From Streptomonospora alba (lineage in GTDB: Bacteria; Actinomycetota; Actinomycetes; Streptosporangiales; Streptosporangiaceae): a stretch of DNA of 64,000 nucleotides. A model generated the notes under the pieces. The model saw only the letters and a program-made list of their open reading frames with translations. It was not told where the DNA came from and ran no database searches. The stretch is taken from contig NZ_JROO01000033.1 of assembly GCF_000826685.1 (NCBI RefSeq), positions 1 through 64,000 of the forward strand, given 5' to 3'. Positions 1 through 64,000 of the stretch are shown here, in pieces. The stretch's first letter is position 1; every line of letters starts with the position of its first letter. A program made the position numbers and the translations under genes.

Positions 1-49
1 CGGCCCGCCGCACGGGTGCCACGTTTCGCGGCGGGGATGCGCACGACCG

Positions 50-88
50 GTCCGGCCTGCCGAGCCCGGTCGGCTCGGCAGGCCGGAC
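50..88 (-). terminator. Hairpin terminator after the O-methyltransferase operon
   Basis: A perfect 17-bp inverted repeat (50-66 and 72-88) with a 5-nt loop lies 23 bp beyond the stop codon of the last minus-strand methyltransferase gene. There is no clear U-tract, which is common for actinomycete terminators. It suggests that the operon ends here and that the cluster does not continue further left on this strand. Confidence 0.6.
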
Positions 89-110
89 GGCCTTTCGCCG
101 GCGGCGCCGA

Positions 111-1148
111 TCAGGGCTTGCGCGCCCGGACGACCCCGTTGGCACCCACCGCGTCGAAGTACTCCGCGCGCGGATCGCGGAACCCGGCGTCACGCAGCCA
201 CTGCGCGTACTCGGCAGCCGTGTAGTTGCAGCCCTCGGTCTCGACGAGCTTGTTCAGGCTCATCATGGCCGCCGGCACCGGTCCTGTCCGTTCGTCGTTG
301 ACGAGGAGCTCGCACAGCAGCACCTCGCCTCCGCTCTCCAACGCGGCGAAGGACTTGGCCAGCAGCTCGCGGTTGCGCTCCTCCGGCCAGTCGTGCATCA
401 CCATCGAGAACAGGTGCAGGTCGTGGCCTTCGGGCAGGGCGGGGTCGCGGAAGAAGTCGCCGGCAGCGACCGAGACACGCTCGGCCAGCCCGGCCTTCGC
501 CACGTTGGCCTCGGCGATCTCGGCCACGAAGGCGAGGTCGTATACGGTCGCGCGCAGCTCGGGATACATGCGGCACAGCTCGATGTCGAAGGCGCCCGAG
601 CCGCCGCCCACGTCGAGCAGCGAGCGGAAGCCGGAGAGGTCGAGCGCCGATCCGAGGGTTCGGGCCGTCAGCCGCGACATCGCATGCATGGCCTCCCAGA
701 ACATCTCGACCATCCGGGGATCGGCGCTTTCGAAGAGCGAGCGATCCCGGTCGGGGTCCCAGGTCGTGGGCCGGTTCGTGCGCACCGCCCGGCTGAGTTC
801 GTCCCAGCCCGCGTAGAGCCGCTTGTCGAACATGGTCACCAGGCCGCCCAGGTAGTCCTCGCTCCCGGGGATCAGGTAGCGGCGAGTCATCGCGCTGTTG
901 CGGTAGCGCTGCCCGCTTTTGTCCAGCAGGCCCAGCGCGGCGCAGCCCGTCAGCAGCATGCCCGCCGGGCGCGTGTCGATGTCCCAGTCTCGGGCAAGTT
1001 CGTCGATCGTCGTCCCGTCCTTGGCGGCCAGGTGGCCGAACAGGCCGAGCTCGTGGGCGGCGGCGAGGGTCTTGAACTGCCAGAAGCTCGTCGCGAGCTG
1101 CATGAGGGGCAGAGGGGAGGCGTCGGCTGTCGGTCCGCTTTCGGTCAT
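111..1148 (-). CDS. SAM-dependent O-methyltransferase (plant-type OMT fold)
   Basis: This 345-residue protein belongs to the class I O-methyltransferase group that methylates hydroxyls of small aromatic or polyketide molecules. An N-terminal winged-helix dimerisation region (about 15-95) precedes the Rossmann domain. The glycine-rich SAM loop LLDVGGGSG is at about 177-185, and a later HDW motif carries the usual general-base histidine. I start at ATG 1148 because GGAG sits just upstream; the ATG five codons earlier (1163) has no ribosome binding site. The stop of the upstream methyltransferase gene is 35 bp away, so both are probably in one operon with the AMP ligase and LAL regulator. The substrate cannot be read from sequence. 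Confidence 0.88.
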   Translation of the reverse strand: MTESGPTADASPLPLMQLATSFWQFKTLAAAHELGLFGHLAAKDGTTIDELARDWDIDTRPAGMLLTGCAALGLLDKSGQRYRNSAMTRRYLIPGSEDYLGGLVTMFDKRLYAGWDELSRAVRTNRPTTWDPDRDRSLFESADPRMVEMFWEAMHAMSRLTARTLGSALDLSGFRSLLDVGGGSGAFDIELCRMYPELRATVYDLAFVAEIAEANVAKAGLAERVSVAAGDFFRDPALPEGHDLHLFSMVMHDWPEERNRELLAKSFAALESGGEVLLCELLVNDERTGPVPAAMMSLNKLVETEGCNYTAAEYAQWLRDAGFRDPRAEYFDAVGANGVVRARKP

Positions 1149-1182
1149 GACTCTCCTGACCATCGATGGTTGAGGGGCGGGA

Positions 1183-2283
1183 TCAGGCTCGTTCGGCCAC
1201 GAGGACGCTGGTAGGCGACGAGGTCGCGCGGACCTCGCGCAGGTGCAGCCCGGCGCGCTCGAACAGCGGCGCCCACTCCCGCGCGTCGCGGATGCGGCCC
1301 TTGAGCAGGGTCAGCATGACGATGTCCTGGAACTTGCCGAAGTGCGGTGCGTCCCCGCCGGGCGGCACCTCGTCGATGACGACGACCTCGCCGCCCGGAG
1401 GCAGGACCGCACGGATGTTGGCGAGGATCCGCACGGCGTCGGCGTCGTCCCAGTCGTGGAGGGTCCAGGAGACGACATAGGTGTCGCCGCCCGCGGGGAC
1501 CGCTTCGAGAAAGTCGCCTCCTTCGCAGCGCACCCGGCCGCCGATCCCGGCCTCGGCCACGACGGCCTCGGCTTCGGGGACCACCCGCGCAAGGTCGAAC
1601 ACGACCGCCGTCAGGTCCGGGAACCGCTGCGCGATCATGGCGACGAGGTGCCCCTGCCCGCCGCCGACATCGACCAGGTGGCGGCAGCGACCGAAATCGT
1701 AGGACTCCAGTACGGCGGAGTTCACCATCCGCGCCATGCCGCCCATCGCCCTGTTGAACAGCGTCGCGATCGCCGGGTCGGCGGCGAAGTACTCCCACCA
1801 GCTCATACCGTGCTCGTGGTCGAATGCGGGGTGCCCGGTGCGCACGCTGTGTCCCACGGCGCCGAAGGCCCGCTGGCGGGCCGGCAGCGCGACGTAGCGG
1901 GCGAGGTCGGCCATCGAACTCTCCGCGTCGCCGCGCAGGGTCTCCGACAGTCCGGTGTGGCCGAAGGTGCGCGGCGCCGTCTCGGTGAAAACGCCGACGC
2001 TGGCCAGCGCCCGCATCGCGCGGTAGAGGGCACCGGGGTGGGCGCCCGCGGCCTCAGCCAGGTCGTCGACGTCTCGGGGCCCGTCCGCGAGCGCGTCGGC
2101 CAGACCGAGCTCGACCGCGACGACGAGCAGCTGGCTGACCAGCGAGCTGTAGAGCATCTCGTACATGCGAACGGCCGCCGGCTTGTTCGCGCCGCTCAGC
2201 GCACCGCCGGGCATATCCGGGACGGTGCCGGCCTCCGGTTCCGCGGATCCGCCGCGGACGGCTCTGGCGTCGGTGTCGGTCAC
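1183..2283 (-). CDS. SAM-dependent O-methyltransferase, second copy
   Basis: A 366-residue methyltransferase of the same family as its downstream neighbour but clearly divergent from it. It has an N-terminal dimerisation/winged-helix domain (about 35-125), a SAM-binding loop HLVDVGGGQG (about 202-211) and the catalytic HDW motif in WTLHDWDD. The GTG start overlaps the TGA stop of the AMP-ligase gene by four bases (GTGA), so translation is probably coupled. Two non-identical O-methyltransferases after one ligase suggest two successive methylations of one product. The product is unknown. Confidence 0.88.
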   Translation of the reverse strand: MTDTDARAVRGGSAEPEAGTVPDMPGGALSGANKPAAVRMYEMLYSSLVSQLLVVAVELGLADALADGPRDVDDLAEAAGAHPGALYRAMRALASVGVFTETAPRTFGHTGLSETLRGDAESSMADLARYVALPARQRAFGAVGHSVRTGHPAFDHEHGMSWWEYFAADPAIATLFNRAMGGMARMVNSAVLESYDFGRCRHLVDVGGGQGHLVAMIAQRFPDLTAVVFDLARVVPEAEAVVAEAGIGGRVRCEGGDFLEAVPAGGDTYVVSWTLHDWDDADAVRILANIRAVLPPGGEVVVIDEVPPGGDAPHFGKFQDIVMLTLLKGRIRDAREWAPLFERAGLHLREVRATSSPTSVLVAERA

Positions 2284-3977
2284 GACGCGCTCCCTTCTGC
2301 GTCTCGGGCGAGGAGCCCGGCGAAACGTTCACGCAGGCGCCGCTTGAGCACCTTTCCCGTGGGGCCGAGCGGGAAGTCCTCCCCGCTGCGGGCGGCGACC
2401 GCGGCGGCCAGCGGGGTGAGGCCGCGGACGGCCAGGGCGTCGTTGACGAACCCGGTCAGGTCGTCGGGCTCCGGCACTCCCGCGCTCAGTCGCACCGTGG
2501 CCGCCGGCGCCGAGTACCCGCTTATGGGATCGGGCACGGCGAAGACCGAGCAGTCGTCGATTCCGGGGCAGCCCAGGAGGGCCTCCTCCAGCGGCAGGCT
2601 GTAGACGGGGCCCGAAGCGGTGTGGACGACGTCGGGCACACGGTCGAGGTGGAACACGCGGCCGTCATGGTCGCGGTAGACCACGTCGCCGGTCAGCCAG
2701 TACCCGGCGAAGGAGGACCGCGCCGTCAGCTCGGAGTCGTTCCAGTAGCCGGGGGTCACCGTGGGGGTGCGCACGCCGAGCCGGCCCGGCTGTTCGGGCG
2801 GCAGCTCGCGGCCGTCGTCGTCGAGGACGGCCACCTCCTCGACGACGTCGATCGGCGTTCCGACACAGCGGCCGTAGTCGCCGCTCTCGGGATCGCTGAC
2901 CTTGCGGAACAGCGCCATGCCCATCTCGGAGGAGCCGAGGCCGTCGATGAAGCGCGACCCGGGACGAAACCCCGAGCCGTCGGGCCGGCGGCCGTGCCGC
3001 ACCAGGGCTCGGATGTGTGCCTCGTGCGCCGAGTCGCCGGTGTTGATCCAGGTGTGCACGCGGTCGAGGCCGGTGTCAGCCAGGTCGGTCGTCGCCAGCT
3101 CCACGTACGTCTGCGGAAACGCGACGACGACGGTCGGTGAGAACTCGCGTGCGGCCTCGCGCACGGCATCGCCCGAGGGGTCGGCGACGACGAGCGTAGG
3201 AAGTCCCAGCAGGGTCGCTGTCATCAGGTAGCTGATGCCGGCCGAGTGCGCCTGTGGCAGGGCCGTCAGCATCCGGTTCTCGTCCGCCTGCGGGAACTCC
3301 ACCAGCCGGTCGCGCTTGCCGAGGAAGAACTGCCGGTGGCCGAAGGTGGCGGCTTTGGGGATCCCGGTGGTGCCGGAGGTGTGGCACAGCATGACCGGGT
3401 CGGCATCAGCGTGGGGGTAGGGGAAGACCGCGGGGAGCGCGCCCTCCGTGCGCGACCGCGGCAGCTGCTCCGGCTCGGCCCGGAAGCGCATCCGTGCCGG
3501 CAGGCCGCCCGAGGCGTCGAGCCGCGCCAGCCTGTCGGAGTCGGCCACCACGCCCACGCTTCCGATGCGCGCCATGTAAGCCGCCGCGATTCCGGGCTCC
3601 ATGCGACCGTTGATCAGCGCGGGCACCGCGCCGAGCGCGCTGAGGGCCAGGTAGTGCAGGAAGTAGCCGATCCCCTCGTCCAGGTAGACCCCGACCGGGT
3701 CCCCCTTGCCCACACCGGACTCGTGGTACCAGGAGGCGTAGGCGTCGCGGATGCCGGTCAGCTTCTGCAGGCTCAGCGGCTCGGCTTCGGCGGCCTTGCC
3801 GCCGCTGCGGCAGGCCCACAGGAAGGGGGACTCGGAGGCGGGGTGCACGCTGCGGACGCGGTCCAGGAAATTGCCCATGCCCAGACCGGAGTCGGACAGC
3901 AGGCGCAATCGCACGTCCAGTGGGGTGGCGGCGCGAGGACGGTAGTCATTGTCGAGTGAGCTGCTCGTGTCATGCAT
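2280..3977 (-). CDS. AMP-dependent acyl/aryl ligase (ANL superfamily)
   Basis: A 565-residue adenylate-forming enzyme that should activate a carboxylic acid as acyl-AMP and pass it to CoA or another thiol. The P-loop signature LCHTSGTTGIPKA is at about 197-209, GSSEMG follows in the middle, YWLTGDV lies near the hinge, and the C-terminal catalytic lysine is in GPTGKVLKRR. The region after the hinge departs from the usual acyl-CoA synthetase pattern (LDRVPDVVHTASG), so substrate handling may be unusual. I chose ATG 3977 with AAGAGG about 6 nt upstream; in-frame ATGs further up (4005, 4322) lack a ribosome binding site or run into the regulator gene. No carrier protein or PKS/NRPS gene lies nearby in the window. 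Confidence 0.85.
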   Translation of the reverse strand: MHDTSSSLDNDYRPRAATPLDVRLRLLSDSGLGMGNFLDRVRSVHPASESPFLWACRSGGKAAEAEPLSLQKLTGIRDAYASWYHESGVGKGDPVGVYLDEGIGYFLHYLALSALGAVPALINGRMEPGIAAAYMARIGSVGVVADSDRLARLDASGGLPARMRFRAEPEQLPRSRTEGALPAVFPYPHADADPVMLCHTSGTTGIPKAATFGHRQFFLGKRDRLVEFPQADENRMLTALPQAHSAGISYLMTATLLGLPTLVVADPSGDAVREAAREFSPTVVVAFPQTYVELATTDLADTGLDRVHTWINTGDSAHEAHIRALVRHGRRPDGSGFRPGSRFIDGLGSSEMGMALFRKVSDPESGDYGRCVGTPIDVVEEVAVLDDDGRELPPEQPGRLGVRTPTVTPGYWNDSELTARSSFAGYWLTGDVVYRDHDGRVFHLDRVPDVVHTASGPVYSLPLEEALLGCPGIDDCSVFAVPDPISGYSAPAATVRLSAGVPEPDDLTGFVNDALAVRGLTPLAAAVAARSGEDFPLGPTGKVLKRRLRERFAGLLARDAEGSAS

Positions 3978-4066
3978 CGTGACCTCTTCAGCGATCTCGG
4001 CCATGAGGGTGCCGCGTACCGCGGTCGCCCGTGGTCGAGACTGCTCGGCTCGGCCCCGGAGCGGCA

Positions 4067-6907
4067 TCACGCGTTCGCGCGATCCTCGCCGTCGGCGCCG
4101 TCGTCCGCCGGAAGGGTCGAGGTGTCGTTCGCCAGGACGTAGCGGGTCAGCTCGACCCTGCTGTTGACACCGAGCTTGGTGAAGCTGTGCCGCAGATGGC
4201 TGTCCACCGTGTGCGGTGAGAGGAAGAGCTTCTCTGCGACCTCGCGATTGGTGAGCCCCTCGGCCACCTGGCGGACCACGCGCAGTTCCGCGTCGGTCAG
4301 GCTCCGCCATCCGATGCTCCACCGCGACGCGCTCTCGGGGAGTCTCCGTCGGACCCGCAGGCGGCCCAGCATCTCCTGCAGCCGCGCCGCGTCGCGGCGT
4401 GCTCCGCAGGCCGCGAACTCCTCCAGGGAGCTTTCGGCGAGTTCGACCGCCTCCTCGCGCTTGCCGTGCGCGACGGCGAGCCTGGCGGCGTCCTCCTTCG
4501 CCGCGGCTCTGGCCAGCGGCCGCGGACCGTCCTCGAAACCGCGCACGGCCGCGCGCAGGTCGCCCAGGTCCGCGCGCAGTACGCCCTCGGCGTGCCGGTG
4601 GGCGGCGGCGGGAGTGCCGACCGCCGGATTCCGCTCGCTCAGCGCACGCGCCTGGCTGACAACGGCGTCGGCCTTCTCGGGGGCACCCGCCCGGTGCAGG
4701 GCCACGGCCATGGCCGACGCGGCCTGGGGTTCACGGACCAGCAAGGATACGCAGTGGGTCGTGCCCACCACCCCGTTCAGCGCCTCCACGACCTTCCGGG
4801 ACTCCCCGGCGACATCGGCGAGCCGGGCGCTCATCCACACCAGTGGCGTGGGCAGCGCCTTGCTGCGGGAGGAGGCCAGGCGCCCGGCCTCCTCGACATG
4901 GTCCCGGCAGCCGGCCAGCTCGTCGCGGTGGAAGGCGACCCTCGCCAGGACCCAGCGCAGGCGCAGGTTCTGGCCATAGGCGCTGAACTGCTCGGCGATC
5001 TGCAGACCTACCTCGGCCTCGGCTTCCGCCTCGTCCAGCCGACCCGCCGCAAGCAGCAGTTCGGAACGGTGGTAGTGCCAGAGAGGCTGGGCCCAGGCCG
5101 TTCCCAGCCGTACCGCCTCCCCTTTGTCGGCGGCGAGTGCCGCCTCGCCCTCGCCGAAACGGTCCGCGGCGGTGAGTGCCGCTGCCAGCCAGATGCGGGG
5201 GTGGCGGTGCCGCGCCTCTCCCCCGACCTCGTCGGCGATACGCACCGCCTCGGCGCCGTGGGCCACGGCGGCGGCCAGCCGCCCCTCGTCGATGGCAGCC
5301 CGGCAGCGGCCCCCGTAACCGCAGGTCGCCGCCGCGAACTCGGCCGATTCGGCACCCTCGTGGACGGCGTTGCGGGCCGAGGCGTCAGCCGACGTGGCGA
5401 AGTCCGGCGCGGCCTGCTCGTCGAGCAGTCCGTGGGCCCTGATCGCATGCAGCTGCGCCCGGATGTTCTTCGGCAGGCCCGGGATGGCCAGTCCGCGGGC
5501 GGCGTCGACGACCACCGAGCCGTGATCGCCGCTCACGTAGAACGCCTCGGCCAGGGCGAGCAGCAGCGCGCCCTCCTCCTGCGGCGACAGGCCGGTGCGC
5601 AGTTCATCCTCGCCGAGGCAGCGCGCCTGTTCGGGGCGGCCGACCTTGGCGAGCAGGCGTACCGCTTCGGCGACGAGCGGGGGGCGCCGCGCATCGTCGG
5701 CACCGAGCGCCTCCAACACGTGCACGATGAAGCTGGCCGCCGTGTGCGGTGCGGAGAGGCGCATCTGATCGGCCGTCCGCAGCAGGACCCCGAGTGTGCC
5801 TTCGTCGTCGGCCCGTCCGCCGTGGCGCAGGTGCACCGCCGTCTCGCCGACGGGGCGCCCCTCCTGCTGGGCCAGCGACGAGGCCTCGCGGTGCAGGGCC
5901 GCCCGCACCGGACCCGCCAGAGCTTCGTACATGGCGGTTCGGATCAGGTCGTGGCGGAAGGCGAACTCGTCGCCGCGGTCGATCAGGGCTCCCACTTTCA
6001 CGGCCTCGTCCAGGGCGGGCAGCACGTCGACCGGGGAGCGCCCGGCCAGGCGGGCGAGCTCGTGCACGGCGAAGGGCCGAGTCAGGACGGAGGCCACCTG
6101 CAGCAGCCAACGCGTGCTGTCGGTCAGGTTGTAGAGCAGGCGGTCTTCGCCGTGCAGGGACTCGGTGCAGGAGCCGTCGCCGACGAGGACCGCCTTTCCC
6201 TCGCGGATCTCGACCTGGCCTCCGTCGCTCAGCGCCCCCAGGGCGCGTTCGACCAGGAAGGGATTGCCACCGGTGCGGTGGGCCACCGCGAGGATCCCCT
6301 CATCGGGCTCGGCTCCCAGCAGGTCGGTGCTCAGCCGTGCCACGTCGGCTTCGTCGAGCGGCCCGACGGCGACGCTGTGCGCCCCTTCTGCAAGCAGCCA
6401 ATCGATCGACTCCTGCGCCCGGCCCGAGGCGCATCCCAGCCGCCGCACGATCAGCCACAGCACCGGAAAGGTCTTGAGCTCAGGAATGAGTACGCGCATG
6501 GCGAGCGCGGCGACCTCGTCGGCCCACTGGGCGTCGTCGAGCACGACCATCAACGGCTGCTCGCGTGCGGCGTCCTCGAGCCGTCCGCCGATGCTGTCGA
6601 CAATCTGCAACCCGTCCATGCCGGCCATGCTCGGCGATGCCAATTCCCGCCCGCAGGAGAAATTACGCAGAGTCGTCATCGGAACTTCGACGTCGAGTTC
6701 CGAAGCTCTTCCGGAACAAACCCGAACGCGCCGACAATCCGCGTAGTCCAGTACCTCCTGAGTAAGATGAGTCTTACCTATTCCGGCAGGACCCTCCAGC
6801 ACGATGCATTCGCCGACCCCGTTCTCCAGCGAGTCCACGGCGCCGCGCAACCGCACAGCAACCGCCTCCCTGCTGACCATTGAATTCTCGGAAGGACGCC
6901 TGGTCAC
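4067..6907 (-). CDS. LAL-family LuxR transcriptional regulator
   Basis: A 946-residue large ATP-binding LuxR-type (LAL) regulator. An N-terminal AAA/STAND ATPase has Walker A GPAGIGKT at about 39-46 and Walker B in VVLDDAQW. A long helical, TPR-like middle follows, and the C-terminal LuxR helix-turn-helix contains LTNREVAEKLFLSPHTV. LAL proteins are usually pathway-specific activators in actinomycete clusters and sit beside the genes they control. The next gene, the AMP ligase, begins 89 bp downstream on the same strand. I start at GTG 6907, which has AGGGGG 5 nt upstream; an internal ATG at 6880 is the alternative. The first 80 codons and upstream DNA are visibly less GC-rich than the rest. 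Confidence 0.9.
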   Translation of the reverse strand: MTRRPSENSMVSREAVAVRLRGAVDSLENGVGECIVLEGPAGIGKTHLTQEVLDYADCRRVRVCSGRASELDVEVPMTTLRNFSCGRELASPSMAGMDGLQIVDSIGGRLEDAAREQPLMVVLDDAQWADEVAALAMRVLIPELKTFPVLWLIVRRLGCASGRAQESIDWLLAEGAHSVAVGPLDEADVARLSTDLLGAEPDEGILAVAHRTGGNPFLVERALGALSDGGQVEIREGKAVLVGDGSCTESLHGEDRLLYNLTDSTRWLLQVASVLTRPFAVHELARLAGRSPVDVLPALDEAVKVGALIDRGDEFAFRHDLIRTAMYEALAGPVRAALHREASSLAQQEGRPVGETAVHLRHGGRADDEGTLGVLLRTADQMRLSAPHTAASFIVHVLEALGADDARRPPLVAEAVRLLAKVGRPEQARCLGEDELRTGLSPQEEGALLLALAEAFYVSGDHGSVVVDAARGLAIPGLPKNIRAQLHAIRAHGLLDEQAAPDFATSADASARNAVHEGAESAEFAAATCGYGGRCRAAIDEGRLAAAVAHGAEAVRIADEVGGEARHRHPRIWLAAALTAADRFGEGEAALAADKGEAVRLGTAWAQPLWHYHRSELLLAAGRLDEAEAEAEVGLQIAEQFSAYGQNLRLRWVLARVAFHRDELAGCRDHVEEAGRLASSRSKALPTPLVWMSARLADVAGESRKVVEALNGVVGTTHCVSLLVREPQAASAMAVALHRAGAPEKADAVVSQARALSERNPAVGTPAAAHRHAEGVLRADLGDLRAAVRGFEDGPRPLARAAAKEDAARLAVAHGKREEAVELAESSLEEFAACGARRDAARLQEMLGRLRVRRRLPESASRWSIGWRSLTDAELRVVRQVAEGLTNREVAEKLFLSPHTVDSHLRHSFTKLGVNSRVELTRYVLANDTSTLPADDGADGEDRANA

Positions 6908-7454
6908 CTGTACCCCCTACAAGTGAGAACTCGCAACTTCCTGCGAATACAGCGAGGCGGATCCCGGTTTTCCAAGATCAATTTCCTATGCCCACCGGGA
7001 AGCCGTCGCGGTTGCACGCCGACATTTTACACCTTTCCCGGATTATCGCCACACCTCTACGCGATTCCGACATAGCCAATCGAAGCGCCGCACAAGCGCA
7101 CGCACCCGGAAGAACGGAATCCGGCGGCAACCCCCGCGCGAACTGGGCGTCGCATTCCATCCGCATGATCAACTTATGCAGAATTTACGGCGAGCCCTTT
7201 CGAGGCCGGCCGCCGCTGCCGCGGGATGGGCGGGCCGGGCTGGGGGCCGCCCTGCGTATGGCCGCGATCGGCCAGGCTCCTCCCCGGCCTACGCGCCTCG
7301 CTCGGGCCATGCCCCCGAGAACCAGGAAAGGCCCTGCCGGCGAGCCGGCAGGGCCGATAAGAGGACGGCGATCGTCCCGATGTCCGCGATCCGGCGCGCC
7401 TCGCCCCCGGGGAGCACCCGGCGCACGGGGCCTCGGCAAGCGCCGGAAGTAGGA
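6908..7454. other. 547-bp intergenic region, regulator promoter side AT-richer
   Basis: No gene is supported here. The half next to the LAL regulator (about 6908-7180) is much more AT-rich than the window and should contain that gene's promoter. On the minus strand a TTGGAA and a TGTATT hexamer are separated by 18 bp, a weak promoter candidate. The half nearer wrbA is GC-rich and holds the wrbA terminator hairpin. Confidence 0.5.
7330..7355 (-). terminator. Rho-independent-like terminator of wrbA operon
   Basis: A perfect 11-bp inverted repeat (7330-7340 and 7345-7355) with a 4-nt loop lies about 100 bp downstream of the wrbA stop. In the minus-strand direction it is followed by TTTCCT, a short U-containing tail. 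Confidence 0.65.
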
Positions 7455-8060
7455 TCAGACCCTGCCGCGCACGAACTGGGCAGCGGTCTCGGCGACCCGG
7501 CGGCCCTGGAAGTTGGCCACAGCCAGCTCCTCCTTGCTGGGGTTCTTCTGCGCATGCGTGCTGCTCGCGCCGTAGGGGTTGCCGCCGCCGGCCGAAACCG
7601 CCTCGTCGGTGTAGCCCAGAGGGACGATGATGGACCCCCAGTGCATGAAGACGTGGTACATGCTGGTGATGGTCGTCTCCTGTCCCCCGTGCATCTCGTC
7701 CGCGCTGGTGAAGCCGCTGACGATCTTGTCGGCGAGCTTGCCCTCGAACCAGAGGCCGCCCGTGGTGTCCAGGAACTGCTTGAGCTGCGACGAGACGTTG
7801 CCGTAGCGGGTCGGAGTGCCGAACACGTAGGCGTCGGCCCACAGGAGGTCGTCCAGCGACGCCTCGGGGATGTCCTTGGTGGCCTGCTGGTTTTCGTACC
7901 AGTCGGGTTCTTCGTCGATCACGCTCTGGGGGGCGAGTTCCCCGGCACGCAGCAGGCGGACCTCGGCGCCCGCATCGGCGGCGCCGGCGTGGACCTCCTG
8001 GGCGAGCTGGTGCACGTGGCCGGTCGAGCTGTAGTAGATGACCGCGACCTTGGCTGACAT
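7455..8060 (-). CDS. wrbA: NAD(P)H:quinone oxidoreductase, WrbA type
   Basis: A 201-residue flavodoxin-fold protein of the WrbA (type IV NQO) family, which reduces quinones by two electrons to avoid semiquinone and superoxide formation. The FMN phosphate loop is in SSTGHVHQ near the N terminus. The conserved PTRYGNVSSQLKQF and GSIIVPLGY segments and the length match the family. The start at 8060 has GAGGAGG just upstream. It lies 39 bp after the DsbA/FrnE-like gene, and both probably share the promoter near 8880, which suggests a redox or electrophile stress role. Cytoplasmic. Confidence 0.92.
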   Translation of the reverse strand: MSAKVAVIYYSSTGHVHQLAQEVHAGAADAGAEVRLLRAGELAPQSVIDEEPDWYENQQATKDIPEASLDDLLWADAYVFGTPTRYGNVSSQLKQFLDTTGGLWFEGKLADKIVSGFTSADEMHGGQETTITSMYHVFMHWGSIIVPLGYTDEAVSAGGGNPYGASSTHAQKNPSKEELAVANFQGRRVAETAAQFVRGRV

Positions 8061-8099
8061 GGATGCCTCCTCGTCGTTTCTCTTTCGGTGCTGCAGGAG

Positions 8100-8780
8100 T
8101 CAGGGCAGGGCCCTGCGCAGGAGGTCGGCGTAGACGCTCGGGTCGTCCCGTTCGACCACGGGGAAACCGACGCCCTCCGCTCCCTCCCAGCTGAGCTGGA
8201 TGCCCGGGTTGTGCACCCAGGTGCCGTCGGGGAAGAAGAGCGTCGGGCTGCCCTGGACCGTGTCGCCGCTGCACAGGGACACCTGCTCTTCGATGTATGC
8301 GCGGGCCCGTCCTGCGACGAGCCCCTCGCGGATCGCCGCGGCGTCGAGGCCGCAGGACTCCGCGACGGCAAGCACCTCATGCCTCATGGAGATGTTGCGG
8401 CTCTGGCCGAACAGAGCCCGGCGCAGCGCCCGGTCGAAAGTGGCGCTGACCTCCAGCCCCTGCTCCTTGGCGATCTCGACCGCTTCCATGGCCAGGACCG
8501 TCGTCACGGGGTAGTCGTGCGGCGGCGCCTGCCACACCTGCCATCCGGCAGCGGGTTCCAGCCCGCCGGCGACGGGGATCTCCGCGTCGAGGATCAGCTT
8601 GGGCGTAGCCATGTCGTTGATCAGTTCCAGGGGGAACGGCCGGATGTCGAACCGGACCTGCTCGCTCAATCCGAGCGAGCAGCGGGCCGCGAAGAGCCGG
8701 TAGTGGGCCACATGCGCCCATGGACAGCCGATGTCGGCGTAGACGGCGATTGTTCCGGGGGCCACCTCGATCGCTGTCAT
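8100..8780 (-). CDS. DsbA/FrnE-family thioredoxin-fold oxidoreductase
   Basis: A 226-residue protein of the DsbA-like superfamily that includes FrnE and 2-hydroxychromene-2-carboxylate isomerase. After the first strand the active-site segment reads GCPWA (C19-P20-W21-A22), so the second cysteine of a CxxC disulfide motif is missing. It has no signal peptide and should be cytoplasmic. The helical insertion and the C-terminal substrate pocket TVQGSPTLFF with its cis-proline are present. Start ATG 8780 has GGGAAGGG upstream; the open frame extends further up without a ribosome binding site. With CxxA it may act as a glutathione-, mycothiol- or bacillithiol-type transferase or isomerase rather than a disulfide oxidase. 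It is followed closely by wrbA. Confidence 0.82.
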   Translation of the reverse strand: MTAIEVAPGTIAVYADIGCPWAHVAHYRLFAARCSLGLSEQVRFDIRPFPLELINDMATPKLILDAEIPVAGGLEPAAGWQVWQAPPHDYPVTTVLAMEAVEIAKEQGLEVSATFDRALRRALFGQSRNISMRHEVLAVAESCGLDAAAIREGLVAGRARAYIEEQVSLCSGDTVQGSPTLFFPDGTWVHNPGIQLSWEGAEGVGFPVVERDDPSVYADLLRRALP

Positions 8781-8866
8781 GATCCCTTCCCACTTCCCAG
8801 GAGACCGGCCAGCACCGGCGTGCGCGGCCAGACCGCCCACAGCCAGCGGCTTTCGCATACTCTTCG

Positions 8867-8895
8867 ACACTAAACGGAATTCGTTCCGGATGCAA
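8867..8895 (-). promoter_or_regulatory. Predicted sigma70-type promoter with operator between -35 and -10
   Basis: On the minus strand TTGCAT (8890-8895) and TAGTGT (8867-8872) are separated by exactly 17 bp. The spacer holds a perfect inverted repeat CGGAA-4-TTCCG at 8875-8888. The site is about 87 bp upstream of the DsbA/FrnE-like gene and drives towards it and wrbA. A dimeric repressor bound here would block RNA polymerase. The regulator is not evident from adjacency. Confidence 0.5.
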
Positions 8896-8970
8896 TGAGT
8901 CGCGGGCCGACGCGGCCCCGCCCTCCACCACGGCGCCCTGCGCAGCGGCCGACGGCGGAGGAAGCGGCCG

Positions 8971-9867
8971 TCACACCTGCAGGGCGAAAGACGGCGCGGC
9001 CTGCGCCGCGAAGTCCGCGAACCGGCGCGGCGCGCGACCGGTGATCTCCTCCACGGCGGAGGTGACGAGCGAGCCCTCGCCTGCCCGCAGCGTCGAGTAC
9101 AGGCCCAGGCGGGCGTTGATCGCCCACTCGGGTGCACCGCCGGCGCGCATGTTGGCCGCCGTCCGCTCGGGCGGGACGTCCACGTAGCGCACCGGCGTGC
9201 CCGTCGCGCGCGCGAGGTGTCCCGCGATCTCCGCGAACCCGAGCGCCTCGGGGCCGGTGAGGTCGTGGGCTCCCTGCACTCGCGCAGGTTCCAGCAACGC
9301 GGCGGCCGCGCACGCGGCGACGTCCCGCGCGTCGACGAAGCTGACCCGCGCCTCGCCGATGGGCAGCTCGAGAGTGCCGCGTGCGGCGATGGTGGAGCGC
9401 CACTGCAACGAGTTCTGCATGAAGGCGTTGGGCCGCAGAAGGGCGTACGCCACCCCTGAGGACTCCAGCACGCGGTCGGCTCTGCCGTGCTCGCGGTGCA
9501 CCCGGATCGGGGACTCCGACGCGGCCCCCAGCGCCGAGACCTTCACGATCCGCTCGACACCGCAGGCACGGGCCATCCGCACCAGTCGGCTCTGCAGCTC
9601 GTCCTGACGGGGGCGAAGAGGCGTGATCAGGCACAGCGAACGCACGCGCACGAGTGCGTCCCCCATCGCCTCATCGCTGTCGAGATCGGCCTGGACGGTC
9701 TGGACGCGGCCCTCGAAGTCCGCATCCGAGCCGGGGCGTACCACCGCCAGAGGCGGATGACCGGACGAGAGGAGTTCCTCGACCAGCGCCCGTCCGACGG
9801 TGCCCGCGGCGCCGGTCACCATGATCGGTGCGCGTCCGCGGTCCGCCTGCGTCGTCGCCCCGCTCAT
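8971..9867 (-). CDS. NmrA-like NAD(P)-binding reductase (atypical SDR)
   Basis: A 298-residue Rossmann protein with the N-terminal nucleotide loop VTGAAGTVGRALVEEL, typical of NmrA/HSCARG and NAD(P)H azoreductase-like atypical SDRs. The catalytic Tyr-x-x-x-Lys of classical SDRs is absent. Later family-type segments include LLRPNAFMQN and SFVDARDVA. Members act as redox sensors or reduce small organic substrates. The ATG start at 9867 overlaps the stop of the flavoenzyme gene (ATGA), so the two are translationally coupled and probably act in one pathway. Cytoplasmic; substrate unknown. Confidence 0.83.
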   Translation of the reverse strand: MSGATTQADRGRAPIMVTGAAGTVGRALVEELLSSGHPPLAVVRPGSDADFEGRVQTVQADLDSDEAMGDALVRVRSLCLITPLRPRQDELQSRLVRMARACGVERIVKVSALGAASESPIRVHREHGRADRVLESSGVAYALLRPNAFMQNSLQWRSTIAARGTLELPIGEARVSFVDARDVAACAAAALLEPARVQGAHDLTGPEALGFAEIAGHLARATGTPVRYVDVPPERTAANMRAGGAPEWAINARLGLYSTLRAGEGSLVTSAVEEITGRAPRRFADFAAQAAPSFALQV

Positions 9868-10976
9868 GCTGCCTGCGTCGCCCGGTCGGTGCACCGCGCC
9901 AGGATTCCGGCGAGGCGATTCTCCTGGGCGCCGTCGGCCAGCAGCTCGCCGAGGACGGGTGCCATCTTGAAGAGGTTGTGCCCGGTGACAGCGGTGACCC
10001 CGTCTGTGTGCCAGACCCCGATGGCGTCGCTGCCCGCGGGAAGCTTCGTCATGGAGCACACCCGGATCCCGACCGGTTCCGGGTGCAGCCCGGGAAGCGC
10101 CCGTTCCACGTAGCGCGAGAGGCGGCGGACGTGCTCCTCCATCTCGGTTCCAGGCGGCAGGCCGCCGTCCATGGGGACGTCGACGCCCTTGCCGATCATG
10201 CCGATCACATAGCGCCCGGTGGTGCCGATCGGCGACCCGTAAACCATCGGGCCGAACTCACCGGAGCGGTCGACCCAGCAGGGCAGCGGACCGGAGGCGT
10301 GCTCGTCGCGCACTCGGAAGTGCGGTCGCGCATGCAGCGCCGCCTCCAGCGGGATGTCGATGCCCACGCCCGCAGCCAGGCGCGGGGTCGCCGCACCGGC
10401 GCAGATCAACACGTGCCGGGCGCGGTAGATCGCGTCGGCGGTCTGCAGCTCGACGCCGCCGCCGTCTCCGGGGTCGCAGACACCGTGTACCTCCTCGGAG
10501 ACGATCCGGTCGCCCACCCACGACGTCAGCGCCTCGATGGTGCGGCGCGATCGGATCGCCCCCGAGTCCGGGTCGACCAGCAGCCGCCCCGACACCGGGC
10601 GCAGCGGGCCGAAGACCTCCGGCGCGAGCTCCCCCTCAACCCAGCGGTGGGCGATTCCGTGCGTGTCCAGTCCGGCGGCATCGGATTCACCGAAGCCCAG
10701 GTAGGCGGTTCCCTCCGAGCCGACGAGGGTACGCCCGCAGCGCTTCTCCCAGTCCCTCCAGAGAGCCAGTGAATCGGCGACGAGCCGCACCACATCCTCG
10801 TCGTCGTGTCGGTTCCGGAACGTGCGGGTCAGGCCTCCGGACTGGCCCTGGCCGGGTCGGCGCCCCTCAAAGCACACCACTTCGGCGCCGCGCCGGGCGA
10901 GCGCGTCGGTGGCTGCCAAGCCGAGCACGCCGGCCCCGATGACCGCGACGTCGATGTGGCGACGCAGTTCGCTCAT
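9864..10976 (-). CDS. FAD-dependent amine oxidase, sarcosine oxidase/MTOX-like
   Basis: A 370-residue DAO-superfamily flavoprotein of the monomeric sarcosine oxidase or N-methyltryptophan oxidase type, which oxidises secondary N-methyl amines or amino acids with release of hydrogen peroxide. The FAD loop VIGAGVLGLA begins at about residue 12. A cysteine in RVCSMTKLP (about 307) aligns with the cysteine that covalently holds FAD in monomeric sarcosine oxidases, and GHNLFKMAPVLGE resembles the conserved C-terminal segment. Start ATG 10976 has GGAGG upstream. The coupled NmrA-like gene follows. The substrate is not predictable. Confidence 0.82.
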   Translation of the reverse strand: MSELRRHIDVAVIGAGVLGLAATDALARRGAEVVCFEGRRPGQGQSGGLTRTFRNRHDDEDVVRLVADSLALWRDWEKRCGRTLVGSEGTAYLGFGESDAAGLDTHGIAHRWVEGELAPEVFGPLRPVSGRLLVDPDSGAIRSRRTIEALTSWVGDRIVSEEVHGVCDPGDGGGVELQTADAIYRARHVLICAGAATPRLAAGVGIDIPLEAALHARPHFRVRDEHASGPLPCWVDRSGEFGPMVYGSPIGTTGRYVIGMIGKGVDVPMDGGLPPGTEMEEHVRRLSRYVERALPGLHPEPVGIRVCSMTKLPAGSDAIGVWHTDGVTAVTGHNLFKMAPVLGELLADGAQENRLAGILARCTDRATQAA

Positions 10977-11250
10977 GCTCCCGCCTCCGCGGTTGGTTGG
11001 GTCGAGCCGTACCGGAACCGAGTGTGGAGCGGAGAAGGGCGCGTTTCGTCACGTGTTCGCGCCATACGCGCCCGGCACCGCGGCTTGCGCCCGCCCGGCG
11101 GCCTTGCCGACACGGCCCGCGCCGCGGCCCCACGACTGATCGCGTGAACACGGGATGGCCGCGGGGGCGGTACGGGGGACGCTGGGTGCGCGGATCGCTG
11201 CGATCCGCTCGACCGGCGGAGTGCCTCCCGAACCCGAAGGAGCTGTCAAC

Positions 11251-11631
11251 GTGGCTGAGAACGTCAACGTAGTCGGACCGGACTTCCTCACCCTCCAAGT
11301 ACGCGACCTTGAGCGGTCGCGCCGTTTCTACACCGAACTCGTCGGGTTCCATACGGTCCCCTCGAAGGTGCCCAACGCCGCCGTGCTGGGCAGCGAGCCG
11401 ATCAAGGTGGCCCTGCGCCAGGCGACCGACGACCTCGACGAGGTCGCCAAGCTCGCCTGGGGCGTGGTCATCTGGATCAAGGCCGAGGACCCCGACAAGA
11501 TCGCGGGCACGCTCGCCGACAACGGCGTGCCCATCGTCAAGCCGCTGTGCGACGGCGCCTGCGGGCGCGAGTTCATCTTCGAGGACCCCGACGGCTACCG
11601 CATCACCATCTACGAGGGCCAGCCCGACTGA
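11251..11631 (+). CDS. VOC-family (glyoxalase/bleomycin resistance fold) protein
   Basis: A 126-residue vicinal-oxygen-chelate domain protein with the characteristic start DFLTLQVRDLERSRRFYTEL and end REFIFEDPDGYRITIYE. Such proteins may be metal-dependent lyases or dioxygenases, or ligand-sequestering resistance proteins. I start at GTG 11251 because AAGGAG lies 8 nt upstream; an in-frame ATG at 11155 would add 32 residues of low-complexity non-family sequence. It is divergent from the flavoenzyme gene. No function can be assigned. Confidence 0.82.
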   Translation: MAENVNVVGPDFLTLQVRDLERSRRFYTELVGFHTVPSKVPNAAVLGSEPIKVALRQATDDLDEVAKLAWGVVIWIKAEDPDKIAGTLADNGVPIVKPLCDGACGREFIFEDPDGYRITIYEGQPD

Positions 11632-12140
11632 CTCCCGTCAGCCGGGACCGGGCCGCGGTGGCCGATGGATCCGCCTCGCCGGTCCGCTCCAGTCCCGCCC
11701 GGGTGCGCGCGTCTCCGCCCTCCGGCACCAGGACCACGGTGCCGGTACCGCTGTCGGCGCTGCGCAGGTCGCCGGTGGAGGGGGCCGGACCGCGCCGCCG
11801 CGAGCAGCCATGGCGGGGACGCCGTACTCGCGGGCACGGCGGGGCCGGGATGGCGGGCGGCATCCGATGTGAAGCGGGCGCAGCCGGTGGCCGGTCCGGC
11901 CTCGCCGACGGGTCGGAGGGCCGGGGACGACGCTGCTCAGGTCGGCTGCCTCAGCTGATCCAACCCGCGCGCAGCGTCCCCGAAGGCTCGGTTCAGCACG
12001 GCCTCACTGCGCCACTGGTGGGCACACGATCGCGGGCAACCCGGCCCGACGGCTTCGATCCGGCGGTCAACGAGGCGCCGAGTGGCACGCCCCTCGCCGC
12101 GGCCCCGGTGCGCCGACTTCGCACGCGGGGTGCATGCCCC
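11632..12140. other. 509-bp stretch without a recognisable gene
   Basis: This GC-rich stretch lies between a plus-strand VOC gene and a convergent LysR gene. The open frames across it give arginine/proline/alanine-rich, non-family translations and lack ribosome binding sites. No clear terminator, repeat or RNA gene was seen. It may be decayed coding sequence, but nothing identifies a parent gene. Confidence 0.5.
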
Positions 12141-13100
12141 CTACGACGGAGCGCGGACGCGGCCTGCCACGCACGTCGCGCTGCCGGCCGCCGCCGCGTC
12201 CTGGCCCCGGGGAGTGCTACCCGCGACCTCCCGGAGCAGTTCGAGGGTGGCGCGTGCTGCGGGGGTGTGGTCGGCGGCGTCGTGCACCACCGCGTAGATG
12301 GACCGGACCGGGGTCGGGCGAACGACGCGGACGCACGTGACCCCGTCGGGAAGGTGGGCCGCCCCGAGCGAGGGAAGTACCGTGAGGCCGATTCCGGCCT
12401 CGACGAAGGCGAGCGCGGTCGGGTAGTCGTGGGCCTCGACGTGGAAGGCGGGTGCGAAGCCCGCAGCGGTGCAGGCCTCGACGAGGTTGGCTCGGCACCA
12501 GCCGCGGGCGAAGTCGTTGTCGATCCACCGGTCGTCGGCGAGCTCGGCCAGGTCCACTTCGTCCCTGCCGTCGAAGCGGTGCCCGCGGGGCAGCACCGCG
12601 ACGTAGGGGTCGTCGAGGAGGTGGTGTCCGGTGAACCCCGTGCCGGGGTCGAAGCCGCTGCGCGCCACGGCCACCTGCACATCGGCGCGTTCCTCGGCGG
12701 AGAGCGGGATGTGCTCGCTGAGTTCGAGGTCGAGCCGTACGCCCGGAAAGTCGGAGTTCAGCCGCCGAACCACATGCGGCATCCACGCCGCGCCCACCGA
12801 CGCGAAATAGGCGATGGTCAGCGAACCTGTGCGGCCCGACCGCAGGTCCGTCACCAGCGACTCGGCCTCTCCGAGCCGGGCGAGCAGGCGATCGGCTTCG
12901 GCGGCCAGCGCGTTCCCGGCGGCTGTGGGGCGCAGTCCCCGACCGGAGCGCGCGAACAGGGTGAGCCCCGTCTCCCGCTGGAGGGCGGTGATGTGCTGGC
13001 TGACCGCAGACGGCGTGTACCCCAGGTTGGCGGCGGCCGTCTGGACCGATCCGGACGCCACGACGGAGCGGAAGATCTGGAGCCGATGCACGTCGAGCAT
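12141..13100 (-). CDS. LysR-family transcriptional regulator
   Basis: A 319-residue LysR regulator. The N-terminal winged helix (about 1-60) includes SVQTAAANLGYTPSAVSQHI, followed by a periplasmic-binding-like effector domain to about 290. Start ATG 13100 gives the canonical LysR beginning MLDVHRLQIF; the open frame continues upstream as non-family sequence. No strong ribosome binding site is visible and TATATT lies about 8 nt before the start, so a leaderless transcript is possible. It is divergent from an EamA transporter gene with an 81-bp gap, the usual arrangement for a LysR protein controlling its neighbour. Confidence 0.9.
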   Translation of the reverse strand: MLDVHRLQIFRSVVASGSVQTAAANLGYTPSAVSQHITALQRETGLTLFARSGRGLRPTAAGNALAAEADRLLARLGEAESLVTDLRSGRTGSLTIAYFASVGAAWMPHVVRRLNSDFPGVRLDLELSEHIPLSAEERADVQVAVARSGFDPGTGFTGHHLLDDPYVAVLPRGHRFDGRDEVDLAELADDRWIDNDFARGWCRANLVEACTAAGFAPAFHVEAHDYPTALAFVEAGIGLTVLPSLGAAHLPDGVTCVRVVRPTPVRSIYAVVHDAADHTPAARATLELLREVAGSTPRGQDAAAAGSATCVAGRVRAPS

Positions 13101-13181
13101 GTGCCGAATATACAGCAGGACTGAATCGTCATGAAGAGATAATCGCTGGTACTGAATCGGGCGAAGCACGAGAATCGTGGC

Positions 13182-14204
13182 ATGACACGTCCGCAGCTCC
13201 CTGAGAGCCCCGCGCCGAGCCCGGTCACGGGCGAGGAACCGCCCGCCGTATCCGCCCCCGCCCTCTCGCACTCGGCCGCCGAGCGCGGGCCCCGACCTCC
13301 GTCCTGGACCATCGTCTGCGCCGCGGGGATCACGGTACTGCTGTGGGCTTCGGCGTTCGTGGGGATCCGCGCCGCCGGGCACGACTTCTCCCCCGGCGCT
13401 TTGGCGCTCGGCCGCATGGTGGCCGCCGCACTCGTACTGAGCGTGTTCGTCGCGGTCGCCAACGCAGCCGCCCGACGCCGGACCGCACCACGAGCAGCCG
13501 CAGCGCGGCCTCTTCCCGGCGCCCTGCCCAGTGGCGGACCGCTGGGCCTTATCGCGCTCTGGGGCGTGGTCTGGTTCGGCGGGTACAACGTGGCGCTGAA
13601 CGCCGCCGAGCGACTGGTGGACGCCGGGACGGCGGCCCTGCTGGTGTCGACCGCGCCCATCCTGGTCGCGGTGGCCGCCGTCCTCGTCCTGGGCGAGCGG
13701 CTCAGGAGACGGCTCGGCATCGGGGTCGCCGTAGCGTTCGCCGGCGTCGCCCTGATCGCGATCACCGGTTTCACCGGGCGGCTCGACGCGATGGGCATCG
13801 CGCTGGCGGTTCTGTCCGCGGTGCTGTACGCCTCCGCCGTGCTCCTGCAGAAGCGCCTCCTGGTGCGCGTCGAGGCGGTGACGATGACGTGGCTCGGCAC
13901 GCTCGCCGGGACCGCGGCCCTGCTGCCGTTCCTGCCCGTACTCCTTGGCGAACTCGCCGCGGCGCCGACACCGTCCCTTCTGGCCATGCTGTACCTGGGC
14001 GTGTTTCCCACGGCGATCGGCTTCCTCGCCTGGGGATACGTTCTGTCCCACTGGACCGCCGGCCGCACCATCGCCGCGACCTACCTGGTGCCGCCGGTCA
14101 CCGTGGCGCTGTCGTGGATACTTCTGGCCGAGGTGCCGACACCGCTCGCGCTCCTGGGCGGCGCACTCTGCCTGGCCGGCGTGGTGCTGGCGACGCGCCG
14201 CTGA
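13182..14204 (+). CDS. EamA/DMT-family transporter (RhaT/YdcZ-like exporter)
   Basis: A 340-residue drug/metabolite transporter with about ten predicted membrane helices in two EamA repeats. The first half includes LLWASAFVGIRAA and ALLVSTAPILVAVAAVLVLGE. The second begins near LDAMGIALAVLSAVLYA and ends with PPVTVALSWILLAEVPTPLALLGGAL. A cytoplasmic N-terminal extension of about 40 residues precedes helix 1. Such proteins usually export amino acids, metabolites or drugs through the inner membrane. It is divergent from a LysR regulator that probably controls it. The start at 13182 has only a weak ribosome binding site. Confidence 0.9.
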   Translation: MTRPQLPESPAPSPVTGEEPPAVSAPALSHSAAERGPRPPSWTIVCAAGITVLLWASAFVGIRAAGHDFSPGALALGRMVAAALVLSVFVAVANAAARRRTAPRAAAARPLPGALPSGGPLGLIALWGVVWFGGYNVALNAAERLVDAGTAALLVSTAPILVAVAAVLVLGERLRRRLGIGVAVAFAGVALIAITGFTGRLDAMGIALAVLSAVLYASAVLLQKRLLVRVEAVTMTWLGTLAGTAALLPFLPVLLGELAAAPTPSLLAMLYLGVFPTAIGFLAWGYVLSHWTAGRTIAATYLVPPVTVALSWILLAEVPTPLALLGGALCLAGVVLATRR

Positions 14205-14241
14205 CGCGGCCGCGCGCGGTGGGAGGGCGGCAGCCCGCCGA

Positions 14242-14263
14242 GGGGGCCGGACGGGCGGCCCCC
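14242..14263 (+). terminator. Hairpin terminator between EamA and SDR genes
   Basis: An 8-bp GC-only inverted repeat (14242-14249 and 14256-14263) with a 6-nt loop lies 38 bp after the transporter stop and is followed by TTCG. It sits between convergent genes and could serve both. Confidence 0.5.
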
Positions 14264-14366
14264 TTCGTGGAGCCGGTGTGCTGCTCAGCGCACGGCCAGG
14301 GACGGGTCGGCGAGGCAGGAGGCGGATCCGCTCCCCCGGGACCGGCCGGTGCGCCCGGCCCCGCCC

Positions 14367-15104
14367 TCACCAGGGGACGGCGCCGTCGCGGTCGCGGTAC
14401 TGCCCGGTCCGGCCGGGCGAGGCGGTCGCCAGCTCGACGATGGCGTCGGTGCCCTCTGCCACCGTCTGCGTGCCCCGGTGGCCGTTGAGGTCGGTGGCGG
14501 TGTATCCGGGGTCGGCGATGTTGAAGCGGATCTCCTTGATGGCCTTGGCGTACTGGGTGGTGATCATGTTGAGGGCGGCCTTGGAGGCCGGGTAGATCAG
14601 GTGGGAGACGGTCGACTCCATCCGCTCGGGGTCCGTCGTGATCGTCAGCGACCCGACGCCGCTGGAGACCATCACGACCCGGGGGTCGTGCCCGGCGCGC
14701 AGCAGCGGCAGGAACGCGTGCGTCACGCGGATCGGGCCGAGCACGTTGACGCCGAAGGCGGGGATGAGGTGCTGCGGCAGGGTCTCCTCGGGGCTGACGG
14801 GCTCACCGGTGATCCCGGCGTTGTTGATCAGGACGTCGAGCCGGTCGGTGCTCGCGCCCACGGTCCGCACGGCCGCTGCGACCGAGTCGTCGGAGGTGAC
14901 GTCCAACTGGACGAAGGTCACGTCCGCGCCGTCGGCGGCGAGGTGCTGGGCAGCCGTGCGGCCGCGGGCTTCGTCGCGCGCCCCGAGGAAGACGCGCCAG
15001 CCGAGTTCGCCGAGGCGGCGCGCCGCCTCGTAGCCCAGGCCTTTGTTGCCGCCGGTGATCAGGGCGGTGGTCGTGCTGCTGGAGGTTCCGGATGATTCGC
15101 TCAT
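14367..15104 (-). CDS. Short-chain dehydrogenase/reductase (classical SDR)
   Basis: A 245-residue NAD(P)-dependent oxidoreductase. The cofactor motif TGGNKGLG is near residue 16, NNAG follows near the middle, the catalytic serine is in VMVSSGVG, and the YPASK motif supplies catalytic Tyr and Lys. The start at ATG 15104 gives the usual short N terminus; an earlier in-frame codon at 15137 would add 11 unlikely residues. It is divergent from an MmyB-type regulator gene 101 bp away, a frequent actinomycete pairing in which the regulator controls the SDR. Substrate unknown. Confidence 0.9.
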   Translation of the reverse strand: MSESSGTSSSTTTALITGGNKGLGYEAARRLGELGWRVFLGARDEARGRTAAQHLAADGADVTFVQLDVTSDDSVAAAVRTVGASTDRLDVLINNAGITGEPVSPEETLPQHLIPAFGVNVLGPIRVTHAFLPLLRAGHDPRVVMVSSGVGSLTITTDPERMESTVSHLIYPASKAALNMITTQYAKAIKEIRFNIADPGYTATDLNGHRGTQTVAEGTDAIVELATASPGRTGQYRDRDGAVPW

Positions 15105-15205
15105 GTGTCGAACGATGCCGCGCCGGCGGGGAGCCATCCAGAGACGCCTGAGGCTGGGAGCGGCAGTCCCAGGATGTCCGCGCCGGTCGGGAGGAGAATG
15201 GACGC

Positions 15206-16054
15206 ATGGACCGACTCGAACTCGCCCGCGTCCTCAAGGCCGCACGGGCGCGCATCGCGCCCGAGGAGGTCGGCCTGCCGACCGGACCGCGACGGCGAGT
15301 GGCCGGGCTGCGCCGCGAGGAGGTGGCCCAGCTCGCCGGGCTGAGCGTCGACTATGTCGTCCGCCTCGAGCAGGGCCGCGGGCCGCAGCCGTCCCTCCAG
15401 GTGCTTACGGCTCTGACCCGGGCGCTTCGGCTTGAGACCGACGAACGCGATCAGGTCTTCCGCCTCGCAGGCAGCGCCCCGCCGCTCGCCGGTCGGGTCG
15501 AGATGTCCATCCGGCCCAGCGTGCTGCGGCTGCTCCAGCGGCTGACCGACCTGCCGGCGCTCGTGCTGTCGGCCAAGAGCGACGTGCTGGCGCAGAACCC
15601 CATGGCCGACGCGCTCCTCGGTGACCTGGGCCGCCGGTCCGGGCGGCAGCGCAACATCATCTGGCAGCGGCTCCTCGGCGCGGGGTCCGGCCGCGTCGCG
15701 CTCTCCCCCGAGGAGGACGCGGTGACGGCGCAGCAGGCCGTCGGTTCGCTGCGCACCGCACTCTCCCGCTACCCGCACGACCCGGACCTGCGCTCGCTGG
15801 TCGACGAGCTGCTGGCCGGCAGCGAGCGATTCCGGGGCATGTGGGAGGAGGGACGCTCGACGACGTGGCGGTCGATGCACAAGACGATCAACCACCCCGA
15901 CCTCGGGCCTCTCGTCCTGGACTGCGACACCCTCCTGCTGCCCGACACCGACCAGTCGATGATCGTCTACTCGGCGGCCGCCGGCACGCGCGAAGCCTCG
16001 GCCCTGGACATGCTGCGCGTCACCGGCACCGAACGGATGGACGCGACCCGCTAG
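15206..16054 (+). CDS. XRE-family regulator with MmyB-like ligand-binding domain
   Basis: A 282-residue regulator. The N-terminal helix-turn-helix (about 10-75) includes LRREEVAQLAGLSVDYVVRLEQGRG. The rest matches the MmyB-like ligand-binding domain, a PAS-like fold found almost only in actinobacteria and thought to bind small hydrophobic molecules. The family ending, with LDCDTLLLPDTDQ, is present and the length is typical. It is divergent from the SDR gene and is the likely repressor of the shared intergenic promoter. Confidence 0.9.
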   Translation: MDRLELARVLKAARARIAPEEVGLPTGPRRRVAGLRREEVAQLAGLSVDYVVRLEQGRGPQPSLQVLTALTRALRLETDERDQVFRLAGSAPPLAGRVEMSIRPSVLRLLQRLTDLPALVLSAKSDVLAQNPMADALLGDLGRRSGRQRNIIWQRLLGAGSGRVALSPEEDAVTAQQAVGSLRTALSRYPHDPDLRSLVDELLAGSERFRGMWEEGRSTTWRSMHKTINHPDLGPLVLDCDTLLLPDTDQSMIVYSAAAGTREASALDMLRVTGTERMDATR

Positions 16055-16220
16055 CGGAGGGGTGGCGCCTCGTCCGCGCCGCCGTCGCCGGGAGCGGCTA
16101 TGGCGGCGCGGCAGCGCAAACCGCCCGGACGCCCTCGCCGCCCCTGCGCCCCCGACCGCCGCTCGCAGCGCATCGTCGCCGACCAGGCGCCGAAGGGACG
16201 CGGCAAGGGCGCCGGCGTCG

Positions 16221-17264
16221 TCACCCGCGCTGCGGACCCGACACCGGAGGGACAGGATGCGCGGGTTCCAGTGGGAAGTGGCATGCGGCCGTATGCGTCG
16301 GGTCGCCGCCGTGCGCCTCAGCGGGGGGAACCTCCTCGGCGCACACGTCCTCGGCACGCCAGCACCGGGTGCGGAACCGGCATCCGGACGGCGGGTCGAT
16401 CGGCGAGGGCACCTCGCCGCGCAGCAGGATGCGCTGCCGGGAGGTGCCCTCGGAGCCCACGGGGGCCGGCGCCGAGGACAGCAGCGCCGCCGTGTAGGGG
16501 TGGCGCGGGTTCGCGAAGATCTCCTCGGTCCGGCCCGTTTCGGCCACCTTGCCCAGGTACATCACAGCGACCCGGTCGGCGACGTGGCGAACCACCGAAA
16601 GGTCGTGGGAGATGAACACATACGACACGTCGAGTTCGGCCTGCAGCTCCGCCAGCAGGTTCAGCACCTGCGCTTGCACGGACAGGTCCAGGGCGGACAC
16701 GGGCTCGTCGCAGACGATGACGTCGGGTTTCAACGCCAGCGCGCGGGCGATCCCGATGCGCTGCCGCTGCCCGCCGGAGAGCTCCTGCGGGTAACGGCGG
16801 GCGTCGCCCTCGCGCAGCCCGACCATCTCCAGCAGCTTCCGCACCCGCCGGTCCCGGCCGCCGCGAGGCACGAGGTCGCGGTGGGTGCGCCAGGGCTCAC
16901 CGATCAGCTCGGCCACGTTCAGCCGCGGGTTGAGGGAGGCGAACGGGTCCTGGAAGACCATCTGCACCCGCCGGCGCCAGGCGAGCAGTTCCTTTCCGCG
17001 CAGCGAGAGCGGATCGGTGCCGTCGAAGCGCAGCGTGCCCTGGTCGGGCCGGTCCAGCATGAGCAGCACTCGGGCCAGCGTGGACTTGCCGCAGCCCGAC
17101 TCGCCCACCAGTCCCAGGGTCTCGCCCCGTTCCAGCGTGAGGTCGACTCCGTCGAGGGCGCGCAACCTGGTGGTGCCGGCCGAGCTCCTGGGCACCTTGA
17201 AGCTCTTGGTCAGACCGGCGGCCTCAACCAGCGGCGCCGGCGGCCGTGTCACGGTGTCAGGCAT
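16221..17264 (-). CDS. Dpp/Opp-type ABC transporter ATP-binding protein (F subunit)
   Basis: A 347-residue ATPase. It has Walker [10 protein letters not shown], the ABC signature LSGGQRQR, Walker [13 protein letters not shown] and the H-loop FISHDL. The C-terminal oligopeptide/dipeptide domain carries cysteines in [14 protein letters not shown], which in this family bind an iron-sulfur cluster or metal. Start ATG 17264 has GAAGGAGG upstream and overlaps the preceding ATPase gene by 8 bp. It is the last gene of the kdgD-transporter operon. It pairs with the D-type ATPase to drive the two permeases. Confidence 0.9.
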
Positions 17265-18267
17265 GCGCCGCCTCCTTCCAGTAGTGGCAGGCCGCCGCGC
17301 GGCCGAGGCCGGTTTCCGACAGCTCCGGCCGGTGTGTGGCGCAGTCCTCGCGTGCGATCGGACAGCGGGTGCGGAACGCGCAGCCGGTGGGTACCGCCCG
17401 CAGGTCGGGAGGATTACCGGGGATGAACCGCAGCGGCTCTCCTCGGTTCCGGCTTCCCGGCACCGAGTCGAGGAGCCCGCGTGTGTAGGGGTGTCGTGGG
17501 TCGGCGAAGACATCGCCGACCGGGCCGGCCTCCACGACGGATCCGGCGTACATCACCGCTACGTGGTCGGCGTGCTCGGCGGCGACCGCGAGGTCGTGTG
17601 TGATGAGGACCAGCGCCGTGTCCTGCTCGGCCCGCAGGTCGTGCAGCAACTCCATGATCTGGGCCTGCACGGTGACGTCCAGGGCCGTGGTGGGCTCGTC
17701 GGCGATCAGCACCGAGGGCCGCAGCGCCACCGCCATCGCGATCAGCAGGCGCTGGCGCATGCCGCCGGAGAACTGGTGGGGGTAGGCGTCCACGCGGGAT
17801 CGCGGCTCGGGGATGCCCACCCGCTCCATGAGCTCCACCGCCTTGGCCTTGGCCGCCTTGCGGGACAGCCGCTCGTGGATGCGGAAGGGTTCGGCGAGCT
17901 GCGTGCCCACGGTGAACACCGGATTCAGCGCGGTCAGCGCGTCTTGGAACACGATGGCCAGGCCGGGGCCGGCGAGGCGGCGCCGCGCCGCAGCGCTCAG
18001 CGCCAGCAGGTCGGAACCGTTGAGCCGGATCTCGCCGCCGACGACGTCGGCGACCGGTTCGAGAAACCCGGCGACCGCCTGCGCCGTCATGCTCTTGCCG
18101 CACCCCGACTCGCCGAGCAGCGCCAGCGTCTCGCCGGAACGCACGGTGAAGCTCACATCGCGGACCACGTGAGCGGTGCCTTCGGGGGTTCGGACGTCGA
18201 CCGATAGCCGGTCCACCTCCATCGCCGCCGCGCCCGAGGGCGGCGCCGCTTCCCGGGTCGTGCTCAT
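17257..18267 (-). CDS. Dpp/Opp-type ABC transporter ATP-binding protein (D subunit)
   Basis: A 336-residue ATPase with Walker [11 protein letters not shown]-loop VFQDALTALNP, signature FSGGMRQR, Walker [13 protein letters not shown] and H-loop LITHDL. The C-terminal peptide-transporter domain has the cysteine set CAFRTRCPIAREDC. Its ATG at 18267 overlaps the stop of the C-type permease gene (ATGA). With its downstream partner it forms the ATPase heterodimer of this importer. Confidence 0.9.
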   Translation of the reverse strand: MSTTREAAPPSGAAAMEVDRLSVDVRTPEGTAHVVRDVSFTVRSGETLALLGESGCGKSMTAQAVAGFLEPVADVVGGEIRLNGSDLLALSAAARRRLAGPGLAIVFQDALTALNPVFTVGTQLAEPFRIHERLSRKAAKAKAVELMERVGIPEPRSRVDAYPHQFSGGMRQRLLIAMAVALRPSVLIADEPTTALDVTVQAQIMELLHDLRAEQDTALVLITHDLAVAAEHADHVAVMYAGSVVEAGPVGDVFADPRHPYTRGLLDSVPGSRNRGEPLRFIPGNPPDLRAVPTGCAFRTRCPIAREDCATHRPELSETGLGRAAACHYWKEAAHA

Positions 18268-19274
18268 GCCGGTACCTCCTCGGTCGAAGCCTTGGCGCGG
18301 CGCCTGCGGCGCGGCACGGTCAACCGCCACCGCTGGGCCGGGTCGGTCGCCAGCCGCGCCCACGACGCCAGGGTGGTCGCCGAGATGGTGGTGATGACGA
18401 TGGCCAGACCGGGAAAGACCGCGGTCCACCACGCCGTCTGCAACTCCTCGCGTCCCTGGGCCACCATCAGTCCCCAGCTCAGATCCGGCGGTTGGATGCC
18501 GATGCCCAGGAAGCTCAACGAGGACTCCGTGAGGATCACGAAGCAGAAGTCGAGCGTGGCGACGGTGAGCAGCGTGGGCAGCACGGTCGGCGCGACGTGG
18601 CGGCGGATGATGTCGCCGCTGCGGGCACCGAAAGTACGGGCCGCGTCGACGAACAGCCGGCTCTGCAGCTCGGCCGACTCGGCGCGGGCGGTTCGCACGT
18701 AGACCGGCAGCCGCGCGATCGCGATGACCAGGACGAGATTGGCGACGCTGGGCGAGAACACGTAGAGGACGACGACCGCCAGCAGCAGGGACGGGAAACT
18801 GAGGATCACGTCGGCGATCCGCATCGACACGCTCTCCCGCCAGCCGCGGTGGTAGCCCGCCCACATGCCCCATACCGAACCCAGCGTCAGCGACAGGACC
18901 ACGGCGGGCACCGCCACCAACAGGGTGGTTCGCGCGGCGACGACGAGCCGGGCCGCGACGCTGCGGCCCAACGAGTCGCTGCCGAGCACGAACGACCAGC
19001 CGTTCTCCAGGGTGAACGGCGGCAGACTGGTCGAACGCAGGTTCTGCTCGGTGGCGAGTTCGCCGAGCAGGAAGGGGCCGATCGCCGCGGCGGCGCCGAT
19101 GATCACCAGTACCAGGGCCGCCAGGCAGGCGAAGCGGTCCTTGAGCAGCAGCGCGAACAATCGCGGCGGCTGCGGCGCCGGCGCCTCGGCCGCGGAAGCG
19201 GCGGAGGCGAACCCCGGGCCTCCGTCAACTCCGCCGTCCGTGCCGTCTCTGTGGTCGCCGTTGCCGTTGGTCAT
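18264..19274 (-). CDS. Dpp/Opp-type ABC transporter permease (C subunit)
   Basis: A 336-residue inner-membrane permease. A cytoplasmic N-terminal tail of about 45 residues rich in Gly, Asp and Ala precedes helix 1 (FACLAALVLVIIGAAAAIGP). The family segment LGSDSLGRSVAARLV follows, and the binding-protein-dependent transport domain contains the EAA loop ARTFGARSGDIIRRHVAP. About six helices are expected. The start at 19274 overlaps the stop of the B-type permease gene (ATGA). The C-terminal tail is strongly basic. Confidence 0.88.
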   Translation of the reverse strand: MTNGNGDHRDGTDGGVDGGPGFASAASAAEAPAPQPPRLFALLLKDRFACLAALVLVIIGAAAAIGPFLLGELATEQNLRSTSLPPFTLENGWSFVLGSDSLGRSVAARLVVAARTTLLVAVPAVVLSLTLGSVWGMWAGYHRGWRESVSMRIADVILSFPSLLLAVVVLYVFSPSVANLVLVIAIARLPVYVRTARAESAELQSRLFVDAARTFGARSGDIIRRHVAPTVLPTLLTVATLDFCFVILTESSLSFLGIGIQPPDLSWGLMVAQGREELQTAWWTAVFPGLAIVITTISATTLASWARLATDPAQRWRLTVPRRRRRAKASTEEVPA

Positions 19275-20197
19275 GCCGTCACCCCCTGGCGGACGCGCGC
19301 GTCCAACAGCGCGTAGCAGACGTCGATGAGGATGTTGAGCGCGAAGATCGTCAGGGCGGTCAGCAGCACCGCCGCCTGGAGCACCGCGAAATCGCGCTCC
19401 AGGATCGAGTCGATCATCAGCTTGCCGATGCCCGGCCAACCGAAGATCGTCTCGACGACGACGGCGCCGTTGATCATGCTCACGGTCAGGTCTCCGGCGA
19501 CCGTGAGCGCCGGCGCGGCGGCGTTGCGCAGCGCGTGGCCGAAGATGACGCGCTTCTCGTCGGCGCCCTTGCTGCGCGCCACTTTGGTGTAGGGGGCCGA
19601 CAGCGCCGAGACCATGGAGCCGCGCACCACCTGGACGAGGACGCCGAAGGGGCGGATGAGCAGCGTGAGGATCGGCAGGACCCACGCCGCCGTCCCGTCG
19701 GTGCCGGAGGTGGGCAGCCAGTTCAGTGTCACGGAGAACACCAGCACCAGCATGATGGCGAACCAGAAGTCCGGCACGCTCGCCGACGTCGACGACAGGA
19801 GACTGGCGGCCCGGTCGGCCAACGAGTTCGGGCGGTAGGCCGCCAGGCTGCCGATCACCACGGCCGCCACGATGGCGATGAGCATGGTCGTCCCGGCCAG
19901 TTGCAGTGTCGCCGGGAACGCCTGCAGCACCGCCTGGGCGGCGGGCTGGGCTGTCCGCAGCGACTCGCCGAAGTCCAGGCGGGCGATCTGGCCGAGGTAG
20001 TCGAAGAACTGCACCACCACGGGCTGGTCGAACCCGTTGCGGGCGGCGAACTCCGCCCGCATCTCAGGCGTCGCGCTGAGCGGCAGGTACAGGTTCGCGG
20101 GGTCGCCGGTCAACCGCGCCAGGAAGAACACCCCGAGGATCACCACGAGGAGCGGCAGGGCGCTGGAGACGATACGGCGCCAGAGGAAGGCGAGCAT
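19271..20197 (-). CDS. Dpp/Opp-type ABC transporter permease (B subunit)
   Basis: A 308-residue permease with an N-terminal membrane helix after MLAFLWRRIV, the LTGDPANLYLP segment typical of DppB/OppB and an EAA loop in ARSKGADEKRVIFGHALRNA. Its start at 20197 is 16 bp after the binding-protein stop, with GAGGAGGT upstream. It forms the transmembrane channel with the C-type permease. Confidence 0.9.
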   Translation of the reverse strand: MLAFLWRRIVSSALPLLVVILGVFFLARLTGDPANLYLPLSATPEMRAEFAARNGFDQPVVVQFFDYLGQIARLDFGESLRTAQPAAQAVLQAFPATLQLAGTTMLIAIVAAVVIGSLAAYRPNSLADRAASLLSSTSASVPDFWFAIMLVLVFSVTLNWLPTSGTDGTAAWVLPILTLLIRPFGVLVQVVRGSMVSALSAPYTKVARSKGADEKRVIFGHALRNAAAPALTVAGDLTVSMINGAVVVETIFGWPGIGKLMIDSILERDFAVLQAAVLLTALTIFALNILIDVCYALLDARVRQGVTA

Positions 20198-20213
20198 GGA
20201 CCGGAATACCTCC

Positions 20214-21779
20214 TCAGTCCGCGGGCTGCATCCCGCGCAGCCGCAGCTCGTCGTTGGTGGCCGAATTCGGTGTGTAGGACACGTCCGGGGAGATCGCCAT
20301 GACGCCGGTCATGTGCGCGAGGACCGCGTCGCGGACCACCTCGTCGTTCTGGTAGGCGAGCGCCTCGGCGAAAGCCTGCTGACGGGGCTCGTCCTGGGCG
20401 TTCTCGGCCTCCTCGATCATCGAGTCGAGCTTCTCGGTGCCGTAGCTGCTCTGCGCCCCCGAGGAGCCGTAGATCTGCTCCATCGTGAACGCGGCGTCAC
20501 CGGCCTGGTTGCCGTGCTGGGCCTGCAGCAGCGTCGGCCCCATGTCCGAGGGGAACGGCCGGAGCAGGTACTCCATCCAGGCGTTGACATCGAGCATCTT
20601 GACCTTCACCTTGAGCCCGGCGTCGATCAGGGACCGCTGCACGACCTCCGTGGCCTCCGAGGCCTTGGGGTAGATGCCGTTGCGGCCGATGATGGTGATG
20701 GTCGTGTCGACGGGGACGCCGTCGGCCCGTGCCTCGTCGATCAGGGTCTCGGCCTTCTTCGGGTCGTGGGGCCACGGTTGGATCTCCTCGTTGTGGCCGG
20801 TCACACCCTTGGGAACGATCTGCCCGGCGGGTTGGCCGAGCCCGGAGAAGACGGAGGAGACCAGGCCCTTCTTGTCGATCGCGTAGTTGATGGCGCGGCG
20901 CACGCGGATGTCGTCGAGCGGCTCCTCGCCGGCGTCGATACGCATGTAGGAGGTCTCGTTGTTCGGGTACTCCACCGCGTTGTCGCCCGCGCTGTCCTGG
21001 GGCGTGAGCCCGACGGCGATGTCCGCCTCGCCCTGGGAGACCATCGCGGCCCGGATGCTGCTTTCGGCACGCCAGACGTAGCGGGCCGTGGCGTAGGCGG
21101 GCTTGTCGCCCCAGTAGCCGTCGTAGCGCTGGAGCTTCAGGTCGACGCCCTGGTTCCATTCCTTGATCTTGTAGGGGCCGGTGCCGACAGGCTCGCGGGC
21201 CTTGTCCTGTGTGTCGGTGCTGCTCGGCACGATCTCGATGAAGGACAGCCGCAGCGGCAGGATCGGGTCGGGCTCGGCCGTGGTCACTTCCAGGGTGTGG
21301 TCGTCGACGGCCTCGGCGGTGAGTTCGCTGTCACCGAAGACGTAGCCGTCGACGTTGCAGCCGATGTCGGAGTCGACGGTGCGGTCGATGGAGAACGCGG
21401 CGGCTTCGGCGTCGAAGGCCGTGCCGTCGTGGAAGGTGACCCCCTCGCGCATGGTGAACGCCCACGTCTTGTCGGACGTCTGCTCCCAACCGGTCGCCAG
21501 CGCGGGTTCGAGGGCGCCGGTCTTGGGCACGCGTTCGGTGAGCGCCTCGGTGATGTTGGATCGCGTCACACGGCCGGTGGCGGTCAGGGATGCGTCACAG
21601 GGCTCCAGTGTGGGCGGCTCCTCGGGAAGCGCGATACGGACCGTGTCCGCGGCTCCGCCGTCGTCGGTGTTGGCGACGGCGCAGGCGGTGCCGGCCAGGA
21701 GGAGTCCGACGGCGGCGAAGACGCCGGGGATCCGCAGCGGCCGGGGACCGGTCGCCGGGGTGAGCGGTGGTATGGGCAT
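20214..21779 (-). CDS. Extracellular solute-binding protein, peptide/nickel family (SBP_bac_5)
   Basis: A 521-residue substrate-binding protein for the adjacent ABC importer. The N-terminal signal ends in LLLAGTAC (C33), a slightly irregular lipobox, so it is probably a lipoprotein. The family segment TFHDGTAFDAEAAAFSIDR and the two-lobe organisation are present. Start ATG 21779 with AGGAGA upstream is chosen; an open frame runs further up into the aldehyde dehydrogenase gene. It lies 136 bp downstream of the dehydrogenase gene. The family is named for peptides, but several members bind sugars or glycosides, and the operon here points to a sugar-acid-related ligand. Confidence 0.88.
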   Translation of the reverse strand: MPIPPLTPATGPRPLRIPGVFAAVGLLLAGTACAVANTDDGGAADTVRIALPEEPPTLEPCDASLTATGRVTRSNITEALTERVPKTGALEPALATGWEQTSDKTWAFTMREGVTFHDGTAFDAEAAAFSIDRTVDSDIGCNVDGYVFGDSELTAEAVDDHTLEVTTAEPDPILPLRLSFIEIVPSSTDTQDKAREPVGTGPYKIKEWNQGVDLKLQRYDGYWGDKPAYATARYVWRAESSIRAAMVSQGEADIAVGLTPQDSAGDNAVEYPNNETSYMRIDAGEEPLDDIRVRRAINYAIDKKGLVSSVFSGLGQPAGQIVPKGVTGHNEEIQPWPHDPKKAETLIDEARADGVPVDTTITIIGRNGIYPKASEATEVVQRSLIDAGLKVKVKMLDVNAWMEYLLRPFPSDMGPTLLQAQHGNQAGDAAFTMEQIYGSSGAQSSYGTEKLDSMIEEAENAQDEPRQQAFAEALAYQNDEVVRDAVLAHMTGVMAISPDVSYTPNSATNDELRLRGMQPAD

Positions 21780-21915
21780 TGGTTTCTCCTGGAACGTGGC
21801 TGGAGGAAGCTGGAGGAAGGTGTGGGGACGGATGGGAGTGCCTCCGGACCCGCGAGGCGCGTGATCGGGTTCGGGGCGAGGCGTCGGCGGTGCCGGGCGG
21901 CTCAGGCGGCGCCGG

Positions 21916-23466
21916 TCACGTGCCGCGCAAGGCGCCGGGCAGCAGCGCCTCGGGAACGTCCTGGAAGGTGACGGGTCGTTGGAACCGCCGTACCGCGGTC
22001 CAGCCGACGGAGGTGTGCGCGCTGTCGGAGGTGGCCGGGTACGGGCCGCCGTGCGTCTGCGCGGCGTTGACGGCCACACCGGTCGGGAAACCGTTGTGCA
22101 CGACGCGGCCGGCCAGGTCGGCGAGCTCCGCGGTGAACGGCGCGAGTCCCGCGTGGTCCTCGGGTTCGGCGTGGACCGTCGCGGTGAGGGAGCCCGGCAT
22201 CAGCCGCACCGCCTCGAAGAACCGCTCTTCGGATCCGACGTCGACCACCACGGCGACCGGGCCGAAGTGCTCCTCCCGCAGCTCAGGCGCTGCCGCCAGG
22301 TCGTCGAGCCCGGCCAGCAGCAGGACCGGTGCCGCACGCAGGCCGGGGCCCTCGAAAGCGTCCCGCCTCTTCGTGACCACCTCGACTCCGGCGGCGTCGG
22401 TGCTGGCGGCCAGCCGGTCGGCGAGCGCGTCGCGGGTGGCGGCGTTGAGGAGCACGCCCGGCTCGGCATCGTCGAGGTGAGTCGCCGCCCTCTCGGCGAA
22501 CTCGCGGCCCCGCGTGGTGAACACGAGGCCGGGCTTGGTGCACATCTGTCCGGCGCCGACGGTCATGGAGGCGGCGAAGCCCTCCGCGATCTCATCGAGC
22601 CGTTCCCGCACCGCGGCCTCGGTGACGAACACCGGGTTGAGACTGCCCATCTCGGCGAACACCGGGATCGGGCGGGGCCGTGCAGCGGCGAGCTCCGCCA
22701 GAGCGCGGCCCCCGGCGAAGGAGCCGGTGAACCCGACCGCGCGGACCTCCGGCGCGGTAACCAGGGCCGCCCCGGTCTCGTTGCCCGCCCCGTGCAGTAG
22801 AGCGAAGGTACCGCGGTGGGCTCCGGCCGCGGCGACGGCGTCGACGACGGCGCGGCCGACGATCTCGCTCGTGGCCGGGTGGGAGGGGTGGGCCTTGACG
22901 AGCACGGGGCACCCCGCCGCCAGCGCCGAGGCGGTGTCGCCTCCGGCGGTGCTGAAGGCGAGCGGGAAGTTCGAGGCGCCGAACACCGCGACCGGGCCGA
23001 CCGGGACCAGTACGCGGCGCAGGTCAGGACGGGGCGGGACGGCATCGGGGGCGGCTTCCACGCGAAGCGCCTCCCGGTAGTCGCCCTCTTCCACGACCCG
23101 GGCGAACCCGTTCAGCTGGTTGCGGGTGCGGGCCAGCTCGCCGTCGAGGCGCCCTTCGCCGATGCCCGTCTCTGCACTCGCCGCCCCGACGATGCTGTCG
23201 CGGACGGCCTCCAGCCGCTCGGCGATTCCCCGAAGCAGGACCGCCTGCCAGCCTTCGGGCAGGGACCGGTTGGCGTCATAGGCGGCCCGAGCCGAATCGG
23301 CGGCGCGAGCGACGTCGTCCGCACCGCAGGAGGTGAATTCCGGCCCGACCGGCGCGGCGGTTGCCGGGTCGACCGCCCGGAACGCGGCACCCGACCCGCG
23401 CAGTTCCGCTCCGCCCAGGAAACCGATGCCGGTCGCCGGGAGTGCCTTCTCCGTCGAGGGGGTCAT
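21916..23466 (-). CDS. 2,5-dioxovalerate (2-oxoglutarate semialdehyde) dehydrogenase
   Basis: A 516-residue aldehyde dehydrogenase of the alpha-ketoglutarate semialdehyde dehydrogenase group, which makes 2-oxoglutarate. Catalytic cysteine is C309 in GAGQMCTKPG, the general base is E272 in FAEMGS, N166 is in FGASNFPLAF and K191 in VLVKAHPSHP. The family end HGGPYPATSD is present. Its ATG at 23466 overlaps the kdgD stop (ATGA) with GGAGG upstream, so the two pathway steps are co-translated. It consumes the product of KdgD. Confidence 0.9.
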   Translation of the reverse strand: MTPSTEKALPATGIGFLGGAELRGSGAAFRAVDPATAAPVGPEFTSCGADDVARAADSARAAYDANRSLPEGWQAVLLRGIAERLEAVRDSIVGAASAETGIGEGRLDGELARTRNQLNGFARVVEEGDYREALRVEAAPDAVPPRPDLRRVLVPVGPVAVFGASNFPLAFSTAGGDTASALAAGCPVLVKAHPSHPATSEIVGRAVVDAVAAAGAHRGTFALLHGAGNETGAALVTAPEVRAVGFTGSFAGGRALAELAAARPRPIPVFAEMGSLNPVFVTEAAVRERLDEIAEGFAASMTVGAGQMCTKPGLVFTTRGREFAERAATHLDDAEPGVLLNAATRDALADRLAASTDAAGVEVVTKRRDAFEGPGLRAAPVLLLAGLDDLAAAPELREEHFGPVAVVVDVGSEERFFEAVRLMPGSLTATVHAEPEDHAGLAPFTAELADLAGRVVHNGFPTGVAVNAAQTHGGPYPATSDSAHTSVGWTAVRRFQRPVTFQDVPEALLPGALRGT

Positions 23467-24395
23467 GCCGCCACCTCCGCACTCGCGACGGCCAGTCCGC
23501 GGTCGATGATGTCGGCCAGTTCGGCCTTGTGTTCAGGAGACGGTTCCGCCAACGGTGGGCGCACGGGCCCGGCCGAACGCCCGCGGATCTCCAGCCCCGC
23601 TTTGACCAGCGAGACGGCGTAACCCGGTGTGGTGTTGCGCAGCTCGGCGAGCGGGACGTAGAACTCGCGCAGCAGCTCGTCCTGGACGGCCTCGTCGCCG
23701 CGCTCCGAGGCGGCGAAGAAGGCGGTCGCGACGGCGGGAGCGAAGGCGAGCACCGCGGAGGAGTAGGCTGCGGCGCCGACGGCACGGTAGGCGCGGGCGA
23801 AGGTCTCGGCCGTCGGCATGCCGTTGAGCAGCGGGAGGCGGTTCTCGGTCACGGTCCTGATGCGCTGCAGCAGTTCGATGTCGCCGTGCCCGTCTTTCAG
23901 CGCGACGACGCGGTCGTTCCCGGCCAGTTCGGCCACGGTCTCGGGGGTGAAGACCGCGGTGGAGCGCTGGTAAGGGATCAGTCCGAGGCCGGTGGAGTCG
24001 AGGAGGTCCCTGTAGTGCGAAAGCAGCCCTCTCTGCGGGCCGACCTGCAGGTAGGGAGGGAGCACGAGCGCGCCGTCGGCGCCCTCGCCCTCGGCCGAGC
24101 GGAGATACTCCTTGGCGACCCGGGCGCCGCCGCCGACGCCTGCCAGCACCGGGACCGCGCCGCCGACGTGTTCGACCGCGGTGCGCACCGCCGTGCGGTG
24201 CTCCTCCAATGTCAGCGAGGCGAACTCGCCGGTGCCGCAGGCGACGAACAACGCTCCGGGGCCGGCCTCGAGCATGTCGTCGAGGTGCTCCTTGAAGCGC
24301 GGCAGGTCGAGCTCTCCCGCGTCGGTGAAGGGAGTGACCGGAAAGCCGAGCAGTCCGGTGAAGGACTCGCCGAGCTCCGCAGGCGATAGCGGCAT
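23463..24395 (-). CDS. kdgD: 5-dehydro-4-deoxyglucarate dehydratase
   Basis: A 310-residue class I aldolase-like (DapA superfamily) enzyme that converts 5-dehydro-4-deoxy-D-glucarate to 2,5-dioxopentanoate, CO2 and water. The Schiff-base lysine is K167 in VVALKDGHGD, the catalytic tyrosine is Y142 in IPYQRST, and the carboxylate-binding GTGE is at 54-57. ATG 24395 is chosen, with AAGAGG 7 nt upstream; a TTG two codons earlier is possible. It heads the operon and is divergent from an IclR gene. No glucarate or galactarate dehydratase gene lies in the window. Confidence 0.92.
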   Translation of the reverse strand: MPLSPAELGESFTGLLGFPVTPFTDAGELDLPRFKEHLDDMLEAGPGALFVACGTGEFASLTLEEHRTAVRTAVEHVGGAVPVLAGVGGGARVAKEYLRSAEGEGADGALVLPPYLQVGPQRGLLSHYRDLLDSTGLGLIPYQRSTAVFTPETVAELAGNDRVVALKDGHGDIELLQRIRTVTENRLPLLNGMPTAETFARAYRAVGAAAYSSAVLAFAPAVATAFFAASERGDEAVQDELLREFYVPLAELRNTTPGYAVSLVKAGLEIRGRSAGPVRPPLAEPSPEHKAELADIIDRGLAVASAEVAA

Positions 24396-24405
24396 GAGCA
24401 AACCT

Positions 24406-24446
24406 CTTGTCTACAAATGGATACAATATCTATGCTGGTAGACAAG
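24406..24446. promoter_or_regulatory. Long-spaced inverted repeat operator between kdgD and iclR-type gene
   Basis: CTTGTCTAC (24406-24414) and its exact reverse complement GTAGACAAG (24438-24446) flank 23 bp, so the half-sites are 32 bp apart, about three helical turns. The spacer contains GATA-CAA-TATC, a second small palindrome. On the plus strand TTGTCT (24407-24412) and TATGCT (24431-24436) could serve as -35 and -10 for the IclR gene. This is the obvious binding site for the divergent IclR regulator, controlling both directions. Confidence 0.6.
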
Positions 24447-24485
24447 CACCGTAAGCTGGTGTTTCAAATCACGTCAAGGGGAAAT

Positions 24486-25274
24486 ATGAGGCGATCCACG
24501 ACGACGGGGGCGGAAACCGCCGAGGTCACGGGGGTTCGGACGGTGAAATCGGCCGAACGGGCGATCCTGCTGCTGGAGTACCTCAGCTCCGCCGAGGAGC
24601 CGCGCTCGCTCCGCGACGTGGCCCAGGACCTGGAGATCCCCCGGGCCAGCGCCTATGCGCTGCTGATGACACTGGTCCACCGCGGGTGGGTGGAGCCTGA
24701 CGCGACCGGCTCCGGATTCCGCCTGGGCATCCGGGCCCTGCGGGTCGGCGCCTCCTACGTGGAACACGACGACGTCGTGCAGCGGGCGCACCGCGTCATG
24801 GACGAGATGTCTCAGGAGTGGGGAGAGACCGTCCACCTCGCCCGGTTGGACGCCCACGAGATCGTCTACCTGGCGACCTGCATCTCGCGCCATTCGCTCG
24901 CGGTCGTCTCCCGTCCCGGCCGCCGGCTTCCGTGCTGGGCGACAGGGCTCGGCAAGGCGCTCCTGGCCGAACGACCGTGGGAAGAGAACGACGCACTGCT
25001 GCCCGAGGCGCTCTCGGCCCGCACCGTCAACACCTTCACCGACCGCGAGGCGCTGCGGGACGAGCTGAAGTCGGTGCAGGAGCGCGGTTACGCCATCGAC
25101 GAGCAGGAGTCCACGATCGGGCTGCGGTGCTTCTCCGTCGCTCTGGACTTCGGCGACGGGACCGCCCCCAAGGAGGCGCTCAGCTTCTCGGTCCCCATCG
25201 TGCGCCTGGACCCGGAACGCGAGCGGAGCCTTGTGGCGGCCCTCCTCGATGCCCGCGAACGGATCGTGCGCTGA
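24486..25274 (+). CDS. IclR-family transcriptional regulator
   Basis: A 262-residue regulator. The winged helix (about 20-85) includes SLRDVAQDLEIPRASAYALL, and the C-terminal IclR effector domain includes SRPGRRLPCWATGLGKALLAE and GYAIDEQESTIGLRC. I start at ATG 24486, preceded by AAGGGG; an in-frame ATG at 24417 falls inside the operator. It is divergent from kdgD and probably controls the aldarate operon and itself in response to a pathway intermediate. Confidence 0.9.
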   Translation: MRRSTTTGAETAEVTGVRTVKSAERAILLLEYLSSAEEPRSLRDVAQDLEIPRASAYALLMTLVHRGWVEPDATGSGFRLGIRALRVGASYVEHDDVVQRAHRVMDEMSQEWGETVHLARLDAHEIVYLATCISRHSLAVVSRPGRRLPCWATGLGKALLAERPWEENDALLPEALSARTVNTFTDREALRDELKSVQERGYAIDEQESTIGLRCFSVALDFGDGTAPKEALSFSVPIVRLDPERERSLVAALLDARERIVR

Positions 25275-25403
25275 CCGCGCCCCGCTCACCTCGGCGATGC
25301 GGGCGCTTTTCGTGGCGGGTCTGGGGTAGTGGGGGCGCGCACCGCATCACGTGCCGCGCAGGGGGAGGCTTCGGTGCCGACACGACCGGAAGAAGGGCCG
25401 AGA

Positions 25404-26366
25404 ATGGCCGGAAACCAGCGGAGTACCGAGAACGGCTCGCCGCAGCAGGAGGCGTCGGCGCCCACCGAACTGCCGAAGCGGTCGTGGACGGGTTCGATGC
25501 GCCGGACCGTCGCCGAATTCCGGGACGACAACCTGCTCGACCTCGCCGCCGCGCTGACGTACTACGCGGTCCTGTCCATCTTTCCCGCACTCCTGGTCCT
25601 GGTCTCGCTCCTGGGACTGGCCGGGCGGTCGGCGACGCGGGCTCTGACCGACAGCATCTCGGCAGCACCGGCCGATGTGGCCTCGGTGCTGACCTCGATC
25701 CTGGAGAACGTGCAGCGCAGCCAGGCCACGGCCGGGATCTTCGGCTTGATCGGCCTGGCCGTCGCCCTGTGGTCGGCCTCCGGCTACATCGGGGCCTTCA
25801 TGCGCGCGTCCAACGTCATCTACGACGTCCCTGAAGGACGCCCCATATACAAGACCCTGCCGATCCGGGTCGGGGTCACGCTTCTCATGGTCGTCCTGCT
25901 GGCCGTGGCGGCGGTGGCCGTCGTCGTCACCGGCGGCCTCGCCGAGCAGGCCGGGCAGCTCCTGGGCCTGGGACCCACCGCGGTCATGGTGTGGCGCATC
26001 GCGAAGTGGCCGGTTCTCCTCTTCGTCGTCGCCTTCATGATCTCCCTGCTCTACTGGGCGTCGCCCAACGCCAAGCGGGGCTTCCGCTGGGTGACGCCGG
26101 GCAGCGTGCTGGCCATCGTGATCTGGCTGCTGGCCTCGGGCGCCTTCGCGGTCTACCTCGCGAACTTCGCCTCCTACAACCAGACCTACGGCAGCATGGC
26201 CGGAGTGATCATCTTTCTCGTGTGGCTGTGGATCACCAACATCGCGATCCTTCTCGGCGAGGAGTTCAACGCCGAGCTTGAGCGGGGCCGAGCCCTCGCC
26301 GAAGGCCACCCCGAGACCGAAGAACCCTATGTGGAACTGCGCGACATACCCAAGAAGCAACGCTGA
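25404..26366 (+). CDS. YihY/BrkB-family inner-membrane protein
   Basis: A 320-residue membrane protein of the YihY (formerly ribonuclease BN) family, with about six helices after a cytoplasmic N-terminal tail. Diagnostic segments include DDNLLDLAAALTYYAVLSIFPA, ALWSASGYIGAFMRASN and YGSMAGVIIFLVWLWITNIA with LLGEEFNAEL. ATG 25404 is chosen because AGAAGGG lies upstream; a GTG at 25329 is possible. It is probably a monocistronic gene. The molecular role of the family is unsettled. Confidence 0.9.
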   Translation: MAGNQRSTENGSPQQEASAPTELPKRSWTGSMRRTVAEFRDDNLLDLAAALTYYAVLSIFPALLVLVSLLGLAGRSATRALTDSISAAPADVASVLTSILENVQRSQATAGIFGLIGLAVALWSASGYIGAFMRASNVIYDVPEGRPIYKTLPIRVGVTLLMVVLLAVAAVAVVVTGGLAEQAGQLLGLGPTAVMVWRIAKWPVLLFVVAFMISLLYWASPNAKRGFRWVTPGSVLAIVIWLLASGAFAVYLANFASYNQTYGSMAGVIIFLVWLWITNIAILLGEEFNAELERGRALAEGHPETEEPYVELRDIPKKQR

Positions 26367-26384
26367 GCACCGGCTTCGCGCCAT

Positions 26385-26400
26385 TCCCGCATGCGCGGGA
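26385..26400. terminator. Small hairpin between convergent yihY and FGE genes
   Basis: TCCCGC and GCGGGA (26385-26390 and 26395-26400) flank a 4-nt loop in the 89-bp gap between convergent genes. The stem is short and there is no U-tract, so this is a weak terminator candidate. Confidence 0.3.
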
Positions 26401-26455
26401 GGTGCAGACGCCGTCTTTCACGGCCCGGAGGTGGTCGTTGCGCGCCCGCACCGCT

Positions 26456-27418
26456 TCACCGTGCCACGCGGAATCCCGTATTGCCGGTGGAGCTGTCCGG
26501 GGAGTTGCCCATCCGCGCCGAGGTGCGGTAGCGGAAGCAGTACGACTCGTGGCACATGTGGGAGCCGCCCTTGAGAACCCGGGCCTGCCCGAAGCGCGGA
26601 CCGGTGGGGTCGGTCCACGGCCCCTTCCGGTGGTACCGCGGGTTGAACCGGTCCGCGCACCACTCCCACACGTTTCCCGTCGTGTTGTACAGCCCGTAGC
26701 CGTTGGGCGGGAAGGCGTCCACCGGGCAGGTGCCGACGTAGCCGTCGGCAGCGGTGTTGCGGTCGGGAAAGGAGCCCTGCCAGACGTTCATGCGGTGCTC
26801 TCCGCCCGGCTCGCGTTCGTCGCCCCAGGGGTAGGGCTTCCCGGTCAGCCCGCCCCGCGCGGCGTACTCCCACTCGGCCTCGGTCGGCAGCCGAACGCCG
26901 GCCCATCGGCAGTAGGCGAGCGCGTCGTCGTGCGAGACGTGGACGACGGGGTGGTCCTGGCGCCCGCGGAGCCCGGAACCGGGGCCCTCGGGGCGGCGCC
27001 AGTCGGCTTCGTGCACCTGGCGCCACCACGACGCGCCGGCGGCGGCCCGCGTCGGGGGGAACCGGCGCGGCAGGAAACCCGCGAAGACGAAGGTCCAGCC
27101 GTACCGCTCGGCGTCCGTGGCATAGCCCGTGCTCTGGACGAACGCGGCGAACTCGGCGTTGGTGACCGCCGTGGCGGCGATCTCGAACCCGCTGAGCGTC
27201 ACCTCCCGGACCGGCCCCTCGCCGTCCTCGGGGTAGGGTCCGTCCGCACAGCCCATGAGGAACGCGCCGCCTTCCAACGTCCGCCAGCCGCCGTGCGGCG
27301 GCGGGGCGGCCGCCTCCGCAGCGGCGACGGGCGTCGGCGCCTCGGCGGCCTGCGCCTCTCCCCGTGGCGGGGCGCAGCATGAACTCCGAGGCCGGTCGGA
27401 TGAGGTGTCTGCGCTCAT
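26456..27418 (-). CDS. Formylglycine-generating enzyme (SUMF1/FGE), copy 1
   Basis: A 320-residue FGE-sulfatase domain protein, expected to oxidise the cysteine of CxPxR motifs in type I sulfatases to formylglycine using copper and oxygen. The active-site cysteine pair is C289 and C294 in GGSHMCHESYCFRYR. The conserved RLPTEAEWEYAARGG and YNTTGNVWEWCADRF segments are present. The N terminus carries SSCCAPPRG, which itself reads C15-A-P-P-R19, a CxPxR pattern. ATG 27418 has GAGGAG upstream. No sulfatase gene is next to it; a second FGE gene next to a sulfatase lies at 42468-43418. Cytoplasmic, no signal peptide. Confidence 0.9.
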   Translation of the reverse strand: MSADTSSDRPRSSCCAPPRGEAQAAEAPTPVAAAEAAAPPPHGGWRTLEGGAFLMGCADGPYPEDGEGPVREVTLSGFEIAATAVTNAEFAAFVQSTGYATDAERYGWTFVFAGFLPRRFPPTRAAAGASWWRQVHEADWRRPEGPGSGLRGRQDHPVVHVSHDDALAYCRWAGVRLPTEAEWEYAARGGLTGKPYPWGDEREPGGEHRMNVWQGSFPDRNTAADGYVGTCPVDAFPPNGYGLYNTTGNVWEWCADRFNPRYHRKGPWTDPTGPRFGQARVLKGGSHMCHESYCFRYRTSARMGNSPDSSTGNTGFRVAR

Positions 27419-27710
27419 GGATCGCTCCTCGTACCGTCTCGGCCGCACTGCCGTCGAACTCGGCGCCCCGCACGGCCGGGGCGATCTCCTCCGGCGGTGA
27501 GCGGCACGGCCACCGCCGATCGTCCCGTTCCCACACCACATGATCACAGTGGTGGCGATGCCGCCCGACCAGGCGCGTCGCCTGCACCGGTCCGGGGCGC
27601 GCCGGCGGCCTTCCTTTCTGCGGGCGCTCGCCGCCCGCGAGGCCGGTGCGACGTTCGACCTGCGCGCCCGCGGCGGTCGCGGACCGGGTCTCTGGGGGAC
27701 ACACAGGGCT

Positions 27711-28358
27711 TCAGGGGCGAGACCGGCTCGTGTCGGCACCGTGGCGCAGTCCGTCGATGAGGAGCCCGACCATGCGCCGGCTGTAGCCGACTCCCCTGTC
27801 CGTCACGGGCATGCAGAGGTTCGATACGGCGTACAGGAGGTCCTCGGGGGCGATGTCGGCGCGGATCTCGCCCCTCGCCGCCGCGGCTTCGAGCAGTGAG
27901 CCCAGGGCCGGGCCGAGGCGCTGCATGAAGTAGGCGGGCAGGGCGTCGAACGCCGGATCCCCCGAGTGGAGGGCTTTGGCGAGGCCCCGTTTGGCCGCGA
28001 GGAACTCGGTGTAGCGGTGGATCCACTTCTCGAGTGCCTCTGCCGGCTCGTGCGCGGCGGCCAGCGCCGGGGCGGCGTCGGCGCAGGCGTCCACCTCGTG
28101 CTGGAACACGGCCTTGACCAGGTCCGAGCGCTGCGGGAAGTGCCGATACAAGGTTCCCACCCCGACGCCGGCCTGATCGGCGATCTCCCTCGCGGGCGCG
28201 TCTACGCCCGACGTGCCGAAGACGGCTTTCGCCGCGTCGAGCAGGGAGTCGATGTTGCGCTGCGCGTCGGCGCGCGGCCGACGCGGCGCGCGTTCCGGTG
28301 CGCCCGGGCCCGCCGAGCCGGTCGATTCGGCCCCGGTCCGCGCCGTGTTGTCCGTCAC
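27711..28358 (-). CDS. TetR-family transcriptional regulator
   Basis: A 215-residue TetR regulator. After a flexible basic/proline N terminus the helix-turn-helix (about 35-80) includes AREIADQAGVGVGTLYRHFPQRSDLV; the C-terminal ligand domain follows. I choose GTG 28358 with GGAGGAG 4-5 nt upstream. A start 20 codons earlier (28418) would place coding sequence over the operators. It is divergent from an aldo-keto reductase gene and two operator-like palindromes lie between them, so it probably represses both. Confidence 0.88.
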   Translation of the reverse strand: MTDNTARTGAESTGSAGPGAPERAPRRPRADAQRNIDSLLDAAKAVFGTSGVDAPAREIADQAGVGVGTLYRHFPQRSDLVKAVFQHEVDACADAAPALAAAHEPAEALEKWIHRYTEFLAAKRGLAKALHSGDPAFDALPAYFMQRLGPALGSLLEAAAARGEIRADIAPEDLLYAVSNLCMPVTDRGVGYSRRMVGLLIDGLRHGADTSRSRP

Positions 28359-28379
28359 TGCACTCCTCCGCTTGCTTTC

Positions 28380-28417
28380 CGGAACGTTGTTCCATATTGT
28401 TCTGGAAGGGCGTTCCA
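28380..28417. promoter_or_regulatory. Twin TetR-type operators upstream of TetR and AKR genes
   Basis: Two 15-bp near-palindromes of the form TGGAAC-n-GTTCCA lie at 28380-28394 (CGGAACGTTGTTCCA) and 28403-28417 (TGGAAGGGCGTTCCA). Their centres are 23 bp apart. They occupy the 127-bp gap between the divergent TetR and aldo-keto reductase genes. Confidence 0.6.
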
Positions 28418-28485
28418 CTTCGGTTCAGAATACGGCATCGAATCAGCGCTCTCCATACCTCGGCTCCAACCTCGGGAGACACCCA

Positions 28486-29514
28486 ATGCAGTACCGCAAC
28501 CTCGGCCGGACCGGCATCAAGGTCAGCCCCTACGCGCTCGGCGCGATGATGTTCGGGGCCGTCGGCAACCCCGACCACGACGACTCGATCAAGATCATCC
28601 ACAAGGCCCTCGACGCGGGGATCAACGTCGTCGACACCGCCGACGTGTACTCCCACGGCGAGTCGGAGGAGATCGTGGGCAAGGCCCTCAAAGGACGCCG
28701 CGGCGACGTCGTGCTCGCCACCAAGGCACGGCTGCCGATGAGCGAGGACCCCAACCACCAGGGCGCCTCCAGGCGCTGGCTGGTGCGTGCCCTGGACGAC
28801 TCGCTGCGGCGCCTGCAGACCGACCACATCGACCTGTTCCAGATGCAGCGGCCCGACCCCGACACCGACATCGAGGAGACCCTCTCGACGCTCACCGATC
28901 TGGTGCGTGCGGGCAAGGTCCGGGCCGTCGGCACCTCGTCCCTGCCCGCCTCGGACATCGTCCGCTCCCACTGGGTCGCCGAGCGGCGCGGCCTGACCCG
29001 GTTGCGCACCGAGCAGCCGCCGTACTCGATCCTCAACCGCGGCATCGAGCGCGAGGTCCTGCCCGTGGCGCAGGAGTACGGCATGGGCACCCTGGTCTAC
29101 AGCCCGCTCGCCGGCGGCCTGCTGACCGGCCGGTACCGCAAGGGCCAGGACGCCGACACCCACCGGTCCCGGTTCGGCTTCAACCACCTGAAGGACGAGC
29201 GCCGCCTGGACGCCGTGGAACAGCTCATCCCCCTCGCCCAGGAGGCCGGGACGCCCCTCGCCCACCTCGCGCTGGCCTTCGCCATCGGCCACCCGGGGGT
29301 CACCTCCGCGATCATCGGACCGCGCACCATGGAGCACCTCGACGACCTGCTCGCCGGCGTCGACGTCACGCTCAGCGACGAGGTCCTCGACCGGATCGAC
29401 GAGATCGTCCCGCCCGGCACCGACATCGGCCGACTCGACATGGCCTACGACCCGCCCGCCATCCTGCGGTCCCCGCTGCGCCGGCGCCCGTTCGAGGCGC
29501 GTGCGGCGGCCTGA
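28486..29514 (+). CDS. Aldo/keto reductase with altered catalytic tetrad
   Basis: A 342-residue TIM-barrel aldo-keto reductase of the YhdN/AKR11-like group that would reduce carbonyls with NADPH. Catalytic Asp50 and Tyr55 lie in VVDTADVYSHGE and Lys80 in LATKAR. At the fourth tetrad position, where relatives have histidine in a HRPD segment, the sequence reads MQRPDPD, so Gln121 replaces His. The C-terminal AIIGPRTMEHLDDLL is the NADP-binding end. ATG 28486 has GGGAGA upstream. It is divergent from the TetR gene that probably controls it. Confidence 0.88.
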   Translation: MQYRNLGRTGIKVSPYALGAMMFGAVGNPDHDDSIKIIHKALDAGINVVDTADVYSHGESEEIVGKALKGRRGDVVLATKARLPMSEDPNHQGASRRWLVRALDDSLRRLQTDHIDLFQMQRPDPDTDIEETLSTLTDLVRAGKVRAVGTSSLPASDIVRSHWVAERRGLTRLRTEQPPYSILNRGIEREVLPVAQEYGMGTLVYSPLAGGLLTGRYRKGQDADTHRSRFGFNHLKDERRLDAVEQLIPLAQEAGTPLAHLALAFAIGHPGVTSAIIGPRTMEHLDDLLAGVDVTLSDEVLDRIDEIVPPGTDIGRLDMAYDPPAILRSPLRRRPFEARAAA

Positions 29515-29708
29515 GCCCATCCGCCGGCGTGAGACGGGTCGGCGGCGGTCCGCCCGCCACGGCCCGAAAGTGCGGCCGCGGCAGATCCGCCGGCGGGCAC
29601 GGCCGCTCCTGGGAATCGGTGCACGCGCCGATCAGTGGGCACCCGGACCCTGGCGGCCTGTGCGGCGGCGTCCCGCGGCGCCTCCGACCCGCCGCGGTCA
29701 CCGGGGCA

Positions 29709-29738
29709 TTGACGCGCCAGAACCGGCCGGTCTAGCGT
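29709..29738 (+). promoter_or_regulatory. Predicted promoter of the Tm-1-like operon
   Basis: TTGACG (29709-29714) and TAGCGT (29733-29738) are separated by 18 bp, close to the actinobacterial housekeeping-sigma consensus. The first gene of the operon starts 40 bp downstream at 29779, with GAGGAG before its ATG. Confidence 0.5.
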
Positions 29739-29778
29739 CCAAGAGCTGGAGCGTCCCCGCACTCGAGGAGTTGGGCCC

Positions 29779-30999
29779 ATGGCGCCGACGGTCGCGCTGC
29801 TCGGCACTTTGGACACCAAGGGAGCGGAGTACGAGTTCCTCAGGCAGCGCCTCGCGGCCGCCGGATGCACGCCCCTGCTGATCGACTGCGGCGTGTACCC
29901 GCCCGAGGGGGCGACCCCCGACATCCCCGCCGAACAGGTGGCCCAGGCCGCCGGTGCCGCGGTGGAGCGATTGCGCGAGGCCGCCGACCGCGGTGCGGCC
30001 GTGGCGCGGATGGCCGAGGGGGCGGCGGCGACCCTGCGGGAACTGTCCGAGGCGGGCCGGGTCCAGGCGGTGCTGGCGGTGGGCGGCTCCGGGGGCACCG
30101 CGATCGCGGCCCAGGCGATGGCCGCGCTGCCGATCGGCATGCCCAAGCTCATCGTCTCCACGGTGGCTTCGGGAGACACCCGCCCCTACGTGGGCGCACG
30201 GGACGTGACGATGATGTATTCGGTCGTCGACATCGCCGGCATCAACCGCATCTCCGCGCGCATCCTCGCCAACGCCGCGGCGGCGGCCGCGGGCATGGCC
30301 GGCGCCGCGGAACCGCGGGTCCCGCCCCGGCCGCTGGTGGGGACCAGCATGTTCGGCGTCACCACGCCCAGCGTCACCGCCGCCCGCGAGAACCTCGAGC
30401 GCTCCGGGTTCGAGGTCCTGGTCTTCCACGCCACGGGCACCGGCGGGCAGTCGCTGGAGGCACTGGCCGCCGACGGCTATCTGGCGGGCGTACTCGACAT
30501 CACGACCACCGAGCTGGCCGACGAACTCGTCGGCGGGGTCATGAGCGCCGGATCCGACCGGTTGCGCGTGGCCGGCCGCCACGGCCTGCCCCAGGTGGTC
30601 TCGGTGGGCGCGGTGGACATGGTGAACTTCGCCGCGCCCGACACCGTGCCCGCCGCCTTCGCCGACCGGGTCTTCTATCACCACAACCCCAACGTCACCC
30701 TGATGCGCACCACCGCCCAGGAGTGCACCGAGATCGCCCGGCGCATCGCGGACCGGCTGAACGGGGCCGCCGGGCCCGTGTCGCTCTACCTGCCGCTCGG
30801 CGGCGTATCCGCGCTCTCGGTGGCCGGCGGGCCCTTCCACGACGCCGAGGCCGACACCGCGCTGTTCGCCACGCTGCGCGAGCGCATCGACCCGGCCCGC
30901 GTGGAGCTGCACGAGCTCGACACCGACGTCAACGACCCGCGGTTCGCCGCGGCGATGACCGACCGCCTGACCGCACTCGTCCAGGAGCACCAGCAGTGA
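29779..30999 (+). CDS. Tm-1-like ATP-binding domain protein (UPF0261)
   Basis: A 406-residue protein of the UPF0261 family, homologous to the N-terminal nucleotide-binding half of the tomato Tm-1 antiviral protein. It begins with [21 protein letters not shown], the family hallmark, and has glycine-rich nucleotide-contact segments such as [17 protein letters not shown] and [14 protein letters not shown]. The in vivo reaction is not firmly established. Its TGA overlaps the GTG of the next gene (GTGA), whose product matches the second half of such proteins, so the two probably form one complex. Cytoplasmic. Confidence 0.88.
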
Positions 31000-31826
31000 A
31001 CCGTGACCAAGCACTCGCCCGGCTGCGTCGCGTGGCCGGGGCGGGCGAGACCGTGATCGGCGCCGGCGCGGGCACCGGGCTGTCGGCCAAGTGCGCCGAG
31101 GCCGGGGGCAGCGACCTGATCATCATCTACAACTCGGGGCGCTACCGCATGGCCGGGCGCGGCTCGCTGGCCGGCCTGATGCCCTACGGCGATGCCAACG
31201 CGATCGTGGTGGACATGGCGCGTGAGGTGCTTCCGGTGGTACGCGAGACCCCGGTGCTGGCCGGTGTGTGCGGCACCGATCCGTTCCGGCGGATGGAGGT
31301 GTTCCTCGCCGAACTGAAGTCCCTGGGCTTCGCCGGGGTGCAGAACTTCCCCACGGTCGGCCTCATCGACGGCACCTTCCGGGCCAACCTCGAAGAGACC
31401 GGGATGGGCTTCGGCCTCGAGGTGGCGATGGTCCGCCAGGCGCGGGAGATGGACCTGCTGACCGCTCCCTACGTCTTCGACACCGACCAGGCCCGGCGCA
31501 TGGCCGAGGCCGGCGCCGACGTGGTGGTGGCTCACATGGGGTTGACGACCTCGGGGACCATCGGCGCCCAGACCGCCCTGACCCTCGACGATTCGGTACG
31601 GCGGGTGCAGCAGATCGCCGACGCCGCCCGCGAGGCCTCCCCCGAGGTGATCGTGCTCTGCCACGGCGGGCCGATCGCCGAGCCCGACGACGCCGGCTAC
31701 GTGCTGGCCAACACCCGCGGGGTGTCCGGCTTCTTCGGCGCCTCCAGCATGGAGCGCCTGCCCACGGAGACCGCGATGAAACAGACCATGCGCCGCTACA
31801 AGGAACTGCGCCCCGCACCGGGCTGA
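30996..31826 (+). CDS. Phosphoenolpyruvate hydrolase-family TIM-barrel protein
   Basis: A 276-residue protein of the family annotated as phosphoenolpyruvate hydrolase or Tm-1 C-terminal-like TIM barrel. Family segments include [41 protein letters not shown] and [13 protein letters not shown] 30996 is the start: it overlaps the preceding stop (GTGA) and has AGGAG 8 nt upstream. In some fungi and bacteria the two domains occur in one chain, which supports a joint function here. The name reflects similarity to a C-C or P-O lyase barrel; the substrate is unknown. Confidence 0.87.
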
Positions 31827-31875
31827 GCCGGCCGACGGGCGCCCGGGCGCGACGAAACGGACAGGAGATCACACG

Positions 31876-32292
31876 GTGCGACTCGCAGCGGTCGACCCCC
31901 ACAGCCGGGAGACCATGACCTTCGACTGGGGCTCGGCGAAGTGGTACATCCAGCCCGACAGCGTCCCCGAGACCGGGCTGACCTTCGGTGAGGTGGTGCT
32001 CAACCCCGGCCGGGGCCACGACCGGCACAACCACCCCGGCTCCGAGGAGGTGCTCTACGTACTGTCCGGAACCGGGCGGCAGATGCTCGACGACGAGGAA
32101 CCCTTCGACGTCTCCCCCGGCGACGTCGTCCATGTGCCGCGGGGCGTGTACCACAGCACCATGAACACCGGCTGGACCCCGATGCGGCTGATCGCGGTCT
32201 ACAACCCCGGCGGCGAGGAGGCGGCACTGCGCGGCCTCCCGGACTTCGCCCCCGTTCCGCCCGGCGAGGTTCCCCGACTGCGCCGCGAATGA
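31876..32292 (+). CDS. Cupin-domain protein
   Basis: A 138-residue single-domain cupin. Motif 1 is HDRHNHPGSEEVLYVLSGTG and motif 2 is PGDVVHVPRGVYHS, giving three histidines and a glutamate for a metal. GTG 31876 has AGGAG 8 nt upstream. It follows the TIM-barrel gene by 49 bp on the same strand and probably belongs to the operon. It could be an isomerase, a dioxygenase-like enzyme or a small-molecule binder acting on the same unknown compound. Confidence 0.82.
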   Translation: MRLAAVDPHSRETMTFDWGSAKWYIQPDSVPETGLTFGEVVLNPGRGHDRHNHPGSEEVLYVLSGTGRQMLDDEEPFDVSPGDVVHVPRGVYHSTMNTGWTPMRLIAVYNPGGEEAALRGLPDFAPVPPGEVPRLRRE

Positions 32293-32298
32293 AATCCG

Positions 32299-32317
32299 AG
32301 GCCTCCCCCGCAGGCCT
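32299..32317 (+). terminator. Possible terminator after cupin gene
   Basis: AGGCCT is repeated at 32299-32304 and 32312-32317 around a 7-nt loop and can form a 6-bp stem, followed by TTC. It lies 7 bp after the cupin stop codon. Confidence 0.35.
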
Positions 32318-32552
32318 TTCGGCCGCCGAGCCGGCGATCGGCGGGACGATCCGGCGGCCGTATTCGCAGATGTGGCGCGCCGCGTCCTGACGGTGGCCCC
32401 TGGCGGAGGGGACCCGGCTTCCGGGTTCCCCCTCGCCTGCCGACGCCGGGCGGTGGTGGTACACAATCGGTGCCATGCTTCCGGGCGCAGTCTCCCTACC
32501 CGTCCCCAGAGCTCTCGTTCCGGTCCCCGGTCCGACGCCGGGGAGTTGGGCC

Positions 32553-34736
32553 GTGGCCGGACTTTCCCAGGAAACGAGCGTTTCCCTGTTGTGGGTACTC
32601 TGCATCCTCGTGGGCCTCGGGGCGAGCGCCGGACTGGTCCTGCGAGTGCGGCGCCGCCCGAAGCCCTCTCCGCCTGACAGCGGCGGCGGCCAAGGCCCCG
32701 GCAGCAGGATCGAAGGAGACGTGGCCGGTACCGCCGTGCAGGCCGGTACCGTCACCGGCGGCATCCACGTCTACGCCCACGGCCCCAGCCGGCCTCCGCC
32801 CACGGAGACAGACGCGGCCCTGTCCGCCGCCATCCCCGTTGGACAAGCTCTTCCCCGCCGATTGGGGATACACGCCGCCCGCCGCGGCACCGACGACTCC
32901 GACCTGCCCCCGTACGTGCCGCGCGACTCCGACGGCCTCATCCGACGACGCGTACGCACATCCGCGGACCACGGGGGCGCTGTACTTGTGGTAGGAGATT
33001 CCACCGCAGGCAAGTCCCGCGCGCTGCTGCACGCCCTCGCCGAGACGGTGCCCGAACGACGGCTGGTCGTACCGGCCGCGGACACCGACTTCACCGCCTT
33101 GGCTGACCGCCTGCGCAGCACGGCGATCGACGAGGAGCATGAGCGCTGGGTTCTCTGGCTCGACGATCTCGACCGCTACCTGTGGCACGGCGCGAAGGGA
33201 CTGACCGAAGCCACGGTCCAGGCGCTGGCAGCCGCGCGGACCCTCGTGGCCGCCACCATTCGAAGTGAGTACTACGACGCCTATCGGGCCGCCCCCGCCG
33301 ACGGTCGGGGTGAAGCGCACGGAGACGGTGAAGAGGCCCGCCTGCTCCGGCGCATCGACGTCGTAGAGCTCGGACGGGTGTGGTCGCCCGGAGAAGTCCG
33401 GCGCACCGCGGAATCACCGGATCGGCGGCTGCGCGAAGCCGCAGCGCATCACGGCGTACACGGTGTCGCCGAGTACTTGGCCGCAGGCCCCGACCTCCTG
33501 GCGGAGTGGCGCCGTGCCCGGCGACACGTCCAGCGGGGTGGGCATCCCCGGGGCCACGCCGTGGTCACCGCAGCCGTCGACCTCACCCGCACCGGCTTGG
33601 GAAGCCCACTCACCCGGGAACTGATCGAGCAGGCCCACTCCGCCTACCTTGCCGACGCGGCCGCCCTTGGCCCCGAAACGTTCGAGGAAGCCTGGGACTG
33701 GGCACGAGAGCTCCGGCTGGGGACCACCGGACTTCTGGTTCCTGCCGACCACGGCGGCAAGGAAGGGTGGCGCCCATTCGACTATCTGATCGAAGCCGCC
33801 GACACACCGATCCCCGCCGCCACATGGCAGGCGGCACTCGACCACGCTACGGATGCCGAAGCACGCCTGCGCGTCGTTCTCTCCGCCGACCGCCTGGGCG
33901 AGCGGGAATTCGCGCATGCCGAATGCGAAACTCTGGCCCTGACGGGCCATGCACGGGCCATGACGATCATGGGCCGCTGGGAACGGCGTGCCCAACGTTT
34001 CCGAAAAGCCGAGGAATGGTTCCGACAAGCCGTTTCCGCGGGAAACGCCACCGCCGTAAGGGACCTCGGCCATGCGCTCAGTATGCGGGGACGCGTCGGC
34101 GAGGCCGAAGAACTGCTGCGCAGTGCTGCCGAGCACGGTGACTTTCGCGCAATGAATGCCCTCGCCAGCCTGCTCAGCGAGCAAAGGCGGCCGGAGGAGG
34201 CCCTGCACTGGTACCGCAGATCCGCTCTCTCCGGCGACCGGTCGGCAGTAGAGCAGTACGGCCGCATGCTTACCGACCAAGGGCGGCCGGAGCTGGCGGA
34301 GCGGTGGTACCGCGAAGCCGTCGAACGGGGCCACTTCTCCGCCATGGCCAGCCTGGGAACACTGCTCCAAGCGCAGGGGCGATCCGACGAGGCCGAGGAA
34401 TGGATTCGAACGGCCATAGACGACGGCCGGCATGATGCCGCACTTCAGATCGGACTGTTCTTCATGGAGCGACAGCGGCCTGCGGAAGCGGTCCCCTGGC
34501 TCCGCCGGGCCGCAGCCGATCTCGGTGCCGGTATCGGTGTCGAGCACCTTGCGGCCGCCCTCGTACACGAAGGCAGGGACGAGGAAGCCGCCGCCTGGAT
34601 CCGCGAATTTGGTAGCGACTACGACGCCACCATGGTCGGCCTTATCCTCACTGCGGGCCGTTGGGACGACGAAGCGCGTCGATGGGAGCAGGCAGCGGGC
34701 GAGCTCCTTGAACCCGGTTCCGACAAGGACGCCTGA
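32553..34736 (+). CDS. Membrane-anchored P-loop protein with TPR/Sel1-like repeats and glycine-rich motif
   Basis: A 727-residue protein of no named family. From GTG 32553 (GGGGAG 7 nt upstream) it has a membrane helix at about 11-31 ending in RVRRR, so the rest should be cytoplasmic. A glycine-rich segment at 51-74 (core VAGTAVQAGTVTGGIHVY) resembles motifs found between domains of actinobacterial STAND/TPR proteins. A P-loop VVGDSTAGKS is at about 146-155 and a Walker B-like VLWLDDLD at about 199-206. A helical region follows, and from about 464 to 690 there are six or seven repeats of about 36 residues, with A/W/YRxA and LGxxLxxxGR patterns of Sel1/TPR type. ATG 32475 is an alternative start without a good ribosome binding site. 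It probably senses or signals, but its job is unknown. Confidence 0.78.
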   Translation: MAGLSQETSVSLLWVLCILVGLGASAGLVLRVRRRPKPSPPDSGGGQGPGSRIEGDVAGTAVQAGTVTGGIHVYAHGPSRPPPTETDAALSAAIPVGQALPRRLGIHAARRGTDDSDLPPYVPRDSDGLIRRRVRTSADHGGAVLVVGDSTAGKSRALLHALAETVPERRLVVPAADTDFTALADRLRSTAIDEEHERWVLWLDDLDRYLWHGAKGLTEATVQALAAARTLVAATIRSEYYDAYRAAPADGRGEAHGDGEEARLLRRIDVVELGRVWSPGEVRRTAESPDRRLREAAAHHGVHGVAEYLAAGPDLLAEWRRARRHVQRGGHPRGHAVVTAAVDLTRTGLGSPLTRELIEQAHSAYLADAAALGPETFEEAWDWARELRLGTTGLLVPADHGGKEGWRPFDYLIEAADTPIPAATWQAALDHATDAEARLRVVLSADRLGEREFAHAECETLALTGHARAMTIMGRWERRAQRFRKAEEWFRQAVSAGNATAVRDLGHALSMRGRVGEAEELLRSAAEHGDFRAMNALASLLSEQRRPEEALHWYRRSALSGDRSAVEQYGRMLTDQGRPELAERWYREAVERGHFSAMASLGTLLQAQGRSDEAEEWIRTAIDDGRHDAALQIGLFFMERQRPAEAVPWLRRAAADLGAGIGVEHLAAALVHEGRDEEAAAWIREFGSDYDATMVGLILTAGRWDDEARRWEQAAGELLEPGSDKDA

Positions 34737-34793
34737 TCCGGCGGCCGCGCGGCCAGCGGGCCGAGGGCCGCGGGGTCGCCGTAGCAGCGCAGA

Positions 34794-35360
34794 TCAGCCG
34801 TCGTGCTGAGCTGGAAGCGCCTCCGCTGCCCACTCGTCGTCGAGGATCGAGTGCACGATGGAGTCCCGCCAGGCGCCCCGGCTCCACAGGTGCCGGCGGA
34901 TGCGGCCCTCCTCCACCATGCCGGCACCGGCCATCACCCGCTGGGAGGCGGCGTTGGCAGGCGAACGCGCGCCCCAGAGGCGGCTCAGGCCCAGTTCCTC
35001 GAAACCGAGCCGCAGGAGCAGCCGGACGAGTTCGCCGCCCATGCCGCGTCCCCACATATCCGGCCGCAGCACGAAGCCGATCTGACCGCTGTGCGGGTGC
35101 TCGTCGATCCCCAGGCGGGCGACTCCGACCAGCTCGGCGCCGCCGTCGACCGCCGCGAGCATGTACACGGTCCTCGGCTCGGCCGCGGCGTAGGCGATCG
35201 CGGAGTCGAGGACGGCCGCGCACTGCTCCGGCGAGCGCGGTGGGAACGTCAGGTGGCGGGTGGCTTCCTCGTCCCCGTAGACCCGCAGCAGGCCCGCGGC
35301 GTCGTCCGCGGCCATCTCCCGCAGCCCGAGGCGCGATCCCGCGATCTCCATCCCGGTCAT
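34794..35360 (-). CDS. GNAT-family N-acetyltransferase (RimJ/RimL type)
   Basis: A 188-residue acetyltransferase. The acetyl-CoA pyrophosphate loop is in RPDMWGRGMGGELVRLLL and the family end is ANAASQRVMAGAGMVEEGRIRRHL. RimJ/RimL-like members acetylate protein N termini or small amines. It is convergent with the preceding repeat-protein gene (57-bp gap) and lies upstream of an ABC-transporter operon end, so context says little. Acceptor unknown. Confidence 0.88.
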   Translation of the reverse strand: MTGMEIAGSRLGLREMAADDAAGLLRVYGDEEATRHLTFPPRSPEQCAAVLDSAIAYAAAEPRTVYMLAAVDGGAELVGVARLGIDEHPHSGQIGFVLRPDMWGRGMGGELVRLLLRLGFEELGLSRLWGARSPANAASQRVMAGAGMVEEGRIRRHLWSRGAWRDSIVHSILDDEWAAEALPAQHDG

Positions 35361-35412
35361 GCCCCGAGCCTAGCCTCGCCTTTCCGCCGGCTGACCCGCC
35401 TCGCGGCGCGGG

Positions 35413-36438
35413 TCAGCCGGCGGGGGCGGCGTCGTCGGCTTCGGGGAAGTGGCAGGCGCTGGGATGCCGGGTTCCCGGGCGGATCTCCAGAAGGGGCTCC
35501 TCCCGGGAGCAGAGGTCGGCGGCTTTGTAGCAGCGGGTGCGGAACCGGCATCCGCTGGGCGGGTCGGCGGGGCTCGGCACGTCTCCGGGGAGGATGCGCC
35601 GCCGACGGAGCTGCCGGCCCTCGGGATCGGGCACGGGAGCCGCCGAAAGCAGAGCCCGGGTATAGGGGTGCCTCGGCTCGTCGTAGACGTGGGTATCCCG
35701 GCCGACCTCGACGAACTTGCCCAGGTACATCACCGCCACACGGTCGGCGATGTGGCGCACCACCGACAGGTCGTGGGCGATGAACACGTAGGCGAGGCCG
35801 AACTCCCGCTGGAGCCGCTGCAGCAGGTTGATGACCTGGGCCTGGACCGATACGTCGAGCGCGGAGATCGGCTCGTCGCACACGATGACCCGCGGCCGCA
35901 GGGCCAGAGCGCGGGCGATGCCGATGCGCTGGCGCTGGCCGCCGGAGAACTGGTGCGGGTAGCGGTTGATGTGCTCGGGATCGAGCCCCACGACCTCCAG
36001 CAGGTACTGGATGTGGTCGCTGCGCTTGCCCGCCGGCGCCATCTCGGGGTGGACCTCGAACGGCTCGCCGACGATGTCGCCCACCGTCATGCGGGGATTC
36101 AGCGATGTGTAGGGGTCCTGGAAGATCATCTGGACGTCGCGCCGCATCTGCTTGATCTGCGGGCCGCGCTTGTGCGCGACGTCCGCCCCGTCCAGCAGGA
36201 TCTCGCCCGAGCTGGGCCGGTCCAGGCCGACGAGCATCTTGGCCAGCGTGGACTTGCCGCACCCCGACTCGCCGACCACCCCGAGGGTCTCGCCGGGAGC
36301 CAGGGCGAAGTCCACCCCGTCGACGGCGCGGACCCATCCGACCGTCCGCTTCATCACCACACCGGTGGTCAGCGGAAAGTGCTTGACGAGGTTGCGCGCC
36401 TCCAGCACCGCGGTCCGGTCACCGGTCACCGTGGTCAT
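35413..36438 (-). CDS. Opp-type ABC transporter ATP-binding protein (F subunit), second system
   Basis: A 341-residue ATPase with Walker [11 protein letters not shown]-loop [12 protein letters not shown], signature FSGGQRQR, Walker [13 protein letters not shown] and H-loop FIAHDL. The C-terminal peptide-transporter domain has cysteines in [17 protein letters not shown] 36438 has AGGAGGT upstream and overlaps the D-type ATPase gene by 20 bp. It is the last gene of an operon running from 40998. Confidence 0.9.
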
Positions 36439-37453
36439 CAAGCACCTCCTGGTAGAAGTGGCACGCGCTCGCCCGCTCGGGTCCGACGGTGTACATCGGC
36501 GGCGGGGTGGTGACACAGGTTTCGCGCCGGTAGTGGCAGCGCGGATGGAATGCGCAGCCCAGCGGCATGTCCATCAGGCTCGGCGGGGTGCCGCCGATGG
36601 CCTGCAGGTCCGATCCCACCTGGTCGAGCCGCGGAATGGACTCCAGCAGGCCCTTGGTGTAGGGGTGGGCGGGGCGGCGGTAGGCGTCGAACACGTCCGC
36701 GTACTCCACCACGCGCCCGCCGTACATCACCGCCACGCGGTCGGCCACATCGGCCACCACCCCCAGGTCGTGGGTGATGAGGATCAGGGCCATCCCCAGC
36801 TCTTCCTGCAGTTCGGCCAGCAGCTCCATGATCTGCGCCTGGACGGTGACGTCCAGGGCGGTCGTGGGCTCGTCGGCGATCAGGACCCCCGGGTCGAGCG
36901 CGATCGCCATCGCGATCATGATGCGCTGGCGCATGCCGCCGGAGAACTGGTGCGGATAGTCGCCGGCGCGGCGCCGCGCGTCGGGGATGTGGACCCGGTC
37001 CATCAGTTCCACCGCCCGCTTGTTGGCCTCCGATCGGGAGGCGCCGCGGTGGACCCTGAACATCTCGGCGATCTGCCAACCGACGGGGAACAGCGGGTTC
37101 AGAGCCGAGAGCGCGTCTTGGAAGATGATGGAGACGCCCTCGCCGCGGACACGCCTGCGCTCCTCGGCGGACATGCCGAGCAGGTCGCGCCCGCAGAACC
37201 GGATGCTCCCGCCGGTGATCGCGCCGGGAGGCATGTCGAGGATCCCCATGACGGCCTGCGCCGTGACGCTCTTGCCGGAGCCCGACTCGCCCATGACGGC
37301 CAGGGTCTCGCCGCGGTCGACGGTGAAGCTCACCCCGTTGACCGCTTCGGCCGTCCCGGCGCGCGTGCGGAACTCGACGTGAAGGTCCTCGACCTCCAGC
37401 AGGGGGCTCCTGTCCTCGGGCCGCTCGTTTTCGTCGGGCAGGTTCAGTGCCAC
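36419..37453 (-). CDS. Opp-type ABC transporter ATP-binding protein (D subunit), second system
   Basis: A 344-residue ATPase with Walker [11 protein letters not shown]-loop [11 protein letters not shown], signature FSGGMRQR, Walker [13 protein letters not shown] and H-loop LITHDL. The cysteine cluster [14 protein letters not shown] is near the C terminus. GTG 37453 is preceded by AGGAG at good spacing, 8 bp after the permease stop. It pairs with the F-type ATPase. Confidence 0.9.
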
Positions 37454-37461
37454 GTTGACTC

Positions 37462-38370
37462 CTAGCGAAGCTTCGGGTCCAGCGCGTCGCGGACCGCGTC
37501 ACCCAGCAAGACGAAGGCCAGCACGGTGGCACACAGGAAGATGGTCGGGAACAGGGTGAGGTAGAAGGCCTGCCGGATGAAGTCGCCGGACTCGGAGATG
37601 GCCACTCCCCACGAGATGACCGGAGGCCGCAGTCCGACGCCGAGGAACGACAGGGTCGCCTCCGCGCTGACGAACGTCGCGATCAGCAGCGAGCCGTAGA
37701 CCACGATCGGCGCGAGGGCGTTGGGCAGCAGGTGCCGGAACAGGATGCGCATCGGACCGGCGCCCAGGACCCGGGCGGCGTTGACGTAGTCGGCGCTTTT
37801 CACGGCATAGACCGCCGAACGCGCGATCCGCGCCACCATCGGCCAGGAGAGCGCCGTGAGCGTGGCGATCACCAGCATCATGATCGTGGCCGGACCGGCG
37901 TCGCTCTGCGCCCCCGCGAAGGTGGACAGGATGATGATGGCGCCGAGCACGAACGGCAGGCCGAGCAGGATCTCGCCGCCTCGGGAGATGAGGATGTCCA
38001 CCCATCCGCCGCGGTAGGCGGCGATCATCCCCAGCAGCCCGCCGAGCACTGTGGTCAGCACAGTGGCGGTCAGCCCCACCACGATGGAGGCCCGCGCCCC
38101 GTAGACGGTCCGGGCGTAGACGTCGCGGCCCTGCCGGTCGGTCCCGAACCAGTGCTCGGAGCTGGGCGGTTCCATGCTGAGCGACAGGTCGGCCCACCGC
38201 GGGTCGACCCGTGTGAACAGCTGCGGGAACGCCGCCATCAGGATGAAGACGAGGATCAACCCTGCGGAGATCCAGAAGATCGGTCGCCGCTTCAACTCGT
38301 CCCAGGCGTCGTCCCACAACCCGCGAGGCGCCTCGCCGGCGGATGAGGTGAGGGATGCCGGTTCACTCAT
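37462..38370 (-). CDS. Opp-type ABC transporter permease (C subunit), second system
   Basis: A 302-residue inner-membrane permease. Helix 1 follows a short cytoplasmic tail (IFWISAGLILVFILMAAFP). The family segment FGTDRQGRDVYARTVYGAR and the EAA loop AARVLGAGPMRILFRHLLPN are present, with about six helices. Its start overlaps the B-type permease stop by 8 bp. Confidence 0.9.
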   Translation of the reverse strand: MSEPASLTSSAGEAPRGLWDDAWDELKRRPIFWISAGLILVFILMAAFPQLFTRVDPRWADLSLSMEPPSSEHWFGTDRQGRDVYARTVYGARASIVVGLTATVLTTVLGGLLGMIAAYRGGWVDILISRGGEILLGLPFVLGAIIILSTFAGAQSDAGPATIMMLVIATLTALSWPMVARIARSAVYAVKSADYVNAARVLGAGPMRILFRHLLPNALAPIVVYGSLLIATFVSAEATLSFLGVGLRPPVISWGVAISESGDFIRQAFYLTLFPTIFLCATVLAFVLLGDAVRDALDPKLR

Positions 38371-39289
38371 AGCGGATCCTCGGGTCGAGCACGCCGTAGA
38401 ACAGGTCCACGACCAGGTTGGCGAAGATGTAGATCAGCACGAACAGGGTGGCGACCGGCACGACCACCGTGGAGTCGAGCCGCAGGATGTGGTTGTAGAC
38501 CAGACCGCCCAGCCCGTTGATGTTGAAGATGCCTTCGGTGACCACCGCGCCCACCATCAGGGAGCCGAGATCCAGGCCCAGCAGGGTGATGAGCGGGATC
38601 AGCGAATTGCGCAGCACGTGCACGCCGATCACACGGCTGCGGGGCAGCCCTTTGGCGATGGCGGTGCGCACGTAGTCGGCGCGCAGGTTCTCGGCGATCG
38701 TGGTGCGGGCCAGGCGGGCGAGCACGGCTGTGGTCGTCGTGGCGATCACCGCTCCGGGAACCAGCAGCTCCGCCCAGGTGGCCTCGTTCGAGACCGTGGG
38801 GCTGATCCAGCCCAGGTTGACCCCCAGCCCCCATTGGGCGAAGCGGGCGATCACGAAGATCGGAACCGACAGCGCCACCAAGGTGCTGACGAACACCAGG
38901 GTGTCGAAGTAGCCGTTGCGGCGCAGACCGGCGATCACCCCGGCGACGATGCCGACGACGGCCTCCACAGCCAGCGCGATCAGCGCGAGCCGGAGGGTGA
39001 CCGGGAGCGCCTGGGCGATCAAGGTGGAGACGGGGACCATGTTGTAGGTGACCCCGAAGTCGAACTGGACCAGGTTGGCCATGTACGCGCTGTACTGCAC
39101 CAGCAGCGGCTGGTCCAGCATGAACTGGGCGTTCATGGCCTCGATGTAGTCCTGGGGGCAGGCGCGCTCCCCGCAGCGTCCCGCGAAGGGGTCTCCGGGC
39201 AGGGCCCACATCATCCAGTAGATCAGCAGCGTGGTCCCCACCACCACGGGGACCGCTTGCAGCAGGCGCCGCAGCGCGTAACGACCCAT
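38363..39289 (-). CDS. Opp-type ABC transporter permease (B subunit), second system
   Basis: A 308-residue permease with N-terminal helix after MGRYALRRLLQ, the ALPGDPF segment and an EAA loop in AIAKGLPRSRVIGVHVLRNS. The first external loop carries two cysteines (CGERAC) that could form a disulfide outside the membrane. ATG 39289 has GAAGGA upstream. The binding-protein gene ends 71 bp upstream. Confidence 0.9.
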   Translation of the reverse strand: MGRYALRRLLQAVPVVVGTTLLIYWMMWALPGDPFAGRCGERACPQDYIEAMNAQFMLDQPLLVQYSAYMANLVQFDFGVTYNMVPVSTLIAQALPVTLRLALIALAVEAVVGIVAGVIAGLRRNGYFDTLVFVSTLVALSVPIFVIARFAQWGLGVNLGWISPTVSNEATWAELLVPGAVIATTTTAVLARLARTTIAENLRADYVRTAIAKGLPRSRVIGVHVLRNSLIPLITLLGLDLGSLMVGAVVTEGIFNINGLGGLVYNHILRLDSTVVVPVATLFVLIYIFANLVVDLFYGVLDPRIRYE

Positions 39290-39360
39290 TCCCGTCCTTC
39301 CCGAAGGCAGGAGGAGCGCGTGCCGAAGACGACCGGCGCTCCTCCTGCCGTGACCCGGTG

Positions 39361-40998
39361 CTACTTCTCGAGGTTCGCGAAGGCGGGAACGCCGAACGGG
39401 GTGACCTCGACGTTGGTCATCTCCTCGGAGTAGCCCGTGATCGTCCGCGCCGTGTAGATCGGCAAGGCGGGCATGTCCTCGGCGAGGAGCCGCTCCCCTT
39501 CGCGGTACATCTCGATCGCCGCGTCCTCGTCGGACTCCTGGCGGGCGTCGGCCATCAGCTGGTCGAACTCCTCGTTGCTGTAGTCGCCGTCGTTCGAGGA
39601 GGCGCCGGTCTCGTACAGCGGGGAGAGGAAGTTCTCCAGGTGCGGGTAGTCCATCTGCCAGCCGGTGCGCAGCAGGCCGGTGTACTTGTCCTCGTTGATC
39701 CCGGCGCGGAACTCGCTGAAGGTCGGCACCGGCTTGGCGACGGCCTCCAGGTCGCCTTCGAACGTCTGGTTGATGCTGTTGACCACGGCCTGGACCCACT
39801 CGCGGTGGTCGGCGTCGTCGTTGAACCAGATCTGGACCTTCTCCGGCGGTTCGAACCCGTCGTCCAGGGCCTCCTGCAGCAGCTCGTCGGCCCGCTCGGG
39901 GGAGTACTCGCAGTACTCGCCGCAGGCACCCTTCTGCGCGCCGATGACGACGCTGGGAGCCCACCCCTTCGACGGCACCTGGGTGCCCTCGAAGATCTCC
40001 TCCACGATCGACTCGCGGTCGATCGCCGCGGAAAGCGCCTGGCGGAACCGGGCGTCGTCGTAGCCCTCCTCGTTGCCCGTGACGGTGAGGGTGAACATCA
40101 GGCCGGCTTCCTGCTCGACGTAGCGGTCGCCCAGGTCGTCCTTGTAGACCTCGTTGGCCATCGCGGCCGGGGTGAGGCGCGTCATGATGTCGAGGTTGCC
40201 GGCGAGCAGGTCGGCGTAGGCGGCTTCGCGGTCGTCGTACATCCGCCAGGTGACCGCGTCCACCTGAGCCGGGTGGGAACCGGCGAAGTCCTCATAGGCC
40301 TCGACCGTGATCTCCTGGTTGTCGGTCCAGGAGGCGAACTGGAACGGGCCGTTGCCGACCGGCTCGCGGCCGAACGCCTCGGGGTCCTCGAAGAAGACCT
40401 CCGGCAGCGGAGCGAAGGCGGTGTACCCGAGCTTCATCGGGAACTGCGCGTAGGGCTCGCTGAGGGTGACCTCGAAGGTGCGGTCGTCGACCACCTCGAG
40501 GCCGGACATCTTCTCGGCCTCGGGCTCGGGCGGGTCGGCTTCGGGATCCTCAGGCTCGGGGTGGACCTCTTCGTAGCCCTCGATCTGCTCGAACCAATAG
40601 GCGTTCAGGTTCGCATTCGGTCCGTAGGCGCCCCAGTTCCAGGCGTCCACGAAGCTCTGGGCCGTGACCTCGGTGCCGTCGTGGAAGGCCCATCCTTCCT
40701 GGACAGTGATGGTGAAGGTCTGATTGTCCTCGGTCTCGATGGACTCGGCGACGTAATTCTCGGGCTCGGCCGTCTCCGGGTCGTAGCGCACGAGTTTGGA
40801 GAAGAGCGTATCGAGCACGTCACCGCCGAATACCTCGTTGGTATTGGCGGGAATGAGCGGGTTTTCGGGCTGGCCGCCGTCGACGGTAACGGTCGTCTGA
40901 CCGCCGTCTTCGTCACCGCCGCCGCCGGAACAGGCGCTGATGGCCATGACCGCTGCCGCGGCCGCGGCCACCGCGGGGCGGAACCTGGTTGCTCGCAT
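39361..40998 (-). CDS. Peptide-type solute-binding lipoprotein (SBP_bac_5), second system
   Basis: A 545-residue binding protein. The signal peptide ends in AISAC (C23), a good lipobox, followed by a Gly/Asp linker. The family segments WAFHDGTEVTAQSFVDAWNWG and GNGPFQF are present. An unusual loop at about 143-163 is made mostly of Glu, Asp and Pro, and the whole mature protein is strongly acidic. ATG 40998 has GAGGAGG upstream at slightly long spacing. It heads the second Opp operon; ligand probably oligopeptides but not provable. Confidence 0.9.
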   Translation of the reverse strand: MRATRFRPAVAAAAAAVMAISACSGGGGDEDGGQTTVTVDGGQPENPLIPANTNEVFGGDVLDTLFSKLVRYDPETAEPENYVAESIETEDNQTFTITVQEGWAFHDGTEVTAQSFVDAWNWGAYGPNANLNAYWFEQIEGYEEVHPEPEDPEADPPEPEAEKMSGLEVVDDRTFEVTLSEPYAQFPMKLGYTAFAPLPEVFFEDPEAFGREPVGNGPFQFASWTDNQEITVEAYEDFAGSHPAQVDAVTWRMYDDREAAYADLLAGNLDIMTRLTPAAMANEVYKDDLGDRYVEQEAGLMFTLTVTGNEEGYDDARFRQALSAAIDRESIVEEIFEGTQVPSKGWAPSVVIGAQKGACGEYCEYSPERADELLQEALDDGFEPPEKVQIWFNDDADHREWVQAVVNSINQTFEGDLEAVAKPVPTFSEFRAGINEDKYTGLLRTGWQMDYPHLENFLSPLYETGASSNDGDYSNEEFDQLMADARQESDEDAAIEMYREGERLLAEDMPALPIYTARTITGYSEEMTNVEVTPFGVPAFANLEK

Positions 40999-41466
40999 AC
41001 TCGTGCGCCTCCTCTGGAACACCGGACGAACAGCGAAGAATAAGAATTCAACCTAAACCTGAATCCGTTTCACTTGAATTTCACATATGCACCACAGCGG
41101 TAACGTTCGCGTCACGCGATCGCATACCACGCGGGGGAACGGCACTCGAATGCGAGTGAAAGTCCGGAAGATTGGTATATACGTTCGAAGATTCGCGGAA
41201 AATCCCTGCACACGAATGTGCGATCGCACGACAGGCCCACTCCGCCCCCCGCGCCGTCGCCCTTCGCGCTCCCCGGCCCCGCCGGCAGCGGCGCGCCCGC
41301 GCCCGGCTCCCGCGCTGCGGGTCGCCGAGCGACGTGATCAGGTATGTTTCGCTGTGTCCGTGCGCGCAGGCGCCCGGAACCCGGCCGGACGCTGAAGGCC
41401 GGGCCGGTGACCGCCGGGCCGGGCTCCTACCGGCGCCGCCCCTTCTCGCAGGTGTAGGAAGATCGT
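40999..41466. other. 468-bp divergent promoter region, second Opp operon and LysR gene
   Basis: The left half (about 41030-41220) is AT-rich and must hold the promoter of the binding-protein gene. The right half is GC-rich with no supported gene. It contains three palindromes described separately. Confidence 0.5.
41143..41229. promoter_or_regulatory. Cluster of palindromes upstream of second Opp operon
   Basis: CACTCG-AATG-CGAGTG (41143-41158), GCACA-CGAA-TGTGC (41208-41221) and the perfect palindrome GTGCGATCGCAC (41218-41229) lie within 87 bp. The first two share a central CGAATG core about 65 bp apart. They are candidate operators for the divergent LysR protein or another regulator. Confidence 0.4.
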
Positions 41467-42390
41467 GTGGAGCGAAAGCATCTCGAGTACTTTCTCGCGG
41501 TCGCGAGCCACGGGAGTTTCACCAGCGCCGCAACCTCGCTGCACATCGCGCAGCCGTCGCTGTCCTATGCCATAGGCGTCCTGGAGCGCGAGGTGGGGGC
41601 GCCGCTGTTCCGCCGCGTCGGGCGGGGCGTGGTGATGACGCCCGTGGGCGAGGCCCTGCTGGACCCCGCCCGGCAGGTGCTGCACGACTTCATGCGGGTG
41701 CAGACCGCGGCTCAGCGGGTGTCCGGACTCGTGTCGGGACGCATCGACATCGCCGCGGTCACCACCTTGGCCGTGGACCCGCTCGCATCGCTGGTCGGAG
41801 CGTTCCGGAACCAGCACCCCGGAGTGGAGTTCCGCATCGTGGACGCGGAGAACGCCACGTCGATCGTCGACCTCGTCCGACGCGGGCAGTGCGAGGTAGG
41901 GCTCACCGAGTACGGCATCGCCACCGCAGGCATGCGGGTACTCGCCCTCCCCCAGCAGGAGGTCCTCGCCGTGCTTCCGCCCTCCACGGCCACGCCCGAT
42001 GAGCCGATCCCCCTGCAGAAGCTCGCGGAACTCGACCTCGTCACCACCCCGAGCGGCACCACGACCAGGAGCGCCCTCGACAGCGCGCTCGCCCTCACCG
42101 CGGCGTCGCCGCGGATCGCCGTCGAGACGACGCACCGCGCCGCGATCGTGCCCCTGGTGATCGCGGGCGCCGGTGCGACTCTGCTTCCGCACCGGCTCGC
42201 TCTGGAGGCGGCGGGGCTCGGGGCCGTGGTCGTCAGCGTCGCCCCGCCGCTGGCGCGCCGGGGCGTCCTCGTCTGGCCGCCGGATTCGCTCTCGCCCGCG
42301 GCCCAGGCGTTCGTCGATCTCGTCTCGACCCGCCACGCGGGCGACGATACGGACAGCCCCCGGCCGTTGGACGACGCCCGCCCCGGCTAG
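41467..42390 (+). CDS. LysR-family transcriptional regulator
   Basis: A 307-residue LysR regulator. The winged helix (about 1-60) includes MERKHLEYFLAVASHGSFTSAA and LHIAQPSLSYAIGVLEREVG, and the effector-binding domain follows. GTG 41467 gives the canonical N terminus, with AGGAAG upstream. It is divergent from the second Opp operon and convergent with FGE copy 2. It may control the Opp operon, although the gap of 468 bp is long. Confidence 0.88.
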   Translation: MERKHLEYFLAVASHGSFTSAATSLHIAQPSLSYAIGVLEREVGAPLFRRVGRGVVMTPVGEALLDPARQVLHDFMRVQTAAQRVSGLVSGRIDIAAVTTLAVDPLASLVGAFRNQHPGVEFRIVDAENATSIVDLVRRGQCEVGLTEYGIATAGMRVLALPQQEVLAVLPPSTATPDEPIPLQKLAELDLVTTPSGTTTRSALDSALALTAASPRIAVETTHRAAIVPLVIAGAGATLLPHRLALEAAGLGAVVVSVAPPLARRGVLVWPPDSLSPAAQAFVDLVSTRHAGDDTDSPRPLDDARPG

Positions 42391-42406
42391 AGGAAAGCCG
42401 GGGCGG

Positions 42407-42454
42407 GCGCTGAACGACGGCCCGCGGACATCTCCGCGGGCCGTCGTTCAGCGC
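42407..42454. terminator. Strong bidirectional terminator, 22-bp perfect stem
   Basis: A perfect 22-bp inverted repeat (42407-42428 and 42433-42454) with a 4-nt loop fills the 77-bp gap between convergent genes: LysR ends at 42390 and FGE ends at 42468. It should terminate both transcripts. Confidence 0.75.
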
Positions 42455-42467
42455 GGGTCGCGGCGGG

Positions 42468-43418
42468 CTAAGCCTCCCGCGCGCACCGGAAGCCGGTGTT
42501 GCCCAGGGAGGAGTCGGGGGAGATCCCCTGGCGCCCGCTGACCCGGTACCGGCGGCAGTAGGACTCGTGGCACAGGTAGGAGCCCCCGCGCGCGCTGCGT
42601 CTGGTGCCCTCGGCGGGCCCGCTCGGATCGCGCCGGGTGTCCGCGGCCGCGCCGTCCGGGGCGAACCGGTCGCGGCACCACTCCCACACGTTGCCGGTCG
42701 TGTTATACAGCCCGAACCCGTTGGCCGGGAACGCGTCGACCGGGCAGGTGCCGTACCAGCCGTCGGCGCGGGTGTTCTCCTGGGGGAACACCCCCTGCCA
42801 CACGTTCATCCGGTGCTCACCCGCGGGCTCCAGTTCGTCCCCCCAGGGGAAGGCGCACCCCCGCAGACCGCCCCGGGCGGCGTACTCCCACTCGGCCTCG
42901 GTGGGCAGCCGCAGTCCCGCCCAGGCGCAGTAGGCCTGGGCGTCGTTCCACGACACGTGGATCACCGGGTGGTCCGCGATGCCCTCGGTGTCGGACTGCG
43001 GACCGGCGGGGTGGCGCCAGTTCGCACCCTCGACCTGGCGCCACCAGGGCGTCCCGACCACTCCGCGGGTGGGCGGGAAGTCGTCGGGCAGCAGCCCCCC
43101 GAACACGAAGGACCACCCGAACCTCTCCGCCTCGGTGCGGTACCCCGTGGCGTGGGTGAAGGCGGCGAACTCCGCGTTGGTCACCGCCGTCGGACTGATC
43201 CAGAACGGGCTGAGCTCGACGGTGCGGACGGGCCCCTCGCCGTCGTCGGGATAGGCGCGGTCGTCCTCGCTGCCCATGAGGAACTCCCCGCCGTCGAGGA
43301 GCACCATGTCCTGGGTGCTGCCCGCGCCGCCGCCGGCCTCGGGCCCGTTCTCGGGAGAGGGGGCTGCGCCCCGCCGACCGCTCGACGGGGCGCAGCACGA
43401 TCCGTGCTCCTCACTCAT
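42468..43418 (-). CDS. Formylglycine-generating enzyme (SUMF1/FGE), copy 2, sulfatase-linked
   Basis: A 316-residue FGE that should convert the active-site cysteine of the adjacent sulfatase to formylglycine. The catalytic cysteines are C283 and C288 in GGSYLCHESYCRRYR; RLPTEAEWEYAARGG and YNTTGNVWEWCRDRF are conserved. The N terminus has SCCAPSS, similar to copy 1 but not a CxPxR. The start at 43418 overlaps the sulfatase stop by 8 bp; there is no good ribosome binding site, so translation is probably coupled. The same sulfatase-FGE order occurs as Rv0711-Rv0712 in Mycobacterium tuberculosis. Cytoplasmic. Confidence 0.92.
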   Translation of the reverse strand: MSEEHGSCCAPSSGRRGAAPSPENGPEAGGGAGSTQDMVLLDGGEFLMGSEDDRAYPDDGEGPVRTVELSPFWISPTAVTNAEFAAFTHATGYRTEAERFGWSFVFGGLLPDDFPPTRGVVGTPWWRQVEGANWRHPAGPQSDTEGIADHPVIHVSWNDAQAYCAWAGLRLPTEAEWEYAARGGLRGCAFPWGDELEPAGEHRMNVWQGVFPQENTRADGWYGTCPVDAFPANGFGLYNTTGNVWEWCRDRFAPDGAAADTRRDPSGPAEGTRRSARGGSYLCHESYCRRYRVSGRQGISPDSSLGNTGFRCAREA

Positions 43419-45771
43419 GTGCCGCTCGGAACTGCTCTCGCTGGACCTCGCTGTCGGAGTCGCTGCACAGGTCGTCGCCGAGGTCGACACGTACCCGGCG
43501 CAGCCGCCCCGTGAAGGCGTTGTCCGCCGTCGGGTAGTCGTCGGTCACCGGCGAAAGCCTGTCGACCCCGAGGTCGAAGGTCTCGTCGAAGGCGAAGTAG
43601 TAGGGGATGGTGGCGTCCACCCGGCCTTCGGCGACCTGCTTGCCGTCGACCAGCAGGGAGACGTCGCCGCCGCGGCCGACGCCCCCGCCGTCGTAGGAGA
43701 AGTCCACGCGGATCTCGTGCTCTCCGGGCGACAGCGGATCCTCGCCCGCGGCCGTGTGCACCTGCAGCCCGAAGTAGTTGTAGGCGTAGCGCGGGCGCCC
43801 CTCGTGGACGTACAGCGACCACCCGCCGAACCGGCCGCCCTGGGCCACCAGGACGCCCTCGGCCCCTTCTTCGGGGACCTCGACGCATGCGGTGACGGTG
43901 TGCGAGCGGTTCTTCACGTTCGGAGCGGTCTCCTCGGTGAGCCGCAGCCCGGGACCGTTGAACGTGACGCTCTTGCGGTCGCCGAACAGGTCGAGGCGCC
44001 CGGCCTCCCGCGGGTTCTCCCGCTCGGTCATCCGGTCGTCCAGCGGGAACACGTTGTACTTGGCCGCCTCGGTGAGGAACAGCTGCTTCAGCTGGTGCAG
44101 CTTGCCGGGGTGCTCGGCGGAGATGTCGCGCGCCTGGGTCCAGTCGACGTTGGTGTCGTAAAGTTCCCACACGTCGTCGTCGAAGTACCGGCGGCCGTTC
44201 TGCACCATCTCCCACGGCGTGCCGTGGCGGGTGACCGCCATCCAGCCGTCGTGGTAGATGCCGCGGTTGCCGACCATCTCGAAGTACTGCAGGCGACGGC
44301 GGTCGGCGGCGTCGGACTCGTTGAAGCTGTAGAGCATGCTGGTGCCCTCGACCGGCTGCTGGGCGATCCCGTCCACCGAGTCCGGCTCGGGCACCCCGGC
44401 GGCTTCGAGGATGGTCGGCAGCACGTCGATCACGTGGTGGAACTGGTGGCGCAGGCCGCCGCGTTCCCGGATCCCGTTGGGCCAGTGCGTGATCATGCCG
44501 TCACGCGTCCCCCCGAAGTGCGAGGCGACCTGCTTGGTCCACTGGTAGGGGGTGTTCATCGCCAGTGCCCAGCCCACCGGGTAGTGAGCGTGGGTCGTCT
44601 CGTCGCCGAGCGCCTCGTCGTGGGCGTTGATGAACTCGGCGCTGTCGGGGATGCCGCTGGCGTAGCGGTGCTCGTTGAGCGTGCCGCCCAGGCCGCCCTC
44701 GGCCGACGCGCCGTTGTCGCCCAGGATGTAGATGAACAGCGTGTCGTCGAGCTGGCCGTTCTCCTCCAGCGCGTCGACGAGGCGGCCGATCTGGGCGTCG
44801 GTGTGCTCGGCGAAGCCGGCGTAGAGCTCCATCAGCGAGGCGGCCGACCGCTTCTCGGCATCGGAGAGCTCGTCCCAGTGCGGCACCCCCTCGGCCCACG
44901 GCGCCAGTTCGGCGTCCTGCGGGACGACGCCGAGCTCCTTCTGCCGCTCCAGGGTGATCTCGCGCTGGCGGTCCCACCCGTGGTCGAACTTGCCGCGGTA
45001 CTTCTCCCGGTACTCCTTGGGCACGTGGTACGGCGCGTGCGTGGCGCCGAACGGGAGGTAGGCGAAGAACGGGATGTCGGGCTTGAGGCTCTGCTGCGTG
45101 CCGACCCATTCGATGGCCTGGTCGATCAGGTCCTCGGACAGGTGGTAGCCCTCTCGCGGCGTCTTCGAGGGCTCCGTGGGGACGGTGCCGTCGAACAGCG
45201 CCGGGTACCAGTGGTTCATCTCGGCGCACAGGAACCCGTAGAACTTCTCGAAGCCCTCACCGGTGGGCCAGCGGTCGAACGGGCCGGCCGGGCTCACGTC
45301 GCGCGCCGGGGTCTGGTGCCACTTGCCGAACGCCCCGGTGTTGTAGCCGTTGGCGCGGAGCGTCTCGGCGACGGTCGCGGCGCTGCGCGGGCGGATGCCG
45401 GAGTACCCCGGCGCCGCGCTGGACATCTCGGTGGTGACCCCCATCCCCACCGAGTGGTGGTTGCGCCCGGTCAGCAGCGACTGCCGGGTGGGCGAGCAGA
45501 CCGCGGTCACGTGGAACCGGGTGTAGCGCAGCCCGTCCCGGGCCAGCCGGTCGGCGGTGGGCATCTCGCACGGTCCGCCGAACGCGCTGGGGGCGCCGAA
45601 GCCCATGTCGTCCAGGAGCACCAGCACGACGTTGGGTGCGCCCTGCGGCGGCCGCAGCGGGTCGGCCGGCTGGTAAGGCGGGTCCTGCTCGCGCACGTCC
45701 ATCGACGTGGCCGGAGCGTGCCCCCGTTCCTCGATCGGCAGGTTGTACCGATTGGGGCCTGCGTCGCTCAC
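43411..45771 (-). CDS. Type I sulfatase (arylsulfatase AtsA-like, formylglycine-dependent)
   Basis: A 786-residue sulfatase with the formylglycine motif C92-S-P-T-R in VCSPTRQSLLTGR. Metal ligands are in VLLDDMGFG (D54, D55) and in LGDNGAS, and substrate-site Lys and His are in GKWHQ and GATHAPYH. A C-terminal beta-rich domain (about 600-770) follows the alkaline-phosphatase-like core. Length and order match M. tuberculosis AtsA (Rv0711). There is no signal peptide, so it works in the cytoplasm and its substrate must be imported. It follows the betaine/choline-type importer genes by 73 bp and overlaps the FGE gene. Known choline sulfatases are shorter (about 500 residues), so the substrate remains open. 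Confidence 0.92.
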   Translation of the reverse strand: MSDAGPNRYNLPIEERGHAPATSMDVREQDPPYQPADPLRPPQGAPNVVLVLLDDMGFGAPSAFGGPCEMPTADRLARDGLRYTRFHVTAVCSPTRQSLLTGRNHHSVGMGVTTEMSSAAPGYSGIRPRSAATVAETLRANGYNTGAFGKWHQTPARDVSPAGPFDRWPTGEGFEKFYGFLCAEMNHWYPALFDGTVPTEPSKTPREGYHLSEDLIDQAIEWVGTQQSLKPDIPFFAYLPFGATHAPYHVPKEYREKYRGKFDHGWDRQREITLERQKELGVVPQDAELAPWAEGVPHWDELSDAEKRSAASLMELYAGFAEHTDAQIGRLVDALEENGQLDDTLFIYILGDNGASAEGGLGGTLNEHRYASGIPDSAEFINAHDEALGDETTHAHYPVGWALAMNTPYQWTKQVASHFGGTRDGMITHWPNGIRERGGLRHQFHHVIDVLPTILEAAGVPEPDSVDGIAQQPVEGTSMLYSFNESDAADRRRLQYFEMVGNRGIYHDGWMAVTRHGTPWEMVQNGRRYFDDDVWELYDTNVDWTQARDISAEHPGKLHQLKQLFLTEAAKYNVFPLDDRMTERENPREAGRLDLFGDRKSVTFNGPGLRLTEETAPNVKNRSHTVTACVEVPEEGAEGVLVAQGGRFGGWSLYVHEGRPRYAYNYFGLQVHTAAGEDPLSPGEHEIRVDFSYDGGGVGRGGDVSLLVDGKQVAEGRVDATIPYYFAFDETFDLGVDRLSPVTDDYPTADNAFTGRLRRVRVDLGDDLCSDSDSEVQREQFRAAHE

Positions 45772-45844
45772 GGAGTTCTCCTCTCCCGTTCTGTAGGGGA
45801 TGCTGATATTTCCGGCGGGCCGTGGTTCGGCCCCCGTTCCGCGA

Positions 45845-46753
45845 TCACGCCGGTGCCGCTTCCGGCTCGTTCCGGCGGCCCTTGGACCGGACCAGAGCGA
45901 GCAGGGCGGCCGCCGGCCGCCGGCGTGCGCTCCCGCTGCGTCCCAAGGCTCCGGTCACCCTGTCGAGGAAGATCGCGAGGACGACGACGGCGATCCCGCC
46001 TTCGAAGGCCGTGCCGATGTTGAACTGGGTGACGCCGTTCACGACGACGCCGCCCAGGCCCTGGGCACCGACCAGCCCGGCGACGACGACCATCGACAGC
46101 GCGAGCATGATGACCTGGTTGACCCCGGCCATGATCGAGGGCAGGGCCAGCGGCAGCTGCACCTCGCGCAGCACCTGCCCGGGGCGCGACCCGAACGCGC
46201 GGGCGGCCTCCAGGACCTCCCCGTCGACCTGGCGGATTCCCAGTTCGGTGAGCCGGACCGCCGGCGGGATCGCGAACACGGTCGTGGCCGCGATGCCCGG
46301 AACCACCCCGATGCCGAACAGGAACACCGACGGCACCAGGTAGACGAAGACAGGAAGGGTCTGCATGAAGTCGAGGACCGGCCGCGCGACGAAGCTGACG
46401 CGCGCGCTGCTCGCGGCGAGGATGCCGGCCGGTACGCCCACCAGGATGGAGAAGGCGGCCGCGATGATCACCACCGCGAGCGTCTCCAGCGTCTGCGCCC
46501 ACAGATTCATGCTGACGACCAGGGCGAACGCGAGCACCGTGAACACGGTCAGGCCGATGCTGCGGGTCGCGACGATCATGAGGACGGCGAAGATCGCGAT
46601 CAGCACCGCCGGCAGGGGGGCGGAGAGCACGGTGTAGACCGTGTTCACCGTGAACAGCAGAACGGCGGAGACGGCGTCGAACACCCCTCCGGCGTTGTCG
46701 GTGAGCCACTGGAGACCGGATTCGACCGCGTCTCCGACGGGGATCCTAGCCAC
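45845..46753 (-). CDS. proW: Glycine betaine/choline-type ABC transporter permease
   Basis: A 302-residue permease of the ProW/OpuAB type with about six or seven membrane helices. The ABC-permease EAA loop is in LEAARAFGSRPGQVLREVQLPLALP, and QTLPVFVYLVPSVFLFGIG is characteristic of the family. I start at GTG 46753 with GAGGAGG upstream, overlapping the ATPase stop by 8 bp. It forms the membrane pore for the binding protein and ATPase encoded just upstream. The C-terminal tail is basic and poorly conserved. Confidence 0.9.
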   Translation of the reverse strand: MARIPVGDAVESGLQWLTDNAGGVFDAVSAVLLFTVNTVYTVLSAPLPAVLIAIFAVLMIVATRSIGLTVFTVLAFALVVSMNLWAQTLETLAVVIIAAAFSILVGVPAGILAASSARVSFVARPVLDFMQTLPVFVYLVPSVFLFGIGVVPGIAATTVFAIPPAVRLTELGIRQVDGEVLEAARAFGSRPGQVLREVQLPLALPSIMAGVNQVIMLALSMVVVAGLVGAQGLGGVVVNGVTQFNIGTAFEGGIAVVVLAIFLDRVTGALGRSGSARRRPAAALLALVRSKGRRNEPEAAPA

Positions 46754-47942
46754 GCTCGCCCACCTCCTCGGGCACCGAGGCGATCGCATTCATGACTCGG
46801 CTCCTGGGGAGGACGCCGACCAGGTGCTTTGCACCGTCGACGACCGCGAGCGGCGCCGCGTGCCCCCCGGTCAGGTGGCAGAACTCGACGACGGGGGTGT
46901 CGCCGGAGACCGCTGCGTAGTCGTCGTGGACGCAGGTGCCCAGGTCGGGCTTGTGCTCGTCCACCGCTCGCGCCAGGATCTCCGCGGTGGTGATCCCGGC
47001 GATCCTGCCTTCGGCGTCGGTGACGTAGGCGCACGCGCCGGGCCTCTTCTCCAGCCGGGCGAGCACGTCCGCGGGCCGCTCGTCGAGGGTGGCGGTGACC
47101 CAGGGATCCTGCATGACCGTGCTCGCCGTCAGGCCCCGCGTTCGGTCGACGTCGGAGACGAAGTCGCGGACGTAATCGGTCGCCGGCTGGGAGATGATCT
47201 CCGGTCCGGTGGCGAGCTGGATGGGCCTGCCGTCCTTCATCACCATGATCCGGTCGCCGATGCGCATGGCCTCGTTGAGGTCGTGGGTGACGAAGATGAT
47301 GGTCTTGCCCAGGTCCTGCTGGAGTTCGAGCAGCTGCTCCTGCATGGCGCGCCGGGTGAGGGGGTCGAGCGCGCTGAACGGCTCGTCCATGATCAGTACG
47401 TCGGGGTCGGTGGTGAGGGCGCGCGCGAGTCCCACGCGCTGCTTCATCCCGCCGCTGAACTCGTCGGGGTAGGAATCCCCGCGGTGGGCGAGTCCGACCT
47501 GGTCCAGCGCCTTGTCGGCGCGTTCGAGCCGCTCGCGCTTGGGCACGCCGCGGGCCTTGAGGCCATAGGCGGCGTTCTCCCTGACCGTGCGGTGGGGGAA
47601 CAGCGCGAAGTGCTGGAAGACCATGCTGATACGCCTGTTGCGCAACTCGCGCAGTTCCTGGCGCGCCATGCTGCCGACGTCGGCGCCTTCATAGGAGACG
47701 GTGCCCGCGGTCGGCTCCACGAGCCGGTTGATCATCCGGACGACCGTGGACTTGCCGGAGCCCGACAGGCCCATGACGGCGAAAAGCTCTCCGCGACCGA
47801 CGGAGAAGGAGACGTCGTCGACGGCGAGGACGCCGCCGGCGGCGCGTACCGCGCTCTCGCGGTCGCCTGCGGAGTCCAGGGCCCGGCGTGCGCGGGCCGG
47901 TGCGAGATCGAAGACCTTGGTGAGATTGCGGATTTCGATCAC
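46746..47942 (-). CDS. proV: Glycine betaine/choline-type ABC transporter ATPase with CBS domains
   Basis: A 398-residue ATPase of the ProV/OpuAA type. Walker A GLSGSGKS is at about 58-65, Q-loop VFQHFALFPHRTV, signature FSGGMKQR, Walker B VLIMDEPFSALD and H-loop FVTHDLNEAM follow. The C-terminal part (about 265-390) forms tandem CBS domains, which sense ionic strength or cyclic dinucleotides in OpuA systems. An extra segment of about 25 residues sits between the first strands of the ATPase core. GTG 47942 overlaps the binding-protein stop (GTGA) with GGAGG upstream. This CBS module suggests osmotic gating. Confidence 0.92.
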   Translation of the reverse strand: MIEIRNLTKVFDLAPARARRALDSAGDRESAVRAAGGVLAVDDVSFSVGRGELFAVMGLSGSGKSTVVRMINRLVEPTAGTVSYEGADVGSMARQELRELRNRRISMVFQHFALFPHRTVRENAAYGLKARGVPKRERLERADKALDQVGLAHRGDSYPDEFSGGMKQRVGLARALTTDPDVLIMDEPFSALDPLTRRAMQEQLLELQQDLGKTIIFVTHDLNEAMRIGDRIMVMKDGRPIQLATGPEIISQPATDYVRDFVSDVDRTRGLTASTVMQDPWVTATLDERPADVLARLEKRPGACAYVTDAEGRIAGITTAEILARAVDEHKPDLGTCVHDDYAAVSGDTPVVEFCHLTGGHAAPLAVVDGAKHLVGVLPRSRVMNAIASVPEEVGERG

Positions 47943-48898
47943 GCGGGGGCCTCCGCCGGTTCGCCCTCCACGGTCTCGACGCCCTTCAGCCACTTCCGGA
48001 CCTGGTCGGGGTTCTCCTCGATCCACGCGCCGGCGACGTCCGCGGCGGACTTGTCCTCCTGGCTCACGCTGTAGACCCAGTCGGACGCGGTCTCACGGTC
48101 GATCTTCATCTGGGAAAGGAAGCGCGCCACGTTCGGGTTCTCGTCCTGGAACCCCTTCCGGGTGGCGGTGCGGATCTCGCCGGCGCCCGGCCAGACGTCC
48201 TCGGGGTCGTCGAGGTAGACGAGGTCCCACTCGATGTTCATCCAGTGGGGTTCCCAGCCGAGGAAGACGACCGGCTGCTTCTGCTTGGCCCGCTTCTCGA
48301 CCTCGGCGAGCATCGCCGGGGTGCTCGACTCGACGAGCTTGAAGTCGCCGAGCCCGTAGGCGTCCTCGTCTATCGCCTTCTGGATGGAGTTGTTGCCGGG
48401 GGTGCCGGGCTCGATCCCCAGGATCTCGCTGTCGAACTCCTCGGCGTTGGCCTCCAGATCGGCCAGCGAGGCGACGTCGTACTCCTCGGCGACGTACTTC
48501 GGTACGGCCGGTTCGTAGGTGACCCCGGTGACAAGGGTGGACAGGACCTCGACATCGCCCTTGTCGATGGGGTCGGAGAACACCTCCTTCTGGCTGGGCC
48601 ACCAGTTGCCGAGGTAGGCGTCGGCGTCGCCCTTGGAGAGCGCCTGGGCGGTGAGGGGAACCGAGAGATCCTCGATCTCGATGTCGTAGCCGGCTTCCTT
48701 CAGGACCTGGCTGGCGATCTGGTTCTCGACCATGAGGTCTTCCCACGGCTGCTGGGCGAGGGTGACCGTGGTCTCGGCTCCGCCGCCGGAGCCGAATCCT
48801 CCCCCGGTGCCGCCGCCGGATCCGCCGCATGCGGCGACCATCAGGGAGCTGAGCGCGATAATCGACGCCGATGCGATACGACGCTGCATCGAATCCAT
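47939..48898 (-). CDS. proX: Glycine betaine/choline-type binding lipoprotein
   Basis: A 319-residue OpuAC/ProX-family binding protein. The lipobox MVAAC (C24) is followed by a Gly/Ser linker. Ligand-site tryptophans characteristic of quaternary-ammonium binding occur in YLGNWWPSQKEVF and FLGWEPHWMN. I start at ATG 48898, though GTG 48931 and ATG 48889 are also possible because no site has a strong ribosome binding sequence. It is the first gene of the five-gene importer-sulfatase-FGE operon and is divergent from the choline-oxidase-like gene. Confidence 0.9.
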   Translation of the reverse strand: MDSMQRRIASASIIALSSLMVAACGGSGGGTGGGFGSGGGAETTVTLAQQPWEDLMVENQIASQVLKEAGYDIEIEDLSVPLTAQALSKGDADAYLGNWWPSQKEVFSDPIDKGDVEVLSTLVTGVTYEPAVPKYVAEEYDVASLADLEANAEEFDSEILGIEPGTPGNNSIQKAIDEDAYGLGDFKLVESSTPAMLAEVEKRAKQKQPVVFLGWEPHWMNIEWDLVYLDDPEDVWPGAGEIRTATRKGFQDENPNVARFLSQMKIDRETASDWVYSVSQEDKSAADVAGAWIEENPDQVRKWLKGVETVEGEPAEAPA

Positions 48899-49137
48899 AT
48901 CTTTACATCCAATCCAGACGGAGAGAATCACGGCGGCGCGGAGCCTTCACGGCGCCCCCGCACGGCAAGCGCGTACACACTTCCCATTTCCACCTTCCTT
49001 TGCCCCACGAACACCGAGGGCGACCCCGCCGCTACCCGGCGGAGGTCGCGAAATTGACATTGAACGATCATGACGCAAATAGGGAGCGACATCAACATCT
49101 AACGCAATATAAAGGCATATCAATCTTTGGTTGTTCA

Positions 49138-49154
49138 TATAGAACGACTCTATA
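49138..49154. promoter_or_regulatory. Inverted repeat in AT-rich block, candidate operator
   Basis: TATAGA and TCTATA flank a 5-bp spacer (ACGAC), giving a 17-bp perfect inverted repeat inside the AT-rich block upstream of the importer operon. No adjacent regulator gene is available to assign to it. Confidence 0.45.
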
Positions 49155-49468
49155 GAAGAATGTAGAAAGTACACCGACAATTCGTCACCCCCCTTTCGGG
49201 GCGCTGACCTGCACCAAAGTACCCGGGACCGCCGCCGGGTGCGATTTTCCGGCCGCCTCGGCAGCGCCTGCGGGACCACCGGCCGCCCGCGCCCCACCAG
49301 CACCGACACGCTCTTGGGGGGGCTGCGGCAGGGCTGCACGCCCAGCGCGGCGGCACCCCTCAGGTTGCGGATCAGGAATTCGTGTGCAGAATAAGGAGAA
49401 CGTAACCCGGGAGCGGATGACCCTCACCACATGAGGAATCTCACCTCGAAACCCCCGGGGTCGAAGTA

Positions 49469-49502
49469 TTCGCCGCACCTATGAACATTCCGGTGCGGCG
49501 AA
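49469..49502 (+). other. Hairpin in the choline-oxidase gene leader
   Basis: An 11-bp perfect inverted repeat (49469-49479 and 49492-49502) has a 12-nt loop. It lies 120 bp before the GTG of the oxidase gene. It could be an attenuator, an mRNA stabiliser or an operator. An ATG (49481) lies in the loop. Confidence 0.45.
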
Positions 49503-49622
49503 CCGAGAAAGTGTGCGAGTCCGTTCGCCGACGCCTTTCGCAGGGTGCGTTGGGATCCGGCTCGGCGGAGCAGGCCGTACCCGGCGGTCCCGGTCGCGGC
49601 CCGAAGCAAAGGAGTTGTTCTG

Positions 49623-51179
49623 GTGTCCGCAAGCGACAGCGCCGCCGCCTACGACTACGTCATCGTCGGCGGCGGAACCGCGGGCTCGGTGCTGGCCAAC
49701 CGCCTCACCGAAGACCCCGCCACCAGCGTGTGCGTGATCGAGGCCGGCCCCTCCGACCACGACCAGGACCGCGTCCTGCGCCTGCGCGACTGGCTGGACC
49801 TGCTCGAAAGCGACCTCGACTACGCCTACCCCACCGTGGAACAGCCCCGCGGCAACTCCCACATCATCCACTCCCGCGCCCGTGTCCTGGGCGGCTGCTC
49901 CTCCCACAACACCCTCATCAGCTTCCGCCCCTTCCCCCAGGACCTCGCCGACTGGGAAGCCGCCGGCGCCCGCGGCTGGGACAACGCCACCGTGCAGTCC
50001 TACGCCGACCGCCTCAAGAACAACATCGCCCCCGTGGCCCCTCAAGACCGCAACCCCCTGGTTGCCGACTGGATCACCGCCTGCGCCCGCGCCACCGGCG
50101 CGCCCGTGGTGACCGACTTCAACGCCGAGACCTCCCACCGCGGCGGCTTCAGCGAGGGAGTGGGATTCCTCCCGCTTGCCTACGATCCCTACACCGGCCA
50201 CCGCTCCTCGGCCTCGGTGGCCTACCTCCACCCGATCATGGGCGTGCGCGACAACCTCACCCTGATGCTGGAGACCCGCGCCGAGCGGGTGCTGTTCGAG
50301 GGCGAGCGCGCCACCGGGGTGCAGGTCACCACCGCCCGCGGCGAGACGACCACGGTCACCGCCGAGCGCGAGGTCCTGCTGTGCGCCGGGGCGATCGACA
50401 CCCCGCGGCTTCTGATGCTCTCCGGGGTGGGCCCGGCCGGCGACCTGGCCTCGGCGGGCATCGGGGTCCACCACGACCTGGCCGGGGTGGGCGAGAACCT
50501 GTTGGACCACCCCGAGTCGATCATCATGTGGGAGACCGCCCGCGAGGTGCCCGAGACCACCGTGATGTACTCCGACGGCGGACTGTTCCTCCGCCGGGAC
50601 ACCGCCGATCCGCGCCCGGACCTGATGTTCCACATCTACCAGGTGCCCTTCGACGACAACACCGCCCGGCTGGGCTACGACTCGCCGGGCCCGCGCAACG
50701 CCATCTGCATGACGCCCAACATCCCGCGGTCGCGCTCGCGCGGGAAGATGTGGCTGGAAAGCCCCGACCCCCGGGTGAAGCCGGCGCTGGACTTCCGCTA
50801 CTTCACCGACGCCGAGGACTACGACGCCCGCACGATCGTGGACGGGTTGCGCATCGCCCGCGACATCGCCGCCACCGAGCCCTTCGCGTCCTGGATCGCG
50901 CGCGAGGTCGCGCCCGGGCCGGGGGTGAGCGGTGATGCGGAATTGTCGGAGTTCGGTCGCCGCGCGGCGCACACGGTGTATCACCCGGCGGGTACGTGCC
51001 GGATGGGTGATGAGGACGACGAGTGGGCCGTGGTCGATCCGGCGCTGCGGGTGCGGGGGCTGTCGGGGCTGCGGGTGGTGGACGCGTCGGTGTTTCCCAC
51101 GATGCCCTCGCCCAATCCGATGGTGACCGTGCTGACGGTGGGTGAGCGCGCCGCGGACCTGATCCGCGCCGACCGGTGA
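49623..51179 (+). CDS. GMC-family oxidoreductase, choline oxidase-like
   Basis: A 518-residue FAD enzyme that resembles Arthrobacter choline oxidase (CodA) along its length. The dinucleotide loop IVGGGTAGSVLANRL is at about 14-28. VLGGCSSHN places His95 at the position of the histidine that covalently binds FAD in choline oxidase. The active-site histidine is in HTVYHPAGTCRMG and the Asn in SPNPMVTV. A glutamate in IIMWETAR matches the trimethylammonium-binding Glu position. Choline oxidase performs both steps, choline to betaine aldehyde to glycine betaine, and no aldehyde dehydrogenase gene is present. GTG 49623 has AAGGAG upstream. It is divergent from the betaine/choline-type importer. 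BetA-like dehydrogenase is the alternative. Confidence 0.88.
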   Translation: MSASDSAAAYDYVIVGGGTAGSVLANRLTEDPATSVCVIEAGPSDHDQDRVLRLRDWLDLLESDLDYAYPTVEQPRGNSHIIHSRARVLGGCSSHNTLISFRPFPQDLADWEAAGARGWDNATVQSYADRLKNNIAPVAPQDRNPLVADWITACARATGAPVVTDFNAETSHRGGFSEGVGFLPLAYDPYTGHRSSASVAYLHPIMGVRDNLTLMLETRAERVLFEGERATGVQVTTARGETTTVTAEREVLLCAGAIDTPRLLMLSGVGPAGDLASAGIGVHHDLAGVGENLLDHPESIIMWETAREVPETTVMYSDGGLFLRRDTADPRPDLMFHIYQVPFDDNTARLGYDSPGPRNAICMTPNIPRSRSRGKMWLESPDPRVKPALDFRYFTDAEDYDARTIVDGLRIARDIAATEPFASWIAREVAPGPGVSGDAELSEFGRRAAHTVYHPAGTCRMGDEDDEWAVVDPALRVRGLSGLRVVDASVFPTMPSPNPMVTVLTVGERAADLIRADR

Positions 51180-51209
51180 CCACCCGCCCGGAGCCGCACC
51201 GGCCCGCGC

Positions 51210-51234
51210 CCGGGGTGGGCCCCGCCCACCCCGG
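51210..51234. terminator. Hairpin terminator between choline-oxidase-like and response-regulator genes
   Basis: A 10-bp perfect inverted repeat (51210-51219 and 51225-51234) with a 5-nt loop lies 31 bp after the oxidase stop, between convergent genes. It could terminate both. Confidence 0.6.
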
Positions 51235-51308
51235 CCCACCACAGGCCGCAGCGTCCGGCGGCCATGCCCCGATCGAGGCGGAACCCCGGACTCCGGCGGA
51301 CGGGCGGC

Positions 51309-51968
51309 CTACGGCCGCACCAGCCCGTGCTGATAGGCCCACACCACGGTCTGCACCCGGTCGCGGGCCCCGATCTTGGTCATGACCCGTCCGAGGTGCG
51401 ACTTGACCGTGCTCGTCTCGATGAACAACTCCCTGCCGATCTCGTCGTTGGACATGCCCTGGGCGAGCAGACGCGTGATCTCGGTCTCGCGTGCCGTGAG
51501 CAGATCGAGCGCCTGGGCGGCACCGTCCGGGTTCGCGGGTTTGCGGCGGGCGAACTCGGTCATCACACGCCGGGTCACGGCCTGGTCCACCAGCCCGTAG
51601 CCGTCGGCGAGCCGGCGCACGGCGTCGATCAGATCGTCGGGGTCGGTGTCCTTGAGGACGAACCCGCCGGCCCCGGCCTCCAGCGCACCGAAGACGTACT
51701 CGTCGAGGTCGAAGGTGGTGACGATCAGGATCTGGGGCGGGTCCGCCGTGCCGCCGGACAGGATCCGGCGGGTCGCCGACAGCCCGTCGCCGCGGGGCAT
51801 GCGCACGTCCATGCAGATGACGTCGGGTTCAAGGGACCCGGCGAGTTCCACCGCCGCGGGCCCGTCGCCGCACTCGCCGACGACCTCGATGTCCTCCACC
51901 ATGTCGAGGATGACGCGGAAGCCGGCTCTGACGACGGACTGGTCGTCCACGAGAAGCACCCTGATCAC
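51309..51968 (-). CDS. NarL/FixJ-type response regulator
   Basis: A 219-residue two-component regulator. The receiver domain has acidic residues in VLLVDDQ, phospho-acceptor D54 in ICMDVRMP and lysine in FVLKDT. The C-terminal LuxR-type helix-turn-helix includes LTARETEITRLLAQGMSNDEIG and TSTVKSHLGRVMTKIG. GTG 51968 overlaps the kinase stop (GTGA), with GAGGAGG upstream. It is the partner of the adjacent kinase. Targets are not known but may include the serine hydrolase gene of the same unit. Confidence 0.93.
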   Translation of the reverse strand: MIRVLLVDDQSVVRAGFRVILDMVEDIEVVGECGDGPAAVELAGSLEPDVICMDVRMPRGDGLSATRRILSGGTADPPQILIVTTFDLDEYVFGALEAGAGGFVLKDTDPDDLIDAVRRLADGYGLVDQAVTRRVMTEFARRKPANPDGAAQALDLLTARETEITRLLAQGMSNDEIGRELFIETSTVKSHLGRVMTKIGARDRVQTVVWAYQHGLVRP

Positions 51969-53425
51969 TGCGCCTCCTCCTCGTCTGCGGTCTCGGTGCG
52001 GCCTGCGGAGATCTCCCTGCTGACGGGCAGCTCCAGGCGGACCCGCCACCCGCCCGCCGAGGTCGGGCCGGCGTCCAGCTCGGCGCCGACGAGCTGGGCC
52101 CGCTCCCTCATACCGAGCAGGCCCAGCCCGCGCGGTGCGTCCGGCTTCGCGACCTCGGTCTCGCGGCCGCTCCCGTGAGCGTTCTCGACATCGAGGACGA
52201 CTCGCGTTTCGCGGTAGTGCAGCAGCAGGCGCACGGACGCGTCCGGCGCGTGCTCGCGAGCGTTGGACAGCGCCTCCTGCGCCACCCGGTAGACGGTGAC
52301 GTCGGCGACCGGCGGCAGGTCATAGGGGGCGCCCTCCCGCACCAGTTCGATCGAGCATCCCAGATCCCGCTCGGCCTGCACCAGGCGTTGGAGCGCGGCG
52401 GCCCGGGGTACGGGCGCCCCGCGCGCCCCCGGGTTCCCGGTGTGCGACAGCCCGTCCCCGGAGGAGGCGGGCTCCTCTCCGGGATCACGCAACGTCCCGA
52501 CGACCAGGCGCAGGCTGTCGAGCGTCTCCTTGCCCTGGGAACGCACCCAGGAGGTGGCTTCGCGAGCCGCCTGGTCGTCGTGGCCGATCAGCCGTTCGAC
52601 CGCCCCCGCCTGGACGACCATTCCGGAGAGGTGGTGGGCCGCGATGTCGTGCAGCTCGCGTGCCATGCGCGCCCGCTCGCCCATGATCGCGCCCTCGGTC
52701 CTCTCCCGCTGCCGCTGGACCACCTCGGCGGCGCGGATACGCGTCAGTTCGGCATAGCGCCGCCGGATCGCCATGAACGCTCCCACGAGCGCAGACCCTA
52801 CGTAGATGAGCAGTGCCGAGGTCAGCAGTCCGCCTCCCAGCCGCAGGTAGTCCTCCACACTCGCCGGAGGCAAGGGGCTGAAGGCATCCGGGGCCACGAC
52901 GAGGTCGGCCAACGTCCCCGTCACCAGTGTCCCGACGACCCCCTGAAGGACCAGGACGGCCGCAAGCGACCGCACCAGCCGGCGCGGCGGCAGCAGAGTG
53001 CCGCACGTGTAGGCGGCGATGAACGAGGCGAATCCTTGGGCCATCACGAACGGGGGCAGCAGGGCGGCGAGCCCCACTTGGGTGAGCGCCACCGCGAACA
53101 GGCACAGAGCCGGGTGTCTGCGCCGCACGCACAGAAGCAGGGACTGGGTGTACAGCAGGGCGGTGAGCGCGGCGACGGCGGTCGGGGAGAGCGTGAGACC
53201 GTCCTCCCTCGCCATGAAACCCACCAGGGACCAGGCCATGGCGGTGGAGAGGAGTACCACAGCCCCCGCCAGCAGGCAGTCGCGGGCGAAGGCGGAGCGC
53301 ATCCCCAGGCGGTTCAGCCCGTCGTCGAACCGCGTCTTCACGCGCAAGGCCGCGCTGTCCATCTCCGCCGGCCCCAGGGCGTCTCCGGCGTGCCCGCGGA
53401 GATCGTCGTCGGTCAAAGCGTCCAC
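51965..53425 (-). CDS. Sensor histidine kinase (HisKA_3/NarX-like)
   Basis: A 486-residue kinase with about six membrane helices (about 48-220) and no large external domain. The cytoplasmic part has phospho-acceptor His259 in ARELHDIAAHHLSGM, a HATPase domain with QEALSNAREHA, and RGLGLLGMRERAQLVGA near the end. GTG 53425 is preceded by GAGG. Such kinases without a large sensor domain often respond to membrane or cell-envelope stress. It lies 88 bp downstream of the serine hydrolase gene and overlaps the response regulator. Confidence 0.92.
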   Translation of the reverse strand: MDALTDDDLRGHAGDALGPAEMDSAALRVKTRFDDGLNRLGMRSAFARDCLLAGAVVLLSTAMAWSLVGFMAREDGLTLSPTAVAALTALLYTQSLLLCVRRRHPALCLFAVALTQVGLAALLPPFVMAQGFASFIAAYTCGTLLPPRRLVRSLAAVLVLQGVVGTLVTGTLADLVVAPDAFSPLPPASVEDYLRLGGGLLTSALLIYVGSALVGAFMAIRRRYAELTRIRAAEVVQRQRERTEGAIMGERARMARELHDIAAHHLSGMVVQAGAVERLIGHDDQAAREATSWVRSQGKETLDSLRLVVGTLRDPGEEPASSGDGLSHTGNPGARGAPVPRAAALQRLVQAERDLGCSIELVREGAPYDLPPVADVTVYRVAQEALSNAREHAPDASVRLLLHYRETRVVLDVENAHGSGRETEVAKPDAPRGLGLLGMRERAQLVGAELDAGPTSAGGWRVRLELPVSREISAGRTETADEEEAQ

Positions 53426-53513
53426 TGGTTCCTCGACTCGTTCCGGGGTGGGGCACGGGACCGCACCGAAGGCGAATCCTTCCGTGCGGCCCCGCTTCCG
53501 AACAACCGGGCGG

Positions 53514-55565
53514 TCAGTACGTCATGTCGAAGGAGAGCAGGCCGAAGGCCGCGGAGAAGGACGCCACCCCGATCAGCGCCAGCAGGACGAGCGTGCTGCC
53601 CAGGTACCGCTTCCATCCCGAGCTGCGCCGGATCTCGTCGATCACGACCACGGCCGCAGGCGCGATGGCCGCGACGCCGAGCCACTGCGCCGCCGCGGTC
53701 CCGTAGAGGACGTAGTCGGGCACCGGCACGAACTGCATGACCAGGAGGATGTTCACGGCCCAACTGCCGAGCGCGGCCAGCGCACCGCCCACACCCACCC
53801 GGGTCAGGGTCCGGGCCACACGCCCGGATCGTCCCCGCTTGGGCTGCGACGTGCGCCACCGGGCCACGGCGCCGACGGGCCAACTCACAACGGCGGCCAC
53901 CAGCAGGAACACGGAAGCGCCCAGCACCGGAAGGGCCACGGAGGCCTGGCGCGTGGGGTCGAGGCGCAGCTTGGTGAAAGCCACGCCGTAGCCGATCGCC
54001 TCCACCCGGCCTCCCTGCTCCCGCATCGTGAGGATCCGCTGTCCCCCGACCTCGCGCCACACCCAGGGCTCGATCTCCTCGTAGACCGTGGGCTCGAAGG
54101 TCGACGGACCCGGGGTGACCAGGATCGTGCCGTCTTCCTGCGCAGTGACCTCGGTCTGCGGGTTCATCAGGTTCGCGGCGTACAGGAAGGTGCTGTACAT
54201 CGACCGGGTGTCCTCGTAGGTGCCCTCGGCCATCGCGGCGTGTTCGGCGGCCGTCGGCTCCACCGAGGAGTCGGCCTCCTGCTCATCCGAGGCGGGGAAG
54301 TAGCGATCCGCGAAGCCCGAGGTGAGCTGCTCGCGCAGGTTGAGGCTGTCGACCGCCTCCTGCCCGCCGCCGTTGACACTCACGAAGATGCCGGTGTCCT
54401 CGTCGGGGTAGATCTGCATGTGGGAGTGGAAGTACGTGGTGTCTCCCCCATGGCCGACGATCCGGTGGCCGTTGCGGTCCTCTCGGAAGAAGCCCAGCGC
54501 CATGCGCGGTCCGGCGGCCAGATTCCCCAGAGACTCCTCGCCCAGGGCGGGTTCGTGCATGCGTTCGAGCGTCTCGGGGTCGAGGAGCGCGGACGGGCCG
54601 GTTCCGGCGTCGTTCAGGTGCGCGAGCATGAACTGCGCCATGTCGGTCGCCGGCGCGGTCAGCGCGCCGGCGGGTACGTCCGAGACGACCTCGAAGGGCC
54701 CGGCCGGCGCGGTGCCGTCGGCGGCGTAGCCGCCGGCCAACCGTCCTTCCAGGCTGTCGGGAAGGGGCTGGGCGAAGGTGGAAGAGTCCATTCCCGCCGG
54801 TTCCAGCACGTTCTGCTGAAGGTACTTCTCGAAGGGGACGCCGCTGACGCGCTCGACGATGTATCCGGCGAGCGCGTTGCCGTAGTTGGAGTAGGCGGGG
54901 ACCGTGCCCGGCTCGAACACCTGCTCAGGGGGATCGGTGGCCAAGCGCTTGCGCAGGTCGGTTTCGGTGCCCTGGGGCAGGATCATGCCTGAGACGCGTT
55001 CCTCGAAGCCCGGGGTGTGGCTCAGCAGGTGGCGCATGGTTACGGGTTCGTCGAAGGAGGTGGGGATCGTGAAGTCGATGTACTCGTGTACGTCGGTGTC
55101 CAGGTCCACCTCTCCTTCCTCCACGAGCTGCATCACCGCCGTGGCGGTGAAGAGCTTGGAGACCGAGCCCGTCCGGAAGAGCGTCCGCTCGGGGTCGACC
55201 GGTACCGGCTCGTCCCCGCCCGCACCGGTGTCGGCGTAGCCGTAGCCCCGGGCGCTGAGCAGTTCGCCGTCGTGGACGACGGCGACCGCGGCCCCCGGGA
55301 TGCCGGTCTCCTCCAGGGCTGTCGGCATACGGCCGTCCAGCCAGGCGTCGAGGTCCTGCTTGGTCAGTCCGGCGGTACCGGGCGATGAGGGTGCGGAAGA
55401 GCGAGAGGGCACCTGATCCGTCTCGGACGCGGCCCCGGCACAACCGCCGGCCAGCACGGCGACGGCCGTGGCGGCCACCACCGCCGCCAAGGGTGCACGG
55501 GATCCGCGCCGCGGCCGCGAGGGGCCGACCGGGGGAATGGCGGAGGTTGCTTCGGGGGGCTTCAC
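53514..55565 (-). CDS. Membrane-bound serine hydrolase (beta-lactamase/PBP4* family)
   Basis: A 683-residue class C beta-lactamase-like hydrolase. The N terminus has a signal ending in LAGGC (C42), possibly a lipobox. The catalytic SxxK is S134-V-S-K137, YSN lies in YSNYGN and the KTG-equivalent is HGGDT. A linker and beta-rich region (about 440-540) follow, and the C-terminal 150 residues contain about four membrane helices. Family members include D-amino-acid peptidases and esterases rather than true beta-lactamases. GTG 55565 with CAGGAG upstream is chosen; the open frame continues 101 codons further as non-family sequence. It is followed by the kinase and regulator genes, which suggests a cell-envelope function. 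Confidence 0.87.
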   Translation of the reverse strand: MKPPEATSAIPPVGPSRPRRGSRAPLAAVVAATAVAVLAGGCAGAASETDQVPSRSSAPSSPGTAGLTKQDLDAWLDGRMPTALEETGIPGAAVAVVHDGELLSARGYGYADTGAGGDEPVPVDPERTLFRTGSVSKLFTATAVMQLVEEGEVDLDTDVHEYIDFTIPTSFDEPVTMRHLLSHTPGFEERVSGMILPQGTETDLRKRLATDPPEQVFEPGTVPAYSNYGNALAGYIVERVSGVPFEKYLQQNVLEPAGMDSSTFAQPLPDSLEGRLAGGYAADGTAPAGPFEVVSDVPAGALTAPATDMAQFMLAHLNDAGTGPSALLDPETLERMHEPALGEESLGNLAAGPRMALGFFREDRNGHRIVGHGGDTTYFHSHMQIYPDEDTGIFVSVNGGGQEAVDSLNLREQLTSGFADRYFPASDEQEADSSVEPTAAEHAAMAEGTYEDTRSMYSTFLYAANLMNPQTEVTAQEDGTILVTPGPSTFEPTVYEEIEPWVWREVGGQRILTMREQGGRVEAIGYGVAFTKLRLDPTRQASVALPVLGASVFLLVAAVVSWPVGAVARWRTSQPKRGRSGRVARTLTRVGVGGALAALGSWAVNILLVMQFVPVPDYVLYGTAAAQWLGVAAIAPAAVVVIDEIRRSSGWKRYLGSTLVLLALIGVASFSAAFGLLSFDMTY

Positions 55566-55800
55566 GGGCTCACTCCTGCTGTGTGGATGACTCGGACAGC
55601 CGGGCGGCCCCGTACATGTACGTGCCTCGCCCCGGCTGCTGATCTCCAGCGTGCTGGCACAGCCCCCTTCGCCACAGCCCGCGCAGGTCCCCATCGCATT
55701 TGCGACTTTCGGTGGAGGCCGCTTCCGCCTCGGGCACAGGCACGCGGGTGCGACCACGGTGTTTCGCGGTTTCGGCGGTCCGACGGCGCCCCGACCGGAC

Positions 55801-56928
55801 TCAGCGGCGGCCGTCGGGCCCGCCGTCGTGCGGGACCAGAGTGAACTCGGCCCTGCCCGAGCGGACACCGTTGATCTGCAGTTCGAGGGCGTGGCGACCC
55901 GGGTGGTAGCGGCGGGTGGTGATCACGCGGAACGAGTGCTCCTTGGCGAGGTCGAGGGTCTCGCCAGCACCGAGGGTGCGCGTCGTGAGCTTGAACGTCT
56001 TGCCGGTCAGACTGCCGTTCGCCTTGCGGTGGTGGACGACGTAGTCGATCGCCAGCTGCGCCGGGCGCGTTTCGAGGTTGCGTACCGCCGCCGTGAAAGC
56101 CAGCGCATCTCCGATGGCGACCGTGTCCGAGGCGAGTACCGGACCCGTTACGTCGAGCCGTGCCGGGGTGAAGCCGAGCAGTTCCAGCGCTCCCGGGTGC
56201 CCCTGCTTGACCAGTGTGCGCAGGCCGTGCCGTACGACGCGCCGGGTGTCCTCGCCGGGGTCGGCCAGCCACGCCGCCGCGGTCTGCACGACCAGCTCGG
56301 GTTCCCGCCGGCTCAGGTCGTTGAGGTGGTTGGCGACCGAGCGCCGCACGTACTCGCTCTCGTCGCGGTACAGGGCGTCGAGGATCGGCAGCGTCGAACG
56401 GGGCGCGGCGAGGATCCCCGGAACCCGCACCGCCCACGGCAGGAAGGGCCGGGTCCCCTCGGACGCCAGCCGGCGGACGGCCGCACTCTCCGATCCGGTC
56501 CAGTCGCCGATCGCGGCCACGGCACGATCCAGATCGCGGTTCAGGAGCACCCGCAGCGCGAACTCCGAGGACAGCAGGGGCGTCAGGTCGGCAAGCAGAG
56601 CGAGGGCGTCGTCGAACGCCTCGTCCGAGCCGTCCTCGACGGCCTTGGCCGCGACCGCACTCGTGACAGGCCAGATCAGCCAGCCCGTGAACGACGGCGC
56701 GCGGTCGAGCGCGGCCCGCACCGTCGCCGCGAACGACGCGTAGTCACCGGGCAGGTCGGCCATCAGGGCGTCGCGCAGCAGGTCGCTGCGCTCCCGCACC
56801 GACAGCGGGGCGAGTCCGGCCTCGGCGGCCTCCAACGCCGCCGGGCGCGCCCCGGGCACAACCGTTCGCACGGCCGTGGCCAGGGAACGCGCCGTGGAGG
56901 CACTGATCATTTCCTCAGCGGAAGGCAT
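55801..56928 (-). CDS. DNA alkylation repair protein, AlkC/AlkD-like HEAT-repeat family
   Basis: A 375-residue all-helical protein whose repeats (for example SEYVRRSVANHLNDLSRREPELV and TRRVVRHGLRTLVKQGHPGAL) match the AlkC/AlkD DNA glycosylase superfamily, which releases N3- and N7-alkylated purines. The last 100 residues are beta-rich and include FTAAVRNLETRPAQL, a C-terminal extension seen in AlkC2-like proteins. Start ATG 56928 has GGAG upstream; the open frame extends further up without support. No other repair gene is adjacent. AlkC-like is more probable than AlkD because of length. Confidence 0.78.
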   Translation of the reverse strand: MPSAEEMISASTARSLATAVRTVVPGARPAALEAAEAGLAPLSVRERSDLLRDALMADLPGDYASFAATVRAALDRAPSFTGWLIWPVTSAVAAKAVEDGSDEAFDDALALLADLTPLLSSEFALRVLLNRDLDRAVAAIGDWTGSESAAVRRLASEGTRPFLPWAVRVPGILAAPRSTLPILDALYRDESEYVRRSVANHLNDLSRREPELVVQTAAAWLADPGEDTRRVVRHGLRTLVKQGHPGALELLGFTPARLDVTGPVLASDTVAIGDALAFTAAVRNLETRPAQLAIDYVVHHRKANGSLTGKTFKLTTRTLGAGETLDLAKEHSFRVITTRRYHPGRHALELQINGVRSGRAEFTLVPHDGGPDGRR

Positions 56929-57255
56929 GGCATCTCCGTCGCGGATCGGCCCGGCGTGTGGGGTCATCGGGGTCATCGGGCGCAGGGGGCAGGTGGGCGA
57001 GCGCCTCGGTGCTGCCGCTGCCGGACTCGGCGCACCGCGCCCCTGGGAAAGGCTCAGCCTGGCGGCGCAGAGCCAAGGTACCGAGCCGGTACGACAAGCG
57101 CGGCCGCGGCGCTGCTCACTCGGGTCGCCGACGCCCCTACCCCGCAGCACCGGAAGGACCCGCACCCGTGCCGCGCCGACGCCCCGGGGCCGGTTGCCGG
57201 GAGGCCGATCACCGCGCCCGTCGGCGCCCGTCGGACGGCCGGCCTCGCGCTCCCC

Positions 57256-58137
57256 TCACCCGTGTTCCGCCCGCACGCGCCCCCGCCTGCGCACCGCCCC
57301 GGCGGCGACGGCGGCTGCGCAGAGCAGCCCGAGCGCGGCCAGCAGCGTTCCCGGACCGGCCTGCTCCACCGCCCGGACCAGCGCCGACTGCACGGACGTG
57401 GCCGCTCCCACCACGGGATCGGAGGCCGCCTGCCCGGACAGCACCTGCAGTTCGAACCAGCCGTAGTAGGCCACATAGGCCCCTGCCGGAAGGAGCAGTG
57501 CACCTCCGGCCCGGGTCACATACGGCAGGGCGCGGCGCATGCGTGCCGCCACCCCCTCATGGGCCAGGGCGGTCGCCACCGTCAGCACCCCCACGACCAG
57601 GGCCATGCCTGCGGTATAGGCGAGGAACACCCCCACGGCCCCGGCCACGCCTCCTGTGGCGGCCGCGCTTGTGGTCACCGCCAGGAACGGGGCGACGGTG
57701 CACGACAGCGAGGCGGTGGCGTAGGCGGTGCCGTAGGCCGCGGCCCAGCGCAGGGAGCGGGTCGCCCGCCCCGGTGAAGGGGCGCGGACCCCGGGGAGCG
57801 CGAGCGACCTGCCGCTGAGCAGCCAGAAGCCCAGGGCGACCAGAACCACGCCGATGGCGACGGTCGTCCAGGGCAGATAGCGCTCCAGGGACAGCGCAAG
57901 CGGCGTGGCGACCAGCGCGAACAGGCCGAATACCACTACGAAGCCGCCGGTCATGGCGGCGGTCGTGGCAAGGGCGCGCCCGAGCGCGGGAAGCCGCCGC
58001 GCCCGCGCATCGGGGGAGTCGGGGGCGTCGGAGACCAGCAGCGCGAGGTAGCCGGGCAGCAGCGCGAAGCCGCAGGGGTTGAGTACCGCGAGAGTCCCGG
58101 CGGCCAGAGCGATCGCGAAGGGAAGCTGCTCCATCAC
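57256..58137 (-). CDS. ccdA: Cytochrome c biogenesis protein, CcdA/DsbD-core family
   Basis: A 293-residue membrane protein with about seven to eight helices that moves reducing equivalents across the membrane. The two conserved cysteines lie in LNPCGFALLPGYLALL and SLSCTVAPFLAV. GTG 58137 overlaps the thioredoxin stop (GTGA) and ATG 58134 overlaps it by one base; either could be the start. The length is slightly above the classical CcdA because of a longer C-terminal segment. With the adjacent thioredoxin lipoprotein it should reduce disulfides outside the membrane. Confidence 0.9.
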   Translation of the reverse strand: MMEQLPFAIALAAGTLAVLNPCGFALLPGYLALLVSDAPDSPDARARRLPALGRALATTAAMTGGFVVVFGLFALVATPLALSLERYLPWTTVAIGVVLVALGFWLLSGRSLALPGVRAPSPGRATRSLRWAAAYGTAYATASLSCTVAPFLAVTTSAAATGGVAGAVGVFLAYTAGMALVVGVLTVATALAHEGVAARMRRALPYVTRAGGALLLPAGAYVAYYGWFELQVLSGQAASDPVVGAATSVQSALVRAVEQAGPGTLLAALGLLCAAAVAAGAVRRRGRVRAEHG

Positions 58138-58733
58138 TCAGCCAGCACCTCGGAAGCGACGCGGTCGTCGATCTCCTTGTCGCTCATCTTGCCCGTGTAG
58201 GTCAGGAACGTCCCCGAGGTCCGCAGGAAGGAGAAGGAGGGCTGGGTGGTCACATCGAACCCGGACCAGATGGAGCCGTCCTCGTCGATGATGTGCCGCA
58301 TGCCGTCGGTGCCGGTGGAGGCGACGAACTCCTCCATGGCGGCGGCCTCGCCCTGGCCCGCGACGCCGATGAACTCGACCTCGCCCTCGTAGCGCTCGGC
58401 GGTGTCGGCGACCCCGGGCGCCTCGCCGCGGCAGATCGTGCACCAGGGCGCCCAGAACCACAGCACCACCGGTTCGCCCTGGAGTTCGGCGCCGTCGATC
58501 TCGCCCCCGCCGACCGTGGGTGCGGTGAAGTCCAGCGCCTCCGCGGGGCTCCGGCCGCCGCCCTCGCCCTGCTCTCCGCCGTCCCCGCCCTGCGCGGCGT
58601 CCACGCCCGAGGAGGACGCCTCGGCACCGTCCTGCGGTGCTGCCTCGCCTTCTCCGCCCAGGGCTCCGCAGCCGGCCACCAGCAGGGCCGTCGCCGCGGC
58701 CGCCGCCACGATGCTGAGGGAAGTGCGTTCCAT
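58134..58733 (-). CDS. Thioredoxin-fold lipoprotein (TlpA/ResA-like)
   Basis: A 199-residue extracytoplasmic thioredoxin. The lipobox LLVAGC (C22) is followed by a low-complexity Gly/Glu/Ser linker to about 62. The catalytic WCTIC (C98, C101) is in WFWAPWCTICRGE and the cis-proline follows in TTQPSFSF. ATG 58733 has AGAGG upstream. It precedes and overlaps the ccdA gene, so CcdA probably keeps this protein reduced or uses it for cytochrome c or secreted-protein thiols. No cytochrome synthesis gene is next to it in the window. Confidence 0.9.
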   Translation of the reverse strand: MERTSLSIVAAAAATALLVAGCGALGGEGEAAPQDGAEASSSGVDAAQGGDGGEQGEGGGRSPAEALDFTAPTVGGGEIDGAELQGEPVVLWFWAPWCTICRGEAPGVADTAERYEGEVEFIGVAGQGEAAAMEEFVASTGTDGMRHIIDEDGSIWSGFDVTTQPSFSFLRTSGTFLTYTGKMSDKEIDDRVASEVLAE

Positions 58734-59002
58734 GGTCACCTCTTCTACTCGCCGCCGCGCTCCGACGGGTTCCTGAGTCCGGTCGCCGTCCGCCGGACTC
58801 TCCAGTCTGCTATTCGGAGCCGCCGACCCCGAGGCGACGTCTCAGCGACCGAAGACCGCGACGCACCTGGGTTCGACGGAGGCGGACGGAGGAGGGGGCG
58901 AGGGGACGGCGGATCCGTCCGGGAACCGCCGGGTGACCCGGCCCGGGCACCTGCCGCCACGCCGAGCTGGAATAGCAGCCTGTCCGCGGTGTTGACCAAG
59001 CT

Positions 59003-60022
59003 GTGAAGAACATCGGATTCCTTTCTTTCGGCCACTGGACGCCGTCGCCGCGCTCCCAGGTGCGGTCGGCCTCCGACGCCCTGCTGCAGTCGATCGAGCT
59101 GGCCGTCGCCGCCGAGGAGGTCGGCGCGGACGGCGCCTACTTCCGCGTGCACCACTTCGCCCGGCAGCTGGCATCGCCCTTTCCGCTGCTGGCGGCGATC
59201 GGGGCGCGGACCAGCCGGATCGAGATCGGCACGGGCGTCATCGACATGCGCTACGAGAACCCGCTCTACATGGCCGAGGACGCCGGATCGGCGGACCTGA
59301 TCGCCGGCGGGCGCCTCCAGCTCGGGATCAGCCGCGGCTCGCCGGAGCAGGTCGTCAAGGGCTACGAGTACTTCAGGCACCACCCGGCGGAGGGCACCAC
59401 GGACGCCGAGATGGCCCGGGAGCACACGGCGGCGCTGCTCGACGTCCTCAAGGGCGAAGGGTTCGCCGAGCCGAACCCGCGGCCGATGTTTCCCAACCCG
59501 CCCGGGCTTCTGCGGATCGAGCCCCATTCCCCGGGGCTGCGCGAGCGGATCTGGTGGGGCGCCGGAAGTCGGGCCACCGCTCGATGGGCCGGCGAGCAGG
59601 GGATGAACCTCATGAGTTCGACTCTGCTCACCGAGGAGACCGGTGTGCCCTTCCACCAGCTGCAGGCCGAGCAGATCCACCTCTTCCGAGAGGCGTGGAA
59701 GGCCGCCGGCCACGAGAACGAGCCCCGTGTCTCGGTGAGCCGCAGCGTCTTCCCGCTCGTCAGCAAGCTCGATCACCAGCTCTTCGGCCGCGAAACGGGC
59801 AGTACCGACCAGGTCGGCCACCTGGAGGACGGCCTTGCCCGGTTCGGCAAGACCTACGCCGGTGAACCGGACCGGCTGGTGCGGGACCTGGCGCAGGACG
59901 AGGCCGTCGCCGCGGCGGACACGCTTCTGCTCACCGTGCCCAACCAACTGGGCGTGGACTACAACGCCCACGTACTCGACAGCCTGCTGCGCTACGTCGC
60001 GCCGGAGCTCGGCTGGCGCTGA
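59003..60022 (+). CDS. LLM-class flavin-dependent oxidoreductase
   Basis: A 339-residue bacterial-luciferase-like monooxygenase, an FMN-dependent TIM-barrel enzyme. Family segments include GADGAYFRVHHFARQLASPFPLLAAIGARTSRIEIGTGVI and NPLYMAEDAG, with RLQLGISRGS and AGEPDRLV later. Start is GTG 59003 without a clear ribosome binding site, consistent with a leaderless or weakly translated message. It is divergent from the thioredoxin gene. The substrate is unknown. Confidence 0.88.
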   Translation: MKNIGFLSFGHWTPSPRSQVRSASDALLQSIELAVAAEEVGADGAYFRVHHFARQLASPFPLLAAIGARTSRIEIGTGVIDMRYENPLYMAEDAGSADLIAGGRLQLGISRGSPEQVVKGYEYFRHHPAEGTTDAEMAREHTAALLDVLKGEGFAEPNPRPMFPNPPGLLRIEPHSPGLRERIWWGAGSRATARWAGEQGMNLMSSTLLTEETGVPFHQLQAEQIHLFREAWKAAGHENEPRVSVSRSVFPLVSKLDHQLFGRETGSTDQVGHLEDGLARFGKTYAGEPDRLVRDLAQDEAVAAADTLLLTVPNQLGVDYNAHVLDSLLRYVAPELGWR

Positions 60023-60111
60023 GCGGAGACGGACGGGAATCCGTCCCGCCTCACCGCCCCGGTCGGGTCGCCACCGTCCTCGCGGACTCTCGGGTCGGCC
60101 CGGCACAACGA

Positions 60112-60145
60112 CGACTGCCCCCGCCGTGACCGGCGGGGGCAGTCG
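60112..60145. terminator. Bidirectional terminator, 15-bp perfect stem
   Basis: A 15-bp perfect inverted repeat (60112-60126 and 60131-60145) with a 4-nt loop lies between the LLM gene (stop 60022) and the convergent cold-shock gene (stop 60194). Confidence 0.75.
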
Positions 60146-60193
60146 CAATGCCGAGAGACGCGGAACACCCGGGAGACCGGGGCCGCGCCGCCG

Positions 60194-60397
60194 CTACACG
60201 CCGCGGACGCGCTCGGCCTGCGGGCCCTTCGGGCCCTGCGTGACGTCGAACTCGACGCGCTGGTTCTCATCGAGGTTGCGGAAGCCGCTGCCGTCGATGT
60301 TGCTGTAGTGCACGAAGACGTCCGGGCCGCCCTCGTCCTGGCTGATGAAGCCGAAGCCCTTTTCGCCGTTGAACCACTTGACTGTTCCCTGAGCCAT
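60194..60397 (-). CDS. Cold-shock protein, CspA family
   Basis: A 67-residue single cold-shock domain protein, an RNA chaperone. RNP1 is KGFGFI in [17 protein letters not shown] and RNP2 is DVFVHYS. ATG 60397 has GGAGG close upstream; the open frame continues upstream only as non-family sequence. It has its own long upstream region, as csp genes often have a structured 5' leader. Cytoplasmic. Confidence 0.95.
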
Positions 60398-61086
60398 GAC
60401 TGCCTCCTGGCAGGTAGACGGGTTCGGATCCGTGTTATTCCGGATCCGCGATCGCAATCCGAGCGCCCACCCACCATCCCTGGCTGCAGGATCACTCGCG
60501 TTAATAACTGCGAGTGCCAAACACGAAGTCAAACACGTACGAAGAAAATTCGCGATCGCCTAGTAGAACAACCTACAGCATCAAGTATTCCCTCCGCTCG
60601 GATTCCGCCCTCGGATTCCGCGGACCGGGCCGGGACGGCAGGGTGCGGCGAGTGCGCCCCCCGGCGCCGACGGCGCCGCCACGGGACCGCTCATACGGCT
60701 GTGTCCAGGGGCTATACCGAGCACCGGACGCTCCCGCACCCCCGCACGCGCAGCGCGACGTGGTCGGCGCGGGACACGGCGCAGGCGCCGCCCGCGGAGG
60801 AGAAAACGCGGCACGAGGGACTCGCCACATTCTCTACCCGGAGGCCCCAGACGAACGCTGACCTGCGGCTAAACAGCGGACCGCAGATTTTCCCGGAAAT
60901 CTCCGCGTTCGTTCCCGGAGCCGTCGGTTTCCATCCGGACCGCGGCGAGCGACGACCGAAGCGGCCCGAGCCCCCGGGGCTACCGGTCGCGGAAGGACGG
61001 CTCCGCTGCTAGCTTGACGCCCAGCGTCGCGTGTCGGTGGCAGGTCGTGTCAGGCATGGAGGCGCCGGATCCGAAGGAGTGCGACG
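60398..61086. other. 689-bp region without a supported gene, cold-shock leader and promoters
   Basis: The left end (60398-60600) is AT-rich and should contain the cold-shock gene promoter and leader. From about 60610 the sequence is very GC-rich; the open frames there are Arg/Pro-rich and lack ribosome binding sites. The end must carry the promoter for the hemerythrin gene. No tRNA, repeat or RNA gene was recognised. Confidence 0.5.
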
Positions 61087-61125
61087 ATGCTCGTGTCGCC
61101 CCCTTCGCCCTCCTTCTATGAGTGA
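61087..61125 (+). CDS. 12-codon leader ORF overlapping the hemerythrin start
   Basis: ATG 61087 has a textbook AAGGAG (61074-61079) 7 nt upstream and opens a 12-residue frame (MLVSPPSPSFYE) that stops at TGA 61123-61125. The next gene starts at 61118 in a different frame, inside the last codons of this ORF, and has no ribosome binding site of its own. This arrangement fits a leader peptide or a coupling ORF; whether it is translated is not known. Confidence 0.45.
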   Translation: MLVSPPSPSFYE

Positions 61126-61588
61126 GGGCGACAAGACCAGGCTCATCGCCTGGAGCCGTGAACTACGCGCCGTCCACGAACGGCTGCGCGAAGCTCTGCG
61201 CGCGACCCGCGAGGCGCTCGACGCCGGCGATTCCGCGGTGCCCGCCACCAGGGACCTGCTGTTGTACTGCCACGGGTTCTGCACCGCCCTGGCCGGGCAC
61301 CACGAGGGCGAGGACGCTGAACTGTTCCCCGCGATCGCCGCTCAGCATCCCGAGTTGCGTGACACCCTGGGTCGCCTGAAACAGGACCACTCGATGATCG
61401 CGTACCTGGTCTCCGGGCTCCAGGAGGCCGTGGAGCGGTCGGCCTCGCCTGCGGAGCTGGACCGCCGCATCGAGGGGATCGCCGCGATCATGGAGTCCCA
61501 CTTCCGATACGAGGAACGCCGGCTCCTCACCGTGCTGGAGACCCTCGCCCTGGACGCCGATCCGCAGCGGGTTCTGGGACCGCTCTGA
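61118..61588 (+). CDS. Hemerythrin-domain protein
   Basis: A 156-residue HHE hemerythrin-like protein, a four-helix bundle binding a di-iron site. Candidate ligands are His20 in RAVHERL, His61/His62 with Glu66 in GHHEGEDAELFP, His91 in KQDHSM, and His128 with Glu132 in ESHFRYEE. It should bind oxygen or NO, or act in iron or redox sensing. The start ATG 61118 agrees with the beginning of close family members but lacks a ribosome binding site; a 12-codon ORF upstream has one. No partner gene is evident. Confidence 0.88.
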   Translation: MSEGDKTRLIAWSRELRAVHERLREALRATREALDAGDSAVPATRDLLLYCHGFCTALAGHHEGEDAELFPAIAAQHPELRDTLGRLKQDHSMIAYLVSGLQEAVERSASPAELDRRIEGIAAIMESHFRYEERRLLTVLETLALDADPQRVLGPL

Positions 61589-61701
61589 CTCGCTCCCGTC
61601 CTCGTCCGCGGCGGTCGCGGCCGCGCTCCGGCCAAGCGGCATCGGCTCCTGCCGGACACGGCCCTTCGCTCCGGTATCGGCGACTGAGCGCGTCCGTCTC
61701 G

Positions 61702-62478
61702 TCAGCGGGGGCGGACCAGCAGCGCCTGGTTGCAGTTGCCCGCCTGCCCGTGCTGGTCGTGCAGCACCGATACCGCGGTGCCGACGCCGTCGGGTCCCAG
61801 CACGGTGGTGGAGTCCAGCCCGATCCACTCCCCCACCGGCTCGCGCTGGACGTGCGTAGTGACCTCGGTGTTGATGAACAGCCACTGCCGGGGGTCGAGC
61901 AGATTGGAGACTCCGCTGCCGGAGTCGGCCACGGCCATCAGGCGCTGCAGCGGTGTGGGGGCCTCCCCCGCGACCAGCGGAATCCGCTGCCGCACCCACA
62001 CCGTGGCCGGTCCGGGATCGGCGAGCGCCCCCTTGAGGCTGCGCCACTCCATCGCGTCGATGTAGCCCCCGCCCCAGCCTTCGGGGCGGCCGAACTCGAC
62101 ACCGGCGCTGACAGGGGCCAGAGGCTCGGCCGCGCCGGCCGCCTGGTCGGCGGTGTCTCCGCGCGCGATACGCCAGGCGACCGCCCGGGCGACCGGGCGC
62201 TCGGCGCTCTCCAAGCTCGCCGACAGCAACTGGACCGACCGGCCGGGCCGGTCCACCTGCGCGCTCACCCGCAGCTCGCCCACAGGAACCGGCCCCAGCA
62301 CCTCCACGGTGATCCGGGCGAGCAGGGTGTCGGGCGCGGGCGCGCAGCGCTCCAGCTCTCGGGTCAGCAGGGCGGAGGGCGGTCCAAGGTGCTGGGTCTC
62401 CGAGGACCACGGCCCCGCCGTGTGCTCGGCGGCGAGGTAGCGGCCCGCGCCGAGGTCCCGGTAGAACGCCCGCTCCAT
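61702..62478 (-). CDS. Acyl-CoA thioesterase (TesB-like double hotdog)
   Basis: A 258-residue protein with two hotdog-fold halves, as in TesB and related thioesterase-family proteins that hydrolyse acyl-CoA. Typical segments are GPPSALLTRELERC in the N half and LFINTEVTTHVQREPVGEWIGLD in the second half. ATG 62478 is chosen, with AAGGGG upstream; the GTG just before it (62481) is also possible. It is convergent with the hemerythrin gene and divergent from the VOC gene. Substrate chain length is unknown. Confidence 0.85.
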   Translation of the reverse strand: MERAFYRDLGAGRYLAAEHTAGPWSSETQHLGPPSALLTRELERCAPAPDTLLARITVEVLGPVPVGELRVSAQVDRPGRSVQLLSASLESAERPVARAVAWRIARGDTADQAAGAAEPLAPVSAGVEFGRPEGWGGGYIDAMEWRSLKGALADPGPATVWVRQRIPLVAGEAPTPLQRLMAVADSGSGVSNLLDPRQWLFINTEVTTHVQREPVGEWIGLDSTTVLGPDGVGTAVSVLHDQHGQAGNCNQALLVRPR

Positions 62479-62642
62479 CACCGGCCCCTTTCCCGCGACG
62501 CCTGCCCCGGGCAGCCTACTCGCGGCCGCGGATCGTCCGGCGCCCCGCCCGCACGTTCTCGGCGCGCGCTCGGAAATCCTGTCGTACCCGTACGGCAGGA
62601 TCAGTGGGGACGGTTCGATGGAAGACGATCGAAGGAGGACTC

Positions 62643-63041
62643 ATGGCCACCCGGCTGCAGACGGTCGTGCTCGAGACCCGCGATCCCCAGGCTCTGGCGC
62701 GGTTCTACGCCGAACTGCTCGGCGTGCGGATCACGAGGGTCGACGACGCCTGGGTCGACATCGGCGACGACGGGACCACGCGCCTGAGCTTCCAGCACGC
62801 GCCCGGCCACGAGCCCCCCACGTGGCCGGACGACACCGCGTCGATGCAGATCCACCTGGACTTCGACGTGGACGACATCGACGAATCCGAGGCGGCGGCC
62901 CTGGCGCTGGGCGCCACCCGATTGCCCTGGGACTCGGCGCAGGAGGTCGATCAGGGTCTGCGCTCCGCGTCCGAGGGCGGGTTCCGTGTTTACACCGACC
63001 CGGCCGGCCACCCGTTCTGCCTGTGCTGGGGCGACGGCTGA
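62643..63041 (+). CDS. VOC-family (glyoxalase-like) protein
   Basis: A 132-residue vicinal-oxygen-chelate domain protein. The segments ETRDPQALARFYAELLG and VYTDPAGHPFCLCW are characteristic of the glyoxalase-like subgroup. ATG 62643 follows AAGGAGG. It is a single gene divergent from the thioesterase gene. It may be a metal-dependent small-molecule enzyme or a resistance protein, with no more precise function to assign. Confidence 0.87.
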   Translation: MATRLQTVVLETRDPQALARFYAELLGVRITRVDDAWVDIGDDGTTRLSFQHAPGHEPPTWPDDTASMQIHLDFDVDDIDESEAAALALGATRLPWDSAQEVDQGLRSASEGGFRVYTDPAGHPFCLCWGDG

Positions 63042-63061
63042 CCCGCCGACAGCTCGGCGGG
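63042..63061. terminator. Hairpin terminator between VOC and desaturase genes
   Basis: An 8-bp perfect inverted repeat (63042-63049 and 63054-63061) with a 4-nt loop begins directly after the VOC stop. The convergent desaturase gene ends 76 bp further. Confidence 0.6.
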
Positions 63062-63136
63062 CCCGGGGCCGAGGCGACCCTGCTGGGGCCGCCTCCGCTC
63101 CAACGCGTGCGCCGTGTGGGCGGGCGTGCGGCGGAC

Positions 63137-64000
63137 TCAGTACTCCAATTCGGGGCGCAGCGATCCGCCGACGGTGTTGAGGTGCCGCAGCACCTGGACG
63201 TAGGAGTCCACCAGGCTGGTCTCGTAGTACTCGATCCCGTGCTTGGCGCAGAACTCACGCACCATCGGCTGCACGCGGGGCAGGGACGCGCGGGGCATGG
63301 AGGGGAACAGGTGGTGTTCGACCTGGTAGTTCAGCCCGCCCAGGGCGACGTCGGTGAAGGGGCCGCCGCGGATGTTGCGGGAGGTCAGAACCTGGCGGCG
63401 CAGGAAGTCGATCTTCTCGCCCTTGGCGAAGATCGGCATCCCCTTGTGGTTTGGCGCGAAGGAGCATCCCATGTACAGGCCGAACAGCCCCTGGTGGACG
63501 GCGATGAAGGCCACGGCCTGCAGCGGCGTGAGCACGAGGAAGACGGCGGCGAGGTAGCCGCCGAGGTGGGCGAGGAGCAGCCCGGCCTCGATGGCCTTGA
63601 CCCGCGGTGTGGCCGTGTCGCTGGTGAACAGCGCCCGCACACCGGCGACGTGCAGATTGAGCCCTTCCAGGAGCAGCATGGGGAAGAACAGCCACGCCTG
63701 GCTGCGCGCCAGCCAGACGCCGACGCCCTTGCGGGCGTGGGTCTGGTCCTCGGTGAAGGCGATCGCGCTTCCGCCGATGTCGGGGTCGCGGTCGACCTGG
63801 TTGGGGTGGGCGTGGTGGCGGTTGTGCTTGGAGTTCCACCAGCCGTAGCTGAGCCCCACCAGCAGGTTGCCGTGCACCCGCCCGATGAAGTCGTTGACGC
63901 GCCTGGAGGCGGAGATCTGCTGGTGGCCTGCGTCGTGGCCGATGAACCCGGTCTGGGTGAACACCACGCCGAGGAACGCCGCCGTCAGCATCTGCCACCA
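63137..64000 (-). CDS. Fatty acid desaturase (acyl-CoA/acyl-lipid type), 5' end cut by window
   Basis: A membrane-bound di-iron desaturase, incomplete because the gene runs past the window end. All three histidine boxes are visible: HDAGH, HNRHH and QVEHH, the last typical of linoleoyl-CoA/DesA3-like and front-end desaturases. About 287 residues of the C-terminal part are present, with membrane helices between boxes 2 and 3. It would introduce a cis double bond into membrane acyl chains. The N terminus and the start are outside the window. The regulator and electron-donor genes are not visible. Confidence 0.92.
   Translation of the reverse strand, partial: WWQMLTAAFLGVVFTQTGFIGHDAGHQQISASRRVNDFIGRVHGNLLVGLSYGWWNSKHNRHHAHPNQVDRDPDIGGSAIAFTEDQTHARKGVGVWLARSQAWLFFPMLLLEGLNLHVAGVRALFTSDTATPRVKAIEAGLLLAHLGGYLAAVFLVLTPLQAVAFIAVHQGLFGLYMGCSFAPNHKGMPIFAKGEKIDFLRRQVLTSRNIRGGPFTDVALGGLNYQVEHHLFPSMPRASLPRVQPMVREFCAKHGIEYYETSLVDSYVQVLRHLNTVGGSLRPELEY

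What the first reader, a model, noticed from the sequence alone, without database searches (positions are those of the whole stretch)
42468..51179. Betaine/choline importer, cytoplasmic sulfatase, FGE and choline-oxidase-like enzyme in one locus
Five minus-strand genes (binding protein, CBS-ATPase, permease, sulfatase, FGE) are overlapping or closely spaced, and a choline-oxidase-like gene is divergent from them. The sulfatase has no signal peptide, so its substrate must be imported, and the importer carries tryptophan-rich quaternary-ammonium-binding segments. The parsimonious reading is uptake of choline-O-sulfate, desulfation, and oxidation of choline to the osmoprotectant glycine betaine. 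The sulfatase resembles the 786-787-residue AtsA type (Rv0711) and not the shorter BetC-type choline sulfatase, so this would be a new combination. The system order and gene products are seen; the substrate is inference.
Basis: partly seen in the sequence, partly recalled or inferred. Interest (0 to 1): 0.78.

Follow-up and report, generated by a model that had tools for sequence, protein, structure and literature searches.

The report
Probable second choline-sulfate utilisation system
A conserved gene cluster in actinomycetes probably imports choline sulfate, strips its sulfate with an enzyme type filed as "arylsulfatase", and turns the choline into the protective solute glycine betaine; the substrate itself has not been tested.

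Summary
Five minus-strand genes (OpuAC-family lipoprotein, CBS-ATPase, permease, 786-residue sulfatase without signal peptide, FGE) are coupled or closely spaced, and a choline-oxidase-like gene diverges from them.

In 200 genomes of the order, the sulfatase (80% identity or more) and the binding protein (59% or more) were found in the same 10 genomes, within 2.3 kb of each other in all 10. In a 91-row tree, a 59-row clade shares eight residues that 0 of 32 other rows share in full. An OpuAC or BCCT transporter gene lies within 5 kb in 37 of 59 clade members and 0 of 32 others. One relative has importer, sulfatase, FGE, a betaine-aldehyde-dehydrogenase-like gene and the same oxidase on one strand. 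A BetC-model match reaches cut-off in 2 of 50 clade genomes.

Best reading: a second, independently evolved choline-O-sulfatase in the AtsA (S1_4-like) branch, with importer and choline oxidation. Substrate and ligand are inferred. The archetype, PAS, is reported inactive on choline-O-sulfate, so an assay is needed. No active-site model could be obtained. In 22 of 59 members no such transporter lies nearby.

The parts
41467..42390 (+).
   Evidence: PF03466/PF00126; a LysR gene of this kind lies within 5 kb of the sulfatase in 52 of 59 clade members and 0 of 32 outside
42468..43490 (-). Formylglycine-generating enzyme (FGE); likely start 43418
   Evidence: PF03781 275 bits; NCBIfam EgtB/SenA/GldK matches all far below cut-off; C-terminal CHESYCRRYR segment (FGE cysteine pair, recalled); within 5 kb in 37 of 59 clade members and 6 of 32 outside
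43411..45771 (-). Cytoplasmic formylglycine sulfatase, 786 aa, proposed choline-O-sulfatase of the AtsA branch; CSPTR motif at residues 92-96
   Evidence: PF00884; best PDB match P. aeruginosa AtsA; invariant D54 D55 C92 R96 K150 H152 H245 D352 N353 K413 in 30 of 30 aligned sequences; clade signature Q97 Q153 R157 E172 H187 W292 H368 D424 in 59 of 59, in full in 0 of 32 others
45845..46789 (-). ABC permease, ChoW/ProW type
   Evidence: TIGR03416 311.6 bits (cut-off 363), ProW 245 bits (cut-off 439)
46746..48026 (-). ABC ATPase with CBS domain, ProV/ChoV type; likely start 47942
   Evidence: TIGR01186 376.7 bits, over cut-off
47939..48931 (-). OpuAC-family substrate-binding lipoprotein, proposed choline-O-sulfate receptor
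   Evidence: PF04069; best PDB match ChoX 2reg E 2.2e-46; W63 D65 W110 Y139 W226 match ChoX W43 D45 W90 Y119 W205; lipobox VAAC (sequence)
49545..51179 (+). Choline-oxidase-like GMC flavoenzyme, divergent; likely start 49623
   Evidence: Best PDB matches are choline oxidase (9ugm, 2jbv); 45% identity to 2jbv and 9 of 11 checked active-site residues identical

Best explanation
The locus is a choline-O-sulfate utilisation module. The lipoprotein and its ABC partners (46-49 kb) bring choline-O-sulfate into the cell. The FGE converts Cys92 of the sulfatase to formylglycine. The cytoplasmic sulfatase hydrolyses the ester to choline and sulfate. The choline-oxidase-like enzyme, with or without a betaine aldehyde dehydrogenase, oxidises choline to glycine betaine; the sulfate is free for assimilation. 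The flanking LysR regulator probably senses the ester. Shown: gene content, order, conservation, absence of a hydrophobic N-terminus in the sulfatase, family membership and conserved catalytic residues. Inferred: ligand of the binding protein, substrate of the sulfatase, regulation, and whether the gain is osmoprotection or sulfur, nitrogen and carbon supply.
For: Linkage: in 200 genomes drawn evenly from the order, sulfatase (>=80% identity) and binding protein (>=59%) were found in the same 10 genomes (6 genus labels), within 2.3 kb in all 10; in the other 190 neither was found at that identity, the best candidates of a first look being scored. Clade: 59 of 91 sulfatases form one clade (SH-aLRT 100) with a uniform signature; within 5 kb 31 have an OpuAC protein, 6 a BCCT carrier (37 in all), 52 a LysR gene; among the 32 others 0, 0 and 0. 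The 32 gave no OpuAC or BCCT match even at E 1 with filters off; 18 of the 32 have at least 5 kb on both sides. Pathway: L114 reads LysR-SBP-ATPase-permease-sulfatase-FGE-BADH-like-oxidase on one strand; L113 has permease-ATPase-oxidase-BADH-like divergent from SBP-sulfatase-FGE; L005 and L029 carry BetA over its cut-off with a BADH-like gene near the sulfatase. Oxidase: its relatives sit with BADH-like and BCCT-like genes elsewhere in this genome (L121) and with an OpuAC importer and a BADH-like gene in a sister species in which the sulfatase was not found (L122), so its link is to choline. No BetC in the genus: 0 of 6 genomes reach the BetC cut-off; 2 of 50 clade genomes do. The binding protein keeps the four aromatic residues and the aspartate that hold choline's head group in ChoX (residues as listed in PMC8371380, passages).
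Against: P. aeruginosa AtsA, the nearest characterised relative found, showed no detectable choline-O-sulfate hydrolysis, and that activity is said to appear unique to the BetC clade (PMC5870055, passages and section 10). The BetC choline hairpin GW-X13-WYHN (PMC9063841, passages) is absent. In 22 of 59 clade members no OpuAC or BCCT gene lies within 5 kb, and the window's binding protein found no match at E 1e-40 in any of those 22 genomes (one search had no positive control of its own, the same query and limit rang in 33 of 200 genomes). Only 10 of 59 have a GMC gene in the stretch. Four have an MFS gene (Sugar_tr/MFS_1 in the two tested) and no OpuAC or BCCT gene. The ChoX residues that hold choline's hydroxyl end (N156-D157) are not conserved, which fits another tail but does not name it. 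The relatives are not independent of each other.
Confidence: 0.75

Rival explanations
1. Same chemistry, other purpose: the module supplies sulfur, nitrogen and carbon from choline-O-sulfate and is not mainly for osmoprotection, as reported for Pseudomonas BetC under the LysR regulator BetR.
For: A LysR gene is the commonest neighbour counted (52 of 59). Pseudomonas betC is controlled by a LysR regulator, induced by choline-O-sulfate and not required for osmoprotection (PMC12442346 and PMC5870055, passages). 49 of 59 clade members have no GMC gene in the stretch.
Against: An oxidase or BetA with a BADH-like gene is in the same locus in L005, L029, L113 and L114. A relative of the window oxidase is elsewhere in 20 of the 22 genomes without a linked transporter. 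Several hosts carry names that suggest saline origin, which is no test.
Confidence: 0.35
2. The sulfatase hydrolyses another sulfate ester of a cationic or aromatic molecule, imported by the same OpuAC/BCCT-type carriers; choline oxidation is a neighbouring, separate osmoprotection function.
For: The enzyme belongs to the AtsA branch, whose archetype is an arylsulfatase. The clade signature differs from relatives but its ligand is unknown. Choline oxidation genes are near only part of the clade.
Against: Three quaternary-amine transporter types and two kinds of choline-oxidising enzyme recur near this clade and near none of 32 relatives. Choline-O-sulfate is the one abundant natural quaternary-ammonium sulfate ester known to me (recalled).
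Confidence: 0.18
3. The importer carries choline or betaine only; sulfatase and FGE are hitch-hikers in an osmoprotection island.
For: The importer resembles choline and betaine importers, and a related importer (binding protein 51-56% identical) exists without this sulfatase in 5 genomes of the order.
Against: Eight loci (L007, L008, L009, L010, L033, L051, L113, L115) have the binding protein directly before the sulfatase with no ATPase or permease between them. In L101-L105 another large protein stands between LysR and importer (DUF3604 by Pfam in L101, relatives of it in the other four), as if importer and releasing enzyme were matched.
Confidence: 0.06
4. Chance juxtaposition in this genome.
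For: None found.
Against: Within 2.3 kb in 10 of 10 genomes with both genes in an even draw of 200; 37 of 59 against 0 of 32.
Confidence: 0.01

Closest known systems
BetC choline sulfatase (SulfAtlas S1_12) in betICBA of Sinorhizobium meliloti
   Same: Formylglycine-type sulfatase of the alkaline phosphatase superfamily feeding choline to BetA/BetB; proposed reaction identical
   Different: Other subfamily: 45 bits against TIGR03417 (cut-off 433). 786 residues against a 500-position model. BetC's choline hairpin GW-X13-WYHN is absent. Dedicated ABC importer and FGE in the operon; LysR instead of the TetR-type BetI
Pseudomonas choline-O-sulfate genes with LysR regulator BetR
   Same: Choline sulfatase gene under a LysR regulator (PMC5870055, PMC12442346, passages)
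   Different: Sulfatase is BetC type there; the importer arrangement in Pseudomonas was not read here
P. aeruginosa AtsA (PAS, 1HDH, S1_4)
   Same: Best single-sequence match among solved structures over the catalytic domain (4cxk E 4.5e-67); formylglycine mechanism
   Different: PAS is a 536-residue chain in the PDB copy, reported inactive on choline-O-sulfate (PMC5870055); the window enzyme has about 220 further C-terminal residues and a clade-specific set of residues in its catalytic domain
ChoXWV choline ABC importer
   Same: Same families for all three parts; head-group residues of ChoX kept in the binding protein
   Different: All three ChoXWV models score below their cut-offs (268/379, 312/363, 339/484 bits); the hydroxyl-end residues N156-D157 are T-P
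Arthrobacter choline oxidase CodA (organism recalled)
   Same: 45% identity over 506 aligned residues of 2jbv; 9 of 11 checked active-site residues identical
   Different: S101 is T, W331 is S; beside a BADH-like gene in L113, L114, L121 and L122

Membership tests
Formylglycine (S1) sulfatase | CxPxR activation motif and metal/sulfate-binding catalytic residues | tested here: met
   CSPTR at 92-96; D54 D55 C92 R96 K150 H152 H245 D352 N353 K413 invariant in 30 of 30 aligned sequences. Correspondence to PAS catalytic residues is recalled
AtsA/PAS branch (SulfAtlas S1_4) | Closest to P. aeruginosa AtsA among sulfatases of solved structure | tested here: met
   PAS chains are the five best PDB matches by single sequence; by profile 7all (labelled arylsulfatase) is first and PAS chains are second to sixth. 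The SulfAtlas assignment itself was not run
BetC choline sulfatase (TIGR03417, S1_12) | Score over the curated cut-off | tested here: not met
   45.1 bits against 433.45
BetC choline sulfatase (TIGR03417, S1_12) | Choline hairpin GW-X13-WYHN | tested here: not met
   No WYHN in the sequence, read by eye; a stretch NHWYP stands at 186-190; motif from PMC9063841
BetC choline sulfatase (TIGR03417, S1_12) | Hydrolysis of choline-O-sulfate | not testable with these tools
   Needs an enzyme assay
ChoXWV/ProU ABC importer | ATPase over a family cut-off | tested here: met
   TIGR01186 proV subfamily 376.7 over 326.6 bits
ChoXWV choline importer (equivalog) | SBP, permease and ATPase over the ChoXWV cut-offs | tested here: not met
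   268.3/379.05, 311.6/363, 339.3/483.75 bits
ChoX-type ligand cage | W43, W90, Y119, W205 and D45 | tested here: met
   W63, W110, Y139, W226, D65; Y139 is F in L006; residues named in PMC8371380
ChoX-type ligand cage | N156-D157 contacts to the choline hydroxyl end | tested here: not met
   T177-P178 in the window; T/S/A-P in the ChoX-like binding proteins linked to the sulfatase
FGE | PF03781 domain and the catalytic cysteine pair | tested here: met
   275 bits; CHESYC near the C-terminus (sequence; motif recalled)
Choline oxidase | W61, H99, E312, H351, H466, N510 of CodA | tested here: met
   All six conserved; also F357, V464, Y465; S101 is T and W331 is S. Which residues matter is recalled, except His466 (a passage in PMC12839357) and Glu312 (a reference title there)

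The most novel reading that the evidence does not exclude
Choline-O-sulfate hydrolysis arose a second time, inside the AtsA (S1_4-like) sulfatase branch, and defines an actinomycete clade of at least 59 sequences of AtsA type. It recruited several different quaternary-amine importers whose binding proteins recognise the sulfate ester, so many Streptomyces, Saccharopolyspora and Actinopolyspora genomes carry an unrecognised choline-sulfate route to glycine betaine.
Probability: 0.7. Interest if true: 0.7.

Novelty: new variant of a known kind. Interest (0 to 1): 0.63.

Why it matters
Choline-O-sulfate is a solute of fungi and of plants under salt or drought stress (PMC9063841, PMC5066984, passages), and in the papers seen here its bacterial hydrolysis is credited to BetC. 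One study says this activity appears unique to the BetC clade and found the AtsA archetype inactive on it (PMC5870055, passages). A second origin in another sulfatase branch would give a natural experiment on how a formylglycine sulfatase acquires an unactivated alkyl ester with a quaternary amine. It would also correct the 'arylsulfatase' reading of many actinomycete genes and point to a choline-sulfate link between plants or fungi and soil actinomycetes. It is directly testable with one purified enzyme.

Tried and rejected
Considered and rejected: (1) BetC membership, failed on score and motif. (2) The second sulfatase of the genome (G000:C47) as the choline sulfatase: 156 bits against a cut-off of 433, beside an MHS-type symporter. 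(3) Chance neighbours. (4) T177 of the binding protein as a mark of sulfate-ester specificity: T also stands there in 3 of 5 binding proteins not linked to the sulfatase, so it was dropped. (5) Plasmid-borne relatives of 50-60% identity as clade members: 3 of the 15 listed records (73 matched) were opened; the signature is not met in full and no choline gene is listed around them, in gene tables that are incomplete.

Led nowhere: a structure of the sulfatase to place the signature residues (queue full every time); promoter and terminator scan of the divergent region (0 found).

Rows dropped: L060 and L071 were left out of the sulfatase alignment because their extended frames held stop codons. 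L085 and L087 were left out of the tree because the same places are L119 and L118. Gene calls were rough and were replaced by the HMM scan. One search took 50 of the 53 named clade loci (L032, L033 and L049 left out).

Nothing was found on an S1_4-type choline sulfatase or this cluster in the listings of the ten library searches; many subscription papers and all preprints are missing there.
Full report
WHAT IS THERE. The window is contig C39 of a 5.9-Mb actinomycete genome. The six genes of the finding are present at the stated coordinates, with the family matches. The minus-strand genes are tightly packed: binding-protein stop and ATPase start overlap by 4 bp, sulfatase stop and FGE start by 8 bp, if the likely internal starts are used (sequence).

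SULFATASE. It has CSPTR at 92-96 and the catalytic residues, no hydrophobic N-terminus, and resembles P. aeruginosa AtsA over residues 45-562. It scores 45 bits against BetC's model, cut-off 433. About 220 residues follow the PAS-like part.

OXIDASE AND BINDING PROTEIN. The GMC protein is closest to choline oxidase among solved structures (428 bits to 9ugm, 426 to 2jbv; 45% identity to 2jbv) and keeps 9 of 11 active-site residues checked; the other GMC sequences near clade members (L005, L029, L044, L050) are BetA by score and differ from it at 7 or 8 of those 11 positions. A relative of the same oxidase occurs a second time in this genome (77% identity) with BADH-like and BCCT-like genes (L121), and in a sister species in which the sulfatase was not found (G003, L122; 81% identity) with an OpuAC importer and a BADH-like gene. 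That ties the oxidase to choline independently of the sulfatase. The binding protein keeps the residues that hold the choline head group in ChoX but not the pair that holds its hydroxyl end. This fits a choline ester but does not prove one.

CONSERVATION, EVEN DRAW. Of 200 genomes drawn evenly from the order, 10 have the sulfatase at 81% identity or more; the next best is 65%. The same 10 have the binding protein at 59% or more; the next best is 56%. The two lie within 2.3 kb of each other in all 10: directly adjacent in G048, G051 and G142, with room for ATPase and permease in the other seven. The search scores the best candidates of a first look (5 or 10 per genome), so a miss is possible. 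Five other genomes have a binding protein of 51-56% and no sulfatase at E 1e-100; there the importer and a LysR gene flank a large protein, DUF3604 by Pfam in the one tested. Seven sulfatases of 54-65% identity in the same draw have none of the choline genes nearby; they fall outside the clade.

CONSERVATION, NAMED GENOMES. The scan of genome contigs kept the best 80 of 153 relatives. Of these, 78 plus the window and 12 loci from the draw, 91 sulfatases in all, were aligned and treed. Fifty-nine form one clade (SH-aLRT 100) and share Q97, Q153, R157, E172, H187, W292, H368 and D424 without exception; 0 of the other 32 have all eight, though the nearest ones (L106, L107, L109) have three. The positions come from a contrast of 55 clade members with 25 others, and I picked the eight from a longer list, so the contrast is largely built in. 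Rows not used that obey the split: L113, L114 and L115 inside; L106-L112 and, the plasmid rows L124-L126 outside.

NEIGHBOURS. Within 5 kb of the sulfatase, measured between open frames: OpuAC protein 31 of 59, BCCT 6 of 59, LysR 52 of 59, FGE 37 of 59; outside the clade 0, 0, 0 and 6 of 32. A full importer (OpuAC, ATPase, permease) is there in 11 of 59. A GMC gene is in the stretch in 10 of 59, an aldehyde dehydrogenase matching the BADH-like model in 7 of 59, of which 4 (L005, L029, L113, L114) also have the GMC gene and 3 score low; 0 of 32 outside have either. The search models were built from members of this very set, so distant relatives could be missed; with filters off and E up to 1 the 32 outside stretches still gave no OpuAC or BCCT match and nothing near threshold for LysR or GMC, but two of them (L111, L072) have ABC ATPases of over 100 bits. 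Stretches are under 5 kb on one side in 5 of 59 clade rows and 14 of 32 others; in the 18 others with full stretches the count is still 0. Related species are not independent, and I do not count gains; the safe statement is that three transporter kinds and two oxidase kinds became neighbours of one sulfatase clade.

WHOLE PATHWAY IN ONE PLACE. L114: LysR, SBP, ATPase, permease, sulfatase, FGE, BADH-like, oxidase, all on one strand. L113: permease, ATPase, oxidase and BADH-like divergent from SBP, sulfatase and FGE. L005: BetA and BADH-like beside LysR-SBP-ATPase-permease-sulfatase; L029: BetA and BADH-like beside sulfatase-FGE. The BADH-like proteins of L005 and L029 score 632 and 633 bits against TIGR01804, cut-off 669; that of L114 was tested only against Pfam (Aldedh) and my own model.

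RESULTS AGAINST. Twenty-two of 59 clade members have no OpuAC or BCCT gene within 5 kb, and the window's binding protein found no match at E 1e-40 in those 22 genomes, so another importer must serve there if the reading holds; 20 of the 22 have a relative of the window's oxidase somewhere (43-59% identity for the best match). Two of 50 clade genomes have a BetC-model match over cut-off, one of them with a stop codon inside; the one in Haloactinopolyspora (L127) stands beside ABC genes of another kind, and the stretch around the other (L128) showed none of the choline genes in my scan. PAS is reported inactive on choline-O-sulfate. No structure could be modelled.

HOW IT MOST LIKELY WORKS. Import of choline-O-sulfate; formylglycine formation by FGE; S-O hydrolysis in the cytoplasm; oxidation of choline to betaine. 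I put 0.75 on this. Whether the benefit is osmoprotection or nutrition is open; in Pseudomonas betC, under a LysR regulator, is not required for osmoprotection (PMC12442346, passages).

COMPARISON. It works like the BetC pathway but is not a BetC: a defining test was run and failed. It is an AtsA-branch sulfatase by similarity, in a setting that I did not find described in the library searches listed under Tried and rejected. Papers: PMC5870055 (passages and section 10), PMC9063841, PMC5066984, PMC8371380, PMC12442346, PMC12143400, PMC4602150 and PMC12839357 (passages only). [quoted passage not shown]

Noticed in passing
L101-L105 (for example L101:5528-12846): In 5 of 200 genomes of the order, a related LysR plus OpuAC importer (binding protein 51-56% identical) has a roughly 1000-residue protein between them where a releasing enzyme could stand; L101's scores 45 bits to DUF3604 (PF12228) and the other four are its relatives. 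It may release choline from another ester or conjugate.
   Followed up: partly
L007, L008, L009, L010, L033, L051, L113, L115: Binding protein directly before the sulfatase without ATPase and permease between them: perhaps orphan receptors that share another ABC core.
   Followed up: partly
L121 (G000:C64), about 2712-8828: Second choline-oxidase-like gene of this genome (77% identity to the window's) beside BADH-like and BCCT-like genes: an ordinary choline route seems to be present too.
   Followed up: yes
L003:6579-9314 (G000:C47): Second sulfatase of the genome (442 aa) next to an MHS-type symporter scoring 290 bits to ProP and 355 to the shikimate transporter, both below cut-off; substrate unknown.
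   Followed up: partly
L030, L035, L050, L068: MFS transporter near the sulfatase in four clade members without OpuAC or BCCT gene (Sugar_tr/MFS_1 in L030 and L050; 172 bits to the aromatic acid/H+ symporter model in L030); possibly another importer for the same substrate.
   Followed up: partly
window 51309-53425: Open frames that read like a response regulator and a histidine kinase (by eye, no search) on the minus strand, convergent with the oxidase gene; a link to the cluster was not tested.
   Followed up: no
window 39361-41022: OppA-type (SBP_bac_5) binding protein on the other side of the LysR gene; not examined in the relatives.
   Followed up: no
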